Assembly: GCA_019637395.1 (NCBI GenBank)
Contig: JAHBVR010000010.1
Location: 186,001-250,000, forward strand
DNA from: Vulcanimicrobiota bacterium
Lineage (GTDB): Bacteria > Vulcanimicrobiota > Xenobia > Xenobiales > JADMJV01
Direction of reading: 5' to 3'
Length of the DNA: 64,000 nt
This document shows, one piece after another, positions 1 through 64,000 of this stretch. The position numbers and the translations under genes are program-made. Position 1 is the stretch's first letter. Each line of letters opens with the position of its first letter. The notes under the pieces were generated by a model. The model saw nothing but the letters and a program-made list of their open reading frames with translations, did no database searches and had not been told where the DNA came from.

Positions 1-95
1 ATGAGATTAAAGACATACTCAGGTGTGAGTTGTTCCTCCGGCACCCTGAGCATTTCCGTGACATTGTGAGAAAGACCGCTGTTCCGAGTTTCCAT
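1..95 (-). CDS. 5' end of unknown protein (runs off window)
   Basis: Only the first 31 codons are visible (METRNSGLSHNVTEM...). The start is convincing: a perfect AGGAGG (complement of 101-106) sits 5 bases before the ATG at 95. It is the most downstream visible gene of the minus-strand phage region. No domain can be recognised from 31 residues. Confidence 0.5.
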   Translation of the reverse strand, partial: METRNSGLSHNVTEMLRVPEEQLTPEYVFNL

Positions 96-289
96 GGCAA
101 CCTCCTGGCGAACTATTAGTCCACCGTCTTCACAATACCTGGTACACAAAATTTTTTAAAGTGAACACAGTCCCAGCAAGCTAAGGACCCGAATATCCCA
201 TCACCTTTGATTAATAAGTCCCGGACCAGCCAGAAACCCAAACAGATGCAGGCATTGGTAGAATCTATCTTGCCAATCTCAAATTCAGC

Positions 290-775
290 TTAGTTACCGC
301 TGCTGCCACCCTGAGAATACTCCACAACCAGCTTCACCACAGACTGGACGACGGGGCAGCAATTCTCGAAGGTGACCAGGTCAAGCACGTCAGAGCCCAA
401 GGCGCGGATGACATCGGCCAGCAGTGCGTGCACGAAACCCTGAGTAGCCATCTCCACCCCGGCGAAGTCAATGGTCAGCCGCTGGCCCGATGTGAGCGCC
501 GGCCGGACGGCATCCTCGCGGAGCTGGGCGGCCACTTCCTTGTTCTCAGCGAACTCGCCCGTAAAGCCGCGGACCGATATGAACACCGAGTTCATCTCTG
601 CAGCCAGCTGGCTGAATGGGACGGCCGGCTCCCCTGCCTCCTTAAACTCCTGGAGGCCTATATGCGCGTCGAGGCTGTCCTCCAGGTATTCCATCCGGTC
701 AAGGATTTGGGCCATCTTCTCGCGCAGGTTCGCGTTCTCGGCCTCCAGGGCGGCCAGTCGGTCCGTTACGTCCAT
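290..775 (-). CDS. STAS-like (DUF4325-type) domain protein with N-terminal coiled coil
   Basis: 161 residues. Residues 5-40 are a heptad-like coiled coil (DRLAALEAENANLREKMAQI). The C-terminal half (about 95-155) fits the small STAS-like DUF4325 fold: a beta strand with DFAGV, then a helix leading to a second strand (FENCC). In known families such domains sit in anti-anti-sigma or phage accessory proteins, often with an ATPase partner, which is not seen here. The start at 775 has only a weak ribosome site. It is separated from the tape-measure gene by an HTH gene on the other strand and by a terminator-like hairpin, so it is probably its own unit. The family call is pattern recognition only. 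Confidence 0.55.
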   Translation of the reverse strand: MDVTDRLAALEAENANLREKMAQILDRMEYLEDSLDAHIGLQEFKEAGEPAVPFSQLAAEMNSVFISVRGFTGEFAENKEVAAQLREDAVRPALTSGQRLTIDFAGVEMATQGFVHALLADVIRALGSDVLDLVTFENCCPVVQSVVKLVVEYSQGGSSGN

Positions 776-849
776 ATTGTCAATGTTACCAGGGGATACT
801 CAGGGAAAGCAAAGGTTCACAGGCACCTCCGTGGTAACTGGAAAAGAGC

Positions 850-869
850 CTCCCGGCTGCGACCGGGAG
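850..869 (-). terminator. Terminator-like hairpin
   Basis: CTCCCGG (850-856) and CCGGGAG (863-869) form a perfect 7-bp stem with a 6-base loop. On the minus strand the stem is followed by GCTCTTTTCC. It would stop leftward transcription before the STAS-like gene. With the hairpin at 982-1005 it is the only structure I see in the gap between 776 and 1094. Confidence 0.4.
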
Positions 870-981
870 ACTCAGGGTGTTATCCGCTGCTATCCTTTAA
901 TATGCCGGTTGGCTTATTAAAGGCTGAAGACAACTACGAGTACCAGTCGCAGGAACGTCTACATCGGGACTTCCTTCCGTG

Positions 982-1005
982 GGCCGGCAGGTGACACTGC
1001 CGGCC
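982..1005. repeat. GC-rich dispersed hairpin, copy 1
   Basis: GGCCGGCAG, six-base loop, CTGCCGGCC: a perfect 9-bp inverted repeat followed by TATGG. The same 9-bp arms occur at 44424-44447, again with a 6-base loop and followed by TACGG. One copy is inside the mobile element and one in the host chromosome, so a REP-like dispersed family is possible. Two copies are too few to be sure. Confidence 0.45.
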
Positions 1006-1094
1006 TATGGTTTTCACTGGAGGTTCTACTAGACAGCCCTGGGGAAGCTGACCGCTGGCAGGGTAGGTCAGCGGTGGCGGGCAATCGTCGAACG

Positions 1095-1319
1095 GTGAGC
1101 ATCCCGGCGGCCGCCAGGTCAAACAAGACAGTGCGATGCCTGCATATCCTGAAGCTGCTGGCGGAAGAGCCCTTGCACGTCTCCGAGCTGGCCATCCTGT
1201 TCGACGTGTCGGAGCGGGCCATCCAACGGGACATCCTGACACTGAAAGAGGCCGGGGCCGTGATCGATAGCAGCGGGCGGGGCTACCACCTGCGCGGCCG
1301 CTGCCGGATGCCGTTTTAG
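1095..1319 (+). CDS. Small HTH (DeoR/HTH_11-like) regulator
   Basis: 74 residues from GTG 1095, almost all a winged-helix unit: a helix (CLHILKLLAEEPLHVSELA), a recognition helix (FDVSERAIQRDILTLKEAG) and a wing (IDSSGRGYHLRG). This is the N-terminal HTH_11 type of DeoR/YafY regulators without their ligand domain. I chose GTG 1095 because the damaged paralogue at 9611 aligns from exactly that codon; a GTG at 1074 is the alternative. It lies alone on the plus strand between two minus-strand genes, so it could be a regulator of the element's late genes. That role is inferred. Confidence 0.6.
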   Translation: MSIPAAARSNKTVRCLHILKLLAEEPLHVSELAILFDVSERAIQRDILTLKEAGAVIDSSGRGYHLRGRCRMPF

Positions 1320-1335
1320 GACGGGCCCGGTCGCT

Positions 1336-1617
1336 CTACGGGTCTTCGGGTGGCGGAGTGTGGGTTGTGCGAGGAGCGTAGTAGCCGCCCGCACCGATCG
1401 CCGTGCGACCGTTGCCACACGGCATGGTGAGTAGAGAGACGCCTGTTGGGACTCGTCCTCCGACAACCCGCGGCACGTTGGCCGACCCCTGGCCGTTCAC
1501 GACGGCGCCTGTGCTCCCCTCGGTGCTTCCAAGCTTAGATGGAGCGCGGCGGCGACTGTCGTCCCTTTCGCTTGGGCGCTGGTCGTAAAGCATTTTCAGT
1601 TCGTCATTGAAAAGCAT
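1336..1617 (-). CDS. Small protein downstream of the tape-measure gene
   Basis: 93 residues, rich in Gly, Pro, Arg and Ser, with no recognised domain. It starts 6 bases after the tape-measure stop, and GGAG inside the end of that gene is placed to drive translation, so the two are probably co-translated. Small ORFs just after a tape-measure gene are common in tailed phages, but nothing in this sequence identifies the function. The low complexity keeps confidence moderate. Confidence 0.4.
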   Translation of the reverse strand: MLFNDELKMLYDQRPSERDDSRRRAPSKLGSTEGSTGAVVNGQGSANVPRVVGGRVPTGVSLLTMPCGNGRTAIGAGGYYAPRTTHTPPPEDP

Positions 1618-1623
1618 CTTTTA

Positions 1624-4600
1624 TCATACTCCGTATTTGAACTTGGCCTCACCGTGAGCCCGTTTGATAACCGTGATGACGGCATCTCTGAACCTGCTGT
1701 CACTGGCGCTGATCTGTGTGCCATTCACGGTGGCGTTGTAGTTGATCGTCTGACGGCCGCCCTGCCCCTGTTGTCCGCGCGTTCCCTGGGCACCCCTGGA
1801 TGCGCCCTCTTGCAGTGCTTCCTTCTTGGCCCTCTCGGCCTGGTTGATTTGGTCGCTCAGTTGCTGGGGCGGGGTGAAGTTCCGCCGAGCGTCGTTCCTG
1901 ATCTGCGAGAGCCGGGTCTCTGGGACTTCGGTTTTTGGCAGCCTGGTCGGCTGGCTATTCAACCTGGGGAAAAGGGTCGGGCGTTTGCGGACTGGAGCCT
2001 TTGTCATATCCAGGCTGAAGTCTAGCGAGGCGAGGTCTGCAAAAGCTTCCTCACCAGATAGAATCGGGGACCGCGAACCACCGATGCGGTTGGCGTTGTT
2101 CTTCCGCTTCTGCAGTTCCTGGGCTTCGGCAATGGTCTCCTGATTCATGAGAGCCTGCTTTTTCAGCGAGGCCTGCTTGGCGGCGTTGACCTCGTCCTGG
2201 CCGGCGTCGATCGCGGCCTGAAGCTCTTGGTCGATGATGGAAAGCCGCTTCGTCAGGGCTTGCTCGCGGGCGGCGGTAATCTGTCCCTCAACATCTTCCC
2301 CCGCGTCCTTGCGAATCTGTAGAATCTGGAGCTCCTGATCGAGCAGTCCGGCTTCCTGGCCAGCAATCTGGATTTGGGCCTGAGCCTTCTCTTGGGCGAT
2401 CTGCTTTTCAAGTCCCAGCTGCTGCCTGGTCAGGTCGTTGAGTGTGGACTTGGCCTGCTCGGCGCTGATGTCGCCGGCGTCGCGGGCGCGGTTCACCTGG
2501 TCGATACCGGCCACCACGGCGCTCAACTGCGCTTGACTACCTACCGAGTCGGCCACGTTGATCTGGACGTTATCCTTGATCGAGTCCAGCTTCTGTCGCT
2601 GCTTCTCTGCCGTGATTTGCTTTTCGAGAGCAATCTTCTGGCTGCTCAGGCTGTTGAGCTGGCTTTGGGCGGCCGCCTCATCCAACAGGCCGGCTTTGCG
2701 TGCGCGCTGAATTGCAAGGATGCCGTTCGAAACGGCTGACAGCTTCTGCTCCCCGGTGGTCGATTCACTGATAGCGGTCTGGATCGGCTGTATGATGCCC
2801 TCAAGGTTGTCCTTCAGCACCTTGCTATGCTCACGCTGCCGCTCAATCGCGTTGGAGGAGTTGAAGCGGTCCAGCTCAGCCTGCAACTCGGGAAACTGCT
2901 TCAGCAATGACTTGTTGGCTGAAGCCCACTTCTCGGTGTCCTTCTGCGCTTTCTCAAGCGCGGCGGAGACGCTCAGGCTCCCAGTTCCAGCCTGCGCATC
3001 TTGCACCAGTTGCCGGGAGGCGTCCAACTGTTTGCGCAGAGAAGCGCTCGCTTGCTCCGACAGCTTGGACTGGATCTGCTCGCGCAGCGCGGCCGCGCGT
3101 TCCAGGAGGGACACTTCTTCATCAGTGCCCTCCTTGGCGGCCTTCAACCTCTGCTGGGTGAAGTATAGCTCGTCATGCAGGTTAGTTTCGCCCAGCGCCT
3201 TGCGCCGGCGGAACGCCAGGTCTTGCGCGTCAACAACCTTCTTGGCGGCCTCCGCTTCCAGGTCGGCCTGCGATTTGACGAGTGCGTTGCGCTGCTGGAT
3301 CAACTGGATTTGGGCTTCAATGCCAGCACGTTCTGTCTCACGCAGGGCTGGATTCGCCAAGCGGGTGATCAGTTGGTCGAGGTTGTCGGTGCCGATTTTG
3401 CTCTTCTTGGAGTTTTCCTCGATTTGCTTGTTGACCGACTCCATGGCCACCGATAGCGCCTGGGTGGTTCCGACCTGGCGGGACAAATCTAAAAATTTGG
3501 ACAGCAGCGCAGAACTCGTCGCAGCTTTCTCCAGCGGTTTGTCGATCTCTTCATAGGCCTGCTTGCCCTTTTGGGCGACAGTTTGCGCCTGAAGCAAAGT
3601 AGCAACGAACTTCTGAGCAGAAGCGATCTGAGCATCCAGGTCGTCCTTATCTGCGATTTGGATGCCGCTATTTTCTTGCAGCTGGCTCTGGACCGTTCTG
3701 AAGCGTTCCGGGCTCCCCCGCTTGTTCTCGATGCTAAGCAGCGGTATGTCCCGGTTCAGTTCGTTGCGCGCTTCGGCAAGCGTCCTCAAACGCTCTTTGG
3801 CGTTGTTCGAGGAAACTCCGAGCTTTTTCAGTTCGTCATCCAGCTGCTTGGCTCCGATGCCAGCCTTAGCGAAAGCGTCGACGACCTGGTCGTTTGAGAG
3901 GCTGGCGAAGGCTGCGTTAATCTGGGCCATCTGCTGGCGGGCGCTGCCGACGATTTGGACGGTGACCCCGACCTGTTTGCCGGCATCGTTCAGGATGTTG
4001 ACCCCCTGCCGGAAGAAGCGGTTGGCGTCGGCGAATTCGTGGGACGAGTCGCGAATGCGGTCGCCCAGTTCGACGTAGCCCTTCTCCAGGTCGCTGATGG
4101 CCGACAGCGCTACGGTGCCCACCACTGCGGCTATAGCGCCCACACCGGAGGCAAAGGCCAGATTACCGGCAATGCCAGCGGCCATCCCCACGTTTAGCGA
4201 ACCGAATGCCGCCCCGGCCTTGGAAACCCCAACATTCAAGGTGCTTAGAGCGGCACTGGCCAGAGGAGCTTCTATCTCCAGGGCTTTCAGTTCGGCCACC
4301 GTGACGGCCAACTGAGACTGAAGCAGAGCCAGGCCGGCCAAGCTGCCCAGGGCGGCAGCCCCAACGCCCAGGATCACCGATGCGAGAGCGGTAGCACCTG
4401 CGGTTGCGACCAAGCCGGCCGCTGCGATTGCCTTTATCGGGGCAGGGATGGCGTTGGCCGCGCCGAGCAGCAGACCGAACCCCCGGGTAACGAGGGTGGC
4501 CATCGGGAGAAGCGTGCTTCCGAATTTGTTCGCCAGACTGGAGGCCTCGTCGCCCGTATTGCTCAGGGCGCCGGCGAGAGTCGCGCTCTGACGAGCGATT

Positions 4601-6126
4601 GCGTCTCCGAACCTGACGTTCACAAGCTTGATCAGGGCGTTGCGATTCGCTTCAATGTCTTTCCCCGCGTGGCTCAGGGTGCCAGCTACTTCGCCTTGGA
4701 CAGCCCCGAAGTCCAACAAGTCGCGGGTCGTAACGGCGTAAGAATTCCTGAGTTGCTCGAATCCTTCGGTCGATCCAGATGCGGCCTTTGCCAAAACAAT
4801 CGTTGCCTCTGGTAGCGACTTACCCAGGGCCGCCGCAAGGTTGGCTGCAACAGGCAGAAGATCTTCGGACTTCTGCTGGAAGCCTTCGAGGATAGCAGTG
4901 GCGTCGACCGCCCCCTGCACGTCAAACGGGGTCTTGGCGGCGAACGACGTTGCGAAGTCCAGCTTGTCCCTGGCGGCCGCGGCGGAGCGAGTCACCGAGG
5001 CCAACTTCTGCTCGAGCTGCTGAAATGAAGAAGCAACGGTGAGCACACCGGCAGCCGCGCCACCGAAGACTGCGGAGATACCTGCAAACCCCAGCGACAG
5101 GTTCTGGAGTATGTTCCCCACCTGCTGGGTGGAGCTGATGACTCCCTGGAGTCCTTTGACGGCGGACTCTGTCAGCCCAGCAGTCACGGACTTCAGGAGG
5201 GGCACCTGGTTGATAAGGTCCGCGTTGGACGCTTTCCACATCTGCAGCTTGGCGGCGATCTCGGCGAAGCCAGAAATCTGGGCGCCAGCTGGGGCGCGAA
5301 GCACTCCCGCCAGCTCCGCTTTAAATTGGGACAGGGCAATCTGTGCGGGCTGAATCGCGCCCTTCAGGCCCTGCTGAGCCGCCTGGCCGGTCTGCGCAAA
5401 CGCGGCCTGCAGACCCTTACTTTGAGCCAGGATGGAAGCGTTTTCCTTCTTGAACTGGCCCAGGGACTGCAGGGCCTGGTTGAAACCCTGCGCCTGCAGT
5501 GCGGGGGTCCCGAGTTGCCCAGATGCCGCAATTTGCTGGCGAATCTGGGCCAACTGCTGGCCAGCACTCCCCGCAATTTGGCGGAGGCCAGCGGACGCTA
5601 CCTGGCCGAGCCGGGTGTAAGAGGCCTGAAGCTGAGGAGAATCTCTCAGCAACTGCTGGTTGTTCCTCGCCCAGCGTGAAAGCTCGACGTTGACTTTAGC
5701 GAAGGCGGCCGCTCGGCTGTTGTCGTTCGCGGAAGAAACGTCCTGAATTCGGTCTTCCAGCCGATAAAGGCCCCTGCTCGCTGCCGGCACCCCGCTACTG
5801 GGGGAGTGGCCTCGGCTACCCGTGCTGTTTTCGGTTGGAGCCGGGGCGGGGGCGGGAAGCCTGGGAATTTGGAGCGGTGGAACCCTGAGCTTGCTGACTT
5901 GGGCGGCGAGTTCCGCGGCCTCCCGTTTGGCTCGAGCGAACTGGGCGGCAAGCCTGGCCACCTCCGCCTGCGCCAGCTTGAGCGGCGCAGTATCACCCGT
6001 TGCGGCCGCGACCGACTGGCTCTTCTTAAGAGTCTCGAGGCTATCCCGAACCTCTTTGTTCGTCTTGTCAAAACTGGCATCCCGCTTTGCCAGAAAGGCT
6101 ATGGTTACGTCGGTTGTGGCGGCCAC
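1624..6126 (-). CDS. Phage tail tape-measure-like protein
   Basis: 1500 residues from GTG 6126, with GAGG about 10 bases upstream. Tape-measure proteins set tail length and are packed in the tail tube. The evidence is great length, near-continuous helical and coiled-coil sequence rich in Ala, Gln and Lys (residues 40-110 and 680-1350), and hydrophobic stretches at about 335-365, 555-600 and 640-675. A TP901-type core is also visible at about 365-480, with ASSFQQLEQKL, then TPFDVQGAV and STEGFEQLRNSYAVTTRDLLDFG. The last 150 residues are Gln/Arg-rich. At roughly 0.15 nm per residue (known for the family) this would suit a tail of about 200 nm. It is odd that no other tail or head gene lies next to it in this window; they may lie left of position 1. 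Family call fairly sure. Confidence 0.82.
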   Translation of the reverse strand: MAATTDVTIAFLAKRDASFDKTNKEVRDSLETLKKSQSVAAATGDTAPLKLAQAEVARLAAQFARAKREAAELAAQVSKLRVPPLQIPRLPAPAPAPTENSTGSRGHSPSSGVPAASRGLYRLEDRIQDVSSANDNSRAAAFAKVNVELSRWARNNQQLLRDSPQLQASYTRLGQVASAGLRQIAGSAGQQLAQIRQQIAASGQLGTPALQAQGFNQALQSLGQFKKENASILAQSKGLQAAFAQTGQAAQQGLKGAIQPAQIALSQFKAELAGVLRAPAGAQISGFAEIAAKLQMWKASNADLINQVPLLKSVTAGLTESAVKGLQGVISSTQQVGNILQNLSLGFAGISAVFGGAAAGVLTVASSFQQLEQKLASVTRSAAAARDKLDFATSFAAKTPFDVQGAVDATAILEGFQQKSEDLLPVAANLAAALGKSLPEATIVLAKAASGSTEGFEQLRNSYAVTTRDLLDFGAVQGEVAGTLSHAGKDIEANRNALIKLVNVRFGDAIARQSATLAGALSNTGDEASSLANKFGSTLLPMATLVTRGFGLLLGAANAIPAPIKAIAAAGLVATAGATALASVILGVGAAALGSLAGLALLQSQLAVTVAELKALEIEAPLASAALSTLNVGVSKAGAAFGSLNVGMAAGIAGNLAFASGVGAIAAVVGTVALSAISDLEKGYVELGDRIRDSSHEFADANRFFRQGVNILNDAGKQVGVTVQIVGSARQQMAQINAAFASLSNDQVVDAFAKAGIGAKQLDDELKKLGVSSNNAKERLRTLAEARNELNRDIPLLSIENKRGSPERFRTVQSQLQENSGIQIADKDDLDAQIASAQKFVATLLQAQTVAQKGKQAYEEIDKPLEKAATSSALLSKFLDLSRQVGTTQALSVAMESVNKQIEENSKKSKIGTDNLDQLITRLANPALRETERAGIEAQIQLIQQRNALVKSQADLEAEAAKKVVDAQDLAFRRRKALGETNLHDELYFTQQRLKAAKEGTDEEVSLLERAAALREQIQSKLSEQASASLRKQLDASRQLVQDAQAGTGSLSVSAALEKAQKDTEKWASANKSLLKQFPELQAELDRFNSSNAIERQREHSKVLKDNLEGIIQPIQTAISESTTGEQKLSAVSNGILAIQRARKAGLLDEAAAQSQLNSLSSQKIALEKQITAEKQRQKLDSIKDNVQINVADSVGSQAQLSAVVAGIDQVNRARDAGDISAEQAKSTLNDLTRQQLGLEKQIAQEKAQAQIQIAGQEAGLLDQELQILQIRKDAGEDVEGQITAAREQALTKRLSIIDQELQAAIDAGQDEVNAAKQASLKKQALMNQETIAEAQELQKRKNNANRIGGSRSPILSGEEAFADLASLDFSLDMTKAPVRKRPTLFPRLNSQPTRLPKTEVPETRLSQIRNDARRNFTPPQQLSDQINQAERAKKEALQEGASRGAQGTRGQQGQGGRQTINYNATVNGTQISASDSRFRDAVITVIKRAHGEAKFKYGV

Positions 6127-6170
6127 TACCGTGGACCTCGCTCATCCGCAGGCGGGAAAAAACGGGGCAA

Positions 6171-6201
6171 GCCTTCCGAGCCGATACCAGACTCGGAAGG
6201 C
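6171..6201 (-). terminator. Hairpin with T-rich tail upstream of the tape-measure gene
   Basis: GCCTTCCGAG (6171-6180) and CTCGGAAGGC (6192-6201) form a perfect 10-bp stem with an 11-base loop. On the minus strand it is followed about 8 bases later by GTTTTTTCC. It would separate the 6523-7914 cassette from the tape-measure gene. Confidence 0.5.
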
Positions 6202-6416
6202 CTGAAACCAGGAGGAACCTTCCCATTACCCACGCCCTGATTCTGCGGCCGCGCTCCCGGTGGGAAATAGACGGGATGAAACGGTTAGAATTGTAATTAA
6301 ACGGTGAATTACCCTTAGGGGACCTTCACCTGGGTCTGAGCGGACACCAGGCCACCTACCACAGCATCCAGTCGCTTACGATGGAAGCGGACCTTACGCA
6401 CTGGCCTCAAATCGCA

Positions 6417-6454
6417 TTCGTGACGTCACGAAATGGTGACCACTTGGCTAAAGG
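6417..6454 (+). promoter_or_regulatory. 16-bp palindrome plus leader motif, copy 1
   Basis: TTCGTGACGTCACGAA (6417-6432) is a perfect palindrome. Five bases later comes GACCACTTGGCTAAAGG (6438-6454), which matches GGCCAAGTGGTCAAAGG at 8019 and GGCCACGTGGCTAAAGG at 8558. The other two copies precede genes by 53-54 bases. Here the motif precedes AGGGGAA and the ATG of a 19-codon ORF. This and the 6171-6201 hairpin are what I see in the 6127-6522 gap. Confidence 0.5.
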
Positions 6455-6484
6455 AAATCGCTCCTCAAGGTTGCCTCAGGGGAA

Positions 6485-6544
6485 ATGGCAAACTCGCCAG
6501 GGATCCAGGCATGGGCCGAAGGCTACTCCGCAGAGACCCCGTGA
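6485..6544 (+). CDS. Mini-ORF, possibly the stump of a leader-motif gene
   Basis: 19 residues (MANSPGIQAWAEGYSAETP) after a good AGGGG ribosome site. The start context AGGGGAA-ATGGCAAAC resembles that of the 8629 gene (AAGGGGAAAGAAAA-ATGGCAAAC), and both have the 17-bp leader motif upstream. Its end overlaps the tail of the minus-strand 6523-7440 gene by 22 bases. It may be a real short peptide, or the remnant of a longer gene cut when the minus-strand cassette arrived. Confidence 0.3.
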   Translation: MANSPGIQAWAEGYSAETP

Positions 6545-7440
6545 ATCGCTCGGTGCATGCTCTGCAAATGGCGGCTTTGCTTGCTGTCGCGCAGAGTGAC
6601 GGGTAGGCGACCGGAAATATCCAAGTAGTCAACCATGTGGTCGCCTGGGGGTATGGGCGACTCGCGAACAATAACGGTCAGGGCACCTCCAAAGCCGCAC
6701 CATTCGAAGCCATAGGTGCCAGAGGGGAAGCCTTGGTGTGCCAGGTATTGGGACTCAGGGGGAAAGAATCCCCGGGATGGGTGCCCGCAGGACTCAACCT
6801 GCAACCCCAGCGGGCAAAAAGTAGCCGGCCCCGGGTTCCGAGCCAACAACATCCGTCTAAGCCTGTCGCTGACTTTTTCGGAAAGCTGGACCTTTCGAAA
6901 TACTGGTCCAACTGCAAGCGCCGAGCGCCAGATCGACAGTAGGCAAAACAACTTAAACTTTGCGTAGTCCACCTCAATGTAAGGGGGCAAATCAAACCGG
7001 GCCCCTCCCAAGACGCTTTCGTTGAACCGGATCCACTTGGAAAGCAAGCCTCTACAGTAAGTCTCGATTTGACTGAAACTGGAGTCGCATTCCCGACACA
7101 TCAGTGGTTCAGGATGGCTGCTTTGTTCCCTGACTTCTTTGGGGCCGGACCAATCCTTGAACGCCACATACTGGCCGTTTTGACGAACAAACTGCCAGAA
7201 TGAAGTGGGGAGAATGTGCGATTCGATCGGTGGCCGGTCCTCATGCTGACACAGCCGGCAGCGACTGGATCGCGCCGACTCCAGCTTGCGGTCCGCCTGC
7301 CTTTCGCGCTTTACTTTTTTCTCGCTCACGGTAACTATTTTCAAGGTGTGCTGAAAAAAGTCAACTCCGAAAACGGTCGACGAAACAGTCGCATCAATAC
7401 GGCCAAGGTTTAGGCCGTCGACCAGGCCGAGTGCGAACAA
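6523..7440 (-). CDS. HNH-like zinc protein (C-x2-C ... SHILP ... C-x2-C)
   Basis: Up to 305 residues. The core at about 60-125 reads CRLC, then ESHILPTSF, then LMCRECDSSFSQIE: two Cys pairs around a Ser-His-Ile-Leu-Pro signature. This layout recurs in uncharacterised HNH/treble-clef nuclease-like proteins of accessory islands. The remaining 180 residues carry no family I recognise. The true start is unclear. ATG 7440 lies inside the preceding gene, and in-frame TTG and GTG codons (at LKIVTVSEKK) would give about 265-270 residues with no better ribosome site. It is the last gene of a three-gene overlapping set (7914 to 6523), so it is probably translated together with the two small proteins before it. 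A nuclease role is inference. Confidence 0.55.
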   Translation of the reverse strand: MFALGLVDGLNLGRIDATVSSTVFGVDFFQHTLKIVTVSEKKVKRERQADRKLESARSSRCRLCQHEDRPPIESHILPTSFWQFVRQNGQYVAFKDWSGPKEVREQSSHPEPLMCRECDSSFSQIETYCRGLLSKWIRFNESVLGGARFDLPPYIEVDYAKFKLFCLLSIWRSALAVGPVFRKVQLSEKVSDRLRRMLLARNPGPATFCPLGLQVESCGHPSRGFFPPESQYLAHQGFPSGTYGFEWCGFGGALTVIVRESPIPPGDHMVDYLDISGRLPVTLRDSKQSRHLQSMHRAIHGVSAE

Positions 7441-7606
7441 TCTCGGCTGCCCTCCTCCAGGCCTCCAATACCTCCGCTAGATCCTCGTCCTTGTAGCGCT
7501 TCAGGTCAACCTTGTAGAGGTCTTCTACGAGGTTGACTGTGAGAAGCGCCCTGTCTTGCGAGTCTCGGAATTCCCGTGAATTCTTGGTGTAGCTTCGTTC
7601 CGTCAC
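7394..7606 (-). CDS. Small unknown protein, middle gene of cassette
   Basis: 70 residues from GTG 7606 (VTERSYTKNSREFRDSQDRA...). The GTG overlaps the TGA of the preceding gene as GTGA, the mark of translational coupling. A longer in-frame reading to 7708 would sit almost wholly inside the preceding gene, so I reject it. The sequence has a helical, charged middle (VEDLYKVDLKRYKDEDLAEVLEAWRRAAEI, described only by its composition: acidic/basic helix) and a basic Pro-rich end. No family recognised. Its place between a 103-residue protein and the HNH-like protein suggests a shared function. Confidence 0.5.
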   Translation of the reverse strand: MTERSYTKNSREFRDSQDRALLTVNLVEDLYKVDLKRYKDEDLAEVLEAWRRAAEIVRTRPGRRPKPWPY

Positions 7607-7914
7607 AGTCGCGCGCTCCAAGTGATTTCCCGACCTCGGTATTGACGGTTGCCGACATGGAAGGCTAGAACCGTGTGGTGGCCGCCCTGGCGGATCACGG
7701 CCCGCCAAAAGTGGAGCATCGACGGGAAGACTTCATCCAACATTTGCTTTGCATCGTCGTCGTTCTCGATGTCCTTACTCCACAAGTCAAAGACGGAACA
7801 ATCAACACAAAGCGTCAACTGGATTTGTGGGTTTGCGGAAGGGAGAATGCAGGGGCGAAAGAGATGACCTTGGTGAAAAACGGTGGGAAGAATTCGCTCG
7901 ACGGGCTTGAGCAT
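7603..7914 (-). CDS. Unknown protein, first gene of cassette
   Basis: 103 residues starting MLKPVERILPTVFHQGHLFR. It has alternating beta-like segments (QIQLTLCVDCSVFDLW; HHTVLAFHVGNRQY) around an acidic helix (ENDDDAKQMLDEVFPSMLHF), which suggests a small globular alpha/beta protein. No family is recognised. It opens the minus-strand cassette. The 174 bases between it and the divergent gene at 8089 hold leader motif copy 2. Confidence 0.5.
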   Translation of the reverse strand: MLKPVERILPTVFHQGHLFRPCILPSANPQIQLTLCVDCSVFDLWSKDIENDDDAKQMLDEVFPSMLHFWRAVIRQGGHHTVLAFHVGNRQYRGREITWSARL

Positions 7915-8018
7915 AGCAAAAGTGCCTCTCAGTGAATTTTCGCCCGTTCAGATTCTACTTTTCCGCGAGTAGGTTGAAGTTCCTTCAGTCACGACCTACG
8001 GGCAAATTGGCTAACGTG

Positions 8019-8035
8019 GCCAAGTGGTCAAAGGC
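8019..8035 (+). promoter_or_regulatory. Leader motif, copy 2
   Basis: GGCCAAGTGGTCAAAGG, 53 bases before the start at 8089. It aligns without gaps to copies at 6438 and 8558. Just after it, CGTGC/GCACG (8036-8040, 8049-8053) can pair. An operator or a leader-RNA element is possible. Confidence 0.5.
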
Positions 8036-8088
8036 GTGCCGACCAGCGGCACGAATCAGGCAAAAAAACTAGATTCGGAGCTGCAGCC

Positions 8089-8520
8089 ATGACTGACGGG
8101 AGCACATCACACTTACTTCAGGCCTACCGGGACCATTTCGGGGGCAATTCGATTTCACAGATCCCTCACTCGATCCAGGAGGCCCTCAGAGGCGACAAGC
8201 TGATCGACGGACCTGGCCAACGGCCTAGACTGACCTGGAAGGGTGTTGAATTTGTGGAGCAGAGCTACGGCAATGACCCTATCGTCCAAGAGGTCCAAGC
8301 GACAAGAAAAAGGCTCCTGAAGCTAGCGCTCGACTTGGGAAAGGACTCTCACGATGGTCGCTTTGACGTCGCTCAGATTATGCAAACTGCAGGCCTGAGC
8401 CGGGAGGTTGGGTTGGCGCACCTTATGGATAGTCCGCTATTCAGCGGCCGTTTCGGCACCCAAAAGTTGCCGACCCACTGTATGACACTCACCAACGCAG
8501 GCCGCCGGCTAGCTCAGTAG
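8089..8520 (+). CDS. Unknown protein, possibly two winged-helix units
   Basis: 143 residues. Two segments end in a pattern typical of the wing of winged-helix domains: RPRLTWKGVEFVEQSY (about 45-60) and HCMTLTNAGRRLAQ (C-terminus). Each follows a helical stretch, so a tandem wHTH protein is plausible, though I cannot name a family. It shares the 17-bp leader motif with the gene at 8629. It may be a regulator within the element. The ribosome site is weak (GGAG about 10 bases upstream). Confidence 0.5.
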   Translation: MTDGSTSHLLQAYRDHFGGNSISQIPHSIQEALRGDKLIDGPGQRPRLTWKGVEFVEQSYGNDPIVQEVQATRKRLLKLALDLGKDSHDGRFDVAQIMQTAGLSREVGLAHLMDSPLFSGRFGTQKLPTHCMTLTNAGRRLAQ

Positions 8521-8557
8521 CTACAGCCCGTATACGCAACGAGCGTTTCGTAAACTT

Positions 8558-8574
8558 GGCCACGTGGCTAAAGG
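8558..8574 (+). promoter_or_regulatory. Leader motif, copy 3
   Basis: GGCCACGTGGCTAAAGG, 54 bases before the ATG at 8629. GCCACGTGGC inside it is a perfect 10-bp palindrome, the most symmetrical of the three copies. Confidence 0.5.
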
Positions 8575-8628
8575 AGAGCAGGGTCTAGGCCTTAAAGCCG
8601 GAGCCAACGATTCTAAGGGGAAAGAAAA

Positions 8629-9015
8629 ATGGCAAACGAGCAACCTGCAGATGCCCAATCGACGTTTGAGGACCACGAGCGACATGGGTTTCAAGTCCAC
8701 AATGAACAGGAATTCATTCGCTTCCTGAATCGCACCCTACGATGGTTCAGCAACCCACCGGCACCAGCCGAAGCCGATCCGCGATTCAATCTGGCAAGCA
8801 TCGGAGACTATGGTGGCAATTTCGGTCCGGACATGGAAGTGAAGATTCTCTTCCCCGTGCCGGTAGAAGGTCAATGCTGGGTCTTTAAGTGCGAAACGAA
8901 TCTATGGAAAGAGTTGACGGATCGTTACTTAGTGTGGAACCCACAACTGGGATACTCTCCGTACCGGCTTAAGTCTGATTTCCCGAGCATTCCTTACGGG
9001 GAAGCCGGAGCTTAA
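8629..9015 (+). CDS. Unknown accessory protein
   Basis: 128 residues, after AAGGGGAAAG, a good ribosome site. Acidic and aromatic, with beta-like segments (EVKILFPVPVEGQCWVFKC; DRYLVWNPQLGYSPYRL), no signal peptide or membrane segment. No family recognised. It ends 2 bases before the 3' end of a convergent damaged gene. With 8089 it forms the pair controlled by the leader motif. Confidence 0.5.
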   Translation: MANEQPADAQSTFEDHERHGFQVHNEQEFIRFLNRTLRWFSNPPAPAEADPRFNLASIGDYGGNFGPDMEVKILFPVPVEGQCWVFKCETNLWKELTDRYLVWNPQLGYSPYRLKSDFPSIPYGEAGA

Positions 9016-9017
9016 CT

Positions 9018-9214
9018 TCACCAAGGCTCAAAAGGCGCCGTCGAAAACGGCTCGTAAAGGCCGATACGCTCGCTTGAAACCAAGGTGAGGTCGGGCTCCC
9101 AGCTGACGTAGCGGTTATGGAGCGCAACCACTTCAGACCGGCCAGGCTCTTCCGGCGCTTGTCGTAGGCCGCAATGTAGAGGTCGTCGCCCAAGACCACT
9201 TCCCACCTGGTCAC
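9018..9214 (-). pseudogene. Frameshifted unknown gene
   Basis: Coding-like sequence switches frame. From GTG 9214 it reads (M)TRWEVVLGDDLYIAAYDKRR up to about 9120. The plausible continuation (VALHNRYVSWEPDLTLVSSE, ending FEPW and a stop at 9018) lies in another frame. Read through in one frame, either version degrades into Ser/Arg-rich nonsense. One indel near 9115-9125 would restore about 65 residues. This is a decayed gene or a base-calling error. It starts 8 bases after the stop of the gene at 9223. Confidence 0.4.
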
Positions 9215-9222
9215 CCGGCAAC

Positions 9223-9477
9223 TCAGCCGGTCACGGAAAAACGCCCGATTTGCGGGCGGCTGGCCCTGGATGCAGCCGACCAGTCGTTGCTGTTGTGAGC
9301 TTCCGAGGACAGATCGCTAACCTTGCTAGCCATCAGCGCCTGGACCTTGCGTGGATCGCGGCCAGCGACTGGCTTGCACGCCGCCCGTGCTGGTGGTCGG
9401 AGGGTCTCAAAAACCGCGGCGCTGACGTCCGTCAGGACTGTGCGGGCCAGCTGGATGCGTTCGCTCAGGGTCATCAT
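9223..9477 (-). CDS. Small unknown protein
   Basis: 84 residues, MMTLSERIQLARTVLTDVSA..., with a helical N-terminus and a polar tail. It directly precedes the frameshifted gene on the same strand. No domain and no strong ribosome site are seen, so it may itself be a decayed fragment. The 133 bases between it and the HTH pseudogene at 9611 show nothing I recognise. Confidence 0.35.
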   Translation of the reverse strand: MMTLSERIQLARTVLTDVSAAVFETLRPPARAACKPVAGRDPRKVQALMASKVSDLSSEAHNSNDWSAASRASRPQIGRFSVTG

Positions 9478-9610
9478 CCAGGTCGTTCACCACAGGCATG
9501 CCGCACCCGCTTGGCTGGTGGTGTTCGTGTAGTTACTATTGACACGAACAAGGTTCTGACGACCCAACCCAGCAGGTGACTCCAGGTTAGGTCATCAAAT
9601 CCATTTAACC

Positions 9611-9818
9611 ATGCGCATTCCCGAGGCCGCCAAGACGAACAAGATCGTCCGCTGCCTGTGGGTGCTCAAACTACTTGCTGAGGAGCAGCTGCACGTCAGT
9701 GAGCTGGCCATCCTCTGACGTGTCGGAGCGCGCGATCGAGCGGGACGTTGTCACTCTGCTAGAGGCCGGAGCCCTCATCGAGGCCACACCGCGAGGCTAC
9801 CGGCTCCGCGGTCGCTGA
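9611..9818 (+). pseudogene. Frameshifted copy of the HTH gene at 1095
   Basis: It aligns with 1095-1319 along nearly its whole length: MRIPEAAKTNKIVRCLWVLK matches MSIPAAARSNKTVRCLHILK. Both continue KLLAEE.LHVSELAIL and, after the break, DVSERAI.RD..TL.EAGA. At the break the intact copy reads CTGTTCGACGTG and this one CTCTGACGTG, a 2-base loss that creates an in-frame TGA. A second reading frame then carries the rest to RGYRLRGR-stop. It is therefore a diverged duplicate, now broken. Confidence 0.75.
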
Positions 9819-9896
9819 TGCTCCCATTACAATTGGCGCCAGCAGCTAAAGAGGTGCCACCCCTTCAACTGCTGGCAGATCAGCCGGCGCGTGGTT

Positions 9897-10376
9897 TCAT
9901 TTGCGCCGGCGCGGCTTGCCCCACCACGAGAACGTGACAAAGGGCCCGCCGAAATCAGGAGCGGGGAGAGATCCGGCACCGTCCCGCCAGGTCTTCATTG
10001 ACTGCCGCTGATTGTTATCGACCGTCAGGCGCAAAACCATCTGCACATGTCGCACCTTCAAGTCGCATTCCCAGCGCAGTTCAGTGCTCACAGCAGGCAC
10101 CCATGGGAGGGTCTTGTGTCGGGCGTCCATGACGCACTGGAGCCCCGGCAGTACGACGCGGGCAGAAGGGCCGTTTACCTCAAACTCCAGATCGTCTTTG
10201 AGAAACTCCGGCACGCGCAGTTCGAGCGAGCAGCCGTGAGCATCGGCTGCGGCCGCCATCAAGCCGTCCGGAGTGATGCTCAGACAGTCCTCCGGCTCGA
10301 GAACTCCCGACCAGTGTGCCAGGAGATACCCCAGGCTACGCTGGTCGGGGTCGTGTGCCGTGTGGATGACAGGCAT
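9897..10376 (-). CDS. Unknown phage protein
   Basis: 159 residues from ATG 10376, 2 bases after the stop of the preceding gene (a longer reading to 10526 lies inside that gene). It is beta-rich (CSLELRVPEFL; LEFEVNGPSARVVLPG; LRWECDLKVRHVQMVLRLTV) and acidic, with a basic end (WGKPRRRK). The shape would suit a small structural phage protein, but I recognise no family. It is the last gene of the minus-strand operon running from 18.2 kb. Confidence 0.5.
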   Translation of the reverse strand: MPVIHTAHDPDQRSLGYLLAHWSGVLEPEDCLSITPDGLMAAAADAHGCSLELRVPEFLKDDLEFEVNGPSARVVLPGLQCVMDARHKTLPWVPAVSTELRWECDLKVRHVQMVLRLTVDNNQRQSMKTWRDGAGSLPAPDFGGPFVTFSWWGKPRRRK

Positions 10377-10378
10377 GC

Positions 10379-10870
10379 CTACCAGCCCGCCATGGTCGAA
10401 GTGGCTTCGGCAGGGTAAAGGCTCGCGGCCAGGGCCGACCAGTCGAGGTGATTGGGGGTCCCCCTCGGTCCAGCCGGCGTGTTGCGCCAAGCCTCGGTGG
10501 CCACAATCCTCTGCTGGAGGTCCCATCCGGTTTTCCCACCCAGCGTGAAAAGGATGTACTCTGCAGCCTTCTCAGCGGAAGGGGTGAGCTCCGCTTGGCG
10601 CTGGTTGTAAGGGTCCACGTTGTAGTTGCTCTGGGCCACCAGGTCGACGGCCTTGAGGTGCGTGCCGTCCGCATCCCCCCCAGCCTCCCGGATCCGGATG
10701 CCGGTTTCCGTCCGTTCGATTCGCTCTTCGAAGGCCGGTCGGGAGAACTGGGAAATGTGGTAGGCCTGGATGTGGGCCAACAGCAACTGGACCTGCATCA
10801 GAGTCGGCGGGGTGCCGGCTCCTACCAGGCGGTTGATGACGTGGGTTCTGATTTGATTCAGTTGTGACAT
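10379..10870 (-). CDS. Unknown phage protein
   Basis: 163 residues, MSQLNQIRTHVINRLVGAGT... A helical N-terminal half is followed by a segment resembling a lysozyme- or structural-like globular region (SNYNVDPYNQRQAELTPSAE; AEYILFTLGGKTGW), not enough for a family. It is coupled to 9897-10376. There is no signal peptide, so an intracellular or virion role is likely. Function unknown. Confidence 0.5.
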   Translation of the reverse strand: MSQLNQIRTHVINRLVGAGTPPTLMQVQLLLAHIQAYHISQFSRPAFEERIERTETGIRIREAGGDADGTHLKAVDLVAQSNYNVDPYNQRQAELTPSAEKAAEYILFTLGGKTGWDLQQRIVATEAWRNTPAGPRGTPNHLDWSALAASLYPAEATSTMAGW

Positions 10871-10930
10871 GGTTGGGTCTCCGTTTCATTCGATGGTTTA
10901 GGTTCATTCAGCGGCCACTGTCGGCCAAAT

Positions 10931-11503
10931 TTAGCGGTTGTTGCGGGCCTGGGCAGCAGCTTTACCAGCCTCGTAGTCCGCCTGCTGGCGAGCCGCAGCC
11001 TGGCCAGCAGCGTGCACTTCTTGACGGGTTCGTGCCGAAAAATCCGCGCGCTGATGGCGCTCCAGGATGTCCCCGACTTGGGCGATCACGGCCGGGTCGC
11101 CAAACTCCATTGCTTCGCGAAGTAGGTCATTGCTGGCGAAACGGATGGCTGGTGGGACGGGGTTGGCACCCGCGCTCAGTTGCGCCCTGAGCTCAACGAG
11201 CTTCGCCTGCATGGCGGTGACCGCGTCATTCTTGCCTTTGCGCACGGCCACCATGCAGGCGTTGACCGCATCCGCCATCTGCTGAATGAGAGGCTGGTGG
11301 CGGGCCCAGTCTTCGCTGCTGCCTGGCTCTTCGGGGTTCGGTCGCGGCGATTCGACCAGGGCGACAAAGACCTGGTCCCATGCGTCGCTAATTGCTGTAG
11401 CGCAGCCACCCAGGGTTGGGTCCGCTTTGCAGCCATCCCTCAGCCTTGCGGCCTCCCAGATCGCAGTCACGATGCTTGCGTTGGTATCATTCGTAGGTTT
11501 CAT
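10931..11503 (-). CDS. Unknown helical phage protein
   Basis: 190 residues from ATG 11503, chosen because AAGGAG sits about 9 bases upstream; the longer frame to 11590 lies inside the preceding gene. It is mostly helical, rich in Ala, Gln and Arg, and ends in a long helix (ARTRQEVHAAGQAAARQQAD). It overlaps the preceding gene by 17 bases. No family recognised. A scaffold-like or structural role is possible but unproven. Confidence 0.55.
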   Translation of the reverse strand: MKPTNDTNASIVTAIWEAARLRDGCKADPTLGGCATAISDAWDQVFVALVESPRPNPEEPGSSEDWARHQPLIQQMADAVNACMVAVRKGKNDAVTAMQAKLVELRAQLSAGANPVPPAIRFASNDLLREAMEFGDPAVIAQVGDILERHQRADFSARTRQEVHAAGQAAARQQADYEAGKAAAQARNNR

Positions 11504-11801
11504 GCTCTTGTTCTCCTTCAATTTCTGAGTCTTGGTTGGCCAAGTAATAGGCGTCTGCGCACTCACTCCAGCTGATGCCGCAGCGGCCACACCGCGGACA
11601 GAGCAGGTCTTTCATTGCGGACTCAAACGCCACGGAATCCGCGCCGAATACGGCCGCCCAAATCCAATGCCATTGCTCAAGGCTGGCGTCAGAAGAGGCT
11701 GTGGCTTCCGCGCTCTTTTTCTGCCGGCAAGCCGGGCAGGGCGCAGCCCCCCGGGTCTTGACGATTTTCTCGAGCCGAGCGATGCGGGCGGCGTAACTCA
11801 C
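11487..11801 (-). CDS. Zinc-ribbon protein
   Basis: 104 residues from GTG 11801, which overlaps the preceding stop as GTGA. Two Cys pairs (CPAC at about 22-25, CPRC-x2-C at about 68-74) suggest a zinc-binding fold. Between them lies an aromatic helix (LEQWHWIWAAVFGAD). Small zinc proteins recur in this operon (also 13155 and 16689). Function unknown. Confidence 0.55.
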   Translation of the reverse strand: MSYAARIARLEKIVKTRGAAPCPACRQKKSAEATASSDASLEQWHWIWAAVFGADSVAFESAMKDLLCPRCGRCGISWSECADAYYLANQDSEIEGEQEHETYE

Positions 11802-12265
11802 TCGGGTTCTTCCGCTCCTTGCTGTTCGATGATTTTCTCAAGGGCTGCGATCCGGCTCTCCATTACCAGGTCGCTGCGATAGCGACTGGCGAAATCGAGG
11901 AAGATTTTGCCAGCGGCGACCCGGGCACGTTCGTCGTTCCCGTTGCGGGCGATCTCGGCGAGGATGTCGGCCATCTCGGCCGCCTCGCTTGCAATCTTGT
12001 TGGCAACCTGGTCGACGACCGCGCGCTTGGCTATTCCCAGTTCATCTCGCAGTTCTGGGGTTTCAAGCCAGCGATAGACCGTCGACCGAGCGACACCGCA
12101 GGCTTCCGCTACTTTGTCGACAGTCTGGCCACTGAGTAGCATCGTGATAACCTCGGGGCTGCGCGCGGTCATTTTGCTGCTGCCTCGCTTGCTCTTGGTA
12201 GATTGTCCCGCCTCGTCGCTACTCGTCGCGGCTTTCGGCTTGGTTGCTACTGCCTTCCTAGCCAC
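11798..12265 (-). CDS. HTH protein, terminase-small-subunit-like
   Basis: 155 residues. After a basic Ser/Lys-rich tail (1-35), a homeodomain-like HTH reads VITMLLSGQTVDKVAEACGVARSTVYRWLE in outline: a helix, a turn at ACGVARST, and a recognition helix. A long helical part follows (VVDQVANKIASEAAEM) and a coiled tail. This layout resembles phage terminase small subunits and phBC6A51-type HTH proteins that bind packaging sites. No large terminase is next to it, so it may instead be a regulator. GTG start, overlapping both neighbours. Confidence 0.55.
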   Translation of the reverse strand: MARKAVATKPKAATSSDEAGQSTKSKRGSSKMTARSPEVITMLLSGQTVDKVAEACGVARSTVYRWLETPELRDELGIAKRAVVDQVANKIASEAAEMADILAEIARNGNDERARVAAGKIFLDFASRYRSDLVMESRIAALEKIIEQQGAEEPE

Positions 12266-12620
12266 AGCTTCGGCCTCGTTTCGGTGAGGTTAGGAGTGCA
12301 GCCAGCGGCGCTTGCCATGCTATTAGAACGGTCAGTTCCATCAACGATACCGCAGCGGGCTCGCCGTAGTAGAGCCCGCCGTTTCGCACCTCGAGGTGAA
12401 TAGGCGCTTTGCCCAACTCCTTGAGGATGGACTTGGCTTTGGCTACGTGGGTTCGGTCAGCGGGCTGAAACTTTGGCTGCCAGCCGTGGCCGAACCCGAG
12501 CAGCAAGCCAACGGCGGCTAAGTGGGCGACATCGTCTGGTCCAGGGACCGGCGTCAGTGCGTGAGCAATGGTGGGGCTACCCATCCGCGCCCCCATAATG
12601 GAGGAGCGTTCGGCGGCCAT
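12258..12620 (-). CDS. Unknown phage protein
   Basis: 120 residues from ATG 12620. The start is set by a TAATG overlap with the preceding stop; the longer frame to 12701 is inside that gene. Hydrophobic segments (HLAAVGLLLGFGHG; LMELTVLIAWQAPLAALL) could be buried helices or one weak membrane helix. No family recognised. Confidence 0.5.
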   Translation of the reverse strand: MAAERSSIMGARMGSPTIAHALTPVPGPDDVAHLAAVGLLLGFGHGWQPKFQPADRTHVAKAKSILKELGKAPIHLEVRNGGLYYGEPAAVSLMELTVLIAWQAPLAALLTSPKRGRSCG

Positions 12621-13165
12621 TACTTGCCCCTCGCTTTCTTGACTTTGCCGCTTACCGGAGGTGGAGGCTTGAGCGGGCCATCGTGCATCGAGAGTTGCCA
12701 CTGGGCCTCAACCAATACATCGGTTTTGGGCGTCCAGCCATTCTTGAAAACGTGCTCGAGGGTGGACTTGTGAAAGTAGCGCACGATGCTTCTGCCTTTG
12801 ATGAATTCCATCACGCCGTCGCCGTAGTAGGGGCAAGCCGTATGGTGCTGGCGCACATACTTGAGAGCAAGGCGACTCAAGGCAACGGCCTCGCGCGATG
12901 GCCGGGACTTGCCGTGATGGCTGGCCAGCCAGTCGCCTGCGGTCAAATACCCCAGTGCCGTTGCGCGAGAGTGCTTAGGTAGGCTCCATTTACTATCAAG
13001 GAGGTCCGTTTGCCGGCGGAGGTCGGCTATTGCCGTGCTCACCCATTGTGGGGCAGTCAGGCCACCTTCTCGTAGTCCGTCTAAGACACCGTGAATTAGG
13101 TCTTGCACTTGACCCAGCGCGCGGTCGCGCAGGGTTAGCTGGAATTTTACTTCGTCATTGGTCAT
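12620..13165 (-). CDS. Unknown phage protein
   Basis: 181 residues, MTNDEVKFQLTLRDRALGQV... Helical and mildly basic, ending in KVKKARGK. A segment with CPYYGDGVMEFIKGRSIVRY may bind a ligand, but no motif is decisive. It overlaps the gene before it by 11 bases and the one after by 1. Part of the early or middle operon. Confidence 0.5.
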   Translation of the reverse strand: MTNDEVKFQLTLRDRALGQVQDLIHGVLDGLREGGLTAPQWVSTAIADLRRQTDLLDSKWSLPKHSRATALGYLTAGDWLASHHGKSRPSREAVALSRLALKYVRQHHTACPYYGDGVMEFIKGRSIVRYFHKSTLEHVFKNGWTPKTDVLVEAQWQLSMHDGPLKPPPPVSGKVKKARGK

Positions 13166-13439
13166 CGGGTTCGTGTCCTTTCAAATCGTTGTTTTTGGGC
13201 TCAACCATGATGGGTTGAGAGAAGCCTAGTTCTGCGATGACTGCGGGGCAGGGATGTAGCCTGGCCGACAGGCACCGCAGCACCGACTTAAGCACCCAGG
13301 TCTCGCCATCCGGCGAACTGCGGTAGATCTCGTGTCGGGCATTGGCCCTACAGGTCGGGCACTGCACAGTCGCTTGTTGGTGGGCGGGGGTGGTCTTGAT
13401 CCGCTTGGGCGGGCTGATGGGCTGTCGTGGCGGGCTCAT
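13155..13439 (-). CDS. Small Cys-containing (zinc-ribbon-like) protein
   Basis: 94 residues. CPTC (27-30) and later single Cys residues (LRCLSA, HPCPA) could form a zinc site. The N-terminus is basic and Pro-rich (PPRQPISPPKRIKTTP). ATGA overlap with the HTH gene upstream. No function can be given. Confidence 0.5.
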   Translation of the reverse strand: MSPPRQPISPPKRIKTTPAHQQATVQCPTCRANARHEIYRSSPDGETWVLKSVLRCLSARLHPCPAVIAELGFSQPIMVEPKNNDLKGHEPDDQ

Positions 13440-13633
13440 GCGAACAAGTCTCCCTGTTCCGGTGCTAGCAAGGCGGAGCCGTAGAGTTTGCGCAATGCCT
13501 CGGCCTCGGTCGGACGCGGTAGGTAGACCTCGCCTTCCAGCGCTCGGAGGTTGGCGGCGGATATGCCCAGCTTTTTCGCAGCCTCGGCGAGAGTGAGCTT
13601 GGAGGCCTCGCGGGCCTTCTGCAGGACGCTCAT
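13436..13633 (-). CDS. Xre-type HTH protein
   Basis: 65 residues from ATG 13633, in a TGATG overlap with the primase-like gene. It is a compact Cro/CI-type HTH: LQKAREASKLTLAEAAKKLG, then ISAANLRALEG, then an aliphatic C-terminus. Cro-like proteins of this size in phage operons set the lysis-lysogeny or copy-control switch. Here it is co-translated with the replication gene, which suggests feedback on that operon (inference). Confidence 0.65.
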   Translation of the reverse strand: MSVLQKAREASKLTLAEAAKKLGISAANLRALEGEVYLPRPTEAEALRKLYGSALLAPEQGDLFA

Positions 13634-16380
13634 CAAAACATGTCCTCCACGTCCACGAACTCGGGGGAATTGCTCATCACCGGAAAAGCGCCCCCATTGC
13701 CCCCACCCTCGTAGGATGCCTTTGGCGTATGGCTAAACTCAGGGGGCGACTCAATTCCCAACTGTCCCCAATCGCCCTCAATAGGAAAATCGTCCTCAGC
13801 ACCGCTGCCCCCACTTTCCGGAATTGGGGACGGACTGGGGGCGGCGGTGCCCCCGGACTTTGGCCCGATGGCAAAAGGCTCTGCCGCACTTTGGGGGCGT
13901 GGGGGCGGCTCTGAGGAAGTTAGGTGAGGGGATACCGCGTAGGAGAGCGAGCGCCCCTTGCCTTCGAGCAGACGGACAAAGCCATGCTCCTCCAGGCGGG
14001 CTAGGTCGTGTTTGAGGTCGTCCATGGACTGGACCCCGCCGCGGCCCTTGACCAACTGCCAGAGTGCTCGGGCCTTAAAAGTCTGTTTCCATTCCGCCTT
14101 GGACTGGATCTTCGTGAGGACATACTCAAGGCGGACGTCACGCCGACGCTCAGACGCAGAACCTGAAACTATGCGGATATGCTCGGCATAGTAGCTGAAG
14201 ACCCTGATAGCGGCCTCAACTGTCTCCTCTGAAATGGCGTATTCCCAGGGCGCCCCGGACTCAAAATTTCCCAGAATGTGGAGCAAGCCCGCCAGTTTGA
14301 TGACGTGTTCTTTTGCTCGGGCGCCGAACTCACGACAGGATTCCCAGTATTGGTCTGCGCGGAGCCCCCGTTCAGACCATTCCTGAAAACGGCCCAGGAC
14401 GGCGCTCGCCTTAGAGTTTACTGGAATGCAGTATGGCCGCAACCGTCCTTCCTCGTCGCGGGTAGGGTCGATTCCGAGCAGGTATGTGATCAGGTTGTGC
14501 CAGGCCTCTCGCAGGTCGGCGGGGACTGGCTTGGGGTCGCTCTTGCGGTAGCCAAGCAAACTGTCTGGGTTGTCTAGGAGGAATCTGGCCCAAAATCCTC
14601 GCTCACGCATCTCGACGGATGTGCAAAAACGCTCAAATACGCTGGGCTGAAGCGCGAGCACCATCGTCAGTCTCGGCTCTTCGATGAAGGTTGCTCCTCG
14701 AAGAACCCGATCCGGTCGGTGCGTCTCTCCGCTGAATCCCTTCAGGTAGATTCCAAGGTTGGCGCCTGACTTGCTGGTAGCACTGTATCGACCGGCGGCA
14801 ATCGAGAGTAGGTCACCGGCTTCTGAGTTGCAGCAGGCATAGCGACCGTCATTCGCGTGCAGTCGCTTCTCGAGGCTTTCCGGGGTTGGATCGCTGCTGA
14901 CCAGGCCGACTTCGTTGGTTTGGCCCTCCGGGGTCTCAGCTCGAGCTACAAGCTTGCGCTCAAAGGCGTAAACTGGAGACAGCACGACGTGCATACAACC
15001 TGACTTGCCGGATCCACTCTCTAAGACGGTGTTGAACCATTCGTTTAGGGCAGTGACCGGGCCGCGGCCGCAATCCACGACTTGGCGCTTGAGCGAAGCG
15101 ATCGACGCCGTCCCCAGCACCAGGCTCGCTGCATAACTGGCCGGGACCTGAAACGCTTCTGCCACCGCCAGGGCGAAACGACGGGCCAGCGGTGGCAGTG
15201 CGTCGATGGGGAATTTGGGCTTAATGACTGGAGCGTCCAGCGGGACCGGCTTCTCCCAATTAAGTTGAGGCTCTGGGGTGTCCAAGAGGTCTCCTGGCGG
15301 GTGGCCACTCTCTGGGCCGTCTTCTGAAAAAGGGAGAATCCGCCGGTAGTCCTCCGGTTTCATAGTGGTGATGGCGAGACCGGCCAACATCGCATCGTCG
15401 ATGCCTTTCGGTCGGGCGTCTTCAGGCAACTCGGCTCCCCAGACCTCGACGAGGAGCTCGAAGCCCAGCTGCTGCTGAAGGTATTGGAGCCTGCCGAGCA
15501 CGGAGCGGATGCGCTGGGCGACCTCTGGCTTGAAGAAGTCCTGGTCGGGCGTAAAGAGGACCGTGGCCGGCTGGATCTCCCGCAGCATCTCTTCGACCTG
15601 GTTACTCGCCATTGAGCCTACGCCGGCGCCAGCTGCAATTGCGGGGATGCCGGTGCGTTCGGCCGACCCGAGGGCTTTGAACGCCCCTTCGCAGATCCTT
15701 ACGACGCCAGGAAGAATCTTCGTTGTGGCAGGTCGCCAGTATGTGGCTGGGGCGCCGGGCCCGGGACCGCCGTGCTTTGCGCTTGAAAACCAGCGGTAGC
15801 GGCTATCGCCCGCCTTGACTTCGTCCAGTCGCAACTGCACCGAGATGACTTGGCCCTGAAGATTGGAGCCGAAAACCATGAGCCCAGAGGAGGCGGCCAG
15901 ACGAGCAGTGCCATTCTCGTGGGCGTAGAAGCCTGGGACCGCCTGCCAGAAGTTAAAGAGTCCGGCTATGTGCTGAGCAATGGTGCTACGCACGGACGCT
16001 GCGGCGTGCATAGTCCTGAATCCATAGGCCCGTATCGCAGCAATTGATAGGCCTCGCGCGACAAGGGCGGCCTCGTGCTCGGCAGAGAGGCTTAGTTGAC
16101 ACTGCAGCTCACGATAGAGGCGGTCCAACCTGTCAGCGTCTGCGCGGACGGCAATGACAGCTTCTGTAGCCTGAAATGTCGGCTTGGGGCGTTCCTCCGC
16201 TGGCGGGTGCACCCAGTAGACTTGGCCCTGGCGATCTTGACGTTCGATGCTGCCGGGGCCGTCTGCGCGATAGCAGTTCACCCCGCCGTCTCCAAACAGC
16301 AGGCACCAGGAGCGTTGCCCGCAGATTGGGCAAGGCTGGTCCTTGGAGGCTTCGGCGCCGGTTCGTTTGCCCTCGGACAT
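13633..16380 (-). CDS. DUF3987-type primase/helicase-like replication protein
   Basis: 915 residues from ATG 16380, in a TGATG overlap with a GGGGG ribosome site. An N-terminal zinc ribbon (CPICGQRSWC ... CYR, about 15-40) is followed by a Toprim/DUF3854-like region (about 220-300) with ICEGAFKAL, IAAGAG and VLFTPDQDF. Next comes a DUF3987-like ATPase region (about 390-720) that opens FPIDALPPLARRFALAVAEA and has the P-loop-like ESGSGKSG. The C-terminal 130 residues are Pro/Ser/Gly-rich and look disordered. Such proteins act as primase-helicases in phages, satellites and integrative elements. The P-loop lacks the first canonical Gly, as is usual in DUF3987. Confidence 0.75.
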   Translation of the reverse strand: MSEGKRTGAEASKDQPCPICGQRSWCLLFGDGGVNCYRADGPGSIERQDRQGQVYWVHPPAEERPKPTFQATEAVIAVRADADRLDRLYRELQCQLSLSAEHEAALVARGLSIAAIRAYGFRTMHAAASVRSTIAQHIAGLFNFWQAVPGFYAHENGTARLAASSGLMVFGSNLQGQVISVQLRLDEVKAGDSRYRWFSSAKHGGPGPGAPATYWRPATTKILPGVVRICEGAFKALGSAERTGIPAIAAGAGVGSMASNQVEEMLREIQPATVLFTPDQDFFKPEVAQRIRSVLGRLQYLQQQLGFELLVEVWGAELPEDARPKGIDDAMLAGLAITTMKPEDYRRILPFSEDGPESGHPPGDLLDTPEPQLNWEKPVPLDAPVIKPKFPIDALPPLARRFALAVAEAFQVPASYAASLVLGTASIASLKRQVVDCGRGPVTALNEWFNTVLESGSGKSGCMHVVLSPVYAFERKLVARAETPEGQTNEVGLVSSDPTPESLEKRLHANDGRYACCNSEAGDLLSIAAGRYSATSKSGANLGIYLKGFSGETHRPDRVLRGATFIEEPRLTMVLALQPSVFERFCTSVEMRERGFWARFLLDNPDSLLGYRKSDPKPVPADLREAWHNLITYLLGIDPTRDEEGRLRPYCIPVNSKASAVLGRFQEWSERGLRADQYWESCREFGARAKEHVIKLAGLLHILGNFESGAPWEYAISEETVEAAIRVFSYYAEHIRIVSGSASERRRDVRLEYVLTKIQSKAEWKQTFKARALWQLVKGRGGVQSMDDLKHDLARLEEHGFVRLLEGKGRSLSYAVSPHLTSSEPPPRPQSAAEPFAIGPKSGGTAAPSPSPIPESGGSGAEDDFPIEGDWGQLGIESPPEFSHTPKASYEGGGNGGAFPVMSNSPEFVDVEDMF

Positions 16381-16553
16381 CAGGCCCCCATCCAAGGCAA
16401 AGCCCAGGAGATAGCCGGCGCGGGGCCCAGGTCGGGCCAGTGATAGGCTGGCGATGAGGTCGGGCGAGGCCGCGAAGCGACCTTACATAGAGCGGCTTCA
16501 AAGACCTGAGAAATTTGTTCTGGTGAGAGCTTGCGCCTGGGGGGCGCAGCCAT
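16380..16553 (-). CDS. Small basic leader protein of the replication gene
   Basis: 57 residues, MAAPPRRKLSPEQISQVFEA..., starting at ATG 16553 and ending in a TGATG overlap with the primase-like gene, so it probably couples that gene's translation. The ATG lies 5 bases from a perfect inverted repeat (16558-16577). The C-terminal half (RPRPTSSPAYHWPDLGPAP) is Pro-rich. No family recognised. Confidence 0.4.
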   Translation of the reverse strand: MAAPPRRKLSPEQISQVFEAALCKVASRPRPTSSPAYHWPDLGPAPAISWALPWMGA

Positions 16554-16557
16554 GCTA

Positions 16558-16577
16558 CAATTGACCTTAGTCAATTG
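16558..16577. promoter_or_regulatory. Palindromic operator candidate
   Basis: CAATTGAC-CTTA-GTCAATTG: a perfect 8-bp inverted repeat with a 4-base spacer, just upstream of the ATG at 16553. The half-site GTCAATTG recurs at 18122-18129 near the start of the excisionase-like gene, and CTTAGTCAA recurs in another inverted repeat at 18299-18313. This suggests one repressor acting at several sites in the element. Confidence 0.5.
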
Positions 16578-16688
16578 GTTTTTGTGAAGGTCGCTGTTCG
16601 AACCAGCGGCCTTCTGTCTTTTGTGGGTCATTGGTTTTTGCTGTCCTTTCGATCGATCAGGGTGTTTTTGGCAAGAGCAAGGCTCGGG

Positions 16689-16961
16689 TTATGAATTGAT
16701 TGGGCCAGCAGTAGGCGGCGCGGGCAGGCCGAACGTGCTGCAGTAGTTTTTGAGGGTCCAGGAAGACCCACAGCCGGCCAGGCATTTGACCAACCTGACA
16801 CGGTCCGTCAGGTCGACTTGAATCACGCCTTGGCAGCGAAGGCAGCGCGCTTGGCCGACGATGCCAGTGGTCAGCCAGCGCCATTCGGGAAGTTCGAATT
16901 CGCAGAACCGCGCAGATTCAGCGCGCAGGTCCATTAGGTTGAGTTCAGGTGCCGCGCTCAT
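16689..16961 (-). CDS. Zinc-ribbon protein
   Basis: 90 residues with CLRC (about 40-43) and CLAGCG (about 60-65) as a likely four-Cys zinc site. The ATG overlaps the preceding stop as ATGA. In replication operons such small zinc ribbons often accompany primases, which fits the zinc ribbon of the 13633-16380 product, but the role here is unknown. Confidence 0.55.
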   Translation of the reverse strand: MSAAPELNLMDLRAESARFCEFELPEWRWLTTGIVGQARCLRCQGVIQVDLTDRVRLVKCLAGCGSSWTLKNYCSTFGLPAPPTAGPINS

Positions 16962-17149
16962 AGGCTGCCACCGGCCTCGAGGTGCTGGCGGACTTTCTCC
17001 ACGAAGACCATCCAGCGCCGGCCAATACGGAACGCAAAGCCCTTTGGTAGTCGATCCGGCACCTTTGCCAAGGCGCCAGGCGGGATGTCGTAAAGCTCTC
17101 CCAATTTGGCCAGGGGGATGGCCTCGGGAAGACCCGACAGCATGTTCAT
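16958..17149 (-). CDS. AlpA/excisionase-like small protein
   Basis: 63 residues from ATG 17149, chosen over TTG 17155 because AGAGGAG lies 7 bases upstream. The pattern IPLAKLGELYDIPPGALAKV, then PKGFAFRIGRRWMVFVEKV resembles the wing-containing MerR-like fold of AlpA/HTH_17 proteins: helix-turn-helix, then a conserved R-x-G-R-R-W/I strand, then a helix. Likely DNA binding, as excisionase or activator. Confidence 0.55.
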   Translation of the reverse strand: MNMLSGLPEAIPLAKLGELYDIPPGALAKVPDRLPKGFAFRIGRRWMVFVEKVRQHLEAGGSL

Positions 17150-17244
17150 CTGCAACTCCTCTATGTCGTTTCCGCAGGGCGGTGACTAGAGTGTGCGGTT
17201 GGTAGCCTGGTGCGGAAAAGACGCGCCAGAATGCGATAAAACGG

Positions 17245-17970
17245 TTAAGAACGTTGAGTATGTCGGACGACAGGCAGCCGCTCTGCTTCCAGCGCCTGGG
17301 ACTTGGTTGGAGCGGTAATGCGGTCCACTGCTGACGAGAAGCGTGGATTTGCCAAGCAAAGCTCTGTCCAGTGGGTCACCCCGAGGGTGAAGAGCTGGCC
17401 CTGACCGATAGCCATGTCTTCTACCTCAATGTCTCGCTGAGCTTTGCAGACAACGCGCTCACCGAGCCGGACTGACTCAGAGATTTCCCCGTCAGCGAAG
17501 GCTGGTAGCGGCACTGGTGGCGAGGCAGGCCCATCGCTGGTGATTGCCAGCACCCTACCGCGGCCAGCCAAGCGGAACGGGTCGACCTTGTGCCACAGGT
17601 TCTGCTCTTTGATCGCTATGTATTCTTCGTCCGTGTAGGGCAGTGCGGACGTTGGCGCTACAACCGCTTGCTCTGGTTCTCGCCCCAGCGCCCGGGCCAG
17701 AAGGCTGCGGAGTTCAAGCCAGTGCTGGTCCGATTTTGCCAGAGCGATCTCAAGAAGCAGCCCGAGAAACTCCCGACTTGCCTGTCGCTTCCGCTCCCAC
17801 CCGCGTATCGTGTCTGCGACAAGCACGGTCGGGACAGGCCGCCCTGTCAGCCGATATTCCGCCACAAGCATTTTGACGTGTTGGTCTAGAGTTTGGAGAA
17901 GGAAGTGTCGTTTGCGCCAATCTCTATAGTTGAACGGAACCAGCGATTTAGGACGGCCACCTTTCCGCAC
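17245..17970 (-). CDS. Unknown protein of the early operon
   Basis: 241 residues from GTG 17970, with GGAGGG about 10 bases upstream. The N-terminal half is basic and helical (RKRHFLLQTLDQHVKMLVAE; IRGWERKRQASREFLGLLLE), which would suit nucleic-acid binding. The C-terminal half is beta-rich (VRLGERVVCKAQRDIEVEDM). No family recognised. It lies between two AlpA/excisionase-like genes. Confidence 0.5.
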   Translation of the reverse strand: MRKGGRPKSLVPFNYRDWRKRHFLLQTLDQHVKMLVAEYRLTGRPVPTVLVADTIRGWERKRQASREFLGLLLEIALAKSDQHWLELRSLLARALGREPEQAVVAPTSALPYTDEEYIAIKEQNLWHKVDPFRLAGRGRVLAITSDGPASPPVPLPAFADGEISESVRLGERVVCKAQRDIEVEDMAIGQGQLFTLGVTHWTELCLANPRFSSAVDRITAPTKSQALEAERLPVVRHTQRS

Positions 17971-17973
17971 AAA

Positions 17974-18159
17974 TTAGCGCCCTCCATCAGCTAGCCATTT
18001 AAGAAGGGCATCTTCCTTCACCCGAATTCGCCTACCAAAGCGTATTATTATGCCGTCTGGCCCGTCTGGTAGGGTGTTCAAGAAGTCGTAGACTGCCGGC
18101 AATTTCATTTGGAGTGGGCCGGTCAATTGTTCTGCAGTCAACAATTTGGGAATTGACAT
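17974..18159 (-). CDS. Excisionase/AlpA-like (HTH_17) protein
   Basis: 61 residues: LLTAEQLTGPLQMKLPAVYD, then IIIRFGRRIRVKEDALLKWL. This is the standard HTH_17 layout: HTH, then R-F-G-R-x-I-R-V, then a C-terminal helix. Such proteins direct excision with a tyrosine integrase or activate early genes. It is the first gene of the minus-strand operon, divergent from the integrase 418 bases away, the usual place for a recombination-directionality factor. Confidence 0.7.
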   Translation of the reverse strand: MSIPKLLTAEQLTGPLQMKLPAVYDFLNTLPDGPDGIIIRFGRRIRVKEDALLKWLADGGR

Positions 18160-18576
18160 TGTTGAGGATCCTCCGTCTCATGCAGGCTTGGACTGGGCCG
18201 AATTTGGGCAACAAGAAAGCAAGCCTATCGAAATTTTGTCGGGTATGCTGAGCGACACGGTTGGGTCTGAGAGTTTAAAGGGATTTGCTAAGACCTTCGA
18301 CTAATTCTTAGTCAAACCGCCTGAGCCCCATGAGAACCAACCGACTCTCTCTCCCTCCTATTAACCCAGGCTCTGACGCTTACCTACGGAGTCCTCAGTC
18401 TAAATCGTAGTATATTCGTCACAATCGACCAACTCAGTAAAGCTTAATCAAACCAGACAGACTGAACAGAGAAAACCGAGCTAAAAGGGGTGTTGTATCG
18501 GCAAGATTGCTACTCGAATTTAGGAAGCAAATTCTCCTTGGCCCGCGAAATCGGAAAGCATTAGGAGGGAAGTTTC
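18160..18576. other. Divergent control region between excisionase and integrase
   Basis: 417 bases without a gene and more AT-rich than its surroundings. It holds an inverted repeat GACTAA-TTC-TTAGTC (18299-18313) sharing CTTAGTCAA with the 16558-16577 palindrome, and several A/T-rich stretches that could be promoters in either direction. Its right end carries a strong AGGAGGG ribosome site for the integrase. Early-gene promoters and integrase arm sites are likely here by position, but I cannot pin them down. Confidence 0.4.
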
Positions 18577-19773
18577 ATGGCAATCGACAGACGAGGTCCT
18601 CAACGTTATCGAATCAGGCTTCCGCTTGGTTACGATGGCGGAAAACGCGTGGTGCTCACAGAGACGGTTCACGGGACAAAGAGGGAGGCGGAGGCCCGTC
18701 ATCGGGATCTGCAATCCGAGCTCGAGCGGGGCAACCTGACACGGCGGTCCAAACGCTCATTGAACGAGTTTCTCACTGAATGGCTGGCTACAGCGCAAGG
18801 CCGGCTGTCAGAGCGGACACATGAAGAATACTGCGGCTTGGTGGGTCGCTACATCAAGCTCAAGCTTGGCCGGCACAGTTTGGACAAGCTCACCGCCTTC
18901 TCGATCCAACAGTTTTACAACGACCTGCTGCGCAAGGGGCTGTCCGCTCGGACGGTGCGAACTGTGCACACGGTGCTATCTCAGGCGCTCAAGGCCGCCG
19001 TGAAACTCAAAATGGTCCCAATCAACCCCAGTCGGGACGTCGAACTGCCGAAGCACAAGCAACGCAGGGTTCTGCGAGCCATGGACGTCGACCAGGCCAG
19101 GAAGTTCATCCTGGCGAGCCACGTCCACCTCTGCGGAGCAGTGTTCCGGACGGCCATCGAACTCGGTCTGAGGCCTCAGGAATACTGTGCGCTGGAATGG
19201 TCGGACCTCAACTGGGAAACGGGCGAGATGATGGTCGACAAAGCCATGACGTGGCCAAAAGGCGGCGGGTGGCGCATAAAGGCCCCGAAAACAGAGCTAA
19301 GCCGGCGAAAAGTTGTTCTTTCGCCGACTCTGCTTGAGGATCTCCGCCGCCACCGCACCAGGCAGGTTGAGCTGAAGCTACTTATGGGGCCTGAATGGGA
19401 AGACGCCGGGGACTTCATCTTCACCAATACCTTCGGGCGACCGCTGACGGTGTGGACCCTCAACTACAACTACAAGGCCATCCTCAAAGAGGCTGGCCTT
19501 GCGGAAACGTTTCGGGTCTACGATTTGCGCCACTCGGCGGCCACCCTTATGCTAGCCGGAAACACTCCACCTAAGGTGGCCGCAGATCGCCTTGGACACT
19601 CCACGATTCGACTGACGATGGACACCTACTCCCATGTGATGCCGAGCATGCAACAGGAAGTGGCCAGCAAGTTTGAGTCACTACTTCATGGTGTCCAAGG
19701 ACACGCTCTGGACACGGAGCAAGTTCAGCCAACTCCAGCTAAGCTGCACCGAATAGTAGGGAAAGCCAGGTGA
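18577..19773 (+). CDS. int: Tyrosine recombinase / phage integrase
   Basis: 398 residues, after AGGAGGGAAGTTTC. It joins the attachment sites of the element and the chromosome. The N-terminus is an AP2-like arm-binding region (1-60). A SAM-like core-binding domain (about 62-150) has LNEFLTEWLATAQGRLSERT. The catalytic domain (about 165-370) shows Arg in ELGLRPQEY, the YDLRHSAATL box, LGHSTIRLT, and the Tyr nucleophile in MDTYSHVMP. It lies at the right end of the element, pointing to the attachment site 90 bases downstream, and is divergent from the excisionase-like gene. Confidence 0.95.
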   Translation: MAIDRRGPQRYRIRLPLGYDGGKRVVLTETVHGTKREAEARHRDLQSELERGNLTRRSKRSLNEFLTEWLATAQGRLSERTHEEYCGLVGRYIKLKLGRHSLDKLTAFSIQQFYNDLLRKGLSARTVRTVHTVLSQALKAAVKLKMVPINPSRDVELPKHKQRRVLRAMDVDQARKFILASHVHLCGAVFRTAIELGLRPQEYCALEWSDLNWETGEMMVDKAMTWPKGGGWRIKAPKTELSRRKVVLSPTLLEDLRRHRTRQVELKLLMGPEWEDAGDFIFTNTFGRPLTVWTLNYNYKAILKEAGLAETFRVYDLRHSAATLMLAGNTPPKVAADRLGHSTIRLTMDTYSHVMPSMQQEVASKFESLLHGVQGHALDTEQVQPTPAKLHRIVGKAR

Positions 19774-19859
19774 CATCTGACTTCCTTGTTGTCGCTCTGG
19801 GTGACTCCACCCAGCTCCTACACGGCCCTACCGTTCTTCAAAATTGATGTGACTCGCAA

Positions 19860-19895
19860 GGGTCAGGAGGGTTCGACTCCTTCCCACTCCCGCCA
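19860..19895 (+). other. tRNA/tmRNA-like 3' end: probable attachment site
   Basis: GGGTCAGGAGGGTTCGACTC followed by CTTCCCACTCCCGCCA reads like a T-arm (GGTTCGACTCC) and acceptor 3' strand with an encoded CCA. No matching 5' half lies upstream, so it is not a complete gene. It stands 87 bases after the integrase stop, where the element should end, so it is probably the attR copy of a tRNA or tmRNA 3' end. One base more than a standard tRNA between T-loop and CCA leaves the parent RNA uncertain. Confidence 0.6.
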
Positions 19896-20066
19896 CTTCA
19901 TTTTCCGAGGCTAAGGCTACAGTGCTCATGTCTCGATAGTAAGCGGCCAGTTTGAAGACGCACTCAGCTGGTTCTGAAGATTTCCTGAAGAAAGCTAGCT
20001 GCGCTGGACACCGATAGGACCTGCTCTGGAAAGAAACCTGACAACTACGCCGAAGGCCCATTGGTT

Positions 20067-20867
20067 ATGCTGAAATCCGCAAGACTCGTCTACCTGGGCA
20101 TTGATGTCCAAAAGGCTTTTGGTCGAGAGGCGAAGAGCGCGAATCTGGCCACCCTGGCTTCCCAACCCGAAGGAGATGAGTCCATCGAGGTCCTCAACAA
20201 CGCCCGCCTGGCCTCGGCCGTCTATCAAGCCGGCGGTACCGTCATCGTAACCAAGGACTGGCACAATCCGGTGGGCACCAGAATCGCGATCGAAGGGAGA
20301 ACCGTTGTCGACAACCGGGCCGCCGACGAATTCGCCATCTACGGTGAGCATGCCACTCCGGCGGACGGAGATTCAAACCTGAACGCCCCGCTCGAGACGG
20401 CTCTGCAGCAGTTGGAAGCCAAAGACGGCCGGCGCCGCACCGTCATTCCCGTCGATCGCTATGAAAAAGTGGAGAGTGGTGATTCGCAACGCATCTTTGA
20501 AGTCCACAAGAATGTCTACGACATCACCCAGGTTGAAGAACTTCGAGATGGTGTGGAAAAAGGTCCACTCGTGCCCAACCAGGCATTCTGGAACTTGATG
20601 AAACGGGAATCCTCTCAAGGCCCGGTGACCCTCATCCTGGGCGGTAAAATTGCCGAAGTCTGTGTGCGTGCCGGGGCCTTCAGTTTGCTGGATGGGCTGC
20701 CGGGCGTGGATATGGTCATTCCCGAAGACGCCGTCTCCTCGCTCCCCTCCGACCTGGCTCGCCAGTTGCACTTGCCCACCAAGCCGGAAGTGATGAGCCA
20801 ACTGCGCGAGCGGGGCGCCCGCGTGGTGAAAACAGAAGAAGTCCTCGGTTGGCTTCTCCCCGCCTGA
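20067..20867 (+). CDS. Isochorismatase-like cysteine hydrolase
   Basis: About 266 residues; I prefer ATG 20067 to TTG 20061. The family hydrolyses amides or vinyl ethers (nicotinamidase, isochorismatase and others) with an Asp-Lys-Cys triad. Asp is in the N-terminal LGIDVQKAF strand, TVIVTKDWH is the family's second strand with Lys-Asp-x-His, and the nucleophile Cys is in GGKIAEVCVRAGAF. At 266 residues it is longer than the usual 180-210, with an extra 60-residue insertion around residues 105-150. It is the first host gene after the element. Nicotinamidase is the best guess but is not shown. Confidence 0.75.
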   Translation: MLKSARLVYLGIDVQKAFGREAKSANLATLASQPEGDESIEVLNNARLASAVYQAGGTVIVTKDWHNPVGTRIAIEGRTVVDNRAADEFAIYGEHATPADGDSNLNAPLETALQQLEAKDGRRRTVIPVDRYEKVESGDSQRIFEVHKNVYDITQVEELRDGVEKGPLVPNQAFWNLMKRESSQGPVTLILGGKIAEVCVRAGAFSLLDGLPGVDMVIPEDAVSSLPSDLARQLHLPTKPEVMSQLRERGARVVKTEEVLGWLLPA

Positions 20868-20871
20868 GCCG

Positions 20872-21051
20872 GTGGCGACCAAGATCAATCCGCTGGCCAC
20901 CGCGCCCACACCTCCCAACAGCCGGCACGGGCTCTGGGTGATGGTACTGGCCATGTTGCTGGCTGCGCTGAGCCTACTCTACCATCACTACGCCCGTCGT
21001 CCAGGGAATCCAACCCCCACCCCTATCGCTACCGACTTGCGAAGGGATTGA
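20872..21051 (+). CDS. Small single-pass membrane protein
   Basis: 59 residues from GTG 20872, 4 bases after the preceding stop, ending TDLRRD. A clear membrane helix (LWVMVLAMLLAALSLLY, residues 22-38) is flanked by a Pro-rich N-terminus and a basic, Pro-rich tail. Its last 23 bases overlap the 3' end of the convergent yhhQ gene. It is short and easily missed. The close spacing suggests co-transcription with the hydrolase. Function unknown. Confidence 0.5.
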   Translation: MATKINPLATAPTPPNSRHGLWVMVLAMLLAALSLLYHHYARRPGNPTPTPIATDLRRD

Positions 21052-21703
21052 AGTTGGTCTCCCGGTCGAAGATGTCGACCCCCTCCCGCGCCTTGAGGAA
21101 GGCCACGGTCCAGAGGGTCACCGGGGTCATCAAGGCTTCCAGACCGACCTTATAAAAATAGCCGGTTACGATGTAGTTGAGCAGGGTTGTTTGAGAGAGC
21201 AGTCCACCGAAGGCCACCGCGCAGAAAAGTCCGGTATCCACCAGTTGGCCGGCGATGGTGGAGCCGATCGTGCGCAGAGGAAGGTAGCGCCCTCCGGTAG
21301 CCAGCTTGAGCTTGGCCAGCACGTACGAATTGCAAAACTCGCCCCAGAAGAATCCCAGCCAACCGGCCAGAGCTAGGCGCGGAGAAAGCCCGAGCACTTT
21401 TACGAAGTTGGCCTGGCCCACTTTGGTTTCCCAGTCGGCTTCTCCAGGCAAGGCAATGCACACGCTCATGATGGCGTTAAAGACGATCAGCCAGAAAAGC
21501 CCCTGCCAGATGACCCGCCGGCTCACGGAGTATCCGTAAACCTCGGTGAGAACGTCGCCAAAAATGTAGCTCAGGGGAAAAATCAAGGCACCGCCGTCGA
21601 AGACGAAGGGGCCAATCACAAAAACTTTTAAGGCGGCGATGTTGGAAATCAACAGAACCGCCACAAAGGCTGAAGAGATCAAGTCTAGAAAACGAAAACC
21701 CAC
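21029..21703 (-). CDS. yhhQ: YhhQ/VUT family queuosine-precursor transporter
   Basis: 224 residues with about six membrane helices. The family imports 7-cyano- or 7-aminomethyl-7-deazaguanine, precursors of queuosine in tRNA. The family signature is plain: FPLSYIFGDVLTEVYGY (about 42-58), then WLGFFWGEFCNSYVLAKLK and RTIGSTIAGQLVDTGLF. Length matches the family. A second queuosine gene, gluQ, is at 35.7 kb. No riboswitch is apparent in its short leader. Confidence 0.88.
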   Translation of the reverse strand: MGFRFLDLISSAFVAVLLISNIAALKVFVIGPFVFDGGALIFPLSYIFGDVLTEVYGYSVSRRVIWQGLFWLIVFNAIMSVCIALPGEADWETKVGQANFVKVLGLSPRLALAGWLGFFWGEFCNSYVLAKLKLATGGRYLPLRTIGSTIAGQLVDTGLFCAVAFGGLLSQTTLLNYIVTGYFYKVGLEALMTPVTLWTVAFLKAREGVDIFDRETNFNPFASR

Positions 21704-21729
21704 GCCCTTTGATTAGAGAAAGGAAAACC

Positions 21730-22866
21730 ATGAGCCTGCTTTCGCCCGCCGAATTGGCGCGCTACGACCGCCATCTCAACCTTCCCCAAGTGGGCCGTGA
21801 AGGTCAGGAGAAACTGAAGGCGGCGCGCGTGCTGATGGTTGGCGCCGGCGGATTGGGCAGTCCGCTGGGACTCTACCTGACCGCCGCCGGAGTGGGCTGT
21901 CTGGGCGTCGTCGATTTTGACCTGGTGGACGAGAGCAATCTACAGCGACAGATCCTGCACGGAACCAAAGACATAGGCCGCCCTAAAGTCGACTCGGCTC
22001 GCGAGCGTCTGGCAGACCTCAATCCGCATTTGGAGTTGCGTACTTACGATCAAGCTCTGACCGCTGAGAACGCCCTGGATATCCTCAAGGATTACGACGT
22101 GGTGGTGGATGGAACGGACAACTTCGCCACACGCTACCTGGTCAACGACGCCTGCGTGCTGTTGGCGAAGCCCAATGTCTACGGATCGATCTTCCGATTT
22201 GAAGGGCAGGTTTCGGTTTTTCATCCGGCCGGGGGCGGACCTTGCTATCGCTGTCTTTACCCGGAGCCGCCGCCGCCCGGTATGGTGCCGTCCTGCGCCG
22301 AAGGAGGGGTGCTGGGCGTGTTGCCGGGGGTGGTAGGTAGCCTGCAGGCCACCGAGATTCTCAAGTTGATTCTGGGTACCGGCCTGTCCTTGCTCGGCCG
22401 TTTGTTGCTCTTTGACGCGCTGGCCATGCGCTTCCAGGAACTCAAGTTGGCCCGCGATCCCAACTGCCCTCTGTGTGGCGAGCGCCCGACCATCCGCCAA
22501 CTGGTAGACTACCGGCAGTTTTGCGGCGTCCAGGAGCCGGCTGGAGCGGAAGTCACACCCTTAGAGTTCGTCCAGCAATGGCGGCAGGGGCAGCATCCTC
22601 TGCTGTTGGACGTGCGCCAACCACACGAATGGGAGATTGCCAACCTGGAAGAATATGGAGCCCGGCTGGTCCCCTTGGATCTCCTGGCCGAACATATAGA
22701 GACGTTGGATCCCCAGGCAGACATCGTGGTCCATTGCAAGTCAGGCGGACGCAGTGCTAAAGCCCAGGCCCAACTGCGGGCGGCCGGCTTCAGCCGGGTG
22801 CGCAACTTGAGCGGCGGAATTTTACGCTGGAGCGACGAGGTGGATGCCGCCAAGCGGAAGTACTAG
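21730..22866 (+). CDS. moeB: MoeB/ThiF-type adenylyltransferase with C-terminal rhodanese
   Basis: 378 residues from ATG 21730, with AAAGGA upstream (the frame is open to 21709). It adenylates the C-terminus of a ubiquitin-like sulfur carrier for molybdopterin, thiamine or tRNA thiolation. Visible features are YDRHLNLPQVG at the N-terminus, the nucleotide loop VGAGGLGSPLGLYL, D-x-D in VVDFDLVDESNLQRQ, DGTDNF, zinc Cys pairs (CYRC and CPLC), and a rhodanese domain (about 285-375) with LLDVRQPHEW and active-site loop HCKSGGRS. The fusion supplies the sulfur itself. No carrier protein gene is nearby. Confidence 0.88.
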   Translation: MSLLSPAELARYDRHLNLPQVGREGQEKLKAARVLMVGAGGLGSPLGLYLTAAGVGCLGVVDFDLVDESNLQRQILHGTKDIGRPKVDSARERLADLNPHLELRTYDQALTAENALDILKDYDVVVDGTDNFATRYLVNDACVLLAKPNVYGSIFRFEGQVSVFHPAGGGPCYRCLYPEPPPPGMVPSCAEGGVLGVLPGVVGSLQATEILKLILGTGLSLLGRLLLFDALAMRFQELKLARDPNCPLCGERPTIRQLVDYRQFCGVQEPAGAEVTPLEFVQQWRQGQHPLLLDVRQPHEWEIANLEEYGARLVPLDLLAEHIETLDPQADIVVHCKSGGRSAKAQAQLRAAGFSRVRNLSGGILRWSDEVDAAKRKY

Positions 22867-24398
22867 CGCACGGATTGGAGCAAGGCGATATCGACCACTT
22901 CCGGAAAGCCTTTGGCCTGGACCGGGGGACGCGGTTGATTTATGAACTCGCTGTGCGGTAGCAAGTCCGAGAGATATTTGCTCAGGATGGTCTCGCCGGG
23001 TCCGGCGGCTGAACACAGGCGCGCGGCCAGATTGGTGGTCGAACCTAGAGCGGCGTATTGTAGATAGCTCTCGTGACCGATAGTGCCCACGTAAGCGCGC
23101 CCGTGATGAATACCGATGCCCACCTGGCAGGGTAGGTCCGGCCATTGATTGGCGAAATCGCGCACCGCCTGATGGATCTCGATGGCCGCCCGGCACGAGT
23201 GCAGGGCTTGTTCGGCCGGGCTCATTTCCAGGGGAGCGCCCCAGATGGCCAGCATGGCGTCGCCGATGTATTTTTCCAAAGTGCCCTCGTGGCGAAAGAC
23301 AATGGGCACAATCCGCGAGAAATAGTCGTTGATCCAGGAAGCCACTTTGGCGGGCGGCTGTTCGTAGCTGATGCCCGTGTAGTTGCGAATATCGCAAAAG
23401 AGAATGGTCACGTCCATCTCGGCGCCCTGCAGATAAGTGCCGTCGGAGCGTGCCAGGATGCTGTTGATGGCCGAGGGAGGGAAGAAGCGCGCCAAACGGT
23501 CTTTGAAGAGCGCTTCTTTTTGCGCTTTCACCGACAGCCAGCCGTTTTCAATAGCAACTGCAGCCAAAGCAGCGAATCCACCCAAAAATTCCTGTTCGGT
23601 GGTATTGGTTAGAGCTTTGGGCTGCAGACTATCCAGGTAGAGCACCCCCCAAATCCGGTTGGAGGTGGCTAGCGGCAGGCCCACGCAGGTGCGAATGTTC
23701 TGCAATTTGATGCTCTGGGCGTTTTCCACGCGCTGGTCAAGCTGGGCGTCTTGAATGATCAGAGCTTCCCCGCGCAAAACCTGCTGGAGCACGGTTTTAC
23801 TCACCTCGGCCGGAGCCTGTCCCCGACTTTGGCGGCGGCGGTGGTGAAGAAACTGGCTGGGCTGGTCGGGATCGACCACCCAGATGGAAGCCCGGTCAAA
23901 ACTGCCCAGGCGCAGGGAGAAGTCCAGGATTTCGTCCAGCTTGTCTTCCAAGGCGCCCGGACGGGCCAGAGCAGCGGAAAGGTGGAGCAGGCCCTGCTGA
24001 CCGACCAGGTTTTCCCGAGTGCCGGATTTGATGTCAGGAATCGGCTTGACGGCGAAGGTCTTGGTTCCCAGCACCGTCTGTTGGCCCGCGGAAGCGGGCG
24101 GAGCGGCCGTGCCGGTCGCCAATTGAATGTGGTCACCCGGCTGCAGGCGGGCACGCACGATCCGTTTGCCGTTGAGGAAGGTGCCCTCCGGGCTGCCCAG
24201 GTCACTCAGGATGACCCCCAGCTCATTCCGCTCGATGCGCGCATGCAGAGGAGCGGTGCGGGGAACGACCAGGTCGCACTCCTGGCCGCTACCCACCGTC
24301 ACGCTGTTGCTGCTGAACTTGTAGGCCCGTTGGGGAAGATGGGGCTCCCCACTGGGGGTCAAGACCAGAGTCGCCCCTTCCAGACTAAAGATGAGCAC
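22863..24398 (-). CDS. FHA-GAF-class III nucleotide cyclase
   Basis: 511 residues from GTG 24398; longer frames run into the preceding gene. Order: FHA domain (about 20-95; VTVGSGQECDLVVPR, LHARIERNE, GTFLNGKRI) for phosphothreonine binding, GAF domain (about 150-290), and class III cyclase (about 320-490; VTILFCDIRNYTGIS and KYIGDAMLAIWG give the two metal Asp). It likely makes cAMP or cGMP in response to a kinase-controlled partner and a GAF ligand. The ribosome site is weak, and the start is 16 bases after the VWA gene, so the two are probably one operon. A CRP-type site at 56791 is a possible downstream target. Confidence 0.85.
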   Translation of the reverse strand: MLIFSLEGATLVLTPSGEPHLPQRAYKFSSNSVTVGSGQECDLVVPRTAPLHARIERNELGVILSDLGSPEGTFLNGKRIVRARLQPGDHIQLATGTAAPPASAGQQTVLGTKTFAVKPIPDIKSGTRENLVGQQGLLHLSAALARPGALEDKLDEILDFSLRLGSFDRASIWVVDPDQPSQFLHHRRRQSRGQAPAEVSKTVLQQVLRGEALIIQDAQLDQRVENAQSIKLQNIRTCVGLPLATSNRIWGVLYLDSLQPKALTNTTEQEFLGGFAALAAVAIENGWLSVKAQKEALFKDRLARFFPPSAINSILARSDGTYLQGAEMDVTILFCDIRNYTGISYEQPPAKVASWINDYFSRIVPIVFRHEGTLEKYIGDAMLAIWGAPLEMSPAEQALHSCRAAIEIHQAVRDFANQWPDLPCQVGIGIHHGRAYVGTIGHESYLQYAALGSTTNLAARLCSAAGPGETILSKYLSDLLPHSEFINQPRPPVQAKGFPEVVDIALLQSVR

Positions 24399-24414
24399 GG
24401 GCCTGTGTTTGCTG

Positions 24415-25461
24415 TTAGTAAGATACCCCCTTCTTGCGAGCTTCGTCTTTGACCTGATTGACCAGCACGGTGTCCAGGTTATTCTCCATCTTGGCCGAAC
24501 GGGCCGGAGCATAAGCGGCTGAACGGTAGCTGGCGCCGCCGCTGGCGCCCGGTGCGCTGACCAGGCCCGAATCCACGTGGCGCTTTTCGGCCAGGGCGTC
24601 AGCGCCGTCGGCCCACCTGGCCTCACTGCTCACCTCATAGGTCTCTTTGCCCTGGAAAACCAGGCGAACTTTGCTGCCGTCCTGACGCACCACTTCTTGC
24701 TGATAGGTCAGAAATTGGAACTGGCCGCCGCCCAACAGGGCGATGTCGGTGAACTCCTGCTGGCCATTGTCCTGCAATCCGCTGCAGCCCCAGGTATTGA
24801 TCTTGATACCTTTGGTGCGGGCATCTTGGACCGGCTTACGAAAATCGTCCCGATAGTGCGGTCCGGCGTCGCCGATCAGGAAAATCATACGCGTGGTGTT
24901 GGCATCTCCGTCCCAATTCATTTCATTGACGGCGCTGTTGAGGCCTTCGGCCACCGCTTCCGGAGTATCTCCCCCCCCACCCGCTTCGATCTGAGCCAGC
25001 GAAGTCTGAATCGTCTCCACCGCCGAAGTCAGCGGGTAGACTTTGGTCAGGTAGGCGTCACCGTGGTCGCGGTAGGCCACCAACCCGAAGCGCACATCCG
25101 GCTTGGGATTGCCCGACTGGATTTCGGTCATCATCTTGCTGACCTTGGATTTGACCACTTCGATCTCGTCACCCATACTGCCGGTGGAGTCGATGGCGAA
25201 GACCACATCAATGCGGGGTGCCGTGCTGGTCACCGCCACCGGGGCGGTCTGGCCGGGACGGCGAGAGGGACTGAAGTGGGCCGCGGCCAGCCCCAGCGCG
25301 ATACCGACCAGCGCGTAGAGAGCCGGCTTGGGTAGATTGAGATTCAGGCCCGAGGGGCGCTGGCCCAGCGTGGACCACAGTAATGATTGGCCACAACGCT
25401 CGCAAGTCTTCTGCGCGTCCGGGTTAACCTGATTGCAGTGGGGGCAAGTGATTCCGTTCAC
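24415..25461 (-). CDS. Zinc-ribbon, membrane-anchored VWA-domain protein
   Basis: 348 residues from GTG 25461, chosen because AGGAGG lies 9 bases upstream. A zinc ribbon (CPHC, CERC; residues 6-25) is followed by a membrane helix (PALYALVGIALGLAAAHF, about 47-64). The VWA domain (about 85-270) has an intact MIDAS: DSTGSMG, a Thr in GGGGDTPEA, and Asp in LIGDAG. The tail is Ala-rich. VWA proteins bind partners through a metal. With the FHA-GAF-cyclase downstream this looks like a signalling pair. The 1547-residue protein is divergent from it. Confidence 0.8.
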   Translation of the reverse strand: MNGITCPHCNQVNPDAQKTCERCGQSLLWSTLGQRPSGLNLNLPKPALYALVGIALGLAAAHFSPSRRPGQTAPVAVTSTAPRIDVVFAIDSTGSMGDEIEVVKSKVSKMMTEIQSGNPKPDVRFGLVAYRDHGDAYLTKVYPLTSAVETIQTSLAQIEAGGGGDTPEAVAEGLNSAVNEMNWDGDANTTRMIFLIGDAGPHYRDDFRKPVQDARTKGIKINTWGCSGLQDNGQQEFTDIALLGGGQFQFLTYQQEVVRQDGSKVRLVFQGKETYEVSSEARWADGADALAEKRHVDSGLVSAPGASGGASYRSAAYAPARSAKMENNLDTVLVNQVKDEARKKGVSY

Positions 25462-25563
25462 GGCTCTGAAACCTCCTAAAAAAGTGGCAGGGGTAGGAGT
25501 GCTGTCGCCTAGTTTAGCAAACTTCTTCCAGGGGAGGAGTTTTTTTTCGAGAAATCGTCGTGA

Positions 25564-28500
25564 GTGGACGCCCAAACCGAAGACTTTGTGCAGGATCTAT
25601 CGGACGAGGCTGTTTTCGATTCGCAAGGAGAGTTCCAGGTCGATCTGGCCAGAGCCAGGGAGAAGTTAGAGCAGCACCTGGGGCTGTGGCCGGAAGATTA
25701 TCTGGCCTTTTTGATTCAGGGAGCCTATGCGCTGGGCGCCTCCAACCTGCGCCTCTCCACCAGTTGGCACAGCCTGCTCTGGGAATTTGACGGGCCGGTA
25801 CTGACGCGGCCCCAGCTCGAAGCCATCCTCAGCGAGGATCGGGGGCTCGCCCTCTCCCAGCCTCTGCAGCGGCTACAAATGGCCTTTTTCTTGCTATCAC
25901 GCAGTCGCTACAAGAAATACACCTTTGCCAGCAGCCTTTCCGGCAATGGCTATCAGATCGAGTGGACGCGAGGGAAGACCTTGCTGAGCAAGGCGCGCCG
26001 GGCTCAACCCTGGGCCAATGCGCTGGAGATCATCTTACCGCTACGGCACATCAGCGTGCACTGGCTGCTCAGCCGCCGCTCGGCCTTGAGCACCCTGCCG
26101 GAGTACGCGGCTGTGCGTCCGCGCTACAAGGATGGTCCCTTGCGTTTGCAGGTCCCCTGGACTCCATTGCCCGATTTCCGCCCGCCCGCGCCTCTGGCTA
26201 TCGCTATCCAGGGCAAACAACGCATGGCCAGCCAGGCTCCGGTGCCTTTTCAGCGTGTGCTGCATCTGACCTCCGAGACCGAGCACTCGCTCTGGTTCGC
26301 GGTGCAGGAACAAGGGCAGCTGCGCTGCCTGGTCTACAGTCTCGGCTACACCGGCCCGGACTGGCAGTACGGTGGAGTCTGGCTGTATTACGATGGCCTG
26401 CGCACCGACCTGGGTCAACGCCAGTTGGTGCACGGGCCGGCACTCCAAAAGCTGATGCATTCGGTCGAGGAGCAAATCGGCCGGGCGCTGCTTCAGGCTT
26501 TCGCCGATCCCGAAGTACGGCAAGAATGCGCCGCCTGGATCTGGCAGAGCTTGAGCCGTTGGCAGGCACAAGGAGGGGGACCGCTGGGTGAAGCGTTGGC
26601 CGAGTTGGCGCTTATCCCCATGGCCTTTCATCCTGATCACAGCTTGAAGCAATTGGATCAACTCTACGCTGCAAGCCAACCCCTTTATTTTTGTGAATCC
26701 GTTCCCCAGCGGCAACCGCCCGGAGCTCCGCCGGTGGTGGTGATGCGCCCGGAATTCGCCAAGATTCTGCGCTCCCGCTTCCAGGAGTTGCGCCCCTGCC
26801 AGGATCTCTTCGAGCAACTGGAAGTGCGTGAGGACAATCGCTTGCAGTGGGTGGGGCGGACTCCCGAAAGCCTGGAGCTGGCTAACGCTCTCCATTCCTT
26901 TGCACTGGTAGAGCAGGGCTGGAAAGGAAACATAGGCTTGCTGGGCGCGGACGTGGCCGCCAAGCTGGACGTTTTCCTGGACCGCAAATGGGTGGCCTCG
27001 CTGCCCCTCGGACAAAAGTTTCCTAAAGGCCTGGTTGGCAAGGTGGAGCATCCGGGTCTGCAGATGAACTCCACCTGGACGGAACCCCAGAAGAACCATC
27101 CGATTTGGGAGGATTTTCTGGCCAGCCTCTGGTCTCGTCTACCGGGCTGGTTTGCCGAACTTCTGCGGGACGGCGGCCCGGAATGGCTGCTGGACCGCGC
27201 CTATGACTTGCTGCTGGCTCCGGGTGTCGATCCAGGTCCGCTCCAGAAAACGGCTTTGATTCCCATCGGTTCTGAGCGAGCGAGTCTGGAGGAGTGCCTC
27301 GGTATTCTTGAGGATGGACGCTGGCAAAGTTGGATTTTACGAGGCTGGATCCCCCGCGACCGCGGCTGGCGCTTGCTGGACCGGCTGGTCGAAGGCGAGG
27401 AGCAGCGCCGGGCCTGGAAAACCCGCCTGGAACTCTACCAGAAGGGGCATGATCTCTGGAAAGACACGCCCCCCCGCCTGGTGACCTTGACCCAACGGGA
27501 CGAATTGGTGGCCTCGGTGGTGTTGCCCGAGGGCCGGGGTGAAATCGGCCTGCGTAGCCTGAAATACAATACGGTGCAGGTGACCGGCTACCGCGACTCC
27601 CGTCGTCTGGGCACGGTCACTTTTCCCGGCTCCCCCATGGCCTTCGGCGGTTTGCCGGAGGGACTGGTGGCCGCCGTGGACCACCCTGACCTCTGGCCGA
27701 ACGGGGATTGGACCGAGGTGACCCCGTCAGGGCCGGGTTGGGAACAGGCCTTGAGCTGGATTTGGGAAGCCGTTCCAGGGTTGGTGGGCCCGGCCATGCA
27801 GGCAGGCGAGGGGTTGCTGGCCGTTCGTCTGTTGGCCTGGCTCCCCCGTGAAAGCTGGCCCGTTCTGGAGGGGGGCGGCGATTTTGTCGTGCGCCTGGAT
27901 GAAAGCGTGGTCACGCTGGCCCAGGCCGTGGCTGCCCTGGAGGAAGGGCCCCCGGTGCGGGTGCTCGAGGATGCAGGGGCGGTGCAAATGCTGGAGGGCT
28001 TTGGGGATGTCTGGCTGATTGCCAAAGAACTGGCTGCCGAACTTCGCTCGATTTGGGGACCGTCCCGGCTGGTGGATGCGCAGAGCGATTACCTATCCTC
28101 CTGGATGGCCGTCGAGCACGGACTCAGCCGCGAGGAACAAGCCGTTCTGCCGGCTGGTAACTGGTTGCTGCGCGAGGCTTTTGAAGGCGGAGAGGCGGGA
28201 TTGCGTCTCCAGCCCGGCGCCGCCAATCGTTGCTATCTGCGCTTGCTGCGCAAAGGCCACCTGTTGATGGAGTATGCCTGGCCGCTGGTGAATGGCCCCG
28301 AATTCACCTCCAGTTTCCGCCTGGAAGTGGTGGTCGATTGGCCGGAGGCTCCGGTGTTGACCACCTTCGCCCAGCTTTGGGAAGATCCGGCGGGCCGCCA
28401 CTGGCTGGAAGATTTGCGTGAGCGCATGCGCCTCTTTGGCTTCGAAACAGGAGCTCCTCGAGAGTTCCTGTGGGAGCGGCTGGCCTTCGAGCAAGACTTT

Positions 28501-30207
28501 TTGTTGGATCTGGATCGGGTGCGCCTGCGCCTGCTCAAGTTGCCTCTCTTCGACATTGACGGTGAGCGTTGGTCCTTGGAGCGGGTGTTGGCCTATGTTC
28601 GGCAGGAGGGACGGCTGGGCTACGTGCTGGGGGATCCGATAGATTCGGGGGCCGGACCCATCCTGTTTTTGACCAATCGCGAACTGCACTGGCTCAAGCA
28701 GCTTCTGGGCCAGTCGCACTTAGCCAATCTATCGCACATTCGCAAAGCCCTGCGCCAGCGCCAGGAAACTACCGACACGCCGGCGCTTCAGGATCTGCCT
28801 CTGCCGACTCTGGACTATCTGGTGGAGGAACGTGAGCCAAATCGCTATTGGGGTTTACAGCGCGAGTTGAACGGCCCCAGTCGCGTGCGCCTGCATCGGG
28901 AAATGCGCCCTCTGGAGGCTCTCAGCTATGATTGGCGCTACCAGGTTCAGGCCAGCCTGAACCTCGACGAATTGCAACTGAATCAAGACGGGCGAGTGCG
29001 CCGTGACGGCGTTTTCCAACAGGCCATCGAGGATCTTCGCGCGGCGGTTCAGGAGGCCATCGTCACCCGAACTCCGGCTCGCTATCGCTTGGAAATGGCG
29101 CTTTGGAGTTGGGGCCTGCAGGAACCCTGGGCAGAGCGACTACAGGCACAACCTCTGCTGAAGGACCCGCGCGGGCAGAGCCTGTCGGTGGCTGATTGGG
29201 TGAACGCCTGGGGCGAAGATGAGGGCAAGCTTCCCTATCTGCTCGAGGAGGAGGACTGGAGCCAGCAACTCGAGATTCTCCCGTCCCGTCTCATCCCTTT
29301 GCTACCCTCCACGCTGGTGGCCACCGCCTCGCGCATGATGCGCGGTTTGCTGGATTACCGCGAGGGCCTTCGCCAGGCCTGGCAATACGTCCACCAGGCA
29401 CCCACCAGGCAGGCGCTCAAGGCCAGTCCGCCGGAGACGGCTGGCCCCCCACTTGGTTGGGGCGCAAATTGCCCGGCTAACAGCAAGCGGGAATGGAGCC
29501 AGTTTGCTGGCGACCGACCCCAGGATGGGGGGCAATTTGCGGCCAGCTACCAATCGGAAACGCGAGACCTGAAAATCTACGCCGAGTTCGATTGGGTGGA
29601 GCAGCACCTGGTGATTCTCTGGCGCGGCCGCGAGGTCCACCGGCGCTCGCGCCAGCAGTGGCCCGGCTATGTACTGGAGGTGGACTGGAGCGAACGCCTG
29701 CTGGGACAGGCCTGGCCGGATTGGGCCGAAGTGACACCGGCCCTTGCCGCCTACTGGAGATTTCTCCATCGCTTCCTGCAGCAACCGGATTTGTTGGAAG
29801 AGCGTCTGGACGAATGGGAGGCCCTACCCGTGGACGCTCAATCCGGGCCGATTCCCGTCTATTTCGAACCGACCGAGGCCGACCTGCGGCTGCTGCTGGC
29901 TCGCCGCAAAGCCGAATGGCTCGGGCGTGCTCGAGGAGTCTATGCTCCGGTGCAACGGATCTGCGAACACTGGTGGGGCTGTCCCGTGGAAGTGGAAACG
30001 GAGAGCGGTGAGTGGCCGCTGCGGGTGGCCGAGTCGGATGGCTCCCGGCGCCTCTATCTCAATCCCGGTCACCGCTGGTTCCAGGGTCGTTCCGCCGAAC
30101 TGATGGCCGTGCGCGTCCTCTACTGGCTGGCCGGACGTCAGCCGGGCCGGGATTCGCTACGCAAACGCAACGAAATCCTGGGCCAATTGGGATATCTTTC
30201 CGATTAA
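25564..30207 (+). CDS. Giant protein: possible GHKL-like N-terminus plus recurring units
   Basis: 1547 residues from GTG 25564. Residues 45-85 (DYLAFLIQGAYALGASNLRL, then LLWEFDG) match the spacing of the N and G1 boxes of Hsp90/GHKL ATPases (ELxxNAxDA ... DxG), but the Asn and second-box residues are altered, so catalysis is doubtful. I find five roughly 70-85-residue units of one kind near residues 455, 659, 879, 1104 and 1334. The first two align best: GNIGL/GEIGL, GLVGKVEHPGL/GLVAAVDHPDL, STWTE/GDWTE and LPGW/VPGL. No signal peptide or membrane helix. It is divergent from the VWA/cyclase pair. I recognise no characterised family; a large scaffold or sacsin-like protein is a guess. Confidence 0.7.
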   Translation: MDAQTEDFVQDLSDEAVFDSQGEFQVDLARAREKLEQHLGLWPEDYLAFLIQGAYALGASNLRLSTSWHSLLWEFDGPVLTRPQLEAILSEDRGLALSQPLQRLQMAFFLLSRSRYKKYTFASSLSGNGYQIEWTRGKTLLSKARRAQPWANALEIILPLRHISVHWLLSRRSALSTLPEYAAVRPRYKDGPLRLQVPWTPLPDFRPPAPLAIAIQGKQRMASQAPVPFQRVLHLTSETEHSLWFAVQEQGQLRCLVYSLGYTGPDWQYGGVWLYYDGLRTDLGQRQLVHGPALQKLMHSVEEQIGRALLQAFADPEVRQECAAWIWQSLSRWQAQGGGPLGEALAELALIPMAFHPDHSLKQLDQLYAASQPLYFCESVPQRQPPGAPPVVVMRPEFAKILRSRFQELRPCQDLFEQLEVREDNRLQWVGRTPESLELANALHSFALVEQGWKGNIGLLGADVAAKLDVFLDRKWVASLPLGQKFPKGLVGKVEHPGLQMNSTWTEPQKNHPIWEDFLASLWSRLPGWFAELLRDGGPEWLLDRAYDLLLAPGVDPGPLQKTALIPIGSERASLEECLGILEDGRWQSWILRGWIPRDRGWRLLDRLVEGEEQRRAWKTRLELYQKGHDLWKDTPPRLVTLTQRDELVASVVLPEGRGEIGLRSLKYNTVQVTGYRDSRRLGTVTFPGSPMAFGGLPEGLVAAVDHPDLWPNGDWTEVTPSGPGWEQALSWIWEAVPGLVGPAMQAGEGLLAVRLLAWLPRESWPVLEGGGDFVVRLDESVVTLAQAVAALEEGPPVRVLEDAGAVQMLEGFGDVWLIAKELAAELRSIWGPSRLVDAQSDYLSSWMAVEHGLSREEQAVLPAGNWLLREAFEGGEAGLRLQPGAANRCYLRLLRKGHLLMEYAWPLVNGPEFTSSFRLEVVVDWPEAPVLTTFAQLWEDPAGRHWLEDLRERMRLFGFETGAPREFLWERLAFEQDFLLDLDRVRLRLLKLPLFDIDGERWSLERVLAYVRQEGRLGYVLGDPIDSGAGPILFLTNRELHWLKQLLGQSHLANLSHIRKALRQRQETTDTPALQDLPLPTLDYLVEEREPNRYWGLQRELNGPSRVRLHREMRPLEALSYDWRYQVQASLNLDELQLNQDGRVRRDGVFQQAIEDLRAAVQEAIVTRTPARYRLEMALWSWGLQEPWAERLQAQPLLKDPRGQSLSVADWVNAWGEDEGKLPYLLEEEDWSQQLEILPSRLIPLLPSTLVATASRMMRGLLDYREGLRQAWQYVHQAPTRQALKASPPETAGPPLGWGANCPANSKREWSQFAGDRPQDGGQFAASYQSETRDLKIYAEFDWVEQHLVILWRGREVHRRSRQQWPGYVLEVDWSERLLGQAWPDWAEVTPALAAYWRFLHRFLQQPDLLEERLDEWEALPVDAQSGPIPVYFEPTEADLRLLLARRKAEWLGRARGVYAPVQRICEHWWGCPVEVETESGEWPLRVAESDGSRRLYLNPGHRWFQGRSAELMAVRVLYWLAGRQPGRDSLRKRNEILGQLGYLSD

Positions 30208-30242
30208 AAGGATGGCCCGGGGGGCTGCAGAAGGGCGCGCCT

Positions 30243-30539
30243 ATGTCTAAGAATGCCATTATCGGAATCATCGTTCTCTGCTTTGTCAGCACTTTCATGA
30301 CCATGGTCTATCAGTATGCCTCGCGCGGCTACCTGCATGAGTCCAACCCTCCTATCAGTGGCTCCGGCGGTCACGCCGTCCACGCCGAGGGCGGACATGA
30401 AGGAGCCGACACTCCCGGGCCGGCGGTAGATACCCCGATGAGCGTGGCGGAGACCCCCGCCGCCCCTACGGCGACCGAGACTCCGGGTGAAGCTCCGGTG
30501 GATACCCCCTCTACCCCCATCGCCACCCCGGTTCCCTAG
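30243..30539 (+). CDS. Small membrane protein with Thr/Pro-rich tail
   Basis: 98 residues from ATG 30243. One N-terminal membrane helix (AIIGIIVLCFVSTFMTMVYQ), a His/Gly-rich stretch (SGSGGHAVHAEGGHEGAD), then a low-complexity tail with repeated ETP/DTP. It is probably anchored with the tail outside the cytoplasm. The start is 35 bases after the giant gene, and a terminator follows, so it is probably the end of that transcript. Function unknown. Confidence 0.55.
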   Translation: MSKNAIIGIIVLCFVSTFMTMVYQYASRGYLHESNPPISGSGGHAVHAEGGHEGADTPGPAVDTPMSVAETPAAPTATETPGEAPVDTPSTPIATPVP

Positions 30540-30564
30540 AGCTCAAAGGCCTCCCCGGCTTCAG

Positions 30565-30600
30565 GCCCACCCGGATTTCTTGGTGGGCTCTTTGCTTTTG
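30565..30600 (+). terminator. Rho-independent terminator
   Basis: GCCCACC (30565-30571) and GGTGGGC (30582-30588) form a 7-bp stem with a 10-base loop, followed by TCTTTGCTTTTG. It lies 25 bases after the small membrane protein gene and insulates the TonB-receptor promoter. Confidence 0.7.
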
Positions 30601-30627
30601 GCGGAAAAGTCCTCGTAATTCAAGGGG

Positions 30628-30660
30628 TTGACGCGAATTTTAGATTCGTCTAAAATTCGC
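30628..30660 (+). promoter_or_regulatory. Sigma70-type promoter buried in a perfect palindrome
   Basis: TTGACG (30628-30633), 17 bases, TAAAAT (30651-30656). The stretch 30633-30660 is a perfect inverted repeat: 12-base arms beginning GCGAATTTTAGA around TTCG. It covers the whole spacer and the -10 box, so a bound dimer would block RNA polymerase. The core TTTTAGA-N4-TCTAAAA has the look of operators of metal-dependent repressors (DtxR/MntR type), which would suit a TonB receptor. Transcription should start near 30663, only about 3 bases before the GTG at 30666. Confidence 0.7.
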
Positions 30661-30665
30661 CCGCT

Positions 30666-32969
30666 GTGAAAAAAGTCTTGAAGGTATGGATGCTGTTGGC
30701 CGGCTTGGCGGCAGCGCAAAGTTTCGGGAAGCTCCAGGTCAAAGTGGTGCGCGGGGATACCGGCGCTCCGCTGGCCGGGGTCAAGGTCATGCTCACCGAC
30801 CGCGCCGGGCACTTGAAAACGGTGGAAGTAACCACCGGAGCTGGAGGGGAGGTTCTCTTTCCCAGCCTGGAGCCGGGCGAGTACATTCTGGAACTGCGCC
30901 ACCCTGAGTTTGGCGGCGAGAGTTCAGTCGTGCAGGTCGCGGCTGACAAACCGACGGTTTTTCAAACTTCTTTTGAACCGGGTGGGGGGGACAGCACTTT
31001 TTCGGTGCGCGACACCAAGTTGCTGATCGATACCAAGAATCCGACCGAAGGTTCGGTGACCAAACGCGACCGGGAGTTCCTCGACCGCCAGCTCACCGAA
31101 CGCTCTCTGCAGGGCATCCTGACCACGGTGCCGGGCATGCAGCGTAACAGCATGGGCCAGACGCACGTGCGCGGCGAGCACAAATCGGTGGCCTTCTCGC
31201 TGGACGGGGTGGCCGTTCCCATTCCCCAGGCCAGCACCACCAGCCAGCCCATCGATACCGAGTTTCTCCAGTCCATCAGCGTGCGCACCGGCGCCCAGGA
31301 CGGTTCTCAAGGCGGTCAGACCGGTATGGTTCTGGATGCGCAGACCCCGGACGACGTGGATCCTTTTTTCTCAGCCACGACTCGAGTGGGCAATCTGGGC
31401 CAGGTGGAAAACGTCCTTAAGGCCGGCGGCCGCAACGAGGATGGCGATTTTTCCTTTTTTCTGGGCGGCAAGTTGGCCCAGACCAACATGCAGTTTGAAG
31501 CTCCGGACCCAGGCCAGCAGACCCTTTATAACCGCGGCAATACACAGAGTTTTATGCTGCGCATGACGGGTCGCAACGACATGGACACCTTGAGCGGCAC
31601 GCTTTCTTATCAGAAAAACAACTACCAGTTGCCCCAGACCCGGCAAAACTACGATGCGGGCGTGCGGCAGGACCAAGTCGACGAGAATTCCATGGGCCTG
31701 ATTTCCTGGAAGCGCAAAGTGGACGAGAACGCCGACCTGCTGATGGCGGTCTCCTACTTGAAGTCGACCCAGCGCGTGCGCAGTAACGGGGTTTTCACCC
31801 CCTGGGTGCCCTTTGACGCGTCTATCAGCCAGGACCTGGCCGATTCGGGATTGCCCGCCGACCCGACCAATCCCGGCTCGCCCTACGTTCCCATGACGGA
31901 CCTGGTGGTCGAACAAGTGCAGCCTTCGATGGTTTATAACGAGCGTTACGGAGACCGCAATTACATGAGCGTCGGCCTCAACGCCAACTTCATCCGCTCC
32001 GCTCAGAACGTCAACCTGCTCGACCCTGGAGGTGGTGGAGGGCTCCCCGGCGGAGACGTGGCTTTCGCCACCAACCTGGAGCGCCGGGGCCTGACGGCGG
32101 CGGTATTTTTCAATCACACCTTGCCGTTGAATGATCAGTTCACCCTTAACTACGGCTTGCGGGCCGAGACTTTCGAGAACGGACTGGACGTCAAGACCGG
32201 CCAGATCAGCCCGCTGATCAATCTGGCCTGGGCGCCTAACGAGCGCAATGTGGTGCGTCTGTCCTACAACCGCAGTTTTCAGGCGCCGCCGCTGGAACTG
32301 GACGTATCAGGCCAGACGGTGGTGCTGCCGCAGCGCCTGTCCACCTATGAACTGAGCTATGAAACCCAGTTGAGCGATACACTGACGGCCAAAGCCGCGC
32401 TGGTCCGTAAGGACTACAAGGATCAGGTCGATATCGGCCTGTTGATTCTTAACTCCAACGTGCCTCTCTATGCCCCCGTCAACTTCGCCACGGCTCGCTA
32501 TCAGGGGTTGGAGCTGAGTCTGAATACGCACAATCCGAAGGGCTGGAACGGCTTTCTGGCGGCCACCTTAAGTGAAGCACGGCCCCTGACTCCGGGAGCT
32601 TTCGCCACCGTGGTAACCGACTACAACGACCATGATCAGCGGCTGCAGGCGACGGGCGGCTTATCTTACCTGTGGGACAACGGTCTCTCGGTGGCCGTCG
32701 ACGGGTTCTACGGCAGCGGCTTTCCACAGCCGGCCATTCCGCAATATCAAGCGGTGGGGATCAATCCCTATGGTATCACCGTCGAGCGCAACCCCCGCTG
32801 GCTGGCCAACTTGAATATTCAATACCGGCCGGAGGAGGACGTTTCGGCCGGGTTGCAAGTCCTCAACCTTTTTGACAGCCGCCCTTTGCTCAACTTTTAC
32901 TCGGCCTTCAGCGGCACCCGCTTTGTGCAACAACGGCGTATTCTGCTGAACGCTTCGATCCGTTTTTAG
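30666..32969 (+). CDS. TonB-dependent receptor-like outer-membrane protein
   Basis: 767 residues from GTG 30666. It has a signal peptide (MKKVLKVWMLLAGLAAAQS), then a carboxypeptidase-regulatory-like beta domain (about 22-105). A plug domain follows (about 140-235; GILTTVPGMQRNS, THVRGEHKSVAFSLDGV), then a beta barrel to the end, with the typical final Phe (LLNASIRF). Such receptors import metal chelates, vitamins or sugars with energy from TonB-ExbBD, which is not in the window. No ribosome site precedes the start, consistent with a leaderless message. The palindromic promoter suggests control by a metal-type repressor. Substrate unknown. Confidence 0.88.
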   Translation: MKKVLKVWMLLAGLAAAQSFGKLQVKVVRGDTGAPLAGVKVMLTDRAGHLKTVEVTTGAGGEVLFPSLEPGEYILELRHPEFGGESSVVQVAADKPTVFQTSFEPGGGDSTFSVRDTKLLIDTKNPTEGSVTKRDREFLDRQLTERSLQGILTTVPGMQRNSMGQTHVRGEHKSVAFSLDGVAVPIPQASTTSQPIDTEFLQSISVRTGAQDGSQGGQTGMVLDAQTPDDVDPFFSATTRVGNLGQVENVLKAGGRNEDGDFSFFLGGKLAQTNMQFEAPDPGQQTLYNRGNTQSFMLRMTGRNDMDTLSGTLSYQKNNYQLPQTRQNYDAGVRQDQVDENSMGLISWKRKVDENADLLMAVSYLKSTQRVRSNGVFTPWVPFDASISQDLADSGLPADPTNPGSPYVPMTDLVVEQVQPSMVYNERYGDRNYMSVGLNANFIRSAQNVNLLDPGGGGGLPGGDVAFATNLERRGLTAAVFFNHTLPLNDQFTLNYGLRAETFENGLDVKTGQISPLINLAWAPNERNVVRLSYNRSFQAPPLELDVSGQTVVLPQRLSTYELSYETQLSDTLTAKAALVRKDYKDQVDIGLLILNSNVPLYAPVNFATARYQGLELSLNTHNPKGWNGFLAATLSEARPLTPGAFATVVTDYNDHDQRLQATGGLSYLWDNGLSVAVDGFYGSGFPQPAIPQYQAVGINPYGITVERNPRWLANLNIQYRPEEDVSAGLQVLNLFDSRPLLNFYSAFSGTRFVQQRRILLNASIRF

Positions 32970-34129
32970 TGCAGGGTTTTGAGCTTGAGTTCAAAATCGG
33001 CCGCGCGCCTGTCTTTCTGGTCTCTGGCTAACTGCAATGCGGGCTTGAGTAGCAGGGGGTCGAGAAATCCCTGGGCCAGCCCCTTCTGATAAGCATCCAG
33101 GGCCTTTTGGGGTTGCTTGAGTTGCTCAAAGGCTTGAGCTTGCAGTTGGTAGTTATGCCAGTCAGCGCCGGTTTTCTCTTGTTGCTTGAGCAACTTCAGA
33201 GCTTCTTGAGGTTTTTTTTGTAACAGCAAAAGCGGAGCGCGTTGCGCACCCTTGAGCTGAGGGTCGGCTTTTTCCAGCAGGTCAGGGGCGTGCTCCGGGT
33301 CCAGCGCGGCCACTTCTACCAATAAACGCGGGCCGTGGGTGAGAGCTTCGGCCTGACGATAACTCTCCAAGGCCGCTTCCCGGCTGCCCTGGTCGAGTTC
33401 CAGGCGAGCCAGAGCCCGTAAAGCCGGGATGTTCCGGCGTTGAATGGTCAGCGACGATTCCAGCATCTCCCGCGCTTCCTTGATCTTTCCGTGGCGGCGC
33501 AACAGATCTCCCCAGAGGGTCCGGAGTTCGGCGGAAACAGCGCGTTCCCCGGGTTGTTCCAACTTGCGGGCCGCTTCCAGGAGTTTTTCGGCAATATCGT
33601 CGCGGCCACCGGCCACCGAAACGTGGGCGGCCAGGGTCAACGAGTGGGTATCGTTTTGCCGTTTCAGGGCTACGGCCGACCACTCGGCCGCCTCGCGAAT
33701 TTTACCCTGGGCCACCAGGGCCAGAGCGGCCAGGCGTGGGGAATCCAGCGCGTTGGGAAATTGCCGGCAAATCTTGACCACCGCGGGAAAGTCTCCCTGC
33801 TGGTAGCGCACCGCCGCCAGAGCCAGCAGGGCCTCGGAGTTACGGGCCGGGCGAATGCTCAGCGAAAGCAAGGCAGCCTGTTCGGCCCTGGTGTAGTCCG
33901 CCGGGCTTTCCTCACCTTTCTCCAGGTAAAGCTTGGATAATAGCGCCAGAGACACCCAGTCCACCGGATTGGCGTGGACTCGACTTTCCATCTCCTTGAT
34001 TTGATCGTCGATCTTGGCAGCGTGCTCCTCTTGATGAGCATACCGGGCCGGAGTGGAGCTGGCTGGGGGGTGTGGCGCCTGGCTGCAGGCCAGAGGCAAC
34101 CATCCGAAGAGACAAATAAGTCTTTTCAA
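32966..34129 (-). CDS. TPR-repeat lipoprotein
   Basis: 387 residues from TTG 34129, which overlaps the preceding TGA. A lipoprotein signal (MKRLICLFGWLPLACSQ, lipobox LACS) puts it at a membrane, outside the cytoplasm. Tetratricopeptide repeats fill about 50-380 (for example WVSLALLSKLYLEKGEESPA; NSEALLALAAVRYQQGDFPA). These are protein-protein docking surfaces. It is the last gene of a set with a 66-residue protein and a MerC-like protein. Its 3' end overlaps the convergent receptor gene by 4 bases. Confidence 0.82.
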   Translation of the reverse strand: MKRLICLFGWLPLACSQAPHPPASSTPARYAHQEEHAAKIDDQIKEMESRVHANPVDWVSLALLSKLYLEKGEESPADYTRAEQAALLSLSIRPARNSEALLALAAVRYQQGDFPAVVKICRQFPNALDSPRLAALALVAQGKIREAAEWSAVALKRQNDTHSLTLAAHVSVAGGRDDIAEKLLEAARKLEQPGERAVSAELRTLWGDLLRRHGKIKEAREMLESSLTIQRRNIPALRALARLELDQGSREAALESYRQAEALTHGPRLLVEVAALDPEHAPDLLEKADPQLKGAQRAPLLLLQKKPQEALKLLKQQEKTGADWHNYQLQAQAFEQLKQPQKALDAYQKGLAQGFLDPLLLKPALQLARDQKDRRAADFELKLKTLH

Positions 34130-34326
34130 GACGAGGGGCGGCGCTGGCGTCCGAAAGCCGGCTGACCGGGCTGAGGCAAAGGAAGCTGGGCGGCGGGCAG
34201 GCGCTCTGGGGCGGGGAGATTCTCGAGCGCATCGGGGTTCGCCTCGAGTTTGAAGACGCGCAAGCGCGCATCGATCAGAGAAGGGCGTTGGGCGAACTTA
34301 TCCAGCATGACCAGAAAATGATTCAT
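34126..34326 (-). CDS. Small unknown protein between MerC-like and TPR genes
   Basis: 66 residues (MNHFLVMLDKFAQRPSLIDA...). The start overlaps the MerC-like stop as ATGA, and its own stop overlaps the TPR gene's TTG. This double coupling is the main evidence that it is real. A short helix is followed by a Pro/Ala-rich tail (LPAPERLPAAQLPLPQPGQP). No family recognised. Confidence 0.45.
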   Translation of the reverse strand: MNHFLVMLDKFAQRPSLIDARLRVFKLEANPDALENLPAPERLPAAQLPLPQPGQPAFGRQRRPSS

Positions 34327-34739
34327 GCGGCGTGTTTATTACAGAGTTCCTGAGAACAGCAACTGTTGAGCCGGAAGTTAGCTATGTGCGCACTCACCAG
34401 TGAAACCCCTCCGCATACCGTCAGCCAGTGGGCCGCGTCGTGCCCGACCAGATCATGTCCTAGGGAGCCGAGGAGTAAAAGAACCACCCCGGCTAAGCCC
34501 AGGAAGAGAACCGACTTCAGGTGGTGTTTCAAAAATCCTGGAATGAAGGCGATAAAAGCTACGGGGATGGCAATGGCGGCAAAAAGCGTATGGACCCATT
34601 CGTCTTCAAAGACGATGCCCAGCCAGGGCAACGCGCTCAAGGCTACCGGCAGGACCAGGCAGTGTATCAGGCACAGGCCGGAAAGGCCGAGACCGATCTT
34701 ATCCCAAAAAGCACGCATATCTTGAGAATACCTTTTCAT
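34323..34739 (-). CDS. MerC-domain membrane protein
   Basis: 138 residues from ATG 34739, chosen because GGAGGA lies about 10 bases upstream. Four membrane helices. The MerC signature is the Cys pair in the first helix (GLSGLCLIHCLVLPVALSAL). A second Cys pair (NSCCSQELC) ends the protein. MerC proteins move mercuric or related thiol-binding metal ions across the inner membrane. No merR, merA or merP is near, so a general metal role is more likely. The outer-membrane receptor convergent to this operon may share the metal theme. Confidence 0.72.
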   Translation of the reverse strand: MKRYSQDMRAFWDKIGLGLSGLCLIHCLVLPVALSALPWLGIVFEDEWVHTLFAAIAIPVAFIAFIPGFLKHHLKSVLFLGLAGVVLLLLGSLGHDLVGHDAAHWLTVCGGVSLVSAHIANFRLNSCCSQELCNKHAA

Positions 34740-34762
34740 TATCGGAAATCCTCCATGTTGGT

Positions 34763-35695
34763 TCAATCCAGGTCGTGTGGGCAGGACTCATAGGCAGGTA
34801 ATCTGTCTTGGACCAACCAGAAGGGAGTCGCGTTAGGAATCGCACCTGTTTCCGCAGCAACCTTGCCTTCCTGAACCGGAGCCTTCCCCAGCAAGGCTCT
34901 TGTTGATAACAGAGTCTCACCGTGGGAGACCATAATGACTGTTTTGCCTGGAAAACGCAAGCAGCAACCGTCAAGAAAATTTCCCACCCGCTTCATGACA
35001 TCGGCCCGGCTTTCTCCGCCGGGGAAACGATGGCGAAAGTCGGTTCCCATTCCCTCGCTGGGGCGCCAGTGGGAAACAAAATCCGGATAAGCAGTCTGCA
35101 GCTCGGCCAGGGGACGCGTTTCGAAGCGACCGAAGTTGGTTTCGCGCAAACGGGCGTCACTGAGTAGCTGCAGTTGCTCTTCAATGAGGCGGCGCCCCTC
35201 AGCTCCTTGCAACCGTTCCGCCTCGTCGGCCAGACCGGCTTTCAGGATCGCAGCGGTGTCCTGCGCTCGGGTCACATCACTGCTGACCAGGACCGGCAAC
35301 CGGGATGGCTCCGCCAGCGCCTCGGCCAGCCATTGGTCACCGCCGAGCTGTTCATAAAGCTTGAGGGCGCAGTCGCGAGCCTGTTGGCGCCCTTTGTCGG
35401 TCAGCGGACTTTCGCTCTGCCCGTAAAGCAGGGGTTGGCCGAGAACTTCCGATTGGGCGTTACTCTGCGCCTGACCGTGGCGCACCGCCAGTACCTGCAC
35501 ATTGGCCCATCCCAGGCGCTTACACAACAGGTTCGGACCCTGGTAATTGAGGGACCCGTCCACGTCTTCCACCGGTGCGAAGCCGCTGGGGGTGGGAGAC
35601 AACTCCAACGAGGATTGCTGCAACGGGCGGGCGACCTGGGCCAGCAGACGAACAGGGGGAGAGGTGGGAAGCCAGGCTGGAATGAGCATGTCCAT
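34763..35695 (-). CDS. Histidine phosphatase (phosphoglycerate-mutase-like)
   Basis: 310 residues. The phosphohistidine motif is VLAVRHGQAQSN (about 70-80), with SSDVTRAQDTAAI, an acid residue in LRETNFGRFE, and the second catalytic His in IMVSHGET. These give the branch-1 histidine phosphatase fold. The N-terminal 65 residues (PAWLPTSPPVRLLAQ...) are an extension of unknown role. Substrate is unknown: small phosphorylated metabolites or protein phosphotyrosine are possible. The stop is 23 bases before the preferred MerC-like start, so co-transcription is likely. Confidence 0.8.
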   Translation of the reverse strand: MDMLIPAWLPTSPPVRLLAQVARPLQQSSLELSPTPSGFAPVEDVDGSLNYQGPNLLCKRLGWANVQVLAVRHGQAQSNAQSEVLGQPLLYGQSESPLTDKGRQQARDCALKLYEQLGGDQWLAEALAEPSRLPVLVSSDVTRAQDTAAILKAGLADEAERLQGAEGRRLIEEQLQLLSDARLRETNFGRFETRPLAELQTAYPDFVSHWRPSEGMGTDFRHRFPGGESRADVMKRVGNFLDGCCLRFPGKTVIMVSHGETLLSTRALLGKAPVQEGKVAAETGAIPNATPFWLVQDRLPAYESCPHDLD

Positions 35696-35724
35696 GAGTG
35701 TGCCATGGCTTTTTCCGGCGCATG

Positions 35725-36504
35725 TTACCTTTCGGTGAATCGTGGGGGATTTTCGCCTCTTTCGCGGAGAGTTTTCAGAGCCAGGGCGTCGTGACGCTTG
35801 GCCAGGCGCACCCCGTGCTCGTCGGTAACCAACGGGCAGTGATAGAAACTGGGCGCCGTCAGGTCCAGAGCTTGGTAGAGCAAGAGCTGCCGGGCTGTGC
35901 TCAACAGAAGATCGCAGCCGCGCACCACCTCGCTGATGTGCATCAGCGCGTCGTCCACCACCACCGCCAGTTGATAGCTGGGCCCGGCCTGCGGGCGCCA
36001 GACCACAAAATCACCGAAATCTTGTTGCCCTATAAAACGCTGGGAGCCCAGGGCCAGGTCGGTGAATTCCACCGCTCGCTCGGGAACACGAAAACGCCAG
36101 GCCCGGATTTCCTCATGTTGGGGGCCGTGGCGGCAGGTTCCCCCATACAACGGCTCTTCGTCTCCCAGGTTCGGGGCGCGCTGCGCTTCCTGAACTTCTT
36201 TGCGGGAACACGAGCAGGCATAGACGTAGCCGCGGGCCTGCAAACGCCGGAAATACTCCGCGTAGAGGGCCAGGCGCTGGGACTGAAAATAGGGGCCCTC
36301 ATCCCAATCCAGGCCGAGCCAGCGCAGATCCTCCTCGGCTGCTCGGGCAAACTCGGGACGGCAGCGCGCTCGGTCCAGGTCCTCTTGACGGAGTACCAGT
36401 TGTCCCTGACGCTGGCGGCAGCGCTGATGAGCGGTCCAAAACGTCTGCGCGTGGCCCAAATGCAAGAATCCCGAGGGGGTGGGAGCCAGGCGTCCTCGAT
36501 ACAT
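35725..36504 (-). CDS. gluQ: Glutamyl-queuosine tRNA(Asp) synthetase
   Basis: 259 residues from ATG 36504; the longer frame runs into the divergent gene. It transfers activated Glu to queuosine at position 34 of tRNA-Asp. Visible: YRGRLAPTPSGFLHLGHAQT (HIGH-like box), RQEDLDRARC, a zinc site CSCS...YGGTC, and a degenerate KMSKS loop RLAKRHDA. It stops before an anticodon-binding domain, which separates GluQ from full-length glutamyl-tRNA synthetase. Divergent from a TraB-like gene. It pairs in pathway with yhhQ at 21 kb. Confidence 0.9.
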   Translation of the reverse strand: MYRGRLAPTPSGFLHLGHAQTFWTAHQRCRQRQGQLVLRQEDLDRARCRPEFARAAEEDLRWLGLDWDEGPYFQSQRLALYAEYFRRLQARGYVYACSCSRKEVQEAQRAPNLGDEEPLYGGTCRHGPQHEEIRAWRFRVPERAVEFTDLALGSQRFIGQQDFGDFVVWRPQAGPSYQLAVVVDDALMHISEVVRGCDLLLSTARQLLLYQALDLTAPSFYHCPLVTDEHGVRLAKRHDALALKTLRERGENPPRFTER

Positions 36505-36544
36505 CACGGCAGGTTTCTTTGCAGGCCGGCGAAACCATGCCTGC

Positions 36545-37402
36545 ATGCGCTGGATTCTCTGGTTTCTATTGATCTCGGTCGCCTGGAGCGAAGTAGCCCC
36601 CCATCGTCCGGTCCGCTGCGTGCGGGATCGCAAAGCCCAGTTGGCCAGCTTCGAGACAGCCATCACTCAGTTTCGCCACCCTCAGAAGGGCTACACGGTG
36701 GACCTGATCAGCGCAGTTCATATCGGCCCGAAAGAGTACTACCAGCGTCTGAATCGAGAGTTCAAAAAGTACGACGCGGTGCTCTACGAGTTAATCGCGG
36801 ACGGTTCCGCCGGCAGGCCGATTCCAGTGGCCGGCGCCGAGGGAGGCGCCGACAACCCGCTGGCCATGGTGCAACACGGTCTCGGCAATATGCTCGGCCT
36901 CGATTTCCAACTCGACTACGTGGACTATTCCGCGCGCAATTTTGTGCACGCGGACGTCAGCCCGGCCGAGTTCCGGAAGTCTCAGTCCCAAAGACATGAG
37001 TCCTTTGCTCAATTATTCATGCGTTCACTGCAATCCGGCGCGGAGACCAGTCCGGAAGCGGAAAAAGAACTCGAACAGGTCAATATGATGGCCATCTTCG
37101 CCCGTCCCAGCGTGGCTGATCGTGTGCACATGCGCCGCTTCATGGCTCTGATGTTCAATCATCCGGAACAGATGGTCGAATTACTCGAGGGGCCTGGGGG
37201 AGGTACCATTCTCAGCGTGCGCAACCAAAAGGCCCTCAGCGTGCTGGGTAAGGAACTACAACGCGGCCAGCGCAAAATCGCAATTTTCTACGGCGCCGCT
37301 CACATGCTGGACATGGAGAAACGGCTCATTCGTGACTTCGGAGTCAAGTATACCGGTCAGGCCTGGGTGCCGGCCTGGGATTTACGCCTGCAAGAAAAAT
37401 AG
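36545..37402 (+). CDS. TraB/GumN-like secreted protein
   Basis: 285 residues from ATG 36545. A signal peptide (MRWILWFLLISVAWSEV) precedes a TraB/TIKI-like domain: YTVDLISAVHIGPKEYYQRL, then YDAVLYELIADG, and near the end KIAIFYGAAHMLDMEKRL. These are the two His/Glu elements of the family, which in eukaryotic TIKI is a metalloprotease. In bacteria the role is mostly unknown. It is the first of three secreted or membrane genes in one direction (36545, 37425, 37907). Confidence 0.68.
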   Translation: MRWILWFLLISVAWSEVAPHRPVRCVRDRKAQLASFETAITQFRHPQKGYTVDLISAVHIGPKEYYQRLNREFKKYDAVLYELIADGSAGRPIPVAGAEGGADNPLAMVQHGLGNMLGLDFQLDYVDYSARNFVHADVSPAEFRKSQSQRHESFAQLFMRSLQSGAETSPEAEKELEQVNMMAIFARPSVADRVHMRRFMALMFNHPEQMVELLEGPGGGTILSVRNQKALSVLGKELQRGQRKIAIFYGAAHMLDMEKRLIRDFGVKYTGQAWVPAWDLRLQEK

Positions 37403-37424
37403 CCTCACCGCCGAATCGCCTCTG

Positions 37425-37910
37425 ATGTTCAAACGACTCTTTTTTTCCATGCTGCTTTTCGGCGTGGCCTGGGCCAAGCCGGTGACCACCCGATTCTTCG
37501 AAGTGACCGCGCCCGACACTTGGGAAGATCGCCAGACGTCGGGAGCTCTCTACTTCCTCTTTCCAGGCAAGGACGTCGACGATCCGGAAGATGCCAACAT
37601 CAGCATTTCCACCAGCAGCATCAGCGGGGGAATGTCCATGGACGGTCTGACCTTTATGGGCAAACACCAGATTGAGCAGGAGTACCCGGAAATGGTGCTG
37701 GGGACTTCTGCGCCGACCAAATTGGGAAAGCTGGCGGCGCACCGCTTTGAGTACAAAGGAATTCGCAAAGGTAAGAAATACGAAATCGTGCAAATCTTTG
37801 CCATGAACGGCAAGACCTCTTACCAGATTCAATTCATCGGAAGCGAAGCGGATTTCAATTCCCAACGTAACTCCTTCGAGTCTTTGCTGCGTAGTTTTCG
37901 ACCTCTGTGA
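37425..37910 (+). CDS. Secreted DcrB/PsbP-like unknown protein
   Basis: 161 residues from ATG 37425, with a signal peptide (MFKRLFFSMLLFGVAWAKP). The mature part shows a single beta-sandwich: FFEVTAPDTWEDRQT, FLFPGKDVDDPEDANISIST, AHRFEYKGIRKGKKYEIVQI and a final helix. This is the pattern of small periplasmic DcrB/PsbP-like proteins. Function unknown. Its stop overlaps the GTG of the hydrolase gene as GTGA. Confidence 0.6.
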   Translation: MFKRLFFSMLLFGVAWAKPVTTRFFEVTAPDTWEDRQTSGALYFLFPGKDVDDPEDANISISTSSISGGMSMDGLTFMGKHQIEQEYPEMVLGTSAPTKLGKLAAHRFEYKGIRKGKKYEIVQIFAMNGKTSYQIQFIGSEADFNSQRNSFESLLRSFRPL

Positions 37911-38923
37911 AGTGGGCGGCGCTGGCGTTGAGCCTGCTGCTGCTGGCCGTGGCCAGCCAGCGACTTTACGCCTGGCCGCTGCCCTTCTGCTGGGAACTCT
38001 CGGTAGGCAGCGCGGAGTGGGGACACTGGCTGGCGCTGGCCGCCCTGATCCTGGGACTGGCCGTCCCGCTGACGCGCCCGATTTGCTTTCTGACCATCGC
38101 CATCGCCCTGGCTCCTTGTGTGGCCGCCTGGAGACATGGTGGTTTTGCCTGGAGCCGCCTGGTCACCGGCTGGGGCGGCTCCAGGCAACCCACTCGTGAG
38201 CTGGAGGTGTCCCCGGGGATCTGGATGGATGTTTATGTTCCGGAGCAAACCGCACCGGGAGTGCTGGTCGTGCACGGTGGTTCCTGGGCGCGCGGCAGCC
38301 GCAAGGACTTTCAGGCTCTCAATGCTTACTTACGGGAACAGGGCTACTTCGTAGCCAGCCTGGACTACCGCCTGGCTCCCGCCCACCCTTATCCGGCCGC
38401 TTGCGAGGATCTGGATAGGGCCTACGACTACGTGGTCAGCCACGCCGGCGAACTACGGGTGGACCCGCGACGACTGGCCTGGTTGGGCCGCTCGGCCGGG
38501 GCTCACCTGGCTCTGCAACAAGCTTATCTCCGCCGCCCTTCGCGGTGTGTGGTGGCTTACTATGCTCCCACCGACATGGAGTGGAGCTATGAGCATCCCA
38601 GCAATCCACGGGTGCTCGATTCGCCGGCCGCCCTGCGCGATTTTCTGGGCTCGGCCCCGCCCGCACCGGCCTATGCGGAAGCTTCTCCCCTGTGGCGCGT
38701 GACCAGCGGGGCTCCACCGACTTTGCTGCTCCATGGGCTCCGAGACGATCTGGTTTACGCCGAGCAGAGCCGGCGCCTGGAACGGCGCCTTGACGAATTG
38801 GGGGTAGCTTGCTCCTCCCTCTACCTGCCCTGGGCCAACCACGGCTGCGACATCAACCTGGCCGGTCCCAGCGGGCAGTTGTGCACCCAGGAAGTCACCC
38901 GCTTCCTGGCTACTTACCTTTAG
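37907..38923 (+). CDS. Membrane-anchored alpha/beta hydrolase (HSL/carboxylesterase type)
   Basis: 338 residues from GTG 37907. Residues 1-75 carry three hydrophobic helices, unusual for the family and probably a membrane anchor. The hydrolase domain (about 95-335) has VLVVHGGSWARGS (oxyanion loop), Ser in LGRSAGAHLAL, Asp in GLRDDLVYAEQ and His in ANHGCD. It likely hydrolyses small esters. It overlaps the preceding gene by 4 bases and the convergent 38910 gene by 14. Confidence 0.8.
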   Translation: MKWAALALSLLLLAVASQRLYAWPLPFCWELSVGSAEWGHWLALAALILGLAVPLTRPICFLTIAIALAPCVAAWRHGGFAWSRLVTGWGGSRQPTRELEVSPGIWMDVYVPEQTAPGVLVVHGGSWARGSRKDFQALNAYLREQGYFVASLDYRLAPAHPYPAACEDLDRAYDYVVSHAGELRVDPRRLAWLGRSAGAHLALQQAYLRRPSRCVVAYYAPTDMEWSYEHPSNPRVLDSPAALRDFLGSAPPAPAYAEASPLWRVTSGAPPTLLLHGLRDDLVYAEQSRRLERRLDELGVACSSLYLPWANHGCDINLAGPSGQLCTQEVTRFLATYL

Positions 38924-39335
38924 CCGGCTGCTCGGCGCGCACCTTGGCCTGAATCGCTTTCCATTTGCTGCGCTGCTCGGTTGACATGGCGTTGGTGATT
39001 TTACGCGAAATCTCCAGGTCTTTGAGGCGCATGGTCACGGTGGCGCTGGCGATTTCTTCCAGCTTGGCCCGGGCTTGCGCGGTGGTAGTGCTGTCGTTGG
39101 CGATCAGCAGGCGGTAATCGTTCTCCAGCCGGGTGATCTGCTCGCGGCTGGTTTTCACCGAACCGTTCAATTCCGTGAGATACGACTTCATCTTGTTGAT
39201 CTGTTCCTCGGTCAAACCCAATTCTTGTTTATAATCGAAAAGCGTTTTGATCTTGGGTTTCTCGGCCGGAGTATCCGCGTAGAGAGGGGCGTAGAGGGTC
39301 CCCAGCAATCCGAGTAACAAAAACAGCTTGCGCAT
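38910..39335 (-). CDS. Secreted helical protein, Spy/CpxP-like
   Basis: 141 residues. A signal peptide (MRKLFLLLGLLGTLYAPLYA) is followed by all-helical, charged sequence with LTEEQINKMKSYL, near the LTxxQ pattern of Spy/CpxP-type periplasmic chaperones or metal sensors. There is no strict repeat of the motif. It ends in a basic tail (EQPAKGK). Transcribed alone: upstream is the tRNA terminator at 39361-39386. Confidence 0.6.
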   Translation of the reverse strand: MRKLFLLLGLLGTLYAPLYADTPAEKPKIKTLFDYKQELGLTEEQINKMKSYLTELNGSVKTSREQITRLENDYRLLIANDSTTTAQARAKLEEIASATVTMRLKDLEISRKITNAMSTEQRSKWKAIQAKVRAEQPAKGK

Positions 39336-39360
39336 GAAACGAGCTACCTCCAGATGAAAA

Positions 39361-39386
39361 GAAAACCTCGATTTCTCGAGGTTTTC
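39361..39386 (-). terminator. Terminator of the tRNA cluster
   Basis: GAAAACCTCGA (39361-39371), TTTC, TCGAGGTTTTC (39376-39386): a perfect 11-bp inverted repeat with U-rich ends. On the minus strand it follows tRNA-Val directly and runs on into TTTTCATC. Confidence 0.75.
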
Positions 39387-39388
39387 AA

Positions 39389-39465
39389 TGGTGGGCGCAG
39401 AGGGACTTGAACCCCCGACCCTCTGCTTGTAAGGCAGATGCTCTAACCAACTGAGCTATGCGCCC
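39389..39465 (-). tRNA. tRNA-Val (anticodon TAC)
   Basis: Cloverleaf on the minus strand: acceptor GGGCGCA/TGCGCCC, D-arm AGCTCAGTTGGTTAGAGC, anticodon loop CTTACAA giving UAC, T-loop GGTTCAAGTCC, and encoded CCA (39389-39391). Third gene of the cluster. Confidence 0.93.
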
Positions 39466-39468
39466 CAG

Positions 39469-39495
39469 AAAAACAGCCGAGATTGCTCTCGGCTG
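39469..39495 (-). terminator. Hairpin plus T5 between tRNA-Glu and tRNA-Val
   Basis: CAGCCGAG (39474-39481) and CTCGGCTG (39488-39495) form a perfect 8-bp stem. On the minus strand it is followed by TTTTT (39469-39473). By form it is an intrinsic terminator inside the cluster, so tRNA-Val may depend on read-through. It could instead be a processing signal. Confidence 0.55.
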
Positions 39496-39497
39496 CG

Positions 39498-39573
39498 TGG
39501 TGACCCGGACGGGGTTCGAACCCGTGATCTTCTGCGTGAAAGGCAGACGTCCTGACCACTAGACCACCGGGCC
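39498..39573 (-). tRNA. tRNA-Glu (anticodon TTC)
   Basis: Acceptor GGCCCGG/CCGGGTC, D-arm TGGTCTAGTGGTCAGGACG, anticodon loop CTTTCAC giving UUC, T-arm CGGGTTCGAACCCCG, encoded CCA (39498-39500). Second gene of the cluster. Confidence 0.93.
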
Positions 39574-39590
39574 ATGGTGGAGTTTTGAAG

Positions 39591-39663
39591 TGGGCCCAGC
39601 TGGATTTGAACCAGCGACCAACCGGTTATGAGCCAGCTGCTCTCACCGCTGAGCTATAGGCCC
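39591..39663 (-). tRNA. tRNA with CAT anticodon (Ile2 more likely than Met)
   Basis: Acceptor GGGCCTA/TGGGCCC, anticodon loop CTCATAA, variable loop TTGGTC, T-arm CTGGTTCAAATCCAG; CCA is not encoded. It lacks the initiator's C1 mismatch and GGG/CCC anticodon stem. The stem GCTGG/CCGGT and the TTGGTC variable loop are closer to lysidine-modified Ile2 tRNAs than to elongator Met, but sequence alone does not settle it. Confidence 0.85.
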
Positions 39664-39674
39664 CAGCGCCGACT

Positions 39675-39703
39675 ACTATAGTCTCGCCGCTGTTGGCTGT
39701 CAA
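39675..39703 (-). promoter_or_regulatory. Promoter of the CAT-Glu-Val tRNA cluster
   Basis: Minus strand TTGACA (39703-39698), 17 bases, TATAGT (39680-39675). Near-consensus, with the start about 5 bases before the first tRNA. The TGA inside TTGACA is also the stop codon of the upstream HAD gene. Confidence 0.85.
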
Positions 39704-40794
39704 GGCTGAACCTGAGCGATAATCTCTTCGACATGTTGACGTAGACCGGCCAGAACTCCCAGGCTGCAGTCCTGCTCCGGACTCTGAATAATGGCTCGGC
39801 TGACACCTTCCGCGGCCGCTCGCAGGCTGGCGTTTTCCCCCACCACAATGGCCCGGCGTCCATCGTCGTTGCCTTGCTGATCGAGCATCATGGCGATGTC
39901 ATTGCCACCGTCGCCGGCTATGATGATACGGTCGGGAGTCAAGTTCTCTTTCTCCTTGAGATAGGCGATGGCATCGCCTTTGTTGACGCTGGCCAGATCA
40001 AACATCACGTACGGCTTACCATGATAAGGGTAGATAGGGGACTGCTGGAACTCAGCGCCCTCCTTGCGCAATTTCTTGCTGATAGCATCAGCGAAAGCCT
40101 GGACTTGAGAAGGCGCGGTGAAATGTTCGGACTCGAGCTGGCCCTTGCTTTCGCCTTTGCCCAGACGCACCGAGTCGTTATGGATGCACAGCGAAGCACT
40201 TTCGGGACAAGCGTCGGCGGCGGGATTTCCCACCACCTTACCCACCGATGAGACGTCGAGCCCGGCAAACTTTGGGGATTTCAGCAATTCCCGGGCGATT
40301 TCGAAGGCCCGGTTGGCAGTGAAGCCAAAGGCACGCTTGCGATCTTCCCAGACCGGGTCTTTGCCTTCGGTGCTGTAAATGTAGCCGCCATTGTTGGCGA
40401 TGGACCAGTCTGAATCGGGCAAACTTTCTTGTTCGATGCGCTCCAAGGGGCGGGCGCTGATGTAGCCAAACTGGAGGTCCACGCCTTTTTCGCGCGCTTC
40501 CTCTTTCAATTCGACCACGCCCTGGTCGAGGGCTTTACGATTCTCCGCGTTGGGAGAGAGCCAGGTACCGTCCAGGTCACTCAGAAAGAGCACGGGAACG
40601 AGAGAGCGAGTCACTCCACTGGCGGCCTCATAGTTTGCTCGCTGCACCTGGGTCAAATGGCCCCCCGGTCGGCCTTGCGCCGGGCTCAAGTTCACCTGGT
40701 CGCCGAAGCTCTCTTTGGCCTCGGTCCTGACCGTACGGCGCTTGGGCGCGCTCTGGTTGGTCCGGGTGGTTGGGGTAACGGCCTGCATCTTCAT
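39700..40794 (-). CDS. HAD-superfamily (Cof/SPP-type) phosphatase
   Basis: 364 residues. The first 60 are a basic, probably disordered, tail. The HAD core follows: motif I FLSDLDGTWLS (about 70), the GYISARP region (motif II), Lys in VNKGDAIAYLKE, and motif IV IIAGDGGNDIAMM. The cap between motifs II and III is the C2 type of sucrose-phosphate or trehalose-phosphate phosphatases and Cof proteins. The substrate is probably a sugar phosphate. The N-terminal tail is unusual. No sugar-phosphate synthase is adjacent. Confidence 0.78.
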   Translation of the reverse strand: MKMQAVTPTTRTNQSAPKRRTVRTEAKESFGDQVNLSPAQGRPGGHLTQVQRANYEAASGVTRSLVPVLFLSDLDGTWLSPNAENRKALDQGVVELKEEAREKGVDLQFGYISARPLERIEQESLPDSDWSIANNGGYIYSTEGKDPVWEDRKRAFGFTANRAFEIARELLKSPKFAGLDVSSVGKVVGNPAADACPESASLCIHNDSVRLGKGESKGQLESEHFTAPSQVQAFADAISKKLRKEGAEFQQSPIYPYHGKPYVMFDLASVNKGDAIAYLKEKENLTPDRIIIAGDGGNDIAMMLDQQGNDDGRRAIVVGENASLRAAAEGVSRAIIQSPEQDCSLGVLAGLRQHVEEIIAQVQP

Positions 40795-41023
40795 GCCCTT
40801 AGCATAAGTACGCGCACTGAAAGGATACTAAAAATCGGATGCGGATCGGTTCAGATTCCGCCGATGGTAGAGAGGTAAGGGTAGAGGCTGCGGTCGTTTC
40901 TGACCGACCCGCGATCCGAAACTCAGTCTAGCGGAGAACTGTGGGAAAACTTGAAGTTTCTCTCTTTACAGTATCCTTACAAAAACCTCAAGTTTTTTGT
41001 GCAGAGGAGCCTACAATCCCAGC
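40795..41023. promoter_or_regulatory. Divergent promoter region
   Basis: 229 bases between the HAD gene and the response regulator. AAAACTTGA (40946-40954) and TCAAGTTTT (40988-40996) are inverted arms 33 bases apart that bracket GTATCCTTAC. The block AGTATCCTT is found here on the plus strand (40970-40978) and on the minus strand at 40821-40829, one copy facing each gene. These may be response-regulator sites, but no experiment-grade motif is known to me. Confidence 0.35.
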
Positions 41024-41698
41024 ATGCAATCCGCAAAAATTCTTGTCGTCGACGATGAAAGCCCGATCCGCGGCTTCGTTCGACGTTATCTGGAACGAGA
41101 CGGTTACGAAGTCATCGAAGCCAGCAATGGCCGGGACGCGCTGCAACTGGCCAAATTGGGCGTGGACCTGGTGGTTCTGGATCTGATGATGCCTGGACTG
41201 GATGGTTTCGACGTGGCTCGTCATCTGCGCGCCAGCGGCGACGTGCCGATTCTGATGCTGAGTGCCCGCGGCGACGAGGTGGACCGGGTGACGGGGCTGG
41301 AAATTGGCGCGGATGACTACCTCACCAAGCCGGTCAGTCCCCGGGAGCTCATGGCCCGGATCAAGGCCCTGTTAAGGCGTAGCCGCTTGAGCGGCTCGCG
41401 CCCTCCCGAGCCAAGCGGCCCGGTCGTGATCGACACCGACACTCGCCAGGTTTGGGTGCACGGCGAACGAGTCGAACTCACCCCCCGGGAATATGCCCTG
41501 CTCAAGACGCTGGCTTCGACGCCGGGCAAAAACTTCACCCGCGAAGAGTTGCTCAATCGAGTTTGGGGCCCGGAATACCTGGGAGATACCCGGCGCGTCG
41601 ATGTGCACATCAGCAACCTGCGCGAAAAGCTTTCGCGCCCGGGAGAGACGCCTCCCATTCGCTCCATCTGGGGAGTAGGCTACCGCTACGAATCATGA
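41024..41698 (+). CDS. OmpR/PhoB-family response regulator
   Basis: 224 residues from ATG 41024 (MQSAKILVVDDESP). The receiver domain has acidic pair VVDDE, phospho-Asp in LVVLDLMMPG (about 52), Ser in LMLSARG and Lys in DDYLTKPVSP. The winged-helix DNA-binding domain (about 130-223) has VELTPREYALLKTL, VDVHISNLREKL and GVGYRYES. Its stop overlaps the kinase ATG, so the two are one two-component system. Targets unknown. Confidence 0.93.
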   Translation: MQSAKILVVDDESPIRGFVRRYLERDGYEVIEASNGRDALQLAKLGVDLVVLDLMMPGLDGFDVARHLRASGDVPILMLSARGDEVDRVTGLEIGADDYLTKPVSPRELMARIKALLRRSRLSGSRPPEPSGPVVIDTDTRQVWVHGERVELTPREYALLKTLASTPGKNFTREELLNRVWGPEYLGDTRRVDVHISNLREKLSRPGETPPIRSIWGVGYRYES

Positions 41699-43053
41699 AA
41701 CTGCAGATTCGCCTGACTCTGGTTGCTTTGGGAATGGTACTCCTGTTTGTGGCCACCTTCTACCTGGTCTGGAGCCTGAGTGGCGGGCGCCAGGTCATGC
41801 GGCCCCCGCCCCGAGGAGAATTGTGCCGCCGGGTGGCTCGTCAGGCCAGTCAAATCTATCGCGAGGGCGGCTGGGAAGCGTTGCAGGCTGCCCTGCACTT
41901 CTCGCTCTTTCCCAATCGCGCCAGCATTCTCTACACCGTGCAAGGCGACGAGAAAGCGCGTTGGGGCAGTCACCTAGAAACCGACCCGGAAATGTTGCAG
42001 GAGACTTTGCGGCGCGGAGCTCTGGAGAAGTTCACCTGGACCGGTCTGGAAGTTTGGGCTCGGGTGGATGGAACCGCAGGTCCGGCCGGGGTGGTGAGAA
42101 TCGTCCTGTTTCCCCACAATCACGAGGATCAGCGCTGGCAGTACGCCTATCTGATGTTTACTTCCGGCGGGGCGGCGGCGTTGGTGTCTTTGACCGGTGG
42201 AATGCTGGCCAGTCGCGCCATTGCCCGGCCCATTTCTCAACTGGTCGAGGCCACCCGCGCCCTGGCCCGCAGCGATTTTCGCCACCGCATCGCGCCTCAA
42301 GGCTGGGATGAAGTGCGCGATCTGGCCGACAGTTTCAATCTCATGGCCGACCATCTCGAAAAAACGGTGACTTCCTTGACGGAAGCCAAAGAAAAGGCGG
42401 AAGGCTCGGAAGCCTCGCGACGCCAGTTCCTGGCCGACGTTTCGCACAACCTGCGCACTCCACTGGCGGCCGTGTTGGGCTGGACCGAGGCCCTGCAAGA
42501 TGGCCTGACTCCGGGCGAAGAGCATATTCATCTGCGCAATATTCGCGAAGAAACGATGTATGTGGCTCGTAACGTGCAGCGACTCACCGACTGGTCCCGT
42601 TGGGAAGGACAGGCTCCCCAGTTGCGCCTGGAACCCTTCCCGGTCTCCGAACCCCTGATGGAATGCTTGCAAAGCCTGGAAGACGCGGCCCAGAACAAGA
42701 ACATGACGATGGAACTCGTCGGTTTGGAGGATGAGCCCTTTGTGCGGGCCGACCGCATCCGCCTGCGCGAGCTCTTCCAACTGTTGTTGGAAAATGCCAT
42801 CCACCACAACGAACCGGGTCAGAAGTTGCGGGTCGAGTTTGCTCGGGAGGGCAGCCGTCTGCGGGCCACCGTGAGCGACAATGGTCCGGGGCTACCCGAG
42901 GAGCTGCGCGAGGACCTGGAGTGCCGGGTGGGCGGGGGCCTGGGATTGGCCATCGCCGTTCGCCTGGCCGCCGCCCACGGGGGTCGCCTGGAGGTATTGC
43001 CCGGACCGGGAACCAGTTTGAGTTTCACCTTGGAGTGGATTTCCTTCGACTGA
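41695..43053 (+). CDS. Membrane sensor histidine kinase
   Basis: 452 residues from ATG 41695 (ATGA overlap). It has a membrane helix (LTLVALGMVLLFVATFYLVW), a sensor region of about 120 residues, a second helix (about 150-172), and a HAMP domain (RAIARPISQLVEATRALARS). A HisKA domain has the phospho-His in FLADVSHNLRTPLA (about 250). An HATPase domain shows ENAIHHNEPGQ, SDNGPGLPEE and GGGLGLAIA. It phosphorylates the response regulator upstream. The sensed signal is unknown. Confidence 0.92.
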   Translation: MKLQIRLTLVALGMVLLFVATFYLVWSLSGGRQVMRPPPRGELCRRVARQASQIYREGGWEALQAALHFSLFPNRASILYTVQGDEKARWGSHLETDPEMLQETLRRGALEKFTWTGLEVWARVDGTAGPAGVVRIVLFPHNHEDQRWQYAYLMFTSGGAAALVSLTGGMLASRAIARPISQLVEATRALARSDFRHRIAPQGWDEVRDLADSFNLMADHLEKTVTSLTEAKEKAEGSEASRRQFLADVSHNLRTPLAAVLGWTEALQDGLTPGEEHIHLRNIREETMYVARNVQRLTDWSRWEGQAPQLRLEPFPVSEPLMECLQSLEDAAQNKNMTMELVGLEDEPFVRADRIRLRELFQLLLENAIHHNEPGQKLRVEFAREGSRLRATVSDNGPGLPEELREDLECRVGGGLGLAIAVRLAAAHGGRLEVLPGPGTSLSFTLEWISFD

Positions 43054-43066
43054 AGAAGGCCGCCGG

Positions 43067-44311
43067 GTGATCGAATCGGTGGCGGCCCGCATGGCTAAGT
43101 TGGGCTACGTGGAATCGGCGCTGGAGGACATTCTCCAGGTGCGCCCGTTTACGTTCCGCCGCTCCATTCACCAGCCGGCTTATCGGCGACGCTGGCGAAA
43201 ACACGGACCGCTGGGTTTGGCAGTCGCCTTCTTCTTGCTGCAGGAGTCCCTCTCACTGGAAGAGTTGCGCCAGTTACTCGATGACGAGAGCATTGCCGCC
43301 CTGCACATGCAAGGCTTCCTTGAACCCAACCGGCTGGGCATCCGCTCCAAGGTGGACCTCTATCCTTGCATGGGAGCTTATTTCTTCACGGACAGCGCTT
43401 TCGAACTGCAACCCTGGCCCGAACAAGTCTACTGGCTGGGCGGCGACAGTTACACGCTGGCCTATTGCACCCCGCGCCGCGCCTATTCGAAAGCCCTTGA
43501 CCTGTGCAGCGGTTCCGGCATTCATGCCCTGCTGGCCGGCTGCCCGGCGCTGGGAATGGACATTAATGCCCGGGCCATCGAATTCGGCCGTCTCAACGCG
43601 GCCCTCAACGGCATCTCCGGCGTGGAGTTCGCTCAGGGAGATTGCTGCGAAGCCGCAGGCCGCTATGATCTGGTGACTTTGAACCCTCCCTTTGTGCCTA
43701 CTCCCGAAGGAGTTGCCGAACTCTATCGCACCGGCGGGGGCAGTGGAGAAGGCGTCACCGAGCGCGTGGTGCGCAAACTCGCGGACTGGCTCCGTCCGGG
43801 CGGGCTCTTTTCCATGGCCACCGAGGCACCCGACGGCGCCCTGCAGCGCATGCGCAGTTGGCTGGGTCCAGGCTGGGGGTTGGCTGAACTCAAAAAATTC
43901 GAGTTTCCCATCGAGGATTATATCTTCAGCAATATCCTTTCCTCGGCCACGCCTCCCGATCAGCAGGAGGCGGAATACGACCGCTGGCTGGATTCTTACG
44001 AGGCCTTCGGCATTCAGAAGATGGTTTCGGCCCAATATTTCGCGGTGCGCTTAGCGGCCGGCTGTGCCGACTGGCAATGCTCCCGCGAAATTCCCCACCC
44101 GTCCGGACCTCAAGGCGAGCACTGGGGGAAGTGGCTGGAAGCCCTGAACACCTGGAATTCCCCCTGGCCCGAAGACTTCGTGCCCCGGCTCCGAGAACCG
44201 GAACGGCCGGGCTTCTCGGAGCAAGGCAAGCCGCTGGGACAGATCGAGGATCGAGAGAGCCTAAAAGCTCTCGGAGAACAAATGCTGATCACCCATTGGA
44301 ATGAGAAATAA
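43067..44311 (+). CDS. SAM-dependent methyltransferase (PrmC/RlmG-like)
   Basis: 414 residues from GTG 43067, 13 bases after the kinase. An unusual N-terminal region of about 135 residues is followed by a class I methyltransferase: SAM-binding KALDLCSGSGIHALLAG, acidic LGMDINARAIEF, and catalytic VTLNPPFVPT. N-P-P-F/Y points to an amino-group methylase acting on Gln, Asn or a base (PrmC, RlmG and relatives). Target not identifiable. Probably co-transcribed with the two-component system. Confidence 0.78.
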   Translation: MIESVAARMAKLGYVESALEDILQVRPFTFRRSIHQPAYRRRWRKHGPLGLAVAFFLLQESLSLEELRQLLDDESIAALHMQGFLEPNRLGIRSKVDLYPCMGAYFFTDSAFELQPWPEQVYWLGGDSYTLAYCTPRRAYSKALDLCSGSGIHALLAGCPALGMDINARAIEFGRLNAALNGISGVEFAQGDCCEAAGRYDLVTLNPPFVPTPEGVAELYRTGGGSGEGVTERVVRKLADWLRPGGLFSMATEAPDGALQRMRSWLGPGWGLAELKKFEFPIEDYIFSNILSSATPPDQQEAEYDRWLDSYEAFGIQKMVSAQYFAVRLAAGCADWQCSREIPHPSGPQGEHWGKWLEALNTWNSPWPEDFVPRLREPERPGFSEQGKPLGQIEDRESLKALGEQMLITHWNEK

Positions 44312-44422
44312 GCGGCTGGCTCGGAGAGTTTCACTTGTTTCCGCACTATGGAGACAATAGTATCTGACTATGGGGTGAACGCGAAAGCAGGACACGCTAC
44401 AGAGGACCTCCTCTAAAACCAA

Positions 44423-44448
44423 AGGCCGGCAGTGTGGGCTGCCGGCCT
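44423..44448. repeat. GC-rich dispersed hairpin, copy 2
   Basis: AGGCCGGCAG, six bases, CTGCCGGCCT: a perfect 10-bp stem. The inner arms match the hairpin at 982-1005. It ends 18 bases before the start of a 22-residue ORF, so it could also act as a leader structure for that ORF. Confidence 0.5.
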
Positions 44449-44466
44449 ACGGAAGGGAGGTCTCCA

Positions 44467-44535
44467 ATGTGGACAATCCTGCGAGTAGTGATCGTAGTTG
44501 TCTTCCTGGTTTGGTTGGCACAGCCAGCCTACTAG
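44467..44535 (+). CDS. 22-residue hydrophobic peptide
   Basis: MWTILRVVIVVVFLVWLAQP and two further residues, after AGGGAGG with 7 bases of spacing, the best ribosome site in this region. It is nearly all one membrane helix, like small toxin or leader peptides. It lies in the 567-base gap between the methyltransferase and tRNA-Ala. Confidence 0.5.
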   Translation: MWTILRVVIVVVFLVWLAQPAY

Positions 44536-44604
44536 GCGGATAACTCCCCTGAGTCCCCCGGTCTGAGCTAGGGGGCTCTTCCCCAGTTTACCAGGAGGTT
44601 CGAC

Positions 44605-44700
44605 ATGGAGCAAGCAAAGCGGCGACCACCAGGCCGGCCCCGCCATTCTATTCCTCTGCTTTCTGGTGGCCGTTCACGCCTCCATCCATTCCTTGGGTAG
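44605..44700 (+). CDS. Short ORF after a strong ribosome site
   Basis: 31 residues (MEQAKRRPPGRPRHSIPLLS...) after AGGAGG-6 bases-ATG. The sequence itself looks weak: the +1 frame instead reads a hydrophobic stretch (AILFLCFLVAVHASIHSL) with no start of its own. So either a short basic peptide is made, or a frameshift has broken a small membrane protein. A GC hairpin-like stretch (44550-44572) separates it from the 22-residue ORF. Confidence 0.3.
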   Translation: MEQAKRRPPGRPRHSIPLLSGGRSRLHPFLG

Positions 44701-44853
44701 AGGCTCGAAAAGCTCTCGGACAGCGGCTCGAGCTCGGGACAAAGCCCGATGGGGCGGGGCTCGGAAAACGTTACTGTCCTAGCCTTATTATGACCAACAA
44801 CCTGGTTCAGTCAAGGTTTACGGGTGCGGGCCAATAAGTCTCCCTTAAAGCAA

Positions 44854-44874
44854 AAACCCGCCGATAGCGGGTTT
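44854..44874 (-). terminator. Terminator of the Ile-Ala tRNA pair
   Basis: AAACCCGC (44854-44861), five bases, GCGGGTTT (44867-44874). On the minus strand the stem runs into TTTTTGC, directly after tRNA-Ala. Confidence 0.8.
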
Positions 44875-44878
44875 CCTT

Positions 44879-44954
44879 TGGTGGAGCCAGACGGACTCGA
44901 ACCGACGACATCCTGCTTGCAAAGCAGGCGCTCTCCCAGCTGAGCTATGGCCCC
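44879..44954 (-). tRNA. tRNA-Ala (anticodon TGC)
   Basis: Acceptor GGGGCCA/TGGCTCC, D-arm AGCTCAGCTGGGAGAGC, anticodon loop TTTGCAA giving UGC, T-arm GTCGGTTCGAGTCCGTC, encoded CCA. Second gene of the Ile-Ala pair. Confidence 0.94.
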
Positions 44955-44963
44955 GTTCGGAAC

Positions 44964-45040
44964 TGGTGGGCTTAGCAGGACTCGAACCTGCGACCTCATC
45001 CTTATCAGGGATGCGCTCTAACCACCTGAGCTATAAGCCC
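44964..45040 (-). tRNA. tRNA-Ile (anticodon GAT)
   Basis: Acceptor GGGCTTA/TAAGCCC, D-arm AGCTCAGGTGGTTAGAGC, anticodon loop CTGATAA giving GAU, T-arm GCAGGTTCGAGTCCTGC, encoded CCA. First gene of the pair. Nine bases separate it from tRNA-Ala. Confidence 0.94.
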
Positions 45041-45052
45041 GAACGTTTGGGT

Positions 45053-45081
45053 AAGATAGCACCTCAGCCGGTCAGCGTCAA
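45053..45081 (-). promoter_or_regulatory. Promoter of the Ile-Ala tRNA pair
   Basis: Minus strand TTGACG (45081-45076), 17 bases, TATCTT (45058-45053), about 7 bases before the likely start. As at the other tRNA cluster, the -35 hexamer contains the TGA stop of the upstream gene. Confidence 0.8.
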
Positions 45082-46391
45082 GCATTCCAGGATTGCACCT
45101 CCAGAGACACGCTGGCGCCGCCGCCGCAGTGTCCGCAAGTGGTCCGCCCGGCCGGCACCGTCTGCTGGCAGAACGGGCACGTCCACCCTGCTCCTTCCGA
45201 AACATCCGGCGCCGGAACCAGGCGCAGCAACTCATCGCGGGCCTCGTAGAGCAGCTCTCGCGGCCCACCCTTGGTAAACTCCAGCATCCGGTCGACCACT
45301 CCCTGCCAGGCCTCGGGCGGATTGGAGGCCGTAAACAGCCCGGGCACCGCCGGCACCGGCAGGGTATTGCGCAGCAATCCCTGGATCACCTCATAGTAGT
45401 GCCCGGCCGCCCCCCCACGCAAATGCCCGGTCGCCTGCACTTGGCCGGAAGCCTCCCCAAAGCTGGCCGCCAGCGCATCCACCCAGTCCGTCAAATCCGC
45501 CAGCGTCTCATCCGAAATCGCTCCACCCGGGTCAAAGTCGGTCAATTCGGCCAGGTCCTGGTCCACCTGAGGAATCCACTCGGCCAGGAACTCCGCCGGC
45601 AAGGGCAACAACTCGCGCTGCTGGCCCCACCAATGGGACAGCTCCACCAACAGCGGCTGCACCGCCTCTCTCCAAAACTCCACCCGATCGTCGGCATCGG
45701 GCAGCCTCTCGAAGCATTCCTCCAGCCCCGCCCCCACCAGCGGAATCGGCCAGCGCCGAAACCGCTCCATCTGCCGCTCACGGGCTTTGCGCCGCCATTC
45801 CACCAACACCAGCAGCAACTCCGACGTCTCCACCAGCCGGGCCATGCCCGCCTTGAGGGTGGACAACGACCCGAACTCCGCTATGGCCTGCTCCAGATGG
45901 CGGAAGCCCACTTCCAGGTCTCGCTGTGCCTCGGCCGGCAAAACCGGCCGCAGGGCCTCAAAACCCTCTTGCAAACGCGAGCCCCACACGCGCAGCCGGG
46001 GCAACCGCTCCGAAATGGCCCGCTCCTCGGCCTGCCCCGCCGACCAACAGGCGCCCGCCAGCACCATGTCGTTGATCAACGGATCCGGCGAGTAAGTCGC
46101 CTTGTCGCGTTCCGCCTGCACCGCCTCCATAATCTGAACCGCCTCGAAAGCCTGCGGCAGCAGTTTGTCCAAGGGACTGGCAGAGGACATCTCACTCAGC
46201 AAAAACTCCAGATTGGCCAGCTCCTGCTTCTGGGCCTCGCTTACCCAGTAAGCTGACTCGAAGTAATGCCAGGCCCGAGCGTCCTCCAGCCCCCGCTCGA
46301 ACTCAAAAACCGTTTCCTCGGTGGGTGTGCGAAAAAAGGCCAGCTCATTCAAAAAACTGACCCAACTGGAAGGCAGATGAATAATCTCCAA
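45078..46391 (-). CDS. Unknown helical protein with C-terminal zinc ribbon
   Basis: 437 residues from TTG 46391; the longer frame lies inside the glycosyltransferase gene. It is almost all helical, Leu/Glu/Trp-rich, without membrane segments. The end carries CPFC and CGHC (about 408-427), a zinc ribbon of the rubredoxin-like type. It starts 3 bases after the glycosyltransferase stop, so the two are probably one operon. No family recognised. Confidence 0.6.
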   Translation of the reverse strand: MEIIHLPSSWVSFLNELAFFRTPTEETVFEFERGLEDARAWHYFESAYWVSEAQKQELANLEFLLSEMSSASPLDKLLPQAFEAVQIMEAVQAERDKATYSPDPLINDMVLAGACWSAGQAEERAISERLPRLRVWGSRLQEGFEALRPVLPAEAQRDLEVGFRHLEQAIAEFGSLSTLKAGMARLVETSELLLVLVEWRRKARERQMERFRRWPIPLVGAGLEECFERLPDADDRVEFWREAVQPLLVELSHWWGQQRELLPLPAEFLAEWIPQVDQDLAELTDFDPGGAISDETLADLTDWVDALAASFGEASGQVQATGHLRGGAAGHYYEVIQGLLRNTLPVPAVPGLFTASNPPEAWQGVVDRMLEFTKGGPRELLYEARDELLRLVPAPDVSEGAGWTCPFCQQTVPAGRTTCGHCGGGASVSLEVQSWNA

Positions 46392-46393
46392 AT

Positions 46394-47575
46394 CTAACGC
46401 CCCCCCACATGCGACCCCTGGCAGAGCCGCCATAATTCCTCGGCCGCCGCCGTAAACCCGGAAGCAGCCGCGCGTTCCCGCGCCACCGCCCCCATGGCGG
46501 AACGCAACTTCTCATCGGCCAACAGTTCACGCACCGCCGCTCCCAAAGCCGGCCCGTCCTCCACGATGCGCCCCCAGGCGGGCTCCACCGTCGCTTCCAC
46601 GCCATAGCTGCGCAGTCCCACAACAGGGCAACCGGCCGCCATCGCCTCCACGATCGTCAGCCCGTAGCTCTCATGCCGCGAACCCACCACGAAAACCGAA
46701 GCCAGCTCCAAAGCCGCCCGCTTCATCGCTCCGCCCAGGTGGCCCGGGAAGATCACCGGCCGCCCCTGAGCCAGCCGCTCCAGCTTGCGCATGTAGCGCT
46801 GGCCCAGCATATAACTGGGGGCCCCGGCGATAATGATCTTGCCGTCGTAATGGCGTAGCAGCAAATCCTGGCCCTTCTCGGGCGCAATCCGCGACATGGT
46901 CAGCACATACGGCCCCGGGCCCCACTCCGAACGCAGCTGTTCCTTGGCTGCCTCCACACCGGCAGCCGAGGTCAAGGGCGCTCCCCAGGGCACCACCCGC
47001 ACTCGCCCACCCGGCATGAACGGATATTCCGCCTCCAAAATCCCCTTCATGCGCGCAGAAGGCACCACCAGATAGCGGCAATGAGCCGCCGCCTGATACT
47101 GCTTCTCGAACACCAGTTGCAGTAAATCCGGCCACTTGACCAGGGAACGCGTCACTCGATGCAACCAGGCCCAGGACGAAGGGCTGACCACATCCCCCAA
47201 ATAGAACCGTTGAAAGTAATCCACCACGTCGACGTGCAAAATGGCCAGGCAATCCACCCCCGCCTGCGCCAGACGCGCAAACGAAGGCCCCTCGGAAATG
47301 TCATGCGACAAAACGACGGGCAAAGGCCGCATCGCCAGAATCGCCTCCGTGGCCTCCTGCTCGAAGCGCCGCGAAAAGCGCGCATACTCCAGCTCATTCA
47401 AGGAAGACGGCAGCGTAGAATCAAGGCCGCCCACGCGAATATCCGCCCCCGGGCCGCTGCCGATCAAACACACCGAAGGCCACAGGGCCCGTAGCCGCTC
47501 ACACACGGCCGCCCCGCCGCCCAGCGGCACCTGATCGGAATCATAGCCGCCGTGAGCGGCCGTCATCACCAGCAC
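46394..47575 (-). CDS. Family 4-type glycosyltransferase
   Basis: About 394 residues from GTG 47575. The open frame runs on to 47722, but that part is the translated tandem repeat at 47644-47721. GT-B fold: N-terminal VLVMTAAHGGYDSD, the linker VLTMSRIAPEKGQDLLLRHY, and the donor-binding region VVGSRHESYGLTIVEAMAAG (E-x7-E: HESYGLTIVE) with GLRSYGVEATVEP. It transfers a sugar from a nucleotide donor. Acceptor unknown; no polysaccharide cluster surrounds it. The start is uncertain because no ribosome site is well placed. Confidence 0.8.
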   Translation of the reverse strand: MLVMTAAHGGYDSDQVPLGGGAAVCERLRALWPSVCLIGSGPGADIRVGGLDSTLPSSLNELEYARFSRRFEQEATEAILAMRPLPVVLSHDISEGPSFARLAQAGVDCLAILHVDVVDYFQRFYLGDVVSPSSWAWLHRVTRSLVKWPDLLQLVFEKQYQAAAHCRYLVVPSARMKGILEAEYPFMPGGRVRVVPWGAPLTSAAGVEAAKEQLRSEWGPGPYVLTMSRIAPEKGQDLLLRHYDGKIIIAGAPSYMLGQRYMRKLERLAQGRPVIFPGHLGGAMKRAALELASVFVVGSRHESYGLTIVEAMAAGCPVVGLRSYGVEATVEPAWGRIVEDGPALGAAVRELLADEKLRSAMGAVARERAAASGFTAAAEELWRLCQGSHVGGR

Positions 47576-47643
47576 CCGCGCCAGTTGGCCAAAAAGGAGT
47601 AAAGGGCCTCCTTTCGGGTAAGACACCCCCCATAACAGCCCAG

Positions 47644-47721
47644 TAGGGGGGCTAGTCGCCTCCCCTAGGACCCCCCAACCAGAGGTTCTAGGGGGGCTGT
47701 CGCCTCCCCTAGGACCCCCCA
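47644..47721. repeat. Tandem GC-rich repeat upstream of ferritin
   Basis: Two copies of a 33-34-base unit (47644-47677 and 47689-47721) differing by a single inserted A and separated by 11 bases. Each unit begins TAGGGGGGCT, has CCTCCCCTAGG in the middle and ends GGACCCCCCA, so each can fold as a G6/C6 hairpin. A third CCCCCCA without the rest lies at about 47627. It falls in the 167-base gap between the divergent glycosyltransferase and ferritin genes. Confidence 0.7.
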
Positions 47722-47742
47722 CTAAGCATAGGAGAACACTAA

Positions 47743-48264
47743 ATGCCCAACGATACCCTGATCTTGAAGCCCGGCTGCATCGAAGGCCTCAACCAGCAGA
47801 TCGTCAACGAAATGCACGCCTCGCTGCAGTACCTGGCCATCGCCAGCTACTTCGATGATGAAGGCCTGCCTGAACTGGCCGGCCACTTCAGCCGCCAGTC
47901 CGAAGAAGAGCGCCAGCACGCTCTCAAATTCGTCAAATACCTGCACGACGCCGGCACCCGCCCCGTCTTCAAAGGCATCCCCGACGTGCGCAACGATTTC
48001 AGCTCGGCCACCGACGCCGTGCAGTGCGCCCTCGACGGCGAAATCAAAGTCACCAACCAGATCAACGACCTGGTCGGCCTCTCCCACCGCGAGAACGACT
48101 ACATGACCCACACCTTCCTGCAGTGGTTCGTCACCGAACAACTCGAAGAGGTTTCTACCGTCACCACTCTGCTCCAGGTCATCAAGCACGCCGGCCCCAG
48201 CCTGCTGTTAGTGGAAGACTTCATCCGCCGCATGCCCACCGAGACCGAAGGCGCCGATGCGTAA
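47743..48264 (+). CDS. Ferritin-like iron-storage protein
   Basis: 173 residues after ATAGGAG. A four-helix bundle with ferroxidase residues in order: Glu in IVNEMHASLQYLAIA, Glu-Glu-x-x-His in SEEERQHALKFVKY, and later ENDYMTHTFLQWFVTEQLEEV. It oxidises and stores iron. It lacks the C-terminal Met-rich heme-binding region of bacterioferritin, so FtnA-like is likelier. Its end overlaps the SCO gene by 8 bases, linking iron and copper handling near the oxidase operon. Confidence 0.86.
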   Translation: MPNDTLILKPGCIEGLNQQIVNEMHASLQYLAIASYFDDEGLPELAGHFSRQSEEERQHALKFVKYLHDAGTRPVFKGIPDVRNDFSSATDAVQCALDGEIKVTNQINDLVGLSHRENDYMTHTFLQWFVTEQLEEVSTVTTLLQVIKHAGPSLLLVEDFIRRMPTETEGADA

Positions 48265-48835
48265 AGTCCTGCTGGCGCTATTGGCCCTGACCATATGCGC
48301 CCTGGCCGATCCGACCGGGTCCACCCTGCGGATCGGCCAGAAAGTACCCGATTTCAGCCTCACCGACCAGAACGCCAAAAAAGTCTCCCTCAGCGACTTC
48401 AAAGGCAAAGTGGTGCTGGTCACCTTTCTCTACACCCAATGCCCCTACCCCGAGAAGTGCCCCATGCTGGCTCAGAAGCTGGGCAAGACGCGCGACTTAC
48501 TCGACCAGGTGGAAAGCGCCAGAGGCCAGTTTCAGGTCATCTCCATCACCCTCGATCCCAAACGCGACACCCCCGAGGCGCTCAAAAAATACGCCCAGGG
48601 CCAGGATGAAAACGCCGACAACTGGACCTTCATGACCGGCAAAGCCAGCGACGTCAACAAAGTGGCCTCGCTCTTCGGAGTCATCTACTACACCGAAAAA
48701 GGTGTCATCGATCACAACATGCGAACCGCCGTGATCGACCGCAAAGGCAAACTCAGCAAGCTCTTCACCGGCAACGACTGGAAGCCGGGCGAAATCGCCG
48801 CCCTGGTGCGCGACCTTGCTAGCCAAAGCCCGTAA
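48257..48835 (+). CDS. sco: SCO1/SenC family copper chaperone
   Basis: 192 residues with a signal peptide (MRKVLLALLALTICALA). A thioredoxin-like fold delivers copper to CuA of oxidase subunit II. Visible: VPDFSLTDQNAKKVSLSDFK, VVLVTFLYTQCPYPEKCPML and the distal ligand His in IDHNMRTAVIDRKGKL. The Cys pair is spaced C-P-Y-P-E-K-C (five residues between) instead of the standard three, so metal binding may differ. It is on the opposite strand to the oxidase operon but close by. Confidence 0.85.
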   Translation: MRKVLLALLALTICALADPTGSTLRIGQKVPDFSLTDQNAKKVSLSDFKGKVVLVTFLYTQCPYPEKCPMLAQKLGKTRDLLDQVESARGQFQVISITLDPKRDTPEALKKYAQGQDENADNWTFMTGKASDVNKVASLFGVIYYTEKGVIDHNMRTAVIDRKGKLSKLFTGNDWKPGEIAALVRDLASQSP

Positions 48836-49421
48836 ACACTTCGAGCCGTCCAAGCGTTACCTGGGGGAGCGCTTGGGCCGGCTCGGCCTCCCGCCTTCCT
48901 TCTGGACCCTGAGTGGGCTGGTTCTCGCCATCCTGAGCTACACAATCTACCCCCACCACCCCTTCCAGGCCGCCCTCATCGGCACCGCCGCCTCGCTGAC
49001 CGACTTCGTGGACGGCGCCGTGGCCCGTTACCAGAAAACCCAGAGCGCCTGGGGCAATTATCTGGAAGCGGTCACTGACCGCCTGGTGGAATTGACCCTG
49101 CTCTTAGCCATGGCCGATCAACTCGGGCCGGTCATCGCCTGGGCCATCGCCGCCAGCATGTTCATCAGCTACACCAAACCGCGCGTGGCCCTGGTTATCG
49201 AGGCCGACAACCATGACTGGCCGGGCATCGCCGATCACGCAGACCGCATGGTGATTCTGCTGATTTCGATGGCCCTGAGCCAGTTCAGCATCAAGGCAGC
49301 TCAATACGGCATTGCGGTGCTCACCCTCACCGCCATCATTGGATCGGCGCAGCGGCTCCACTACGCTTACCGCCTGATTGCTCAGAATAGTACCAGCGCC
49401 CAAAAATCACCACCAGACTGA
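48816..49421 (+). CDS. CDP-alcohol phosphatidyltransferase
   Basis: 201 residues from TTG 48816, overlapping the SCO gene by 20 bases. A six-helix membrane enzyme that joins CDP-diacylglycerol or a similar donor to an alcohol. The motif D-G-x2-A-R-x8-G-x3-D-x3-D reads DGAVARYQKTQSAWGNYLE, then AVTD, so the first of the last two Asp is Glu. The remaining motif residues are intact. A conserved DHADRM follows, as in archaetidylinositol-phosphate-synthase-like members. Substrate unknown. Its last 86 bases overlap the 3' end of ctaG. Confidence 0.82.
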   Translation: MLAKARKHFEPSKRYLGERLGRLGLPPSFWTLSGLVLAILSYTIYPHHPFQAALIGTAASLTDFVDGAVARYQKTQSAWGNYLEAVTDRLVELTLLLAMADQLGPVIAWAIAASMFISYTKPRVALVIEADNHDWPGIADHADRMVILLISMALSQFSIKAAQYGIAVLTLTAIIGSAQRLHYAYRLIAQNSTSAQKSPPD

Positions 49422-50133
49422 TGAACATCACCGCCATAGCGGCCAGCTTCATCAAAATCGCCCCCGATTGCTGGTCCATAATGGCCGTAAAGCCGTCGAT
49501 GACGCGTGGAGCCTCGATATAGGTCGGGTAGTAGCAGCGATTCATAAAAGCCAGCAAAAAGAACAGCGGAAACTGTAGAATGGCGCCGGCCAGCAGGTAA
49601 ATCAACTGGCCCGCGTAGTGAAAGCGATGAATCGGGCAAATCAAAGGGATCCACTGCAGTAAGGCCACGGCCATAAAAGTGGCGTGCTCCAAAAAATGGA
49701 TCTTGCCGTCGCGTAGCGCCCACTCATAGAGTCCGGGAATATGCCAGACATAAAACACCAGGTTGAAGGTCAGCAACGCCACCACCGGCCGGCTAAAGAA
49801 ACGCAGCAAAGGCGCGCTCCACTCCATATCCAGGAAAGGCTGAATCAGCCAGCGCGGCGTACCGAACAACCACAGCACCGGCACCGGGTAGATCAAAATC
49901 ACATGTTGGAACATATGGGCCGAGAACAGATACTTCTCGGATAACTCATCCAGAGGCGTGGCCACCGCCAGAAACACCAGCAAGGTGCCCAGATGGAAAC
50001 AGGCCTGGCGCCAGCGCGCGAAAACCGTGCCGGCCGGCTTCAAATAACGCATAGCCAGCAGGTACAAAACAGTCAACACCACCAGGCCTTCGATCACGCC
50101 CGGGTCTGGATGCCCATGCCACTCCCAATTCAC
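49336..50133 (-). CDS. ctaG: CtaG (caa3-type) oxidase assembly membrane protein
   Basis: 265 residues from GTG 50133 (GTGA overlap with the cytochrome gene). Seven or so membrane helices with the His-rich pattern of the CtaG_Caa3 family: HMFQHVILIYPVPVLWLFG, WHIPGLYEWAL, HFLEHATFMAVALLQWIPL. It assists copper insertion into, or formation of, the oxidase. The last gene of the oxidase operon. Its 3' end overlaps the convergent phosphatidyltransferase gene. Confidence 0.88.
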   Translation of the reverse strand: MNWEWHGHPDPGVIEGLVVLTVLYLLAMRYLKPAGTVFARWRQACFHLGTLLVFLAVATPLDELSEKYLFSAHMFQHVILIYPVPVLWLFGTPRWLIQPFLDMEWSAPLLRFFSRPVVALLTFNLVFYVWHIPGLYEWALRDGKIHFLEHATFMAVALLQWIPLICPIHRFHYAGQLIYLLAGAILQFPLFFLLAFMNRCYYPTYIEAPRVIDGFTAIMDQQSGAILMKLAAMAVMFISLVVIFGRWYYSEQSGGKRSGAAAPIQ

Positions 50134-50522
50134 AGCTGGTAAACGTACTCCACTAATTCCTTTATTTCCGCCGCCGGCAGCTCATTGAAACTCGGCATTC
50201 CATTAATATAGCCAGGCACCACGCGACGCCCCGGGTAACGCAAGGATTCTTCAATATAGGCGCGATCCCGCAACCCCCGTAGCGGCGGCCCCATCGTCCC
50301 CTCCATGCCCGGCAAAGCCACCCTATGGCAGCGCCCGCACTCATAGCGATACATCAAGCGCGCCCCCGGCACGCCGGACAACGAGGGGGGACAAACCGGG
50401 GCCGCCGGCTCCATCCGCTTGAACCAAATATAACCAGCCAGACCGATCGCCAGCCAGGGCAGCACAAAAGCAAAAAAGGACCGTTTCCGGCCCTTAGTGG
50501 GTCTCGACGCAGGTGGCGTCAA
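50130..50522 (-). CDS. Membrane-anchored c-type cytochrome
   Basis: 130 residues. A membrane anchor (SFFAFVLPWLAIGLAGYIWF) is followed by a single-heme cytochrome c domain: YECGRCHRVALPG and the Met ligand in INGMPSFNELP. It is probably an electron donor or accessory subunit of the oxidase. The position between ctaF and ctaG supports this. The end overlaps ctaG. Confidence 0.86.
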   Translation of the reverse strand: MTPPASRPTKGRKRSFFAFVLPWLAIGLAGYIWFKRMEPAAPVCPPSLSGVPGARLMYRYECGRCHRVALPGMEGTMGPPLRGLRDRAYIEESLRYPGRRVVPGYINGMPSFNELPAAEIKELVEYVYQL

Positions 50523-50540
50523 GTTTTGGGGGCTTCAGCG

Positions 50541-50612
50541 CCCGCCGGCCAAGGAGCGTCCGAGAGAAGATATCGGGTTATATCTGACCGAGGCGCGACG
50601 AAGGCCGGCGGG
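50541..50612. repeat. Nested stem-loop between ctaF and the cytochrome gene
   Basis: Outer arms CCCGCCGGCC (50541-50550) and GGCCGGCGGG (50603-50612), extendable outward with CAGC/GCTG, enclose an inner hairpin AGATAT-6 bases-ATATCT (50568-50585). The 137-base gap holds nothing else. It could be an mRNA-stability element within the operon or a small inverted-repeat insertion. Confidence 0.45.
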
Positions 50613-50659
50613 ATGCTGGGGCATCCAAAAATAATGGAAGTTGCGTCGGGACTCACTGA

Positions 50660-51100
50660 TTAGCTCACTCGCCACCGCTCCAGCAGCAGGCTGTGTTCGG
50701 CAGGCGGCGCTCCCGGCGGCTCCGCTTCCACGTGGGCAGGCTTACCTCGGGGCTGTAGTGGGTGCTCCGGGGCCGGCATCACGTTGATCAAAATGGCCAC
50801 CGTACCCGTTCCTATGACCATGCCGATGGCGAACAAGAACGTCAGCAAGGGAGCATCAAAAAACAGGTGCATAAAGAAGGCCACCACGATGGCGAATTTG
50901 CCCACCGAAAGCACAATCAACAAAAGCACCTTAAAATAGAGGCTGAACTCGTTCAGCGGAGGATAAAGCACCCCCACCTCCAGAGCCGTCACCACGAACA
51001 ACGAGATGGCAATAATGTTGTAGAACAACACCGAGGGATGACCGTCACCTTGGTGATGGCCGTCGTGCTCGAAATCTAAATCCGATGCATGCTGCGACAT
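50660..51100 (-). CDS. ctaF: Cytochrome c oxidase subunit IV
   Basis: 146 residues. Three membrane helices (LFYNIIAISLFVVTALEVGV; VLLLIVLSVGKFAIVVAFFM; FLFAIGMVIGTGTVAILINV) with the conserved K-F-x-x-V-x-x-F-M-H-L of bacterial subunit IV. His-rich N-terminus and Pro-rich C-terminus. It stabilises the oxidase. It lies directly after ctaE in the operon. Confidence 0.88.
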   Translation of the reverse strand: MSQHASDLDFEHDGHHQGDGHPSVLFYNIIAISLFVVTALEVGVLYPPLNEFSLYFKVLLLIVLSVGKFAIVVAFFMHLFFDAPLLTFLFAIGMVIGTGTVAILINVMPAPEHPLQPRGKPAHVEAEPPGAPPAEHSLLLERWRVS

Positions 51101-51109
51101 AAAGGCTCC

Positions 51110-51715
51110 CTAGATGATGTATTCCAAGAGATAGACGGCCGTGAAAATCACGATCCAGACGATGTCCACGAAGTGCCAGTATAAACCGGCGATCTCCACG
51201 TCCAGCGAACGCTCTTTAGTGACGCCGCCGATAAAGCTGTAGAAAAACAGACTCATCAGCCACAACACGCCGATAGCCACGTGGCAACCGTGGGTGCCCG
51301 TCAACACGAAGAAGGTCGAGCCGAACAGGTTCTGCTTGAGGGTCAGGCCGGCGTGAATAAAGTGAGTGAACTCGTAGACCTGGAAACCCAGGAAGATGCT
51401 GCCGAAGAAGGCCACGCCCAGAGTCCACAGGCGGAATTCCCAGAGCTTACCTTTCTGAATGGCCGACAGGGCCAGCACCATCAACCAGGAGCTGAGCAGC
51501 AGCACGAAGCTACTGGTTGAGGTCAGCGGAATGTCGAAGATGTCTTCGGGCAGAGGATGGTCGGTGCTGTGGCCGCGATAGACCAGATAGGTCGAGATCA
51601 GCGAGCCAAAGAACATACAGTCGCTGGCCAGGAAGGTCCACATCAGAATTTTGCGGTGGGGCATGCCGGTGCAGCCCATCTCGTGGGGGTTATCGAGCAG
51701 AACCTCACTACTCAC
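51110..51715 (-). CDS. ctaE: Cytochrome c oxidase subunit III
   Basis: 201 residues from GTG 51715, overlapping the end of ctaD; the longer frame lies inside ctaD. Five membrane helices as in short bacterial subunit III. Signature segments are FLASDCMFFGSLISTYLVYR, FGSTFFVLTGTHGCHVAIGV and AGLYWHFVDIVWIVIFTAVY. The short form lacks the first two helices of the seven-helix type. Those may be supplied by the C-terminal extension of ctaD. Confidence 0.93.
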   Translation of the reverse strand: MSSEVLLDNPHEMGCTGMPHRKILMWTFLASDCMFFGSLISTYLVYRGHSTDHPLPEDIFDIPLTSTSSFVLLLSSWLMVLALSAIQKGKLWEFRLWTLGVAFFGSIFLGFQVYEFTHFIHAGLTLKQNLFGSTFFVLTGTHGCHVAIGVLWLMSLFFYSFIGGVTKERSLDVEIAGLYWHFVDIVWIVIFTAVYLLEYII

Positions 51716-53828
51716 TGATGCGATCCTCCTTTTCCTTAACAATGTAGTAGCCACCGATGGGCTCCAGAGCCCACAGGAAGACGCCCAGCACGCCCAGCAC
51801 GCCGCCGACGATAGCCGTCTTGACCCCGTTGTAGCAGGCCTGCAGTTTGAGCACGCCCTCGGCGCTGGTGACCGAGAGGATATTCTGAGCATCCGGGGCC
51901 TTCGTGTTGACTACGGTTTGAGCCGTATTCACCAAGGTGTCCCAGTTGATCCCGGCCTTGGTGGCCGCGTCCAGCGCCGATTGGATGCCTTCCTTGATGT
52001 GATACATACCACCGGAGTGGACCAGCCCCCAGCCGCCGATGGCGAAACCGAGCGAGGCCACCATCGGCATCCAGGAACCACCCGGCATGTGAATACCGTG
52101 GTCGTCGTGGTGCACGTGTCCGGCACCGTGTCCAGCGCCGGCTTCATGCGAAGCCTCATCGTCATGGTGGTGCATCAGCTCAGGGTGCTTGGTGATCCAG
52201 AAGTCATCAAGGGCCTTGACCTGGGGGATCTCTTCGAAGTTGTAGACGGGAGGAGGGGAAGGAATCGTCCACTCCAACGTGCGTGCATCCCATGGATCGT
52301 TGCCGGCTTTCTCGCCGTTGCGCAGCGAGAACCAGAACATATCGGTGAAGAGCAGCAGCACGGCCACGGCCATCGTAAAAGCGCCGCAGGTGCACAGGAA
52401 GTTGAGTTCATCCCAGCCCTGAGCGTGGGAGTAGCTGTAGATACGGCGAGGCATACCATTGAGGCCCAGCCAGTGCATCGGGAAGAAGGTGGTATTGAAG
52501 CCGATGAAGAGGAACCAGAAGGCGGCATGGCCGCGGCCTTCGTTCAACATGCGGCCGGTGATCTTGGGGAACCAGTAGTAGATGCCCGCCCACAGTCCGA
52601 ACAGCGCGCCACCGATGAGCACGTAGTGAAAGTGGGCCACGATGAAGTAGGTGTCGTGTTGCTGAGAGTCGTGAGCGGCGTTGGCGTGCATCAAGCCCGA
52701 GAAACCGCCCATCATGAACTGGTAGATGAAGCCGAGCGCAAACAACATCGGCGTGCGCATGCGGATCTGACCTTTCCAGAGCGTACCCACCCAGTTGATG
52801 ATTTTCACACCGGTGGGCACGGCGATGGTCATAGTAGTGAGAGCGAAAGCGGCGTTGGCGATATTGCCCATACCGGAAGCAAACATGTGGTGGGCCCACA
52901 CGGTGAAGCCCATGAAGCCGATGGCCATACCGGAGCCGACCACCAGCGGGTAGCCGAACAGTGGGCGGCGTGCGAACACCGGCAGCACTTCGGAAACGAT
53001 ACCCATCGGAGGCAGAATCAGAATGTAGACCTCAGGATGTCCGAACACCCAGAAGAGGTGCTGCCACCAGATGGGCAGACCGCCCTTCATCGGGTTGAAG
53101 AAGTTGGTGGCGTAGGTGCGGTCGAACATCAGCTCGGCCAGGGCGATGGTGACGACCGGGAAGGCCAGCACCACCAGGAAGTTGGTCACGAAGGTCATCC
53201 ACACGAACACCGGCAGGCGCATCATGGTCATTCCCGGAGCGCGCATGTTGATGATGGTGGTGATGAAGTTCAGTGAGGCCGCCACCGAAGCGACGCCCAG
53301 CACCTGCAGGCCGATCAACCAGAAGTCATAATTGTGACCCTGGCTATACTGGAAGAGGCTGAGGGGCGGATAGCCGACCCAGCTACCGTTGGGAGCCGCG
53401 TTGAACAGCCAGCTGGCGTTGATCAACAGCGAGCCGAAGAGAAACATCCAGTAACTAAACGCGTTCAGACGGGGGAAAGCCACGTCGCGGGCGCCGATCA
53501 TCAGCGGGACCATGTAGTTGAAGAAGCCCGCCGCCAGCGGCATCACCACCAAGAAAATCATGGTGGTTCCGTGCATGGTGAAAAGCTGGTTGTAAGTCTC
53601 GGCCGAGTAAAGCCGCTGGTTGGCCACAGCTAATTGGCTGCGGATAGCCAGCGCTTCGATTCCACCGACCAGGAACCAGAGAAGTGCGGTGACGGCGTAG
53701 AGGATGCCGATGCGCTTGTGATCTACGGTTGTAAGCCAGCCGATAAGGCCCTTGGGCTCGACCTGACGACCGAGGAAGTCGTAGAAGCCCTTCTCCTTTA
53801 CCGGCTCGATATGCATTGCTGAAGCCAC
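51708..53828 (-). CDS. ctaD: Cytochrome c oxidase subunit I with C-terminal extension
   Basis: 706 residues against about 530-560 for plain subunit I. Heme and copper ligands are in place: TMHGTTMIFL, FWVFGHPEVYILILPP (His-Tyr cross-link and proton-channel Glu of A1 type), WAHHMF and YFIVAHFHYVLIGG. D-channel residues lie in ARDVAFPRLNAFSYW. After residue 560 comes a His/Asp-rich stretch (HHHDDEASHEAGAGHGAGHV) and then two more membrane helices, as in oxidases where subunit III helices are fused to subunit I. It reduces oxygen and pumps protons. Confidence 0.95.
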   Translation of the reverse strand: MASAMHIEPVKEKGFYDFLGRQVEPKGLIGWLTTVDHKRIGILYAVTALLWFLVGGIEALAIRSQLAVANQRLYSAETYNQLFTMHGTTMIFLVVMPLAAGFFNYMVPLMIGARDVAFPRLNAFSYWMFLFGSLLINASWLFNAAPNGSWVGYPPLSLFQYSQGHNYDFWLIGLQVLGVASVAASLNFITTIINMRAPGMTMMRLPVFVWMTFVTNFLVVLAFPVVTIALAELMFDRTYATNFFNPMKGGLPIWWQHLFWVFGHPEVYILILPPMGIVSEVLPVFARRPLFGYPLVVGSGMAIGFMGFTVWAHHMFASGMGNIANAAFALTTMTIAVPTGVKIINWVGTLWKGQIRMRTPMLFALGFIYQFMMGGFSGLMHANAAHDSQQHDTYFIVAHFHYVLIGGALFGLWAGIYYWFPKITGRMLNEGRGHAAFWFLFIGFNTTFFPMHWLGLNGMPRRIYSYSHAQGWDELNFLCTCGAFTMAVAVLLLFTDMFWFSLRNGEKAGNDPWDARTLEWTIPSPPPVYNFEEIPQVKALDDFWITKHPELMHHHDDEASHEAGAGHGAGHVHHDDHGIHMPGGSWMPMVASLGFAIGGWGLVHSGGMYHIKEGIQSALDAATKAGINWDTLVNTAQTVVNTKAPDAQNILSVTSAEGVLKLQACYNGVKTAIVGGVLGVLGVFLWALEPIGGYYIVKEKEDRISE

Positions 53829-53841
53829 TTTTTCGTCTACC

Positions 53842-54876
53842 TCACTTCAAGCTCATCAGGTACTCGACGAGTTGGTCTTCGTCGGCCCCGGTCATTTCGA
53901 TGTGCATCGGTTCGAACATGGCTTTGTAACCGGCTTTGTACATCGTGTTGCCGGGCTTCAAGTCGTTGGGATTGTGGATCCACTCCTTGAGGTTCCCGGC
54001 CGTCATATCCTTGATGCCGGCGGCAATCGAGGAACGGCTGCCCACGTGGGTCAGGTCGGGACCGACCAGACCGGCCGCGCCGGGCACGCCGCGCACCGTA
54101 TGGCACACACCGCATTGGAATTTGTTGAAAGCGGCCGGCGCCTGGGTATTGACGGCCACGGCCTTCTGGCCGGCCACCCACTTGTCGAACTCCTCCGGCT
54201 CGAAGGCCTGGACCCGCATGCGCATAAAGGCATGGGATTCACCGCAGAACTCGGTGCACTGGCCCCAATAGTTACCGGGTTTGTCGGCCTGCAACCAGAT
54301 CCAGTCGTCTTGACCGGGAGTCAGGTCCATTTTACCGCCCAGGCGCGGGATCCAGAAGCTGTGCAGCACGTCGGCGGTCTGCACGTGAAACTCCACGGGG
54401 CGGCCGACCGGGATGGCGGCTTCGTTGCCGGTGACGACTCCAAGCTCGGGATATTCAAACTTCCACCACCACTGGTAGCCGGTTACGTTGATACGCAACG
54501 CTTTCTGGCCTTCCGGCAGGGTGCCGGCGTAGAGCACACCGTAAACGGTGGGCACGGCCACGATGCCGATCAGCAGGATGGACACGAAAATCACGCCGAT
54601 TTCCAAGAGCGGATTGCCGTGTCCCTGGTCGGGCAGTGGATAGTCGCGGGAAACCTCCCCGCCGGGTGCGCGGAATTTGACAAGGGCATATAAGAACATG
54701 CCGCCCACCACCGCGAAGATGGCCACCGAAACCCAAAACGTGACGAGGAACGTCTCGTATTGGAGTCGGGCAACCGGACCGTCGGCATCCAGAGTACTCT
54801 GGGGGCCGGACAAGGAACAACCGCTCACCAACAGGGCGGCGAGCAGTGGTTGCCAGTTTTTAATCCATCGATTCAT
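53842..54876 (-). CDS. ctaC: Cytochrome c oxidase subunit II with fused cytochrome c
   Basis: 344 residues from ATG 54876, with AGAAGG upstream. A lipoprotein-type signal (LLAALLVSGCS) and two membrane helices precede the CuA cupredoxin domain (Cys ligands in QCTEFCGESHAFMRM; aromatic patch TGYQWWWKFEYPEL). A C-terminal cytochrome c domain (CGVCHTVRG, Met near MTAGNL) marks the caa3 type, taking electrons from cytochrome c at its own heme. Second gene of the operon. Confidence 0.95.
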   Translation of the reverse strand: MNRWIKNWQPLLAALLVSGCSLSGPQSTLDADGPVARLQYETFLVTFWVSVAIFAVVGGMFLYALVKFRAPGGEVSRDYPLPDQGHGNPLLEIGVIFVSILLIGIVAVPTVYGVLYAGTLPEGQKALRINVTGYQWWWKFEYPELGVVTGNEAAIPVGRPVEFHVQTADVLHSFWIPRLGGKMDLTPGQDDWIWLQADKPGNYWGQCTEFCGESHAFMRMRVQAFEPEEFDKWVAGQKAVAVNTQAPAAFNKFQCGVCHTVRGVPGAAGLVGPDLTHVGSRSSIAAGIKDMTAGNLKEWIHNPNDLKPGNTMYKAGYKAMFEPMHIEMTGADEDQLVEYLMSLK

Positions 54877-54943
54877 GGAGTCTACCTTCTCAGATCTATT
54901 GCTCGAATCCGAGCGACTTTGTACTTCAAACGTTGCTTTCCTT

Positions 54944-56764
54944 TTAGCATAGGACCAACGCTCCAAATAATAAGGGCAAGTAGGCCACCGAGGTCAGCAG
55001 CAGCTTGCGGGCACCGCCGGTGCTGCGCGAAAAGCCCCAGCTCATGCCGGCATACAGGTAAACCAGCCCCAGGGACAACGCCACCAACAGGTAGAGTGGA
55101 CCGCCGATACCGCATAGGGGAGGGGCCAGGCTCACGGGCAACAAGGCCAGCGCATAAGCCACCGCCTGAACGGCTGCGGTATGGCCGCTCGGGTCTTTGA
55201 CGGTAGCCATCACCATGCCGGCTCGGGCATAGTCGTCCTTGCACAGCCAGGCGATGGCCATAAAGTGAGGCAACTGCCAGAGAAACAGGATGAAAAACAG
55301 GACCCAGCCGCCTGCTTCCAGGCCGCCGGTAGCCGCTGTCCAGCCCACCAGCACCGGCAGCGCGCCGGGAATGGCACCGATCAAAGTGTTGTAAGCGGAG
55401 ATTTTCTTGAGGGGTGTATACACAAAAGCATACAAAGCCACGGCCAGCGCCGCCAGGAGCCCGGCCAGCGGATGCATCACGAGCCCCAGATACAGAGTCC
55501 CCAAGGTAGAGAGTGCGCAGCCCCAGAACTCGGCCCTGCCCGGAGCAATGCGTCCTCCAGGAATGGGCCGGTTGCGCGTGCGCGTCATCAAGCGATCACT
55601 CTCGATCTCGAGCAATTGGTTCAAGGCTCCAGCGCCGCAACCAATCAAGGTCACCCCCAAAGTCACATGAGAAAAGCCCCAGAAGTCGAAATAACCGCGG
55701 CCGGCCCAGAAAGACAGGGTCGCGGTGAGCACCGACATCAAGACTAATTTGGCTTTAAACAGGTCCGACCAGTCGCGCATGGCCACGCCGCGTGGAGCCG
55801 CCTCAGCACTGAGACCGATGCCCTGCTCTTCCGGCAATTCCAGCGCCGGAGAAAGATGGCGGCTCACCCGCATCACCCACATCCAGGTGGTAAAGGTGGT
55901 GGCCAGCACCAGCGCGCCGTTGACCACGTGCCAACTGGTGGGAATCAGAGCCCTGGCCGTCCAGACCGTCAAAGCACCCAGGCAAATCTGCAGGCATACG
56001 AAGAAGATCATGAGCCCCGCAAAGCGCACCACTATCGGCGGTAGCGATTCCCGTTCGCGATAAACCCGCATCGCAAAAGCACTCAAAACGCCAAAGACGA
56101 TCAGGGCCATCACCCGGTGCGTATAGTTAATGATCACTTCGGCCGAGTCAAAGGGAGGCACGATGCGCCCCAGCGACAGCGGAAAGTCGCCGATCACCAG
56201 ACCCGCGCCCATATGCCGCATGGTGGCCGCAATCAACAACTGCACCACCACCACACCCACCGCCAGAAAGCCAAACAGGCGCAGAGCCGTGGCCCGTTCG
56301 CCCACCAGCGTCACCCGGGCCTTAAAAAAACGCGGCGAAGTGTACAGAGCCACCGCCACCACCGTCAATAAAAACATCTGGGCGGTAAAACCGTGAGCGA
56401 TCGAAACCGGCCGCGGCAGGCGCAGCAGTACCGTCAGCCCGCCCAGCAGACCCTGCACGATGACCAGCGCCAGAGCCGCCCAGGCAAGCCGGCGCACCAA
56501 AACATCCTGGCGCGAGAACTGAGCCCAGAAGGCCATCACCAGAGTCAGAAAACCGACGCCCGAGGCCACCATGCGGTGCCCGTGCTCATAAAAAACGCCG
56601 CCCACCATCTCCGGCATGATCTTGCCGAAGGAGAGCGGCCAATCGGGTACGGCCAAGCCGGCGCCCTTGGTGGTGACCAAAGCGCCTACGAAAATCAACA
56701 GGACCGTTGACGCCACCACAAGCCGGGCGTAAAGCCCGAAAGGGGAGACTGCTGAATGACTCAC
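54944..56764 (-). CDS. ctaAB: Fused heme A synthase - heme O synthase (CtaA-CtaB)
   Basis: 606 residues from GTG 56764, with GAGGT just upstream. The N-terminal half (1-310) is COX15/CtaA: eight helices with the four His regions (FYEHGHRMVASG, SIAHGFTAQ, INYTHRVMALIV, TSWHVVNGALV). The C-terminal half (about 330-605) is a UbiA-type farnesyltransferase: NQLLEIESDRLMTRTRNRP and YTPLKKISAYNTLIGAIPGA. It converts heme B to O and then A for the oxidase. Head of the operon. Confidence 0.92.
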   Translation of the reverse strand: MSHSAVSPFGLYARLVVASTVLLIFVGALVTTKGAGLAVPDWPLSFGKIMPEMVGGVFYEHGHRMVASGVGFLTLVMAFWAQFSRQDVLVRRLAWAALALVIVQGLLGGLTVLLRLPRPVSIAHGFTAQMFLLTVVAVALYTSPRFFKARVTLVGERATALRLFGFLAVGVVVVQLLIAATMRHMGAGLVIGDFPLSLGRIVPPFDSAEVIINYTHRVMALIVFGVLSAFAMRVYRERESLPPIVVRFAGLMIFFVCLQICLGALTVWTARALIPTSWHVVNGALVLATTFTTWMWVMRVSRHLSPALELPEEQGIGLSAEAAPRGVAMRDWSDLFKAKLVLMSVLTATLSFWAGRGYFDFWGFSHVTLGVTLIGCGAGALNQLLEIESDRLMTRTRNRPIPGGRIAPGRAEFWGCALSTLGTLYLGLVMHPLAGLLAALAVALYAFVYTPLKKISAYNTLIGAIPGALPVLVGWTAATGGLEAGGWVLFFILFLWQLPHFMAIAWLCKDDYARAGMVMATVKDPSGHTAAVQAVAYALALLPVSLAPPLCGIGGPLYLLVALSLGLVYLYAGMSWGFSRSTGGARKLLLTSVAYLPLLFGALVLC

Positions 56765-56790
56765 TCGTACCTCGCGTTGTTGCTGGAGAT

Positions 56791-56806
56791 TGTGAATCTT
56801 TTCACA
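56791..56806. promoter_or_regulatory. CRP/FNR-family operator candidate
   Basis: TGTGA-ATCTTT-TCACA, a perfect match to the CRP half-sites with N6 spacing. It lies 27 bases upstream of the ctaAB start and 104 upstream of kynA, between the two divergent genes. No regulator of this family is in the window, but a class III cyclase is (22863-24398). Confidence 0.55.
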
Positions 56807-56910
56807 TTCTCCTGTCAAGGTAAGGATTATTACCAAATTGGCAAGGGGCCTAACTCAGGGTTTTCCCTGACTTCACCTGAGGAGGGTCTCGGCCGACTCG
56901 GCCCAAAGCA

Positions 56911-57759
56911 ATGCGCATGCCTTACGAGGGTCCAAAAGTTTACCGGCGCGATGAACTGACCTACAATCGCTACCTCAAGGTCGAAGAGCTACTGAAGTTG
57001 CAGCAGCTCCAATCCGATCCGCCGCACCACGATGAACTGCTCTTTATTATCATCCACCAGGCCTACGAACTCTGGTTCAAGCAGATCATTCACGAAATGG
57101 AGTCCTGCATCCGGGCCATGCTGGCTCACAAGGTGCTGCCCGCCTACCGCCGGCTGACCCGCATCAACAAAATCCTGCAGTTGCTGGTCAACCAGATCCA
57201 CATCCTCGAGACCATGGCCCCCATCGATTTTCTGCAGTTCCGTGAGAAGCTCAACCCGGCCAGCGGCTTCCAGTCCATCCAGTTTCGCGAAGTGGAATTC
57301 CTGGCCGGCCTGGGCAACGAGAAGCTCATGGGCATTTTTCAAAACTGGCCCGAGTACCGCGAAGCGCTGCAGAAACGCCTGGACGGCCCCACCCTGCGCA
57401 GCGCCTATTACGAGGTCATGCGCGCCTATAAATATCGCATTCCCGAGGATGTCGAAGGCGAAGCCAGCCGGGAGCAAATTCTCGACGCCCTGCGCGAACT
57501 CTACCAGCACCCCAATCACAAATTGCCCATCTACTTCCTCAGCGAAGCCCTCATCGAATTCGACGAATATCTGGTACTCTGGCGCCAGCACCACGTGCTG
57601 GTGGTCGAACGTGTCATCGGCGGCCACCGCAAAGGCACGGGCGGCTCGGCCGGCGTCAAATATCTCGAGTCCACCACCAGCAAACGCGCCTTCCCCCTGC
57701 TCTGGGAAGCCCGCAGCTACCTCACCAAAGAACCCCAATGGGAAGGCGAAGACCTCTAG
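56911..57759 (+). CDS. kynA: Tryptophan 2,3-dioxygenase
   Basis: 282 residues. A heme enzyme opening the indole ring of tryptophan to N-formylkynurenine. Family landmarks: TYNRYLKVEELLKLQ, HHDELLFIIIHQAYELWFKQ (substrate His), HILETMAPIDFLQFRE, SGFQSIQFREVEFLAG, LVLWRQHHVLVVERVIGG and GTGGSAGVKYLEST (heme His in the WRxxHxxxVxRxIG part). Normal length. No kynurenine formamidase or kynureninase follows, so the pathway is completed elsewhere. Confidence 0.95.
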   Translation: MRMPYEGPKVYRRDELTYNRYLKVEELLKLQQLQSDPPHHDELLFIIIHQAYELWFKQIIHEMESCIRAMLAHKVLPAYRRLTRINKILQLLVNQIHILETMAPIDFLQFREKLNPASGFQSIQFREVEFLAGLGNEKLMGIFQNWPEYREALQKRLDGPTLRSAYYEVMRAYKYRIPEDVEGEASREQILDALRELYQHPNHKLPIYFLSEALIEFDEYLVLWRQHHVLVVERVIGGHRKGTGGSAGVKYLESTTSKRAFPLLWEARSYLTKEPQWEGEDL

Positions 57760-57832
57760 AGCCCGCCCCCACACGCGGAACCGTTTAATTAACTCACAAG
57801 GAGAGCCTTCCACCCCCGCGAACCGCGAACAA

Positions 57833-58912
57833 GTGATCTTACATCGCCAACTCAAGGCCTTGCTGCATCGCCTGGGTCTGGACGAAGAGCAGCCGCCGGA
57901 CGAAGATCATTGGCTGGCGCTACTGGTCTTACTCAACGATCGCTTCAGACAGTTCGAAGAAGATCGCCATCGCTTGCAACGCTCGCTGGACATCCATTCC
58001 CGAGAGGTCCAGAGCCTCTATCAAGAACTCACTCAAGAACGCGACAAAGTCAGCAGCGCGCTGGCCTCGGTCGAAAGCGCCCTGATTCTGCTGGATGCCC
58101 AGGGCAAAGCGCTGCTCATCAGCGCCGAGGGCGAGAACCTTATCGGCTACGCCGAGCACGAATTGGAAGGCAAAGAAGTCTTCCCTCTGCTCGGCCTCGA
58201 CCGCATCCTGCCCGATGGCGGCCTGACCCGGCTGCTTCAGGGACTGCGCCCGGTCGAAGTGGACGTGCCCCTGCGCACCCGCCATGGAGTGGAAGAAACC
58301 CGCCTCAGGCTGCAGCCTCTCATCCGCGAGCGCCAGCTGATCGGCTGTCTCATGCAATTTTCCGACCCGGCTCCGGTACCAGAGTCCTACGAGCCGGTTG
58401 AGGCGACCCAGGAAGAACTGGTACCGGTGCCCGCCCTGCTGGAGGTCGAGCCCGACCCCCCCCAGGCGCCGCCGCCCGCCAAGCCCAAAGAACGGCCGCT
58501 CCACGTCTTGCTGATCGAGTCGGATGGAGCCTTCGCCCAGGCCATGCTGGCGCAACTCCGCGAATTACAACACGAAGTGGTCCACGTGGAAGAGGCCGGT
58601 GAAGGCCTCAAAGCCTACTACGAACGCCACTTCGACGCCATCCTTTGCTGCGAACAGCCCAAAGGCTTCGCGGGGGTGGAATTATGCAAGAAGCTACGTC
58701 AAGATACGCGTGGCAGTTACCCCTACTTCATCCTCATGACCCCAGCGGCCGCCCGTCAGAACGCCAAGCAAGCGCTCGAGGCCGGTGTCGACGCCTTCCT
58801 CAACAAACCGTTGGAACCGGTTGAGCTGCAGGTGCGCCTGAAAGTGGCCCGTGGTGTACAAAGCCGCCTCAATCGAGCCTACCCGACTCTGATGTCGCCT
58901 CCCCAGGCATAG
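57833..58912 (+). CDS. PAS-like protein with degenerate receiver domain
   Basis: 359 residues from GTG 57833. The frame is open much further up, but that part is the wrong frame of kynA. A coiled coil (about 45-80) is followed by a PAS-like domain (about 80-180; ALILLDAQGKALLISAEGEN, IRERQLIGCLMQF), a Pro/Glu linker, and a receiver fold (about 225-350; HVLLIESDGAFAQAMLAQLR, YFILMTPAAA, LNKPLEPVEL). The phosphorylated Asp is replaced: FDAILCCEQP where LDLxMP is expected. It keeps Lys but cannot be activated by phosphorylation in the normal way. Confidence 0.72.
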   Translation: MILHRQLKALLHRLGLDEEQPPDEDHWLALLVLLNDRFRQFEEDRHRLQRSLDIHSREVQSLYQELTQERDKVSSALASVESALILLDAQGKALLISAEGENLIGYAEHELEGKEVFPLLGLDRILPDGGLTRLLQGLRPVEVDVPLRTRHGVEETRLRLQPLIRERQLIGCLMQFSDPAPVPESYEPVEATQEELVPVPALLEVEPDPPQAPPPAKPKERPLHVLLIESDGAFAQAMLAQLRELQHEVVHVEEAGEGLKAYYERHFDAILCCEQPKGFAGVELCKKLRQDTRGSYPYFILMTPAAARQNAKQALEAGVDAFLNKPLEPVELQVRLKVARGVQSRLNRAYPTLMSPPQA

Positions 58913-58924
58913 CCCGGCTATGCC
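58906..58924 (+). terminator. Hairpin at the end of the PAS/receiver gene
   Basis: GGCATAGCC-C-GGCTATGCC, a 9-bp inverted repeat that includes the stop codon TAG (58910-58912), followed by AGATTTCTTTC. A third GGCATAG follows at about 58948. Confidence 0.45.
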
Positions 58925-58986
58925 AGATTTCTTTCAGGCCTCTCCGGCATAGTCGATCCGAAAGAAGCCAAAGGCTCATCAGGGAG

Positions 58987-59009
58987 TGACGGAAAGGCAG
59001 TCCGTCATG
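58987..59009 (+). promoter_or_regulatory. Hairpin masking a ribosome site
   Basis: TGACGGA (58987-58993), AAGGCAG, TCCGTCA (59001-59007). The Shine-Dalgarno GGAAAGG lies in the stem-loop, and the A of the ATG at 59007 is the last paired base. Translation of the 163-residue protein may depend on melting this structure. Confidence 0.5.
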
Positions 59010-59498
59010 GTCACAATTTCTCTGCGCGAGGGTCGTCTCGCTTCCCTGGAATCGCGCTGGCGCGGTTGCCAGGCACTCGGCTCCAGCCAGGACCCCCACG
59101 ATTCCGTCTCTCTACTGGGTATCCGCGATCAACGCATCCGCCTGCTCGATTGCGATGACAAGTCCAATTTACAAATGCGCCTGGAGCAGACTCCCAAAGA
59201 AACCGTCATGGTGCTGCGGAACCCCGGTGAAAAGGATTCCCCCGCCATTGCCATCGGTCTGGATTGCCACATCCCTTGCGACGACAGCTGGCTCTCCTTC
59301 GAGAAGCTGGGCTCGGGCATCACGCAACTGACGGTCACCCCCCGACCCGGAGGAGCTTCCCTGGAGGTGGTGGACAACAACACCGTCGAGTATCAGCTTT
59401 CCACTCAAGGCGTGGCGGAGCCTTCGATTGCCTCTCCCGCCATGATTGAGGTCCCGGACGACTGGAAACTGGCCGTACGCGAGGCGCTGGGACAATAG
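59007..59498 (+). CDS. Unknown small beta-rich protein
   Basis: 163 residues from ATG 59007 (a GTG at 58986 lies in frame). It looks like one or two beta-sandwich units (VTISLREGRLASLESRWRGC; QRIRLLDCDDKSNLQMRLEQ; ITQLTVTPRPGGASLEVVD) with an acidic middle and no signal peptide. No family recognised. The last 94 bases overlap the convergent peptidase gene. Confidence 0.55.
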   Translation: MVTISLREGRLASLESRWRGCQALGSSQDPHDSVSLLGIRDQRIRLLDCDDKSNLQMRLEQTPKETVMVLRNPGEKDSPAIAIGLDCHIPCDDSWLSFEKLGSGITQLTVTPRPGGASLEVVDNNTVEYQLSTQGVAEPSIASPAMIEVPDDWKLAVREALGQ

Positions 59499-61366
59499 CG
59501 TTCCACCCAGCCCAAGACTTCTTCGTGCCAGCGCAGACTGTTGCCCGGTTTGCCGACCCAATGTCCCTCGTCGGGGAAGTTGACCAGCCGCGAAGGCACT
59601 CCCTGGCGCTGCAAGGCCGTAAATAGCTGCAGTCCCTGATCGAGGGGGCAGCGGTAATCGCGATCGTTATGCACTACCAGGTGGGGCGTCTTGAACTCGC
59701 CTAATTTGGCGGCCAGCTTGTGGGGAGAGAATTTGGCGTAATCTTCGGGAGAGGACCAGGGCGGGCCGCCGAACTCCCAGTCCGCGAACCACAGTTCGTC
59801 GGTGGCTCCATACATGCTTTCCAAGTTCCAGACGCCGCAGTGAGTGACCAGAGCCTTGAATCGTCCTGTATTGACCGACAACCAGTTGACCATGTAGCCT
59901 CCATAGGAAGCTCCGGCTGCGGCCATACGCGCCGAATCCACGTCCGGCCGCGCGGCCACGAAATCCACCCCGGCCATCAGATCGCGATAAGCCCGCCCCC
60001 CCCAGTCGCGGGACACCTGTTCCTGAAATTCCCGGCCGTAACCGCTGCTGCCGCGCGGGTTGGGCATCAACACCAGGTAGCCTCGAGCCGCCCAAACCTG
60101 TGGATTCCAGCGGAAACTCCAACCCTCTTCCCAACCCCCTTGAGGCCCCCCGTGAACCAGCAGCACCAGGGGCCAGCGCCGGTCGGCCCGATAGCCCGGT
60201 GGCTTAAACAGCCACATATCCATGGAAACGCCGCCTTCGACCGGCACCTGCAGTTTTTCGACCTCGCCCAGCTTCCAGTTCGGCCGGTTGCCCAGTCCAT
60301 TCGACTTGCCGTTCACCTCTCCCCAGACCACCCGGGGCGGCAGCCTGAACGAAGACTCGATGCCGGCCCATTTGCCGCCTCCGCCGGTAAGCCCGTGAAT
60401 TGAGCCCTGATGATGTAACATCCGGCTCCCCGCATATCCCCGGGTCACACCGCCGACCGTGCGCGTCATCAACCAGCCCGAGCTGGAGGCCGTCAGTTCT
60501 CCCAGGTCATCGCCGAGTTTCTCGTCGCGCCATTGGCCCAAAGCCGTCAACGGGCAACTGCGCACCTGGGGAAATTCCGATTCATAACCGGGCCTTATAT
60601 AACTGACGATATAAAGTCGCCCGTTCCAGACCCTGGGCCCCAGATCGGCACCCGGATTGGCCCGCGTCAGATTCAGCCGTTCGCCGGACTTCAAGTCCAC
60701 GCGAAATATATCGTAATTTGTATCATAAGCTTGACCACGCACGGGCGGAGCACTATAAAACAGGCCGCCTCCCGCCACCACAAAGCCGTCCCCCGACGAA
60801 AAGGCTCCCGAAGTAGCGACTGCATCCCCCGAGCCAGCTGTCACATCCCGCGATTTCCCTGACAGGTCCGACACAAAGAGATGGCGCCGCCGGCCGTCCC
60901 ACCACTGGTTCCAGCGCCGCTCAAAGAGATCGTCATAGACGCGGGCTCCCTTGAACTCGGGCCCCACCGGCGCCGAATAGACCAGCGAGCGCCCATCCTC
61001 TCCCCAGATCACTTCTTCGGGCTCGATCTTACCCACTCGCCGCCATTGCCACTGGCCCGTCCCGCTCACCCAGACGCCGCCGGCTCGCTGGCATAACAAC
61101 TGTTTCCCATCGGGTGACCAGCGCGCTCCGCTGGCATTCTTCAGCACCGTCAGCGGCGCCGTCCCCCCCATCGCGTAAAGGCGCATCTCACTGAAGGAAC
61201 GATTGGCTTTGATCGAGGGCTGGCTCACTTCCACCGCCACATACTTCCCGTCCGGCGACATGGCGCAACCGGTGGGACGTTCCGCTTCAATCAGAGCTCG
61301 TGGCGTCAACACCGGCTGCCCCCAGGCCGCCGCGCTCAACCACCCCAACAACAACCAATGCTTCAT
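59405..61366 (-). CDS. Secreted S9-family prolyl-oligopeptidase-like peptidase
   Basis: 653 residues from ATG 61366, with a signal peptide (MKHWLLLGWLSAAAWGQ). A WD40/TolB-like propeller region (about 30-370) is followed by the peptidase domain (about 390-640) with Ser in AGASYGGYMVNW, Asp in VHNDRDYRCPLDQG and His in FPDEGHWVG. It cleaves short peptides or releases acylated amino acids outside the cytoplasm. The last 25 residues (SASRTASFQSSGTSIMAGEA...) are low complexity where the gene overlaps its convergent neighbour, so the ancestral stop was probably earlier. Confidence 0.88.
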   Translation of the reverse strand: MKHWLLLGWLSAAAWGQPVLTPRALIEAERPTGCAMSPDGKYVAVEVSQPSIKANRSFSEMRLYAMGGTAPLTVLKNASGARWSPDGKQLLCQRAGGVWVSGTGQWQWRRVGKIEPEEVIWGEDGRSLVYSAPVGPEFKGARVYDDLFERRWNQWWDGRRRHLFVSDLSGKSRDVTAGSGDAVATSGAFSSGDGFVVAGGGLFYSAPPVRGQAYDTNYDIFRVDLKSGERLNLTRANPGADLGPRVWNGRLYIVSYIRPGYESEFPQVRSCPLTALGQWRDEKLGDDLGELTASSSGWLMTRTVGGVTRGYAGSRMLHHQGSIHGLTGGGGKWAGIESSFRLPPRVVWGEVNGKSNGLGNRPNWKLGEVEKLQVPVEGGVSMDMWLFKPPGYRADRRWPLVLLVHGGPQGGWEEGWSFRWNPQVWAARGYLVLMPNPRGSSGYGREFQEQVSRDWGGRAYRDLMAGVDFVAARPDVDSARMAAAGASYGGYMVNWLSVNTGRFKALVTHCGVWNLESMYGATDELWFADWEFGGPPWSSPEDYAKFSPHKLAAKLGEFKTPHLVVHNDRDYRCPLDQGLQLFTALQRQGVPSRLVNFPDEGHWVGKPGNSLRWHEEVLGWVERYCPSASRTASFQSSGTSIMAGEAIEGSATP

Positions 61367-61457
61367 CTTCACCCTCACTCCCCCAGCTTCCCACCCCGCT
61401 CCCCGAAACCCCTCCCATGCAGGGCAAGTCTCCCTTGGCCAGAAAGTGACTACAGTC

Positions 61458-61706
61458 ATGACTATGAACTCAAAAACTTATTCTAAGAGTCATCTCAAAG
61501 CTCACATGCTGGAGATCATGAGAGAACTGGAGCAAACCGGAGAAGAAGCGATTGTAACCGATCACGGCCGCCCCGTCTTGCGTATCGTTCCTATTCATCG
61601 AGGCCATTCGGTCGATCAAATCTTCGGACCTTACCGCCAGGGGCCAAAATTAGAGTTCCTCGAGCCTCCTGATACCCCCACCCTCGAAGAGTGGGAAGAG
61701 GTGTGA
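61458..61706 (+). CDS. Phd/YefM-type antitoxin
   Basis: 82 residues from ATG 61458. The N-terminal DNA-binding part fits Phd/YefM antitoxins (YSKSHLKAHMLEIMRELEQT, EEAIVTDHGRPVLRIVPI), followed by a toxin-wrapping tail (EFLEPPDTPTLEEWEEV). It neutralises the PIN toxin encoded next and normally represses its own operon. TGACT-AC-AGTCA (61448-61459) at the start codon may be the operator. Overlaps the toxin gene. Confidence 0.8.
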   Translation: MTMNSKTYSKSHLKAHMLEIMRELEQTGEEAIVTDHGRPVLRIVPIHRGHSVDQIFGPYRQGPKLEFLEPPDTPTLEEWEEV

Positions 61707-62086
61707 AAGTTGTCCTCGACACATCCGCCCTGCTCTTCTGGACCCTTGACCCGGAACGGTTAAGCGCCGCAGCCGCGAAAGCCATCGAACAGTCAACGGA
61801 AGTTTGTGTGAGCTCGATTTCCATATGGGAAATCGCACTGAAACACCAGCAAGGTAAGTTGAAGCTGCCGCTGTCGCCACAAAATTTCGCTCAGCAACTG
61901 GAAACTGCTGCTCGGATCAGAATTCTCTCGGTCGACTGGGCTACCTGGCTAGAGAGTGTCGGCTTGGAATGGGCGCACCGAGATCCGGCCGATCGATGCA
62001 TCGTTGCACTGGCGCGGGTTCAAGGTTGCGCCCTGGTGACCTCAGACCAGCAAATGCGGCGCTTCTATCCGCTGGCCATCTGGTAA
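61703..62086 (+). CDS. PIN-domain (VapC-like) toxin
   Basis: 127 residues from GTG 61703, overlapping the antitoxin stop by 4 bases. PIN ribonuclease residues: Asp in VVLDTSALLFW, Glu in SSISIWEIALK, Asp-x-x-Asp in HRDPADRCIVALA, and a last acidic residue in LVTSDQQMRRF. It is the COG3744-type PIN protein usually paired with Phd-like antitoxins. It likely cuts tRNA or rRNA when free. Confidence 0.85.
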   Translation: MKVVLDTSALLFWTLDPERLSAAAAKAIEQSTEVCVSSISIWEIALKHQQGKLKLPLSPQNFAQQLETAARIRILSVDWATWLESVGLEWAHRDPADRCIVALARVQGCALVTSDQQMRRFYPLAIW

Positions 62087-62114
62087 GCCCGCCTTATCCT
62101 CCTTTGCAATTAGT

Positions 62115-63101
62115 TTAGCGCTTCCAAAACTCCTCAGCCTCATAAATCCGCTTCAAAAACGCCGAATTGAACTGCTCGGCCCGCGGGCACTCCAATAGCA
62201 CCGGCTGCTCCCAGGCCCGCAGCGTGGCCTCCACCGACTGGGCCAGCGCCTGCGGATGATAGCCACCTTCCAGAAAACCGACCCGCAAAGCCAAGGGGCA
62301 CCAGGCCGCCAGCAGTCCCGCCATCTGTCCAAAACCCGCCGAAGTAATGCCCATGGAGCCCAGCGGATCCGAGGCGTGCGCGTCATAGCCGCAAGACACC
62401 AACAACAACTGCGGGTCCCAGCGCTCCAACACCGGCTTCACCAGATGCTGCAACGCGAACAAATATTCCGCGTCCCCACAGCCGGCCGGCAACGGAAGAT
62501 TGTATAAATTGCCCTGCCCGCGCTCGTCATACCAGCCCGACCCTGGATACAACGGCCACTGATGAAACGACACAAAGCCAATCTCGGGATGGTTCACCAG
62601 GCAATCCTGAGTGCCGTTACCGTGATGTACATCCCAATCCAGCACGAAGACCCGCTCCAGCCCCAGCACCTGGCGCGCATAGCGGGCCGCGATGGCGATA
62701 TTCGAATACAAACAAAAACCCATCGAGCGCGTGGGCGTGGCGTGATGCCCCGGCGGTCGCACCAACGCGAACCCCTGGCCCCGCGCAGCCACCACCTCAT
62801 CCAATAACCGCAACCCACCGCCCACGGCCAGACGAGCCACTTCCAAGCTGCGCGGACTCACCACCGTGTCAGAGTCCACTGAGCCGCCACCCTCGGCGGT
62901 AATCTGCTCCAAAACCTCACTCACCCGCCCCGAGTGGCACAACTCCAACTCGGAAGAAACCGCCAATCGCGGCTCCAGGGACGACCACCCCTGACACTCA
63001 CCCAACCGGTGAAAAATCGCCGCCAGGCGCCCGGCGTTCTCGACGTGATGGCCGGTATCGTGCTCCAAAAAGACCGGCGACTGCAGCAAAAAGCTCCTCA
63101 T
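62115..63101 (-). CDS. Histone-deacetylase-superfamily hydrolase (AcuC/acetylpolyamine type)
   Basis: 328 residues from ATG 63101 (ATGA overlap with the transporter gene). Zinc amidohydrolase residues: HDTGHHVENAGRLAAI at the N-terminus, RPPGHHATPTRSMGFCLYSN (catalytic His pair), VLDWDVHHGNGTQDCL (zinc Asp and His), CGYDAHASDPLG (zinc Asp) and GFLEGGYHPQAL. Bacterial members remove acetyl groups from acetoin-synthase-type proteins, polyamines or other amines. Substrate undetermined. Co-transcribed with the transporter. Confidence 0.9.
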   Translation of the reverse strand: MRSFLLQSPVFLEHDTGHHVENAGRLAAIFHRLGECQGWSSLEPRLAVSSELELCHSGRVSEVLEQITAEGGGSVDSDTVVSPRSLEVARLAVGGGLRLLDEVVAARGQGFALVRPPGHHATPTRSMGFCLYSNIAIAARYARQVLGLERVFVLDWDVHHGNGTQDCLVNHPEIGFVSFHQWPLYPGSGWYDERGQGNLYNLPLPAGCGDAEYLFALQHLVKPVLERWDPQLLLVSCGYDAHASDPLGSMGITSAGFGQMAGLLAAWCPLALRVGFLEGGYHPQALAQSVEATLRAWEQPVLLECPRAEQFNSAFLKRIYEAEEFWKR

Positions 63102-64000
63102 TCGTGCACTGGACCCGCTTTCCAAATCGGCAGGAAGACCAAAGCGCCCAACACCGCTGACCCGGCCAGCATCAAATAGGCTCCGTCCCAGCCAAAGTGG
63201 GCCTGCAAAGAGCTCACACCCACCCCTGAGAGAATGCCGCTCAGATAACCAAAAAAGCCGTGAAAACCGACGGCCGTGCCGGCTGCCCGCTTACCGGCCA
63301 GATCGGCCGACATCAAACCACCCAAAAACTGGGGCCCATACACGGTGAAGCCAATGCCGGCGATGCAGAAAGCCGACATCTGCCAGTGGCCCGCCGGCGA
63401 CTGCCAATAGGCCACAATAAACAGGGCGCATAGCAGCATACTGAAGAAACAAACCGGTGCCCGCCGGCTCTGGAAAAAGCGATCGGTGGCCCATCCCGCC
63501 ATCAGGCAACCCACCAGCCCGGCGATTTCAAAAATGCCGCTGACCAGCCCCGCCTGCACCAAGCTGATAGTTTTCACCTCGGTCAAATAAATGGCCGCCC
63601 AATTTAAAATACCGTAGCGTACCGTGTATACGAAGAAGTTCGCAAAACAGGCCAGCCATAAAGCAGGGTTGCGATAAACCCGGCGGCGCACCAACCCCGA
63701 CAGCTCTTCCTCCTCGGCCACAGGCTGCTTAAATCCAATCGGACCCGGCTCTTCCCCAGGCGCAGGACTAAAAGAAACCGGCGCGTCCTCTACATCCCAA
63801 GGCTCCTCTACCGGAGGTAAGCCCAGCGAAGCCGGCGTATCGCGCACCGAAGCATACAGGAAGACAACCGTCAAAACGCCGATCAGAGCAGGCAAAAAGA
63901 AGCAATAGCGCCAGCCATAGTGGCTACCCCAGTAAGCGCTCATGGTTAAGATGGCAAAAGTTCCGACCTGATGCGAGGTATTGAAAATGCCCCACTTCAG
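63098..64000 (-). CDS. MFS transporter, OPA-like (3' part, runs off window)
   Basis: The frame is open to the window edge, and the upstream codons (LKWGIFNTSHQVGTFAILTM) are clearly coding, so the ATG at 63943 is internal. At least seven membrane helices are visible in the C-terminal part, with a hydrophilic central loop (about 80 residues, EEPWDVEDAPVSFSPAPGEE). The WGIFNTSHQVG segment and ADLAGKRAAGTAVGFHGFFG are typical of the organophosphate:phosphate antiporter branch (GlpT/UhpT). Likely import of a phosphorylated sugar or a relative. Confidence 0.82.
   Translation of the reverse strand: MKWGIFNTSHQVGTFAILTMSAYWGSHYGWRYCFFLPALIGVLTVVFLYASVRDTPASLGLPPVEEPWDVEDAPVSFSPAPGEEPGPIGFKQPVAEEEELSGLVRRRVYRNPALWLACFANFFVYTVRYGILNWAAIYLTEVKTISLVQAGLVSGIFEIAGLVGCLMAGWATDRFFQSRRAPVCFFSMLLCALFIVAYWQSPAGHWQMSAFCIAGIGFTVYGPQFLGGLMSADLAGKRAAGTAVGFHGFFGYLSGILSGVGVSSLQAHFGWDGAYLMLAGSAVLGALVFLPIWKAGPVHE

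Follow-up and report, generated by a model that had tools for sequence, protein, structure and literature searches.

HNH enzymes are defined by a catalytic histidine together with asparagine or histidine at the next two positions of the motif, the last of which stands just after the second C-x2-C, and they usually have a metal ligand in the residue before the catalytic histidine. A putative zinc protein encoded within the window described here (the whole 64,000 nt stretch of a Vulcanimicrobiota contig that was analysed) shares with the HNH superfamily, and with Pfam family HNH_5 (PF14279), the order C-x2-C ... H-x2-P ... C-x2-C and a weak profile resemblance, but it and its relatives depart from that superfamily in having serine before the catalytic histidine, an acid in place of Asn/His after the second C-x2-C, an extra invariant acid, a W-R motif, and zinc cysteines that are dispensable in five of 28 aligned members. 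Three PHROG families, all function-unknown, belong to the same sequence family, with matches that span residues 56–200 (phrog_19960, E-value 1.3e-10; phrog_26326, 5.7e-6; phrog_7075, 0.0035), although the relatives found here lie mostly in chromosomes and plasmids and not in named phages. As with the accessory genes of BREX and type II restriction–modification (RM) systems, some relatives directly adjoin such operons, but most do not, and no known accessory family in PADLOC matches the zinc protein. The element that carries the gene resembles phage satellites and prophages in having a tyrosine integrase at a tRNA gene, a DUF3987 primase-type protein, repressor-type regulators and one tape-measure gene; unlike prophages, this element and two related ones have no large-terminase match, and neither portal nor capsid was found among ten unassigned proteins of the window's element that were scanned singly.

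The carrying element

The 52-bp repeat at the right end of the element (Table 1) recurs inside the tRNA-SeC gene, where its left copy begins at C2:179579 of the host genome (G000), and the window thus begins inside a 26.3-kb element. The initial annotation placed the locus in a phage element, and this is right in so far as it is a mobile element with a phage tail gene, a 1500-aa protein encoded at 1624–6126 having 27 % identity to the tape-measure proteins of Geobacillus phages, but no large terminase, portal or capsid was recognised, and judged by its gene content the element is not recognisable as a complete prophage. Large-terminase (phrog_2) matches elsewhere in the host genome are on contigs C5, C7 and C14, with none in C2:179579–205886.

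Homologous tape-measure proteins are encoded in two more elements of related genomes, one at tRNA-Thr (G004:C69, 17.7 kb) and one at tRNA-Met (G005:C10, 18.3 kb), both bounded by 53–55-bp repeats and both without a large-terminase match; the other genes of these two are represented by ORF lists that were partly scanned. All three elements (17.7–26.3 kb) carry an integrase gene, a primase-type gene and a tape-measure gene, and have the look of satellites or of some new kind of element derived from phages. No tape-measure-only satellite is named in the titles and abstracts consulted, among which subscription papers and preprints were few. For the window's cargo ORFs no counterpart was found in related elements L013 and L014 (the element records being window positions 1–19886, L013/L131 and L014/L111/L132).

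Some other products of the window's element are noted here for completeness. An HTH protein (11798–12265) resembles terminase small subunits (phrog_2538, E-value 2.2e-12), in an element with no recognised large terminase. The left part of the element encodes a ClpP-like serine protease of the SDH type (C2:185028–185912, equivalent to L012:17028–17912; phrog_11747, E-value 3.4e-83) with a distant likeness to head maturation proteases. A STAS-like coiled-coil protein is predicted at 290–775, a Pfam DUF4325 match having been put on this ORF by eye. Two plus-strand orphan ORFs in the cargo region (8089–8520 and 8629–9015) have no Pfam, PHROG, NCBIfam or PADLOC match.

Table 1. Features of the element and of the minus-strand cargo ORFs, in window coordinates (residue numbers refer to the 268-aa form; counts are from the 28-member alignment)
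Feature	Position	Strand	Basis or remark
Integrative element, 26.3 kb (G000:C2:179579-205886), part in window	1..19886		52-bp direct repeat
Cargo region, tape-measure gene to ORF 9897-10526 (three minus-strand and two plus-strand ORFs)	6130..9896		
Zinc-site protein ORF, 305 aa (TTG 7440) or 268 aa (GTG 7329)	6523..7440	-	ORF map
W134-R135 motif	6925..6930	-	W134 26/28, R135 28/28
E89, always acidic	7063..7065	-	E 20/28, D 8/28
Second C-x2-C (C78, C81) and acidic D82	7084..7098	-	C78 and C81 each 23/28
SHILP motif (S37-P41)	7207..7221	-	S37 and H38 28/28, P41 27/28
First C-x2-C (C24, C27)	7249..7260	-	C24 28/28, C27 23/28
Middle small ORF, 70 aa, GTG 7606; orphan, possible gene	7394..7606	-	ORF map
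First small ORF, 103 aa, ATG 7914; orphan, possible gene	7603..7914	-	ORF map
DUF3987 primase-type protein	13633..16395		
Tyrosine integrase	18577..19773		
Right attachment-site repeat, copy of tRNA-SeC 3' part	19835..19886		52-bp repeat

The three minus-strand reading frames

The locus was originally described as a three-gene cassette overlapping head to tail amid plus-strand accessory genes. All three ORFs are present on the minus strand in the ORF map, and the first and middle ORFs do overlap, by the 4 nt of a GTGA; the middle and zinc ORFs overlap (by 47 nt) only if the latter starts at TTG 7440. The plus-strand surroundings hold for the upstream side, where the two orphan ORFs lie, but the downstream neighbour is the tape-measure gene, which is itself on the minus strand. 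Purine-rich, Shine–Dalgarno-like sequences precede the first small ORF (GAGAGG at 7930–7925, 10 nt before the ATG) and the middle one (GGAG at 7619–7616, 9 nt before the GTG). For the zinc ORF, TTG 7440 is favoured by the Shine–Dalgarno evidence, a strong GGAGGAGGG at 7458–7450 lying 9 nt upstream, and GTG 7329, which has no Shine–Dalgarno sequence and would leave a gap of 64 nt to the middle ORF, is favoured by the N-termini of the relatives, which begin a few residues ahead of the first cysteine.

The expectation by chance was taken from minus-strand ORF lengths in 500 dinucleotide shuffles of positions 6300–8299. An ORF of at least 103 aa was present in 387 shuffles and one of at least 70 aa in 499, while at least 268 aa was reached in a single shuffle; a chain of three overlapping ORFs, each of at least 60 aa, arose in 36. 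Of the three, only the zinc ORF exceeds in length what chance yields; on these counts it can be called a gene with high confidence, and the two small ORFs possible genes. A codon model whose training set was 13 long ORFs from the window is uninformative at this locus, where it does not separate coding from non-coding sequence: the three ORFs all score near zero, and an antisense ORF at 7675–7935 scores the same as the first small ORF. Promoter and terminator scans of 6100–9300 gave numbers close to those for shuffled sequence.

That the two small products resemble nothing known, as the initial annotation put it, agrees with every set searched. The first matches no family in Pfam, PHROGs, NCBIfam or PADLOC and has no relative in 57 other genomes or in the phage records, plasmid records and viral contigs, and its AlphaFold model is of low confidence (pLDDT 49) and unusable. 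The middle ORF has no Pfam, NCBIfam or PADLOC match and no relative in phage records or viral contigs, its only matches, all sub-threshold, being ARMET_C (E-value 0.11) and an Lsr2-like PHROG (E-value 0.046). PADLOC returned no family at E≤1 for any of the three ORFs or for their two plus-strand neighbours. In the zinc-family loci fetched for comparison no ORF matches either small ORF at E≤5, the window's own copies excepted, and both are absent from all 27 distinct, non-redundant loci compared. The idea that the three genes stay together elsewhere thus fails: with no relative of either small ORF in any set searched, the cassette is not, on these comparisons, a conserved multi-gene defence system, and the small ORFs are at most local genes translationally coupled to the zinc gene.

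The zinc-protein family

The window protein has no Pfam family at E≤1 and no NCBIfam family, but it does belong to phrog_19960, for which a reciprocal search of the genome returned the same gene (E-value 2.5e-10). The possibility that it matches a housekeeping family was set aside, no such match having appeared in Pfam, NCBIfam or PADLOC. The gene is present in a single copy in its own genome and was not found in the four same-genus genomes searched. A 15-row profile found the family in eight of 388 related genomes, the window's genome counted, and a search built around another centre found it in 12 of 386, with five genomes common to both sets; one relative within the host's own phylum carries the label Candidatus Eremiobacterota. 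Plasmid-borne members are found in Agrobacterium, Exiguobacterium, Lysinibacillus, Cytobacillus, Pseudoalteromonas, a Rickettsiales endosymbiont and haloarchaea, and one member is in an Acinetobacter phage with others in viral contigs. With the window protein as query none of 50,697 phage records was matched, and each of two relatives as query matched one. Single-protein scans with the zinc protein found no relative in genome contigs, viral contigs or phages; the relatives came only from plasmids, from alignments, from whole-genome searches and from a degenerate DNA pattern. That pattern matched 36 stretches, of which only some encode the family by profile match, the rest being dropped as chance. 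Plasmid matches were fetched for three of 13 in one set (H4, H8 and H15, the last without annotation) and five of 10 in another (H16, H17, H20, H21 and H25). In genome G478 the match is fragmentary and interrupted by five stop codons. No such family is named in the titles and abstracts consulted, which took in few subscription papers or preprints. The family is widespread but patchy and undescribed, and its members occur as lone genes in bacteria, on archaeal plasmids and in viral contigs.

The C-x2-C / SHILP / C-x2-C layout noted originally is real, and the first catalytic histidine of HNH proteins has an equivalent in H38, which lies in an H-x2-P strand after the first C-x2-C and, like C24, is invariant. 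The description of the protein as HNH-like finds further support in sub-threshold HNH_5 matches in five of the 28 relatives (best E-value 0.0055) and in an hhalign comparison of the family N-terminus with 25 HNH_5 proteins of the same phylum, which scored 14.8 (E-value 0.0069, probability only 2.4 %) against at most 7.2 for 20 column-permuted profiles. However, neither the window protein nor any relative scores above the cut-off of a curated HNH profile, and at the third HNH position, residue 82, all 28 members have an acid (E in 26 and D in two, the window protein among the latter) in place of Asn or His. Since the canonical third residue is absent, we do not file the protein as HNH; it is better described as HNH-like, not HNH proper.

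The model of the zinc protein is weak (pLDDT 58.8, pTM 0.62, with low confidence past residue 176). Where the beta-beta-alpha metal fold of an HNH nuclease might lie, about residues 35–106, it shows a helix and short strands, and it also has a long helical part. Searches with it by Foldseek and VIA-align gave no credible relative and no match to a PDB entry or solved nuclease fold, the look-alikes being helical only, with Z≤3.2 or E≥3.3. When the 28-member profile was run against PDB sequences, a single match at chance level came back.

In addition to the residues in Table 1, F128 is present in 26 of the 28 members and position 131 is serine in 26, the window protein having leucine there. C27, C78 and C81 are lost together in the same five members (L018, L019, L020, L026 and L082), all of which retain H38, E82, W134 and R135. 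Since H38, the two acids and R135 are invariant even where the zinc cysteines are gone, an active site fits better than a structural zinc fold. The pattern points to an HNH-like scaffold that bears an enzyme site, one that in some members may have outlived its zinc knuckle.

Genes beside the relatives

Several relatives lie close to defence genes. In a genome of the host's own bacterial family (G005) the relative is divergent from, and 52 nt away from, a BrxE-like ORF that is followed by BrxA, BrxB and BrxC, and in G264 it is 28 nt before an N6/N4 methyltransferase gene and a TdeIII endonuclease gene, with AbiEi/AbiEii 1.4 kb upstream. The Exiguobacterium relative is 37 nt after the C5 (cytosine) methyltransferase gene of an AlwI RM locus, an LmuB-like (Lamassu-like) ATPase gene lies about 3 kb from the Haloplanus relative, and within 5 kb of the Agrobacterium relative there are a restriction endonuclease and a SIR2-like protein (E-value 3.6e-5, just under the cut-off). 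A weak SIR2_2 match (E-value 0.0042, below the cut-off) is directly upstream of the relative in G493, ParE and BrnT toxins are encoded near those in G363 and G471, and G476 has just an AAA_15 ATPase gene, past an unrelated gene. The surroundings of the relatives in G118, G301, G305 (a short contig), G414 and G429 showed no RM, BREX or toxin gene. Among nine annotated records, an RM, methyltransferase or Lamassu-like gene lies within 5 kb in four (Agrobacterium, Haloplanus, phage ABMM1 and Exiguobacterium) and an antitoxin-type gene in one (Halanaeroarchaeum), the other four (Megaera, Lysinibacillus, Cytobacillus and Pseudoalteromonas Bsw20308) having no such gene. The window's own element has no recognised defence gene.

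The proximity to RM genes was scored with three markers (PF01555, PF04313 and PF02384, to which BREX is external) in 13 genomes, a set without G478 and the window's own genome. A marker lies within 8 kb in three of the 13, against 0.39 expected (P = 0.006, at a distance chosen after seeing the data), within 5 kb in one (P = 0.23, not significant) and within 15 kb in three (P = 0.026). The RM proximity of the family is suggestive. The proposal that this is a defence module is thus sustained in so far as relatives lie beside defence genes, but not for the three genes as a unit; for the family, a tie to defence is possible.

Possible functions of the zinc protein

The zinc gene is a real and probably functional cargo gene of an undescribed family. 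Our preferred reading, held tentatively and with rather less than even confidence, is that it encodes a lone cargo effector, probably nuclease-like, that acts in conflict between mobile elements. The protein would combine an N-terminal HNH-like zinc scaffold with the residue set S-H ... E/D ... E/D ... W-R and would act as a metal-dependent phosphodiesterase or nuclease, with H38 as candidate general base and the acids at positions 82 and 89 as possible metal ligands; its target would be nucleic acid from phages or mobile elements that compete with the carrier. As a defence gene it is a candidate that is plausible but unproven.

The most serious competitor, which we regard as unlikely though deserving of real weight, is a non-catalytic or DNA-binding zinc protein, such as one that regulates the element or neighbouring defence genes. 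The zinc knuckle and the long helical part of the model would suit such a role, as would the replacement of the usual metal ligand by S37, and the divergent position of the relative 52 nt from the BREX operon in G005 is a common placement for a regulator; what argues against it is the invariance of H38, the two acids and R135 even where the zinc cysteines have been lost. It is distinctly unlikely that the three ORFs form a genuine unit peculiar to this locus, such as a toxin and two small partner proteins: the GTGA overlap and the Shine–Dalgarno-like sequences before 7914, 7606 and 7440 have a spacing that suits translational coupling, but no relative of either small ORF turned up in the sets searched, the zinc gene's relatives stand without such partners, and ORFs of their lengths (387–499 of 500) and three-ORF chains (36 of 500) arise in shuffled sequence.

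A free-standing HNH homing endonuclease would account for the HNH-like N-terminus, the location in a mobile element and the occurrence as a single gene. We consider it improbable, however, given the scarcity in phage records (one of 50,697 for each of the two relatives used as query and none for the window protein) and the siting of the loci between ordinary genes of chromosomes and plasmids, where no intron or split gene was noted. The idea that the gene is a neutral passenger, or decaying and without current function, is very improbable: its genome has just this one copy and the four same-genus genomes searched have none, but the ORF is full-length, keeps all the conserved residues and is of a length seen in one of 500 shuffles.

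A bolder form of the effector reading, to which we give little credence as a whole, would make the family an undescribed class of metal-dependent nucleic-acid enzymes derived from an HNH-type zinc scaffold, with the triad changed to H ... E/D ... E/D ... R and one branch zinc-free, that serves as a one-gene anti-phage effector swapped among BREX and RM islands, plasmids and, here, a satellite-like element with a tape-measure gene as its sole phage tail gene.

The carrier may prove to be the more unusual observation, a tRNA-integrated tape-measure element with no recognised head or packaging genes being present in three related genomes. The zinc protein is at present a well-defined candidate, not a demonstrated system, from a family for which no Pfam or NCBIfam model scored above its cut-off here. 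If it is a defence effector, a short single gene shared by bacteria and archaea would offer a testable anti-phage candidate, and the zinc-free branch would show a way in which an HNH-type site can be rebuilt.

Follow-up and report, generated by a model that had tools for sequence, protein, structure and literature searches.

The gene at positions 25564..30207 (plus strand) of the window, the whole 64,000-nucleotide stretch of DNA that was analysed, encodes a 1547-residue protein. We read it, with a probability of about 0.6, as a catalytically dead member of the sacsin/Hsp90-type GHKL proteins, which carries a repeated transducer arm and would work as a non-hydrolysing subunit or scaffold beside an intact ATPase. 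The anatomy itself, a degenerate GHKL domain followed by repeated transducer-type units, is very probable. That this gene in particular works through such a partnership is a more tentative proposal, with the odds somewhat against it.

The ORF starts with a GTG codon and is a conserved, working gene under purifying selection, since each of the five genomes of the genus holds a full-length orthologue (59-88% identity) and comparison with three of these orthologues gave dN/dS values of 0.065, 0.096 and 0.114. These values ruled out a reading as pseudogene. Known families were of little help: the protein had no match in Pfam at E up to 1, nor in NCBIfam and PADLOC. Neither a SACS or P_loop_sacsin domain (Pfam, NCBIfam) nor PF00183 (Hsp90/HtpG) was found. 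No membrane span was suggested, the maximum 19-residue Kyte-Doolittle mean being 1.36, and no relatives were detected among viral contigs and plasmids.

Residues 1-180 had matches in dozens of further ORFs of these genomes. The iterated profile built from the N-terminus had a core of ~300 positions and gave 62 matches in the protein's own genome (7.66 Mb, 36 contigs). They correspond to about 45 distinct genes, counted with matches within one ORF merged and one giant sacsin-like ORF left out; two of these genes look broken. We refer to them as the dead-GHKL family. Its core was present in 14 of the 148 sampled genomes of the phylum, 13 of the 14 belonging to one class. Taken singly, family members yielded weak hints of an affiliation (HATPase_c at 0.014, a histidine-kinase model at 0.0012, sacsin at 0.052).

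The link was provided by short, intact GHKL genes of the same organisms, which a search with the N-terminal model of sacsin had recovered. The dead-family profile matched their proteins at 98.7% (E 1.9e-16) over 253 columns, covering both the GHKL domain and the domain that follows it. Without the clade of the window protein, hhalign still gave 98.7% over 251 columns, with a score of 117 against a maximum of 18 in column-shuffled controls. The window clade in turn matched the remaining dead family at 99.8%. Alone, it had no detectable link to the intact GHKL proteins (0.6%), so its GHKL homology runs via intermediates. The earlier note had seen a GHKL-like start with altered residues, and this two-step profile chain (E 3e-30, then 3e-16) bore it out, confirming at the level of sequence the homology of the N-terminus to GHKL plus following transducer. 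Structure did not contribute: AF2 on residues 1-345, with only 4 orthologue sequences, reached a pLDDT of 37 and the model was not interpreted. Direct searches of PDB sequences with the core and unit profiles returned nothing significant. Through its homology to the intact proteins via paralogue family A1, the degenerate GHKL domain was placed at residues about 5-200 (25576..26163, plus strand as all features of this gene; boundary approximate).

Members of the family also occur in other contexts. The dead-GHKL core is fused to TPR arrays at L102:4022-7171 and L087:2747-4423, and by eye it looks fused to beta-propeller-like repeats in L044. A separate observation concerns L090:3603-10811, a giant protein (about 2400 aa) of sacsin-like type, in which an intact ELLQNAEDA box occurs together with an HDGLPFD box.

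Downstream of the GHKL domain, the 1547-residue protein contains a repeated unit, and this unit is, as judged by profile homology, the domain that normally follows a GHKL domain, repeated without its ATPase. An iterated unit profile seeded with units 2 and 3 only found copies in every long family member, the best reversed or shuffled decoy reaching 0.32. In the window protein it delimited unit 2 at residues 436-537 (26869..27174), unit 3 at 640-748 (27481..27807), unit 4 at 858-956 (28135..28431) and unit 5 at 1087-1166 (28822..29061), spaced by about 200-230 residues. A partial copy (276-315) was matched immediately after the GHKL domain. It belongs to unit 1, the post-GHKL domain in transducer position, at residues about 205-315 (26176..26508). 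When the profile was made from the units of other members only, the four downstream copies were recovered at E 2e-5, 2e-3, 1e-2 and 2e-4, with the best decoy at 1.2. Compared with each other, units 2 and 3 gave 98% (E 4.5e-14) and units 3 and 4 gave 70%.

The assignment of the unit as a repeated post-GHKL domain follows from two observations: the second, post-GHKL half of the core profile matched downstream sites in the family members L045, L046 and L047, and a comparison of the downstream units with the domain behind the GHKL domain in short dead paralogues gave 95% (E 2.4e-8). Compared with the intact transducer alone, the units gave 32% with a score of 26, the null maximum being 12. The GHKL half was not found inside the units, which gave 0.1% when compared with the intact GHKL half. 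The segments between the units had weak support as belonging to the repeat, and we did not retain them.

The fold of the unit pointed in the same direction. The AF2 model of unit 3 (residues 632-760; four units from four orthologues) had a pLDDT of 84.9 and a pTM of 0.79. It is built from five strands plus one long helix, and the W-T-E stretch lies in the loop that precedes this helix. The exact wording of the motif in the earlier note, W-T-E...W-x-x-x-L-x-x-x-W, holds for units 2 and 3; the other units do not follow it. In a Foldseek search of the PDB, all 50 of the 50 matches listed were GHKL ATPases or complexes containing one, including MORC2/3/4, GyrB, ParE, topo VI and HtpG. The best among them was MORC3 (E 0.0087, probability 0.97). 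The strength of this result lies in its one-sidedness and in no single match, since none of the listed matches fell below E 0.001 and query TM-scores ranged from 0.26 to 0.47; the matched part of the targets was not shown. In a viral structure library, topoisomerases and RIIA proteins were among the weak matches listed. By this fold match, the modelled units would be domains of the transducer/Hsp90-middle type.

Of the five recurring units previously claimed, four (436-537, 640-748, 858-956 and 1087-1166) were thus recovered, whereas the one near residue 1334 had no significant match in any profile and was abandoned. Just before this place sits an in-frame hairpin-forming repeat of about 126 bp (29421..29546), a dispersed element that adds 40 residues (about 1287-1326) while keeping the frame. 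These residues are absent from four orthologues. Relatives of the element with 75-90% identity occur at about ten places in the genome, among them contigs C32, C13 and C1, and its predicted fold is very stable (-66 kcal/mol). Palindromic repeats insert into genes in other bacteria, and the element is similar in style. The protein ends in a region with an LYLNPGH motif (residues about 1430-1547, 29851..30204), which to the eye resembles the ends of other long family members. A C-terminal domain common to this family and the intact partners is likewise visible by eye; hhalign gave 6% for it and we do not claim it.

The idea of a partnership with an intact ATPase stems from the gene neighbourhoods of relatives. 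In the sampled genomes, 36 intact short genes of the sacsin type were considered. In 16 cases the next same-strand downstream match was a dead family member, and in these 16 pairs the domain starts of intact and dead gene lay 1.4-1.9 kb apart. By our estimate, such adjacency would be expected by chance at well under 1%, given about 45 dead genes and the size of the genome. L021 and L022, the closest long relatives of the window protein (28% identity), have an intact GHKL gene in their vicinity: in one genome it adjoins in convergent orientation, in the other it lies at a distance of about 5 kb. No intact GHKL gene lies next to the 1547-residue gene itself, and most of the about 45 paralogues have no intact GHKL neighbour. 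The genome has about 3 short intact genes and about 45 dead ones, which disfavours a one-to-one partnership. The family might form a new class of asymmetric GHKL machines, in which an intact short sacsin-type ATPase would join a dead partner that in its long forms bears a multi-copy transducer arm, the ~45 paralogues, expanded in a single bacterial lineage, serving as interchangeable client adaptors for a few ATPases and the window protein being among the longest of them; we regard this as possible, yet rather doubtful.

Two further loci deserve mention. An intact GHKL gene (534 aa), with same-size matches in 5/5 genomes of the genus, lies in the run L089:4765-10630 together with an AAA+-like gene (L089:7911-9566) and, by eye, an actin-like gene; no dead partner adjoins it. 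An apparent intact-dead fusion in G006:C346 (a 1919-aa frame) has N bases between its parts and was not counted as a fusion.

The gene has two divergent neighbours, as the earlier note had described and as Pfam and synteny bore out. The first encodes a zinc ribbon and VWA protein (24415..25575, minus strand, VWA by Pfam, likely true start near 25464) and the second an FHA, GAF and class III nucleotidyl cyclase protein (22863..24626, minus strand). Both adjoin the 1547-residue gene in 5/5 genomes of the genus. Between the VWA and GHKL genes, the short intergenic stretch holds a terminator-like stem-loop with a T run (25519-25542). Among the neighbours, Pfam recognised VWA, cyclase, ThiF, TonB receptor and TPR domains; a MoxR or nuclease neighbour was not found. 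Near one end of the window, a DUF3987 protein (13633-16395, minus strand) and a tyrosine integrase (18577-19773, plus strand) probably mark an integrated mobile element spanning 13633-19773, and a 1500-aa ORF (1624-6126, minus strand) had no Pfam match.

The conserved adjacency to VWA and cyclase genes is one argument for a stand-alone signalling scaffold, in which the dead GHKL domain and the units would act as binding modules of a local unit with these two proteins, with no ATPase partner at all. The lack of an intact GHKL gene beside the window gene and beside most paralogues would agree with such a scaffold, as would the TPR fusions, arrangements in which binding modules are often found. 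The adjacency did not, however, extend to the family. Of the 20 other neighbourhoods covered, none apart from the orthologue's own contained a VWA or cyclase gene, and in two genomes of another genus the homologues of the VWA gene were encoded on different contigs from the dead-GHKL genes. We therefore rejected a VWA/cyclase link for the dead-GHKL family in general; in this sample, none was seen outside the one locus. Long relatives are, moreover, coupled to intact GHKL genes. We consider the stand-alone scaffold unlikely.

In the N-box equivalent of the window protein, FLIQGAYA (residues 49-56, 25708..25731; ELIQNAxD in intact relatives), the catalytic Glu, the Mg-binding Asn and the Asp are all replaced (F49, G53 and A56). 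The G1-box equivalent FDGPVL (residues 75-80, 25786..25803; DTGEGM in intact relatives) retains the Asp and has lost the second Gly. The Mg-binding Asn was present in 0/29 members of the dead family examined in alignment and the catalytic Glu in 3/29, and in the second glycine box (G-x-x-G-x-G) conservation of the glycines was lost. By comparison, 10/10 intact relatives examined had ELIQN-x-x-DA, D-x-GEGM and GxFGIGF with small changes. A further catalytic residue is Arg 474 in sacsin and Arg 380 in Hsp90 (PMC9880540). By our reading, the equivalent of the loop that carries it would be EHTLTRDN in the intact proteins and RTDLGQRQ in the window protein, and an Arg occupied this column in 2/29 dead members. 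With Asn absent from 29/29 and Glu from 26/29 members, the N-terminus of the protein is a degenerate GHKL domain and probably not an ATPase. An alternative would be a very divergent nucleotide-binding GHKL domain, whose altered motifs still bind ATP, as some pseudokinases do, and so switch the arm. The FDG box retained its Asp in 22/29 and its Gly in 28/29 members, and a similar HDGxPF box occurs in the giant sacsin-like proteins that these genomes encode, both of which would fit residual binding. The losses just listed argue against it, and MTOPVIB is a known degenerate GHKL fold without ATP binding (PMC11077084). We therefore hold ATP binding by this domain to be improbable.

Participation in an anti-phage or conflict system, a kind of system known to include class III cyclases as well as ATPase domains of sacsin-like type, is very improbable: the ATPase domain of the intact partners matches PADLOC TmtA models, the neighbouring cyclase matches PycC and the dead-GHKL family shows a large lineage-specific expansion, but the two matches concern generic catalytic domains, the 1547-residue protein has no PADLOC match, the locus keeps its synteny throughout the genus and is not mobile, and the MoxR AAA+ protein that accompanies vWA in vWA-MoxR ternary conflict systems (PMC7159879) is absent from the neighbours, as is a nuclease.

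For the preferred reading, the following picture may be drawn. The N-terminal, presumably Bergerat-like domain has lost the residues for Mg-ATP hydrolysis. It is followed by a transducer, the domain that normally couples to ATP, in the position of the Hsp90 middle domain or sacsin sr2, and by four more copies of it, the five transducer-type modules making up a long arm. This arm may offer several binding surfaces for clients or partners, and the dead head may still form GHKL-type contacts. The protein would so work as a non-hydrolysing subunit or scaffold with an intact sacsin-type GHKL ATPase encoded elsewhere. In what is the weakest step, its state might be passed on to the divergent VWA and FHA-GAF-cyclase proteins. 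The large chaperone-like scaffold of the earlier note would fit a degenerate sacsin/Hsp90-type GHKL domain with repeated transducer-like domains.

Comparison with known systems revealed likenesses, but also differences. The SIRPT repeats of sacsin (sr1 GHKL and sr2 middle-like; PMC3629688, PMC9880540; Pfam SACS PF25794) have, as the window protein does, a GHKL domain and then an Hsp90-middle-like domain. Both are very long proteins made of low-similarity repeats, with an FDG/HDGxPF-like box. In sacsin, however, GHKL domain and follower are repeated together three times, whereas the window protein has one dead GHKL domain and five copies of the follower only. Sacsin reportedly keeps its catalytic residues, in contrast to the window protein, which also lacks a SACS or NF047352 match. 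The short intact sacsin-type GHKL proteins (HATPase_c_3 / NF047352, e.g. L087:9607-11157) are homologous through the GHKL and the following domain, and their genes often lie immediately upstream of those of dead members. They differ by their intact ELIQN, DxGEGM and GxFGIGF boxes, their length of mostly 490-570 aa and the lack of repeated units. With Hsp90/HtpG (PF00183), the window protein has the plan of GHKL and middle domain in common, although the profile comparison of the dead family gave a non-significant 5.7% and HtpG is separately encoded in the genome. As regards the transducers of MORC, GyrB and topo VI B, entries of these proteins were the ones best matched by the unit model among the matches listed, with low TM-scores and no sequence match; neither a catalytic site nor further MORC or topoisomerase domains were found. 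MTOPVIB provides a precedent for a dead GHKL protein without ATP binding that is the binding subunit of a complex (PMC11077084). It belongs to an unrelated lineage, its partner is SPO11 and no repeated transducer was reported for it.

In the systems known to us, GHKL transducers are single domains bound to one ATPase. If our reading is true, an Hsp90/sacsin-like machine would here be built in a new manner, with a transducer repeated without its ATPase, in an expanded family with dead GHKL heads and with intact partners in operons. The architecture of the 1547-residue protein could help to separate the role of the transducer from that of ATP, and the small bacterial two-gene pairs would be material for studying the mechanics of sacsin-type proteins.
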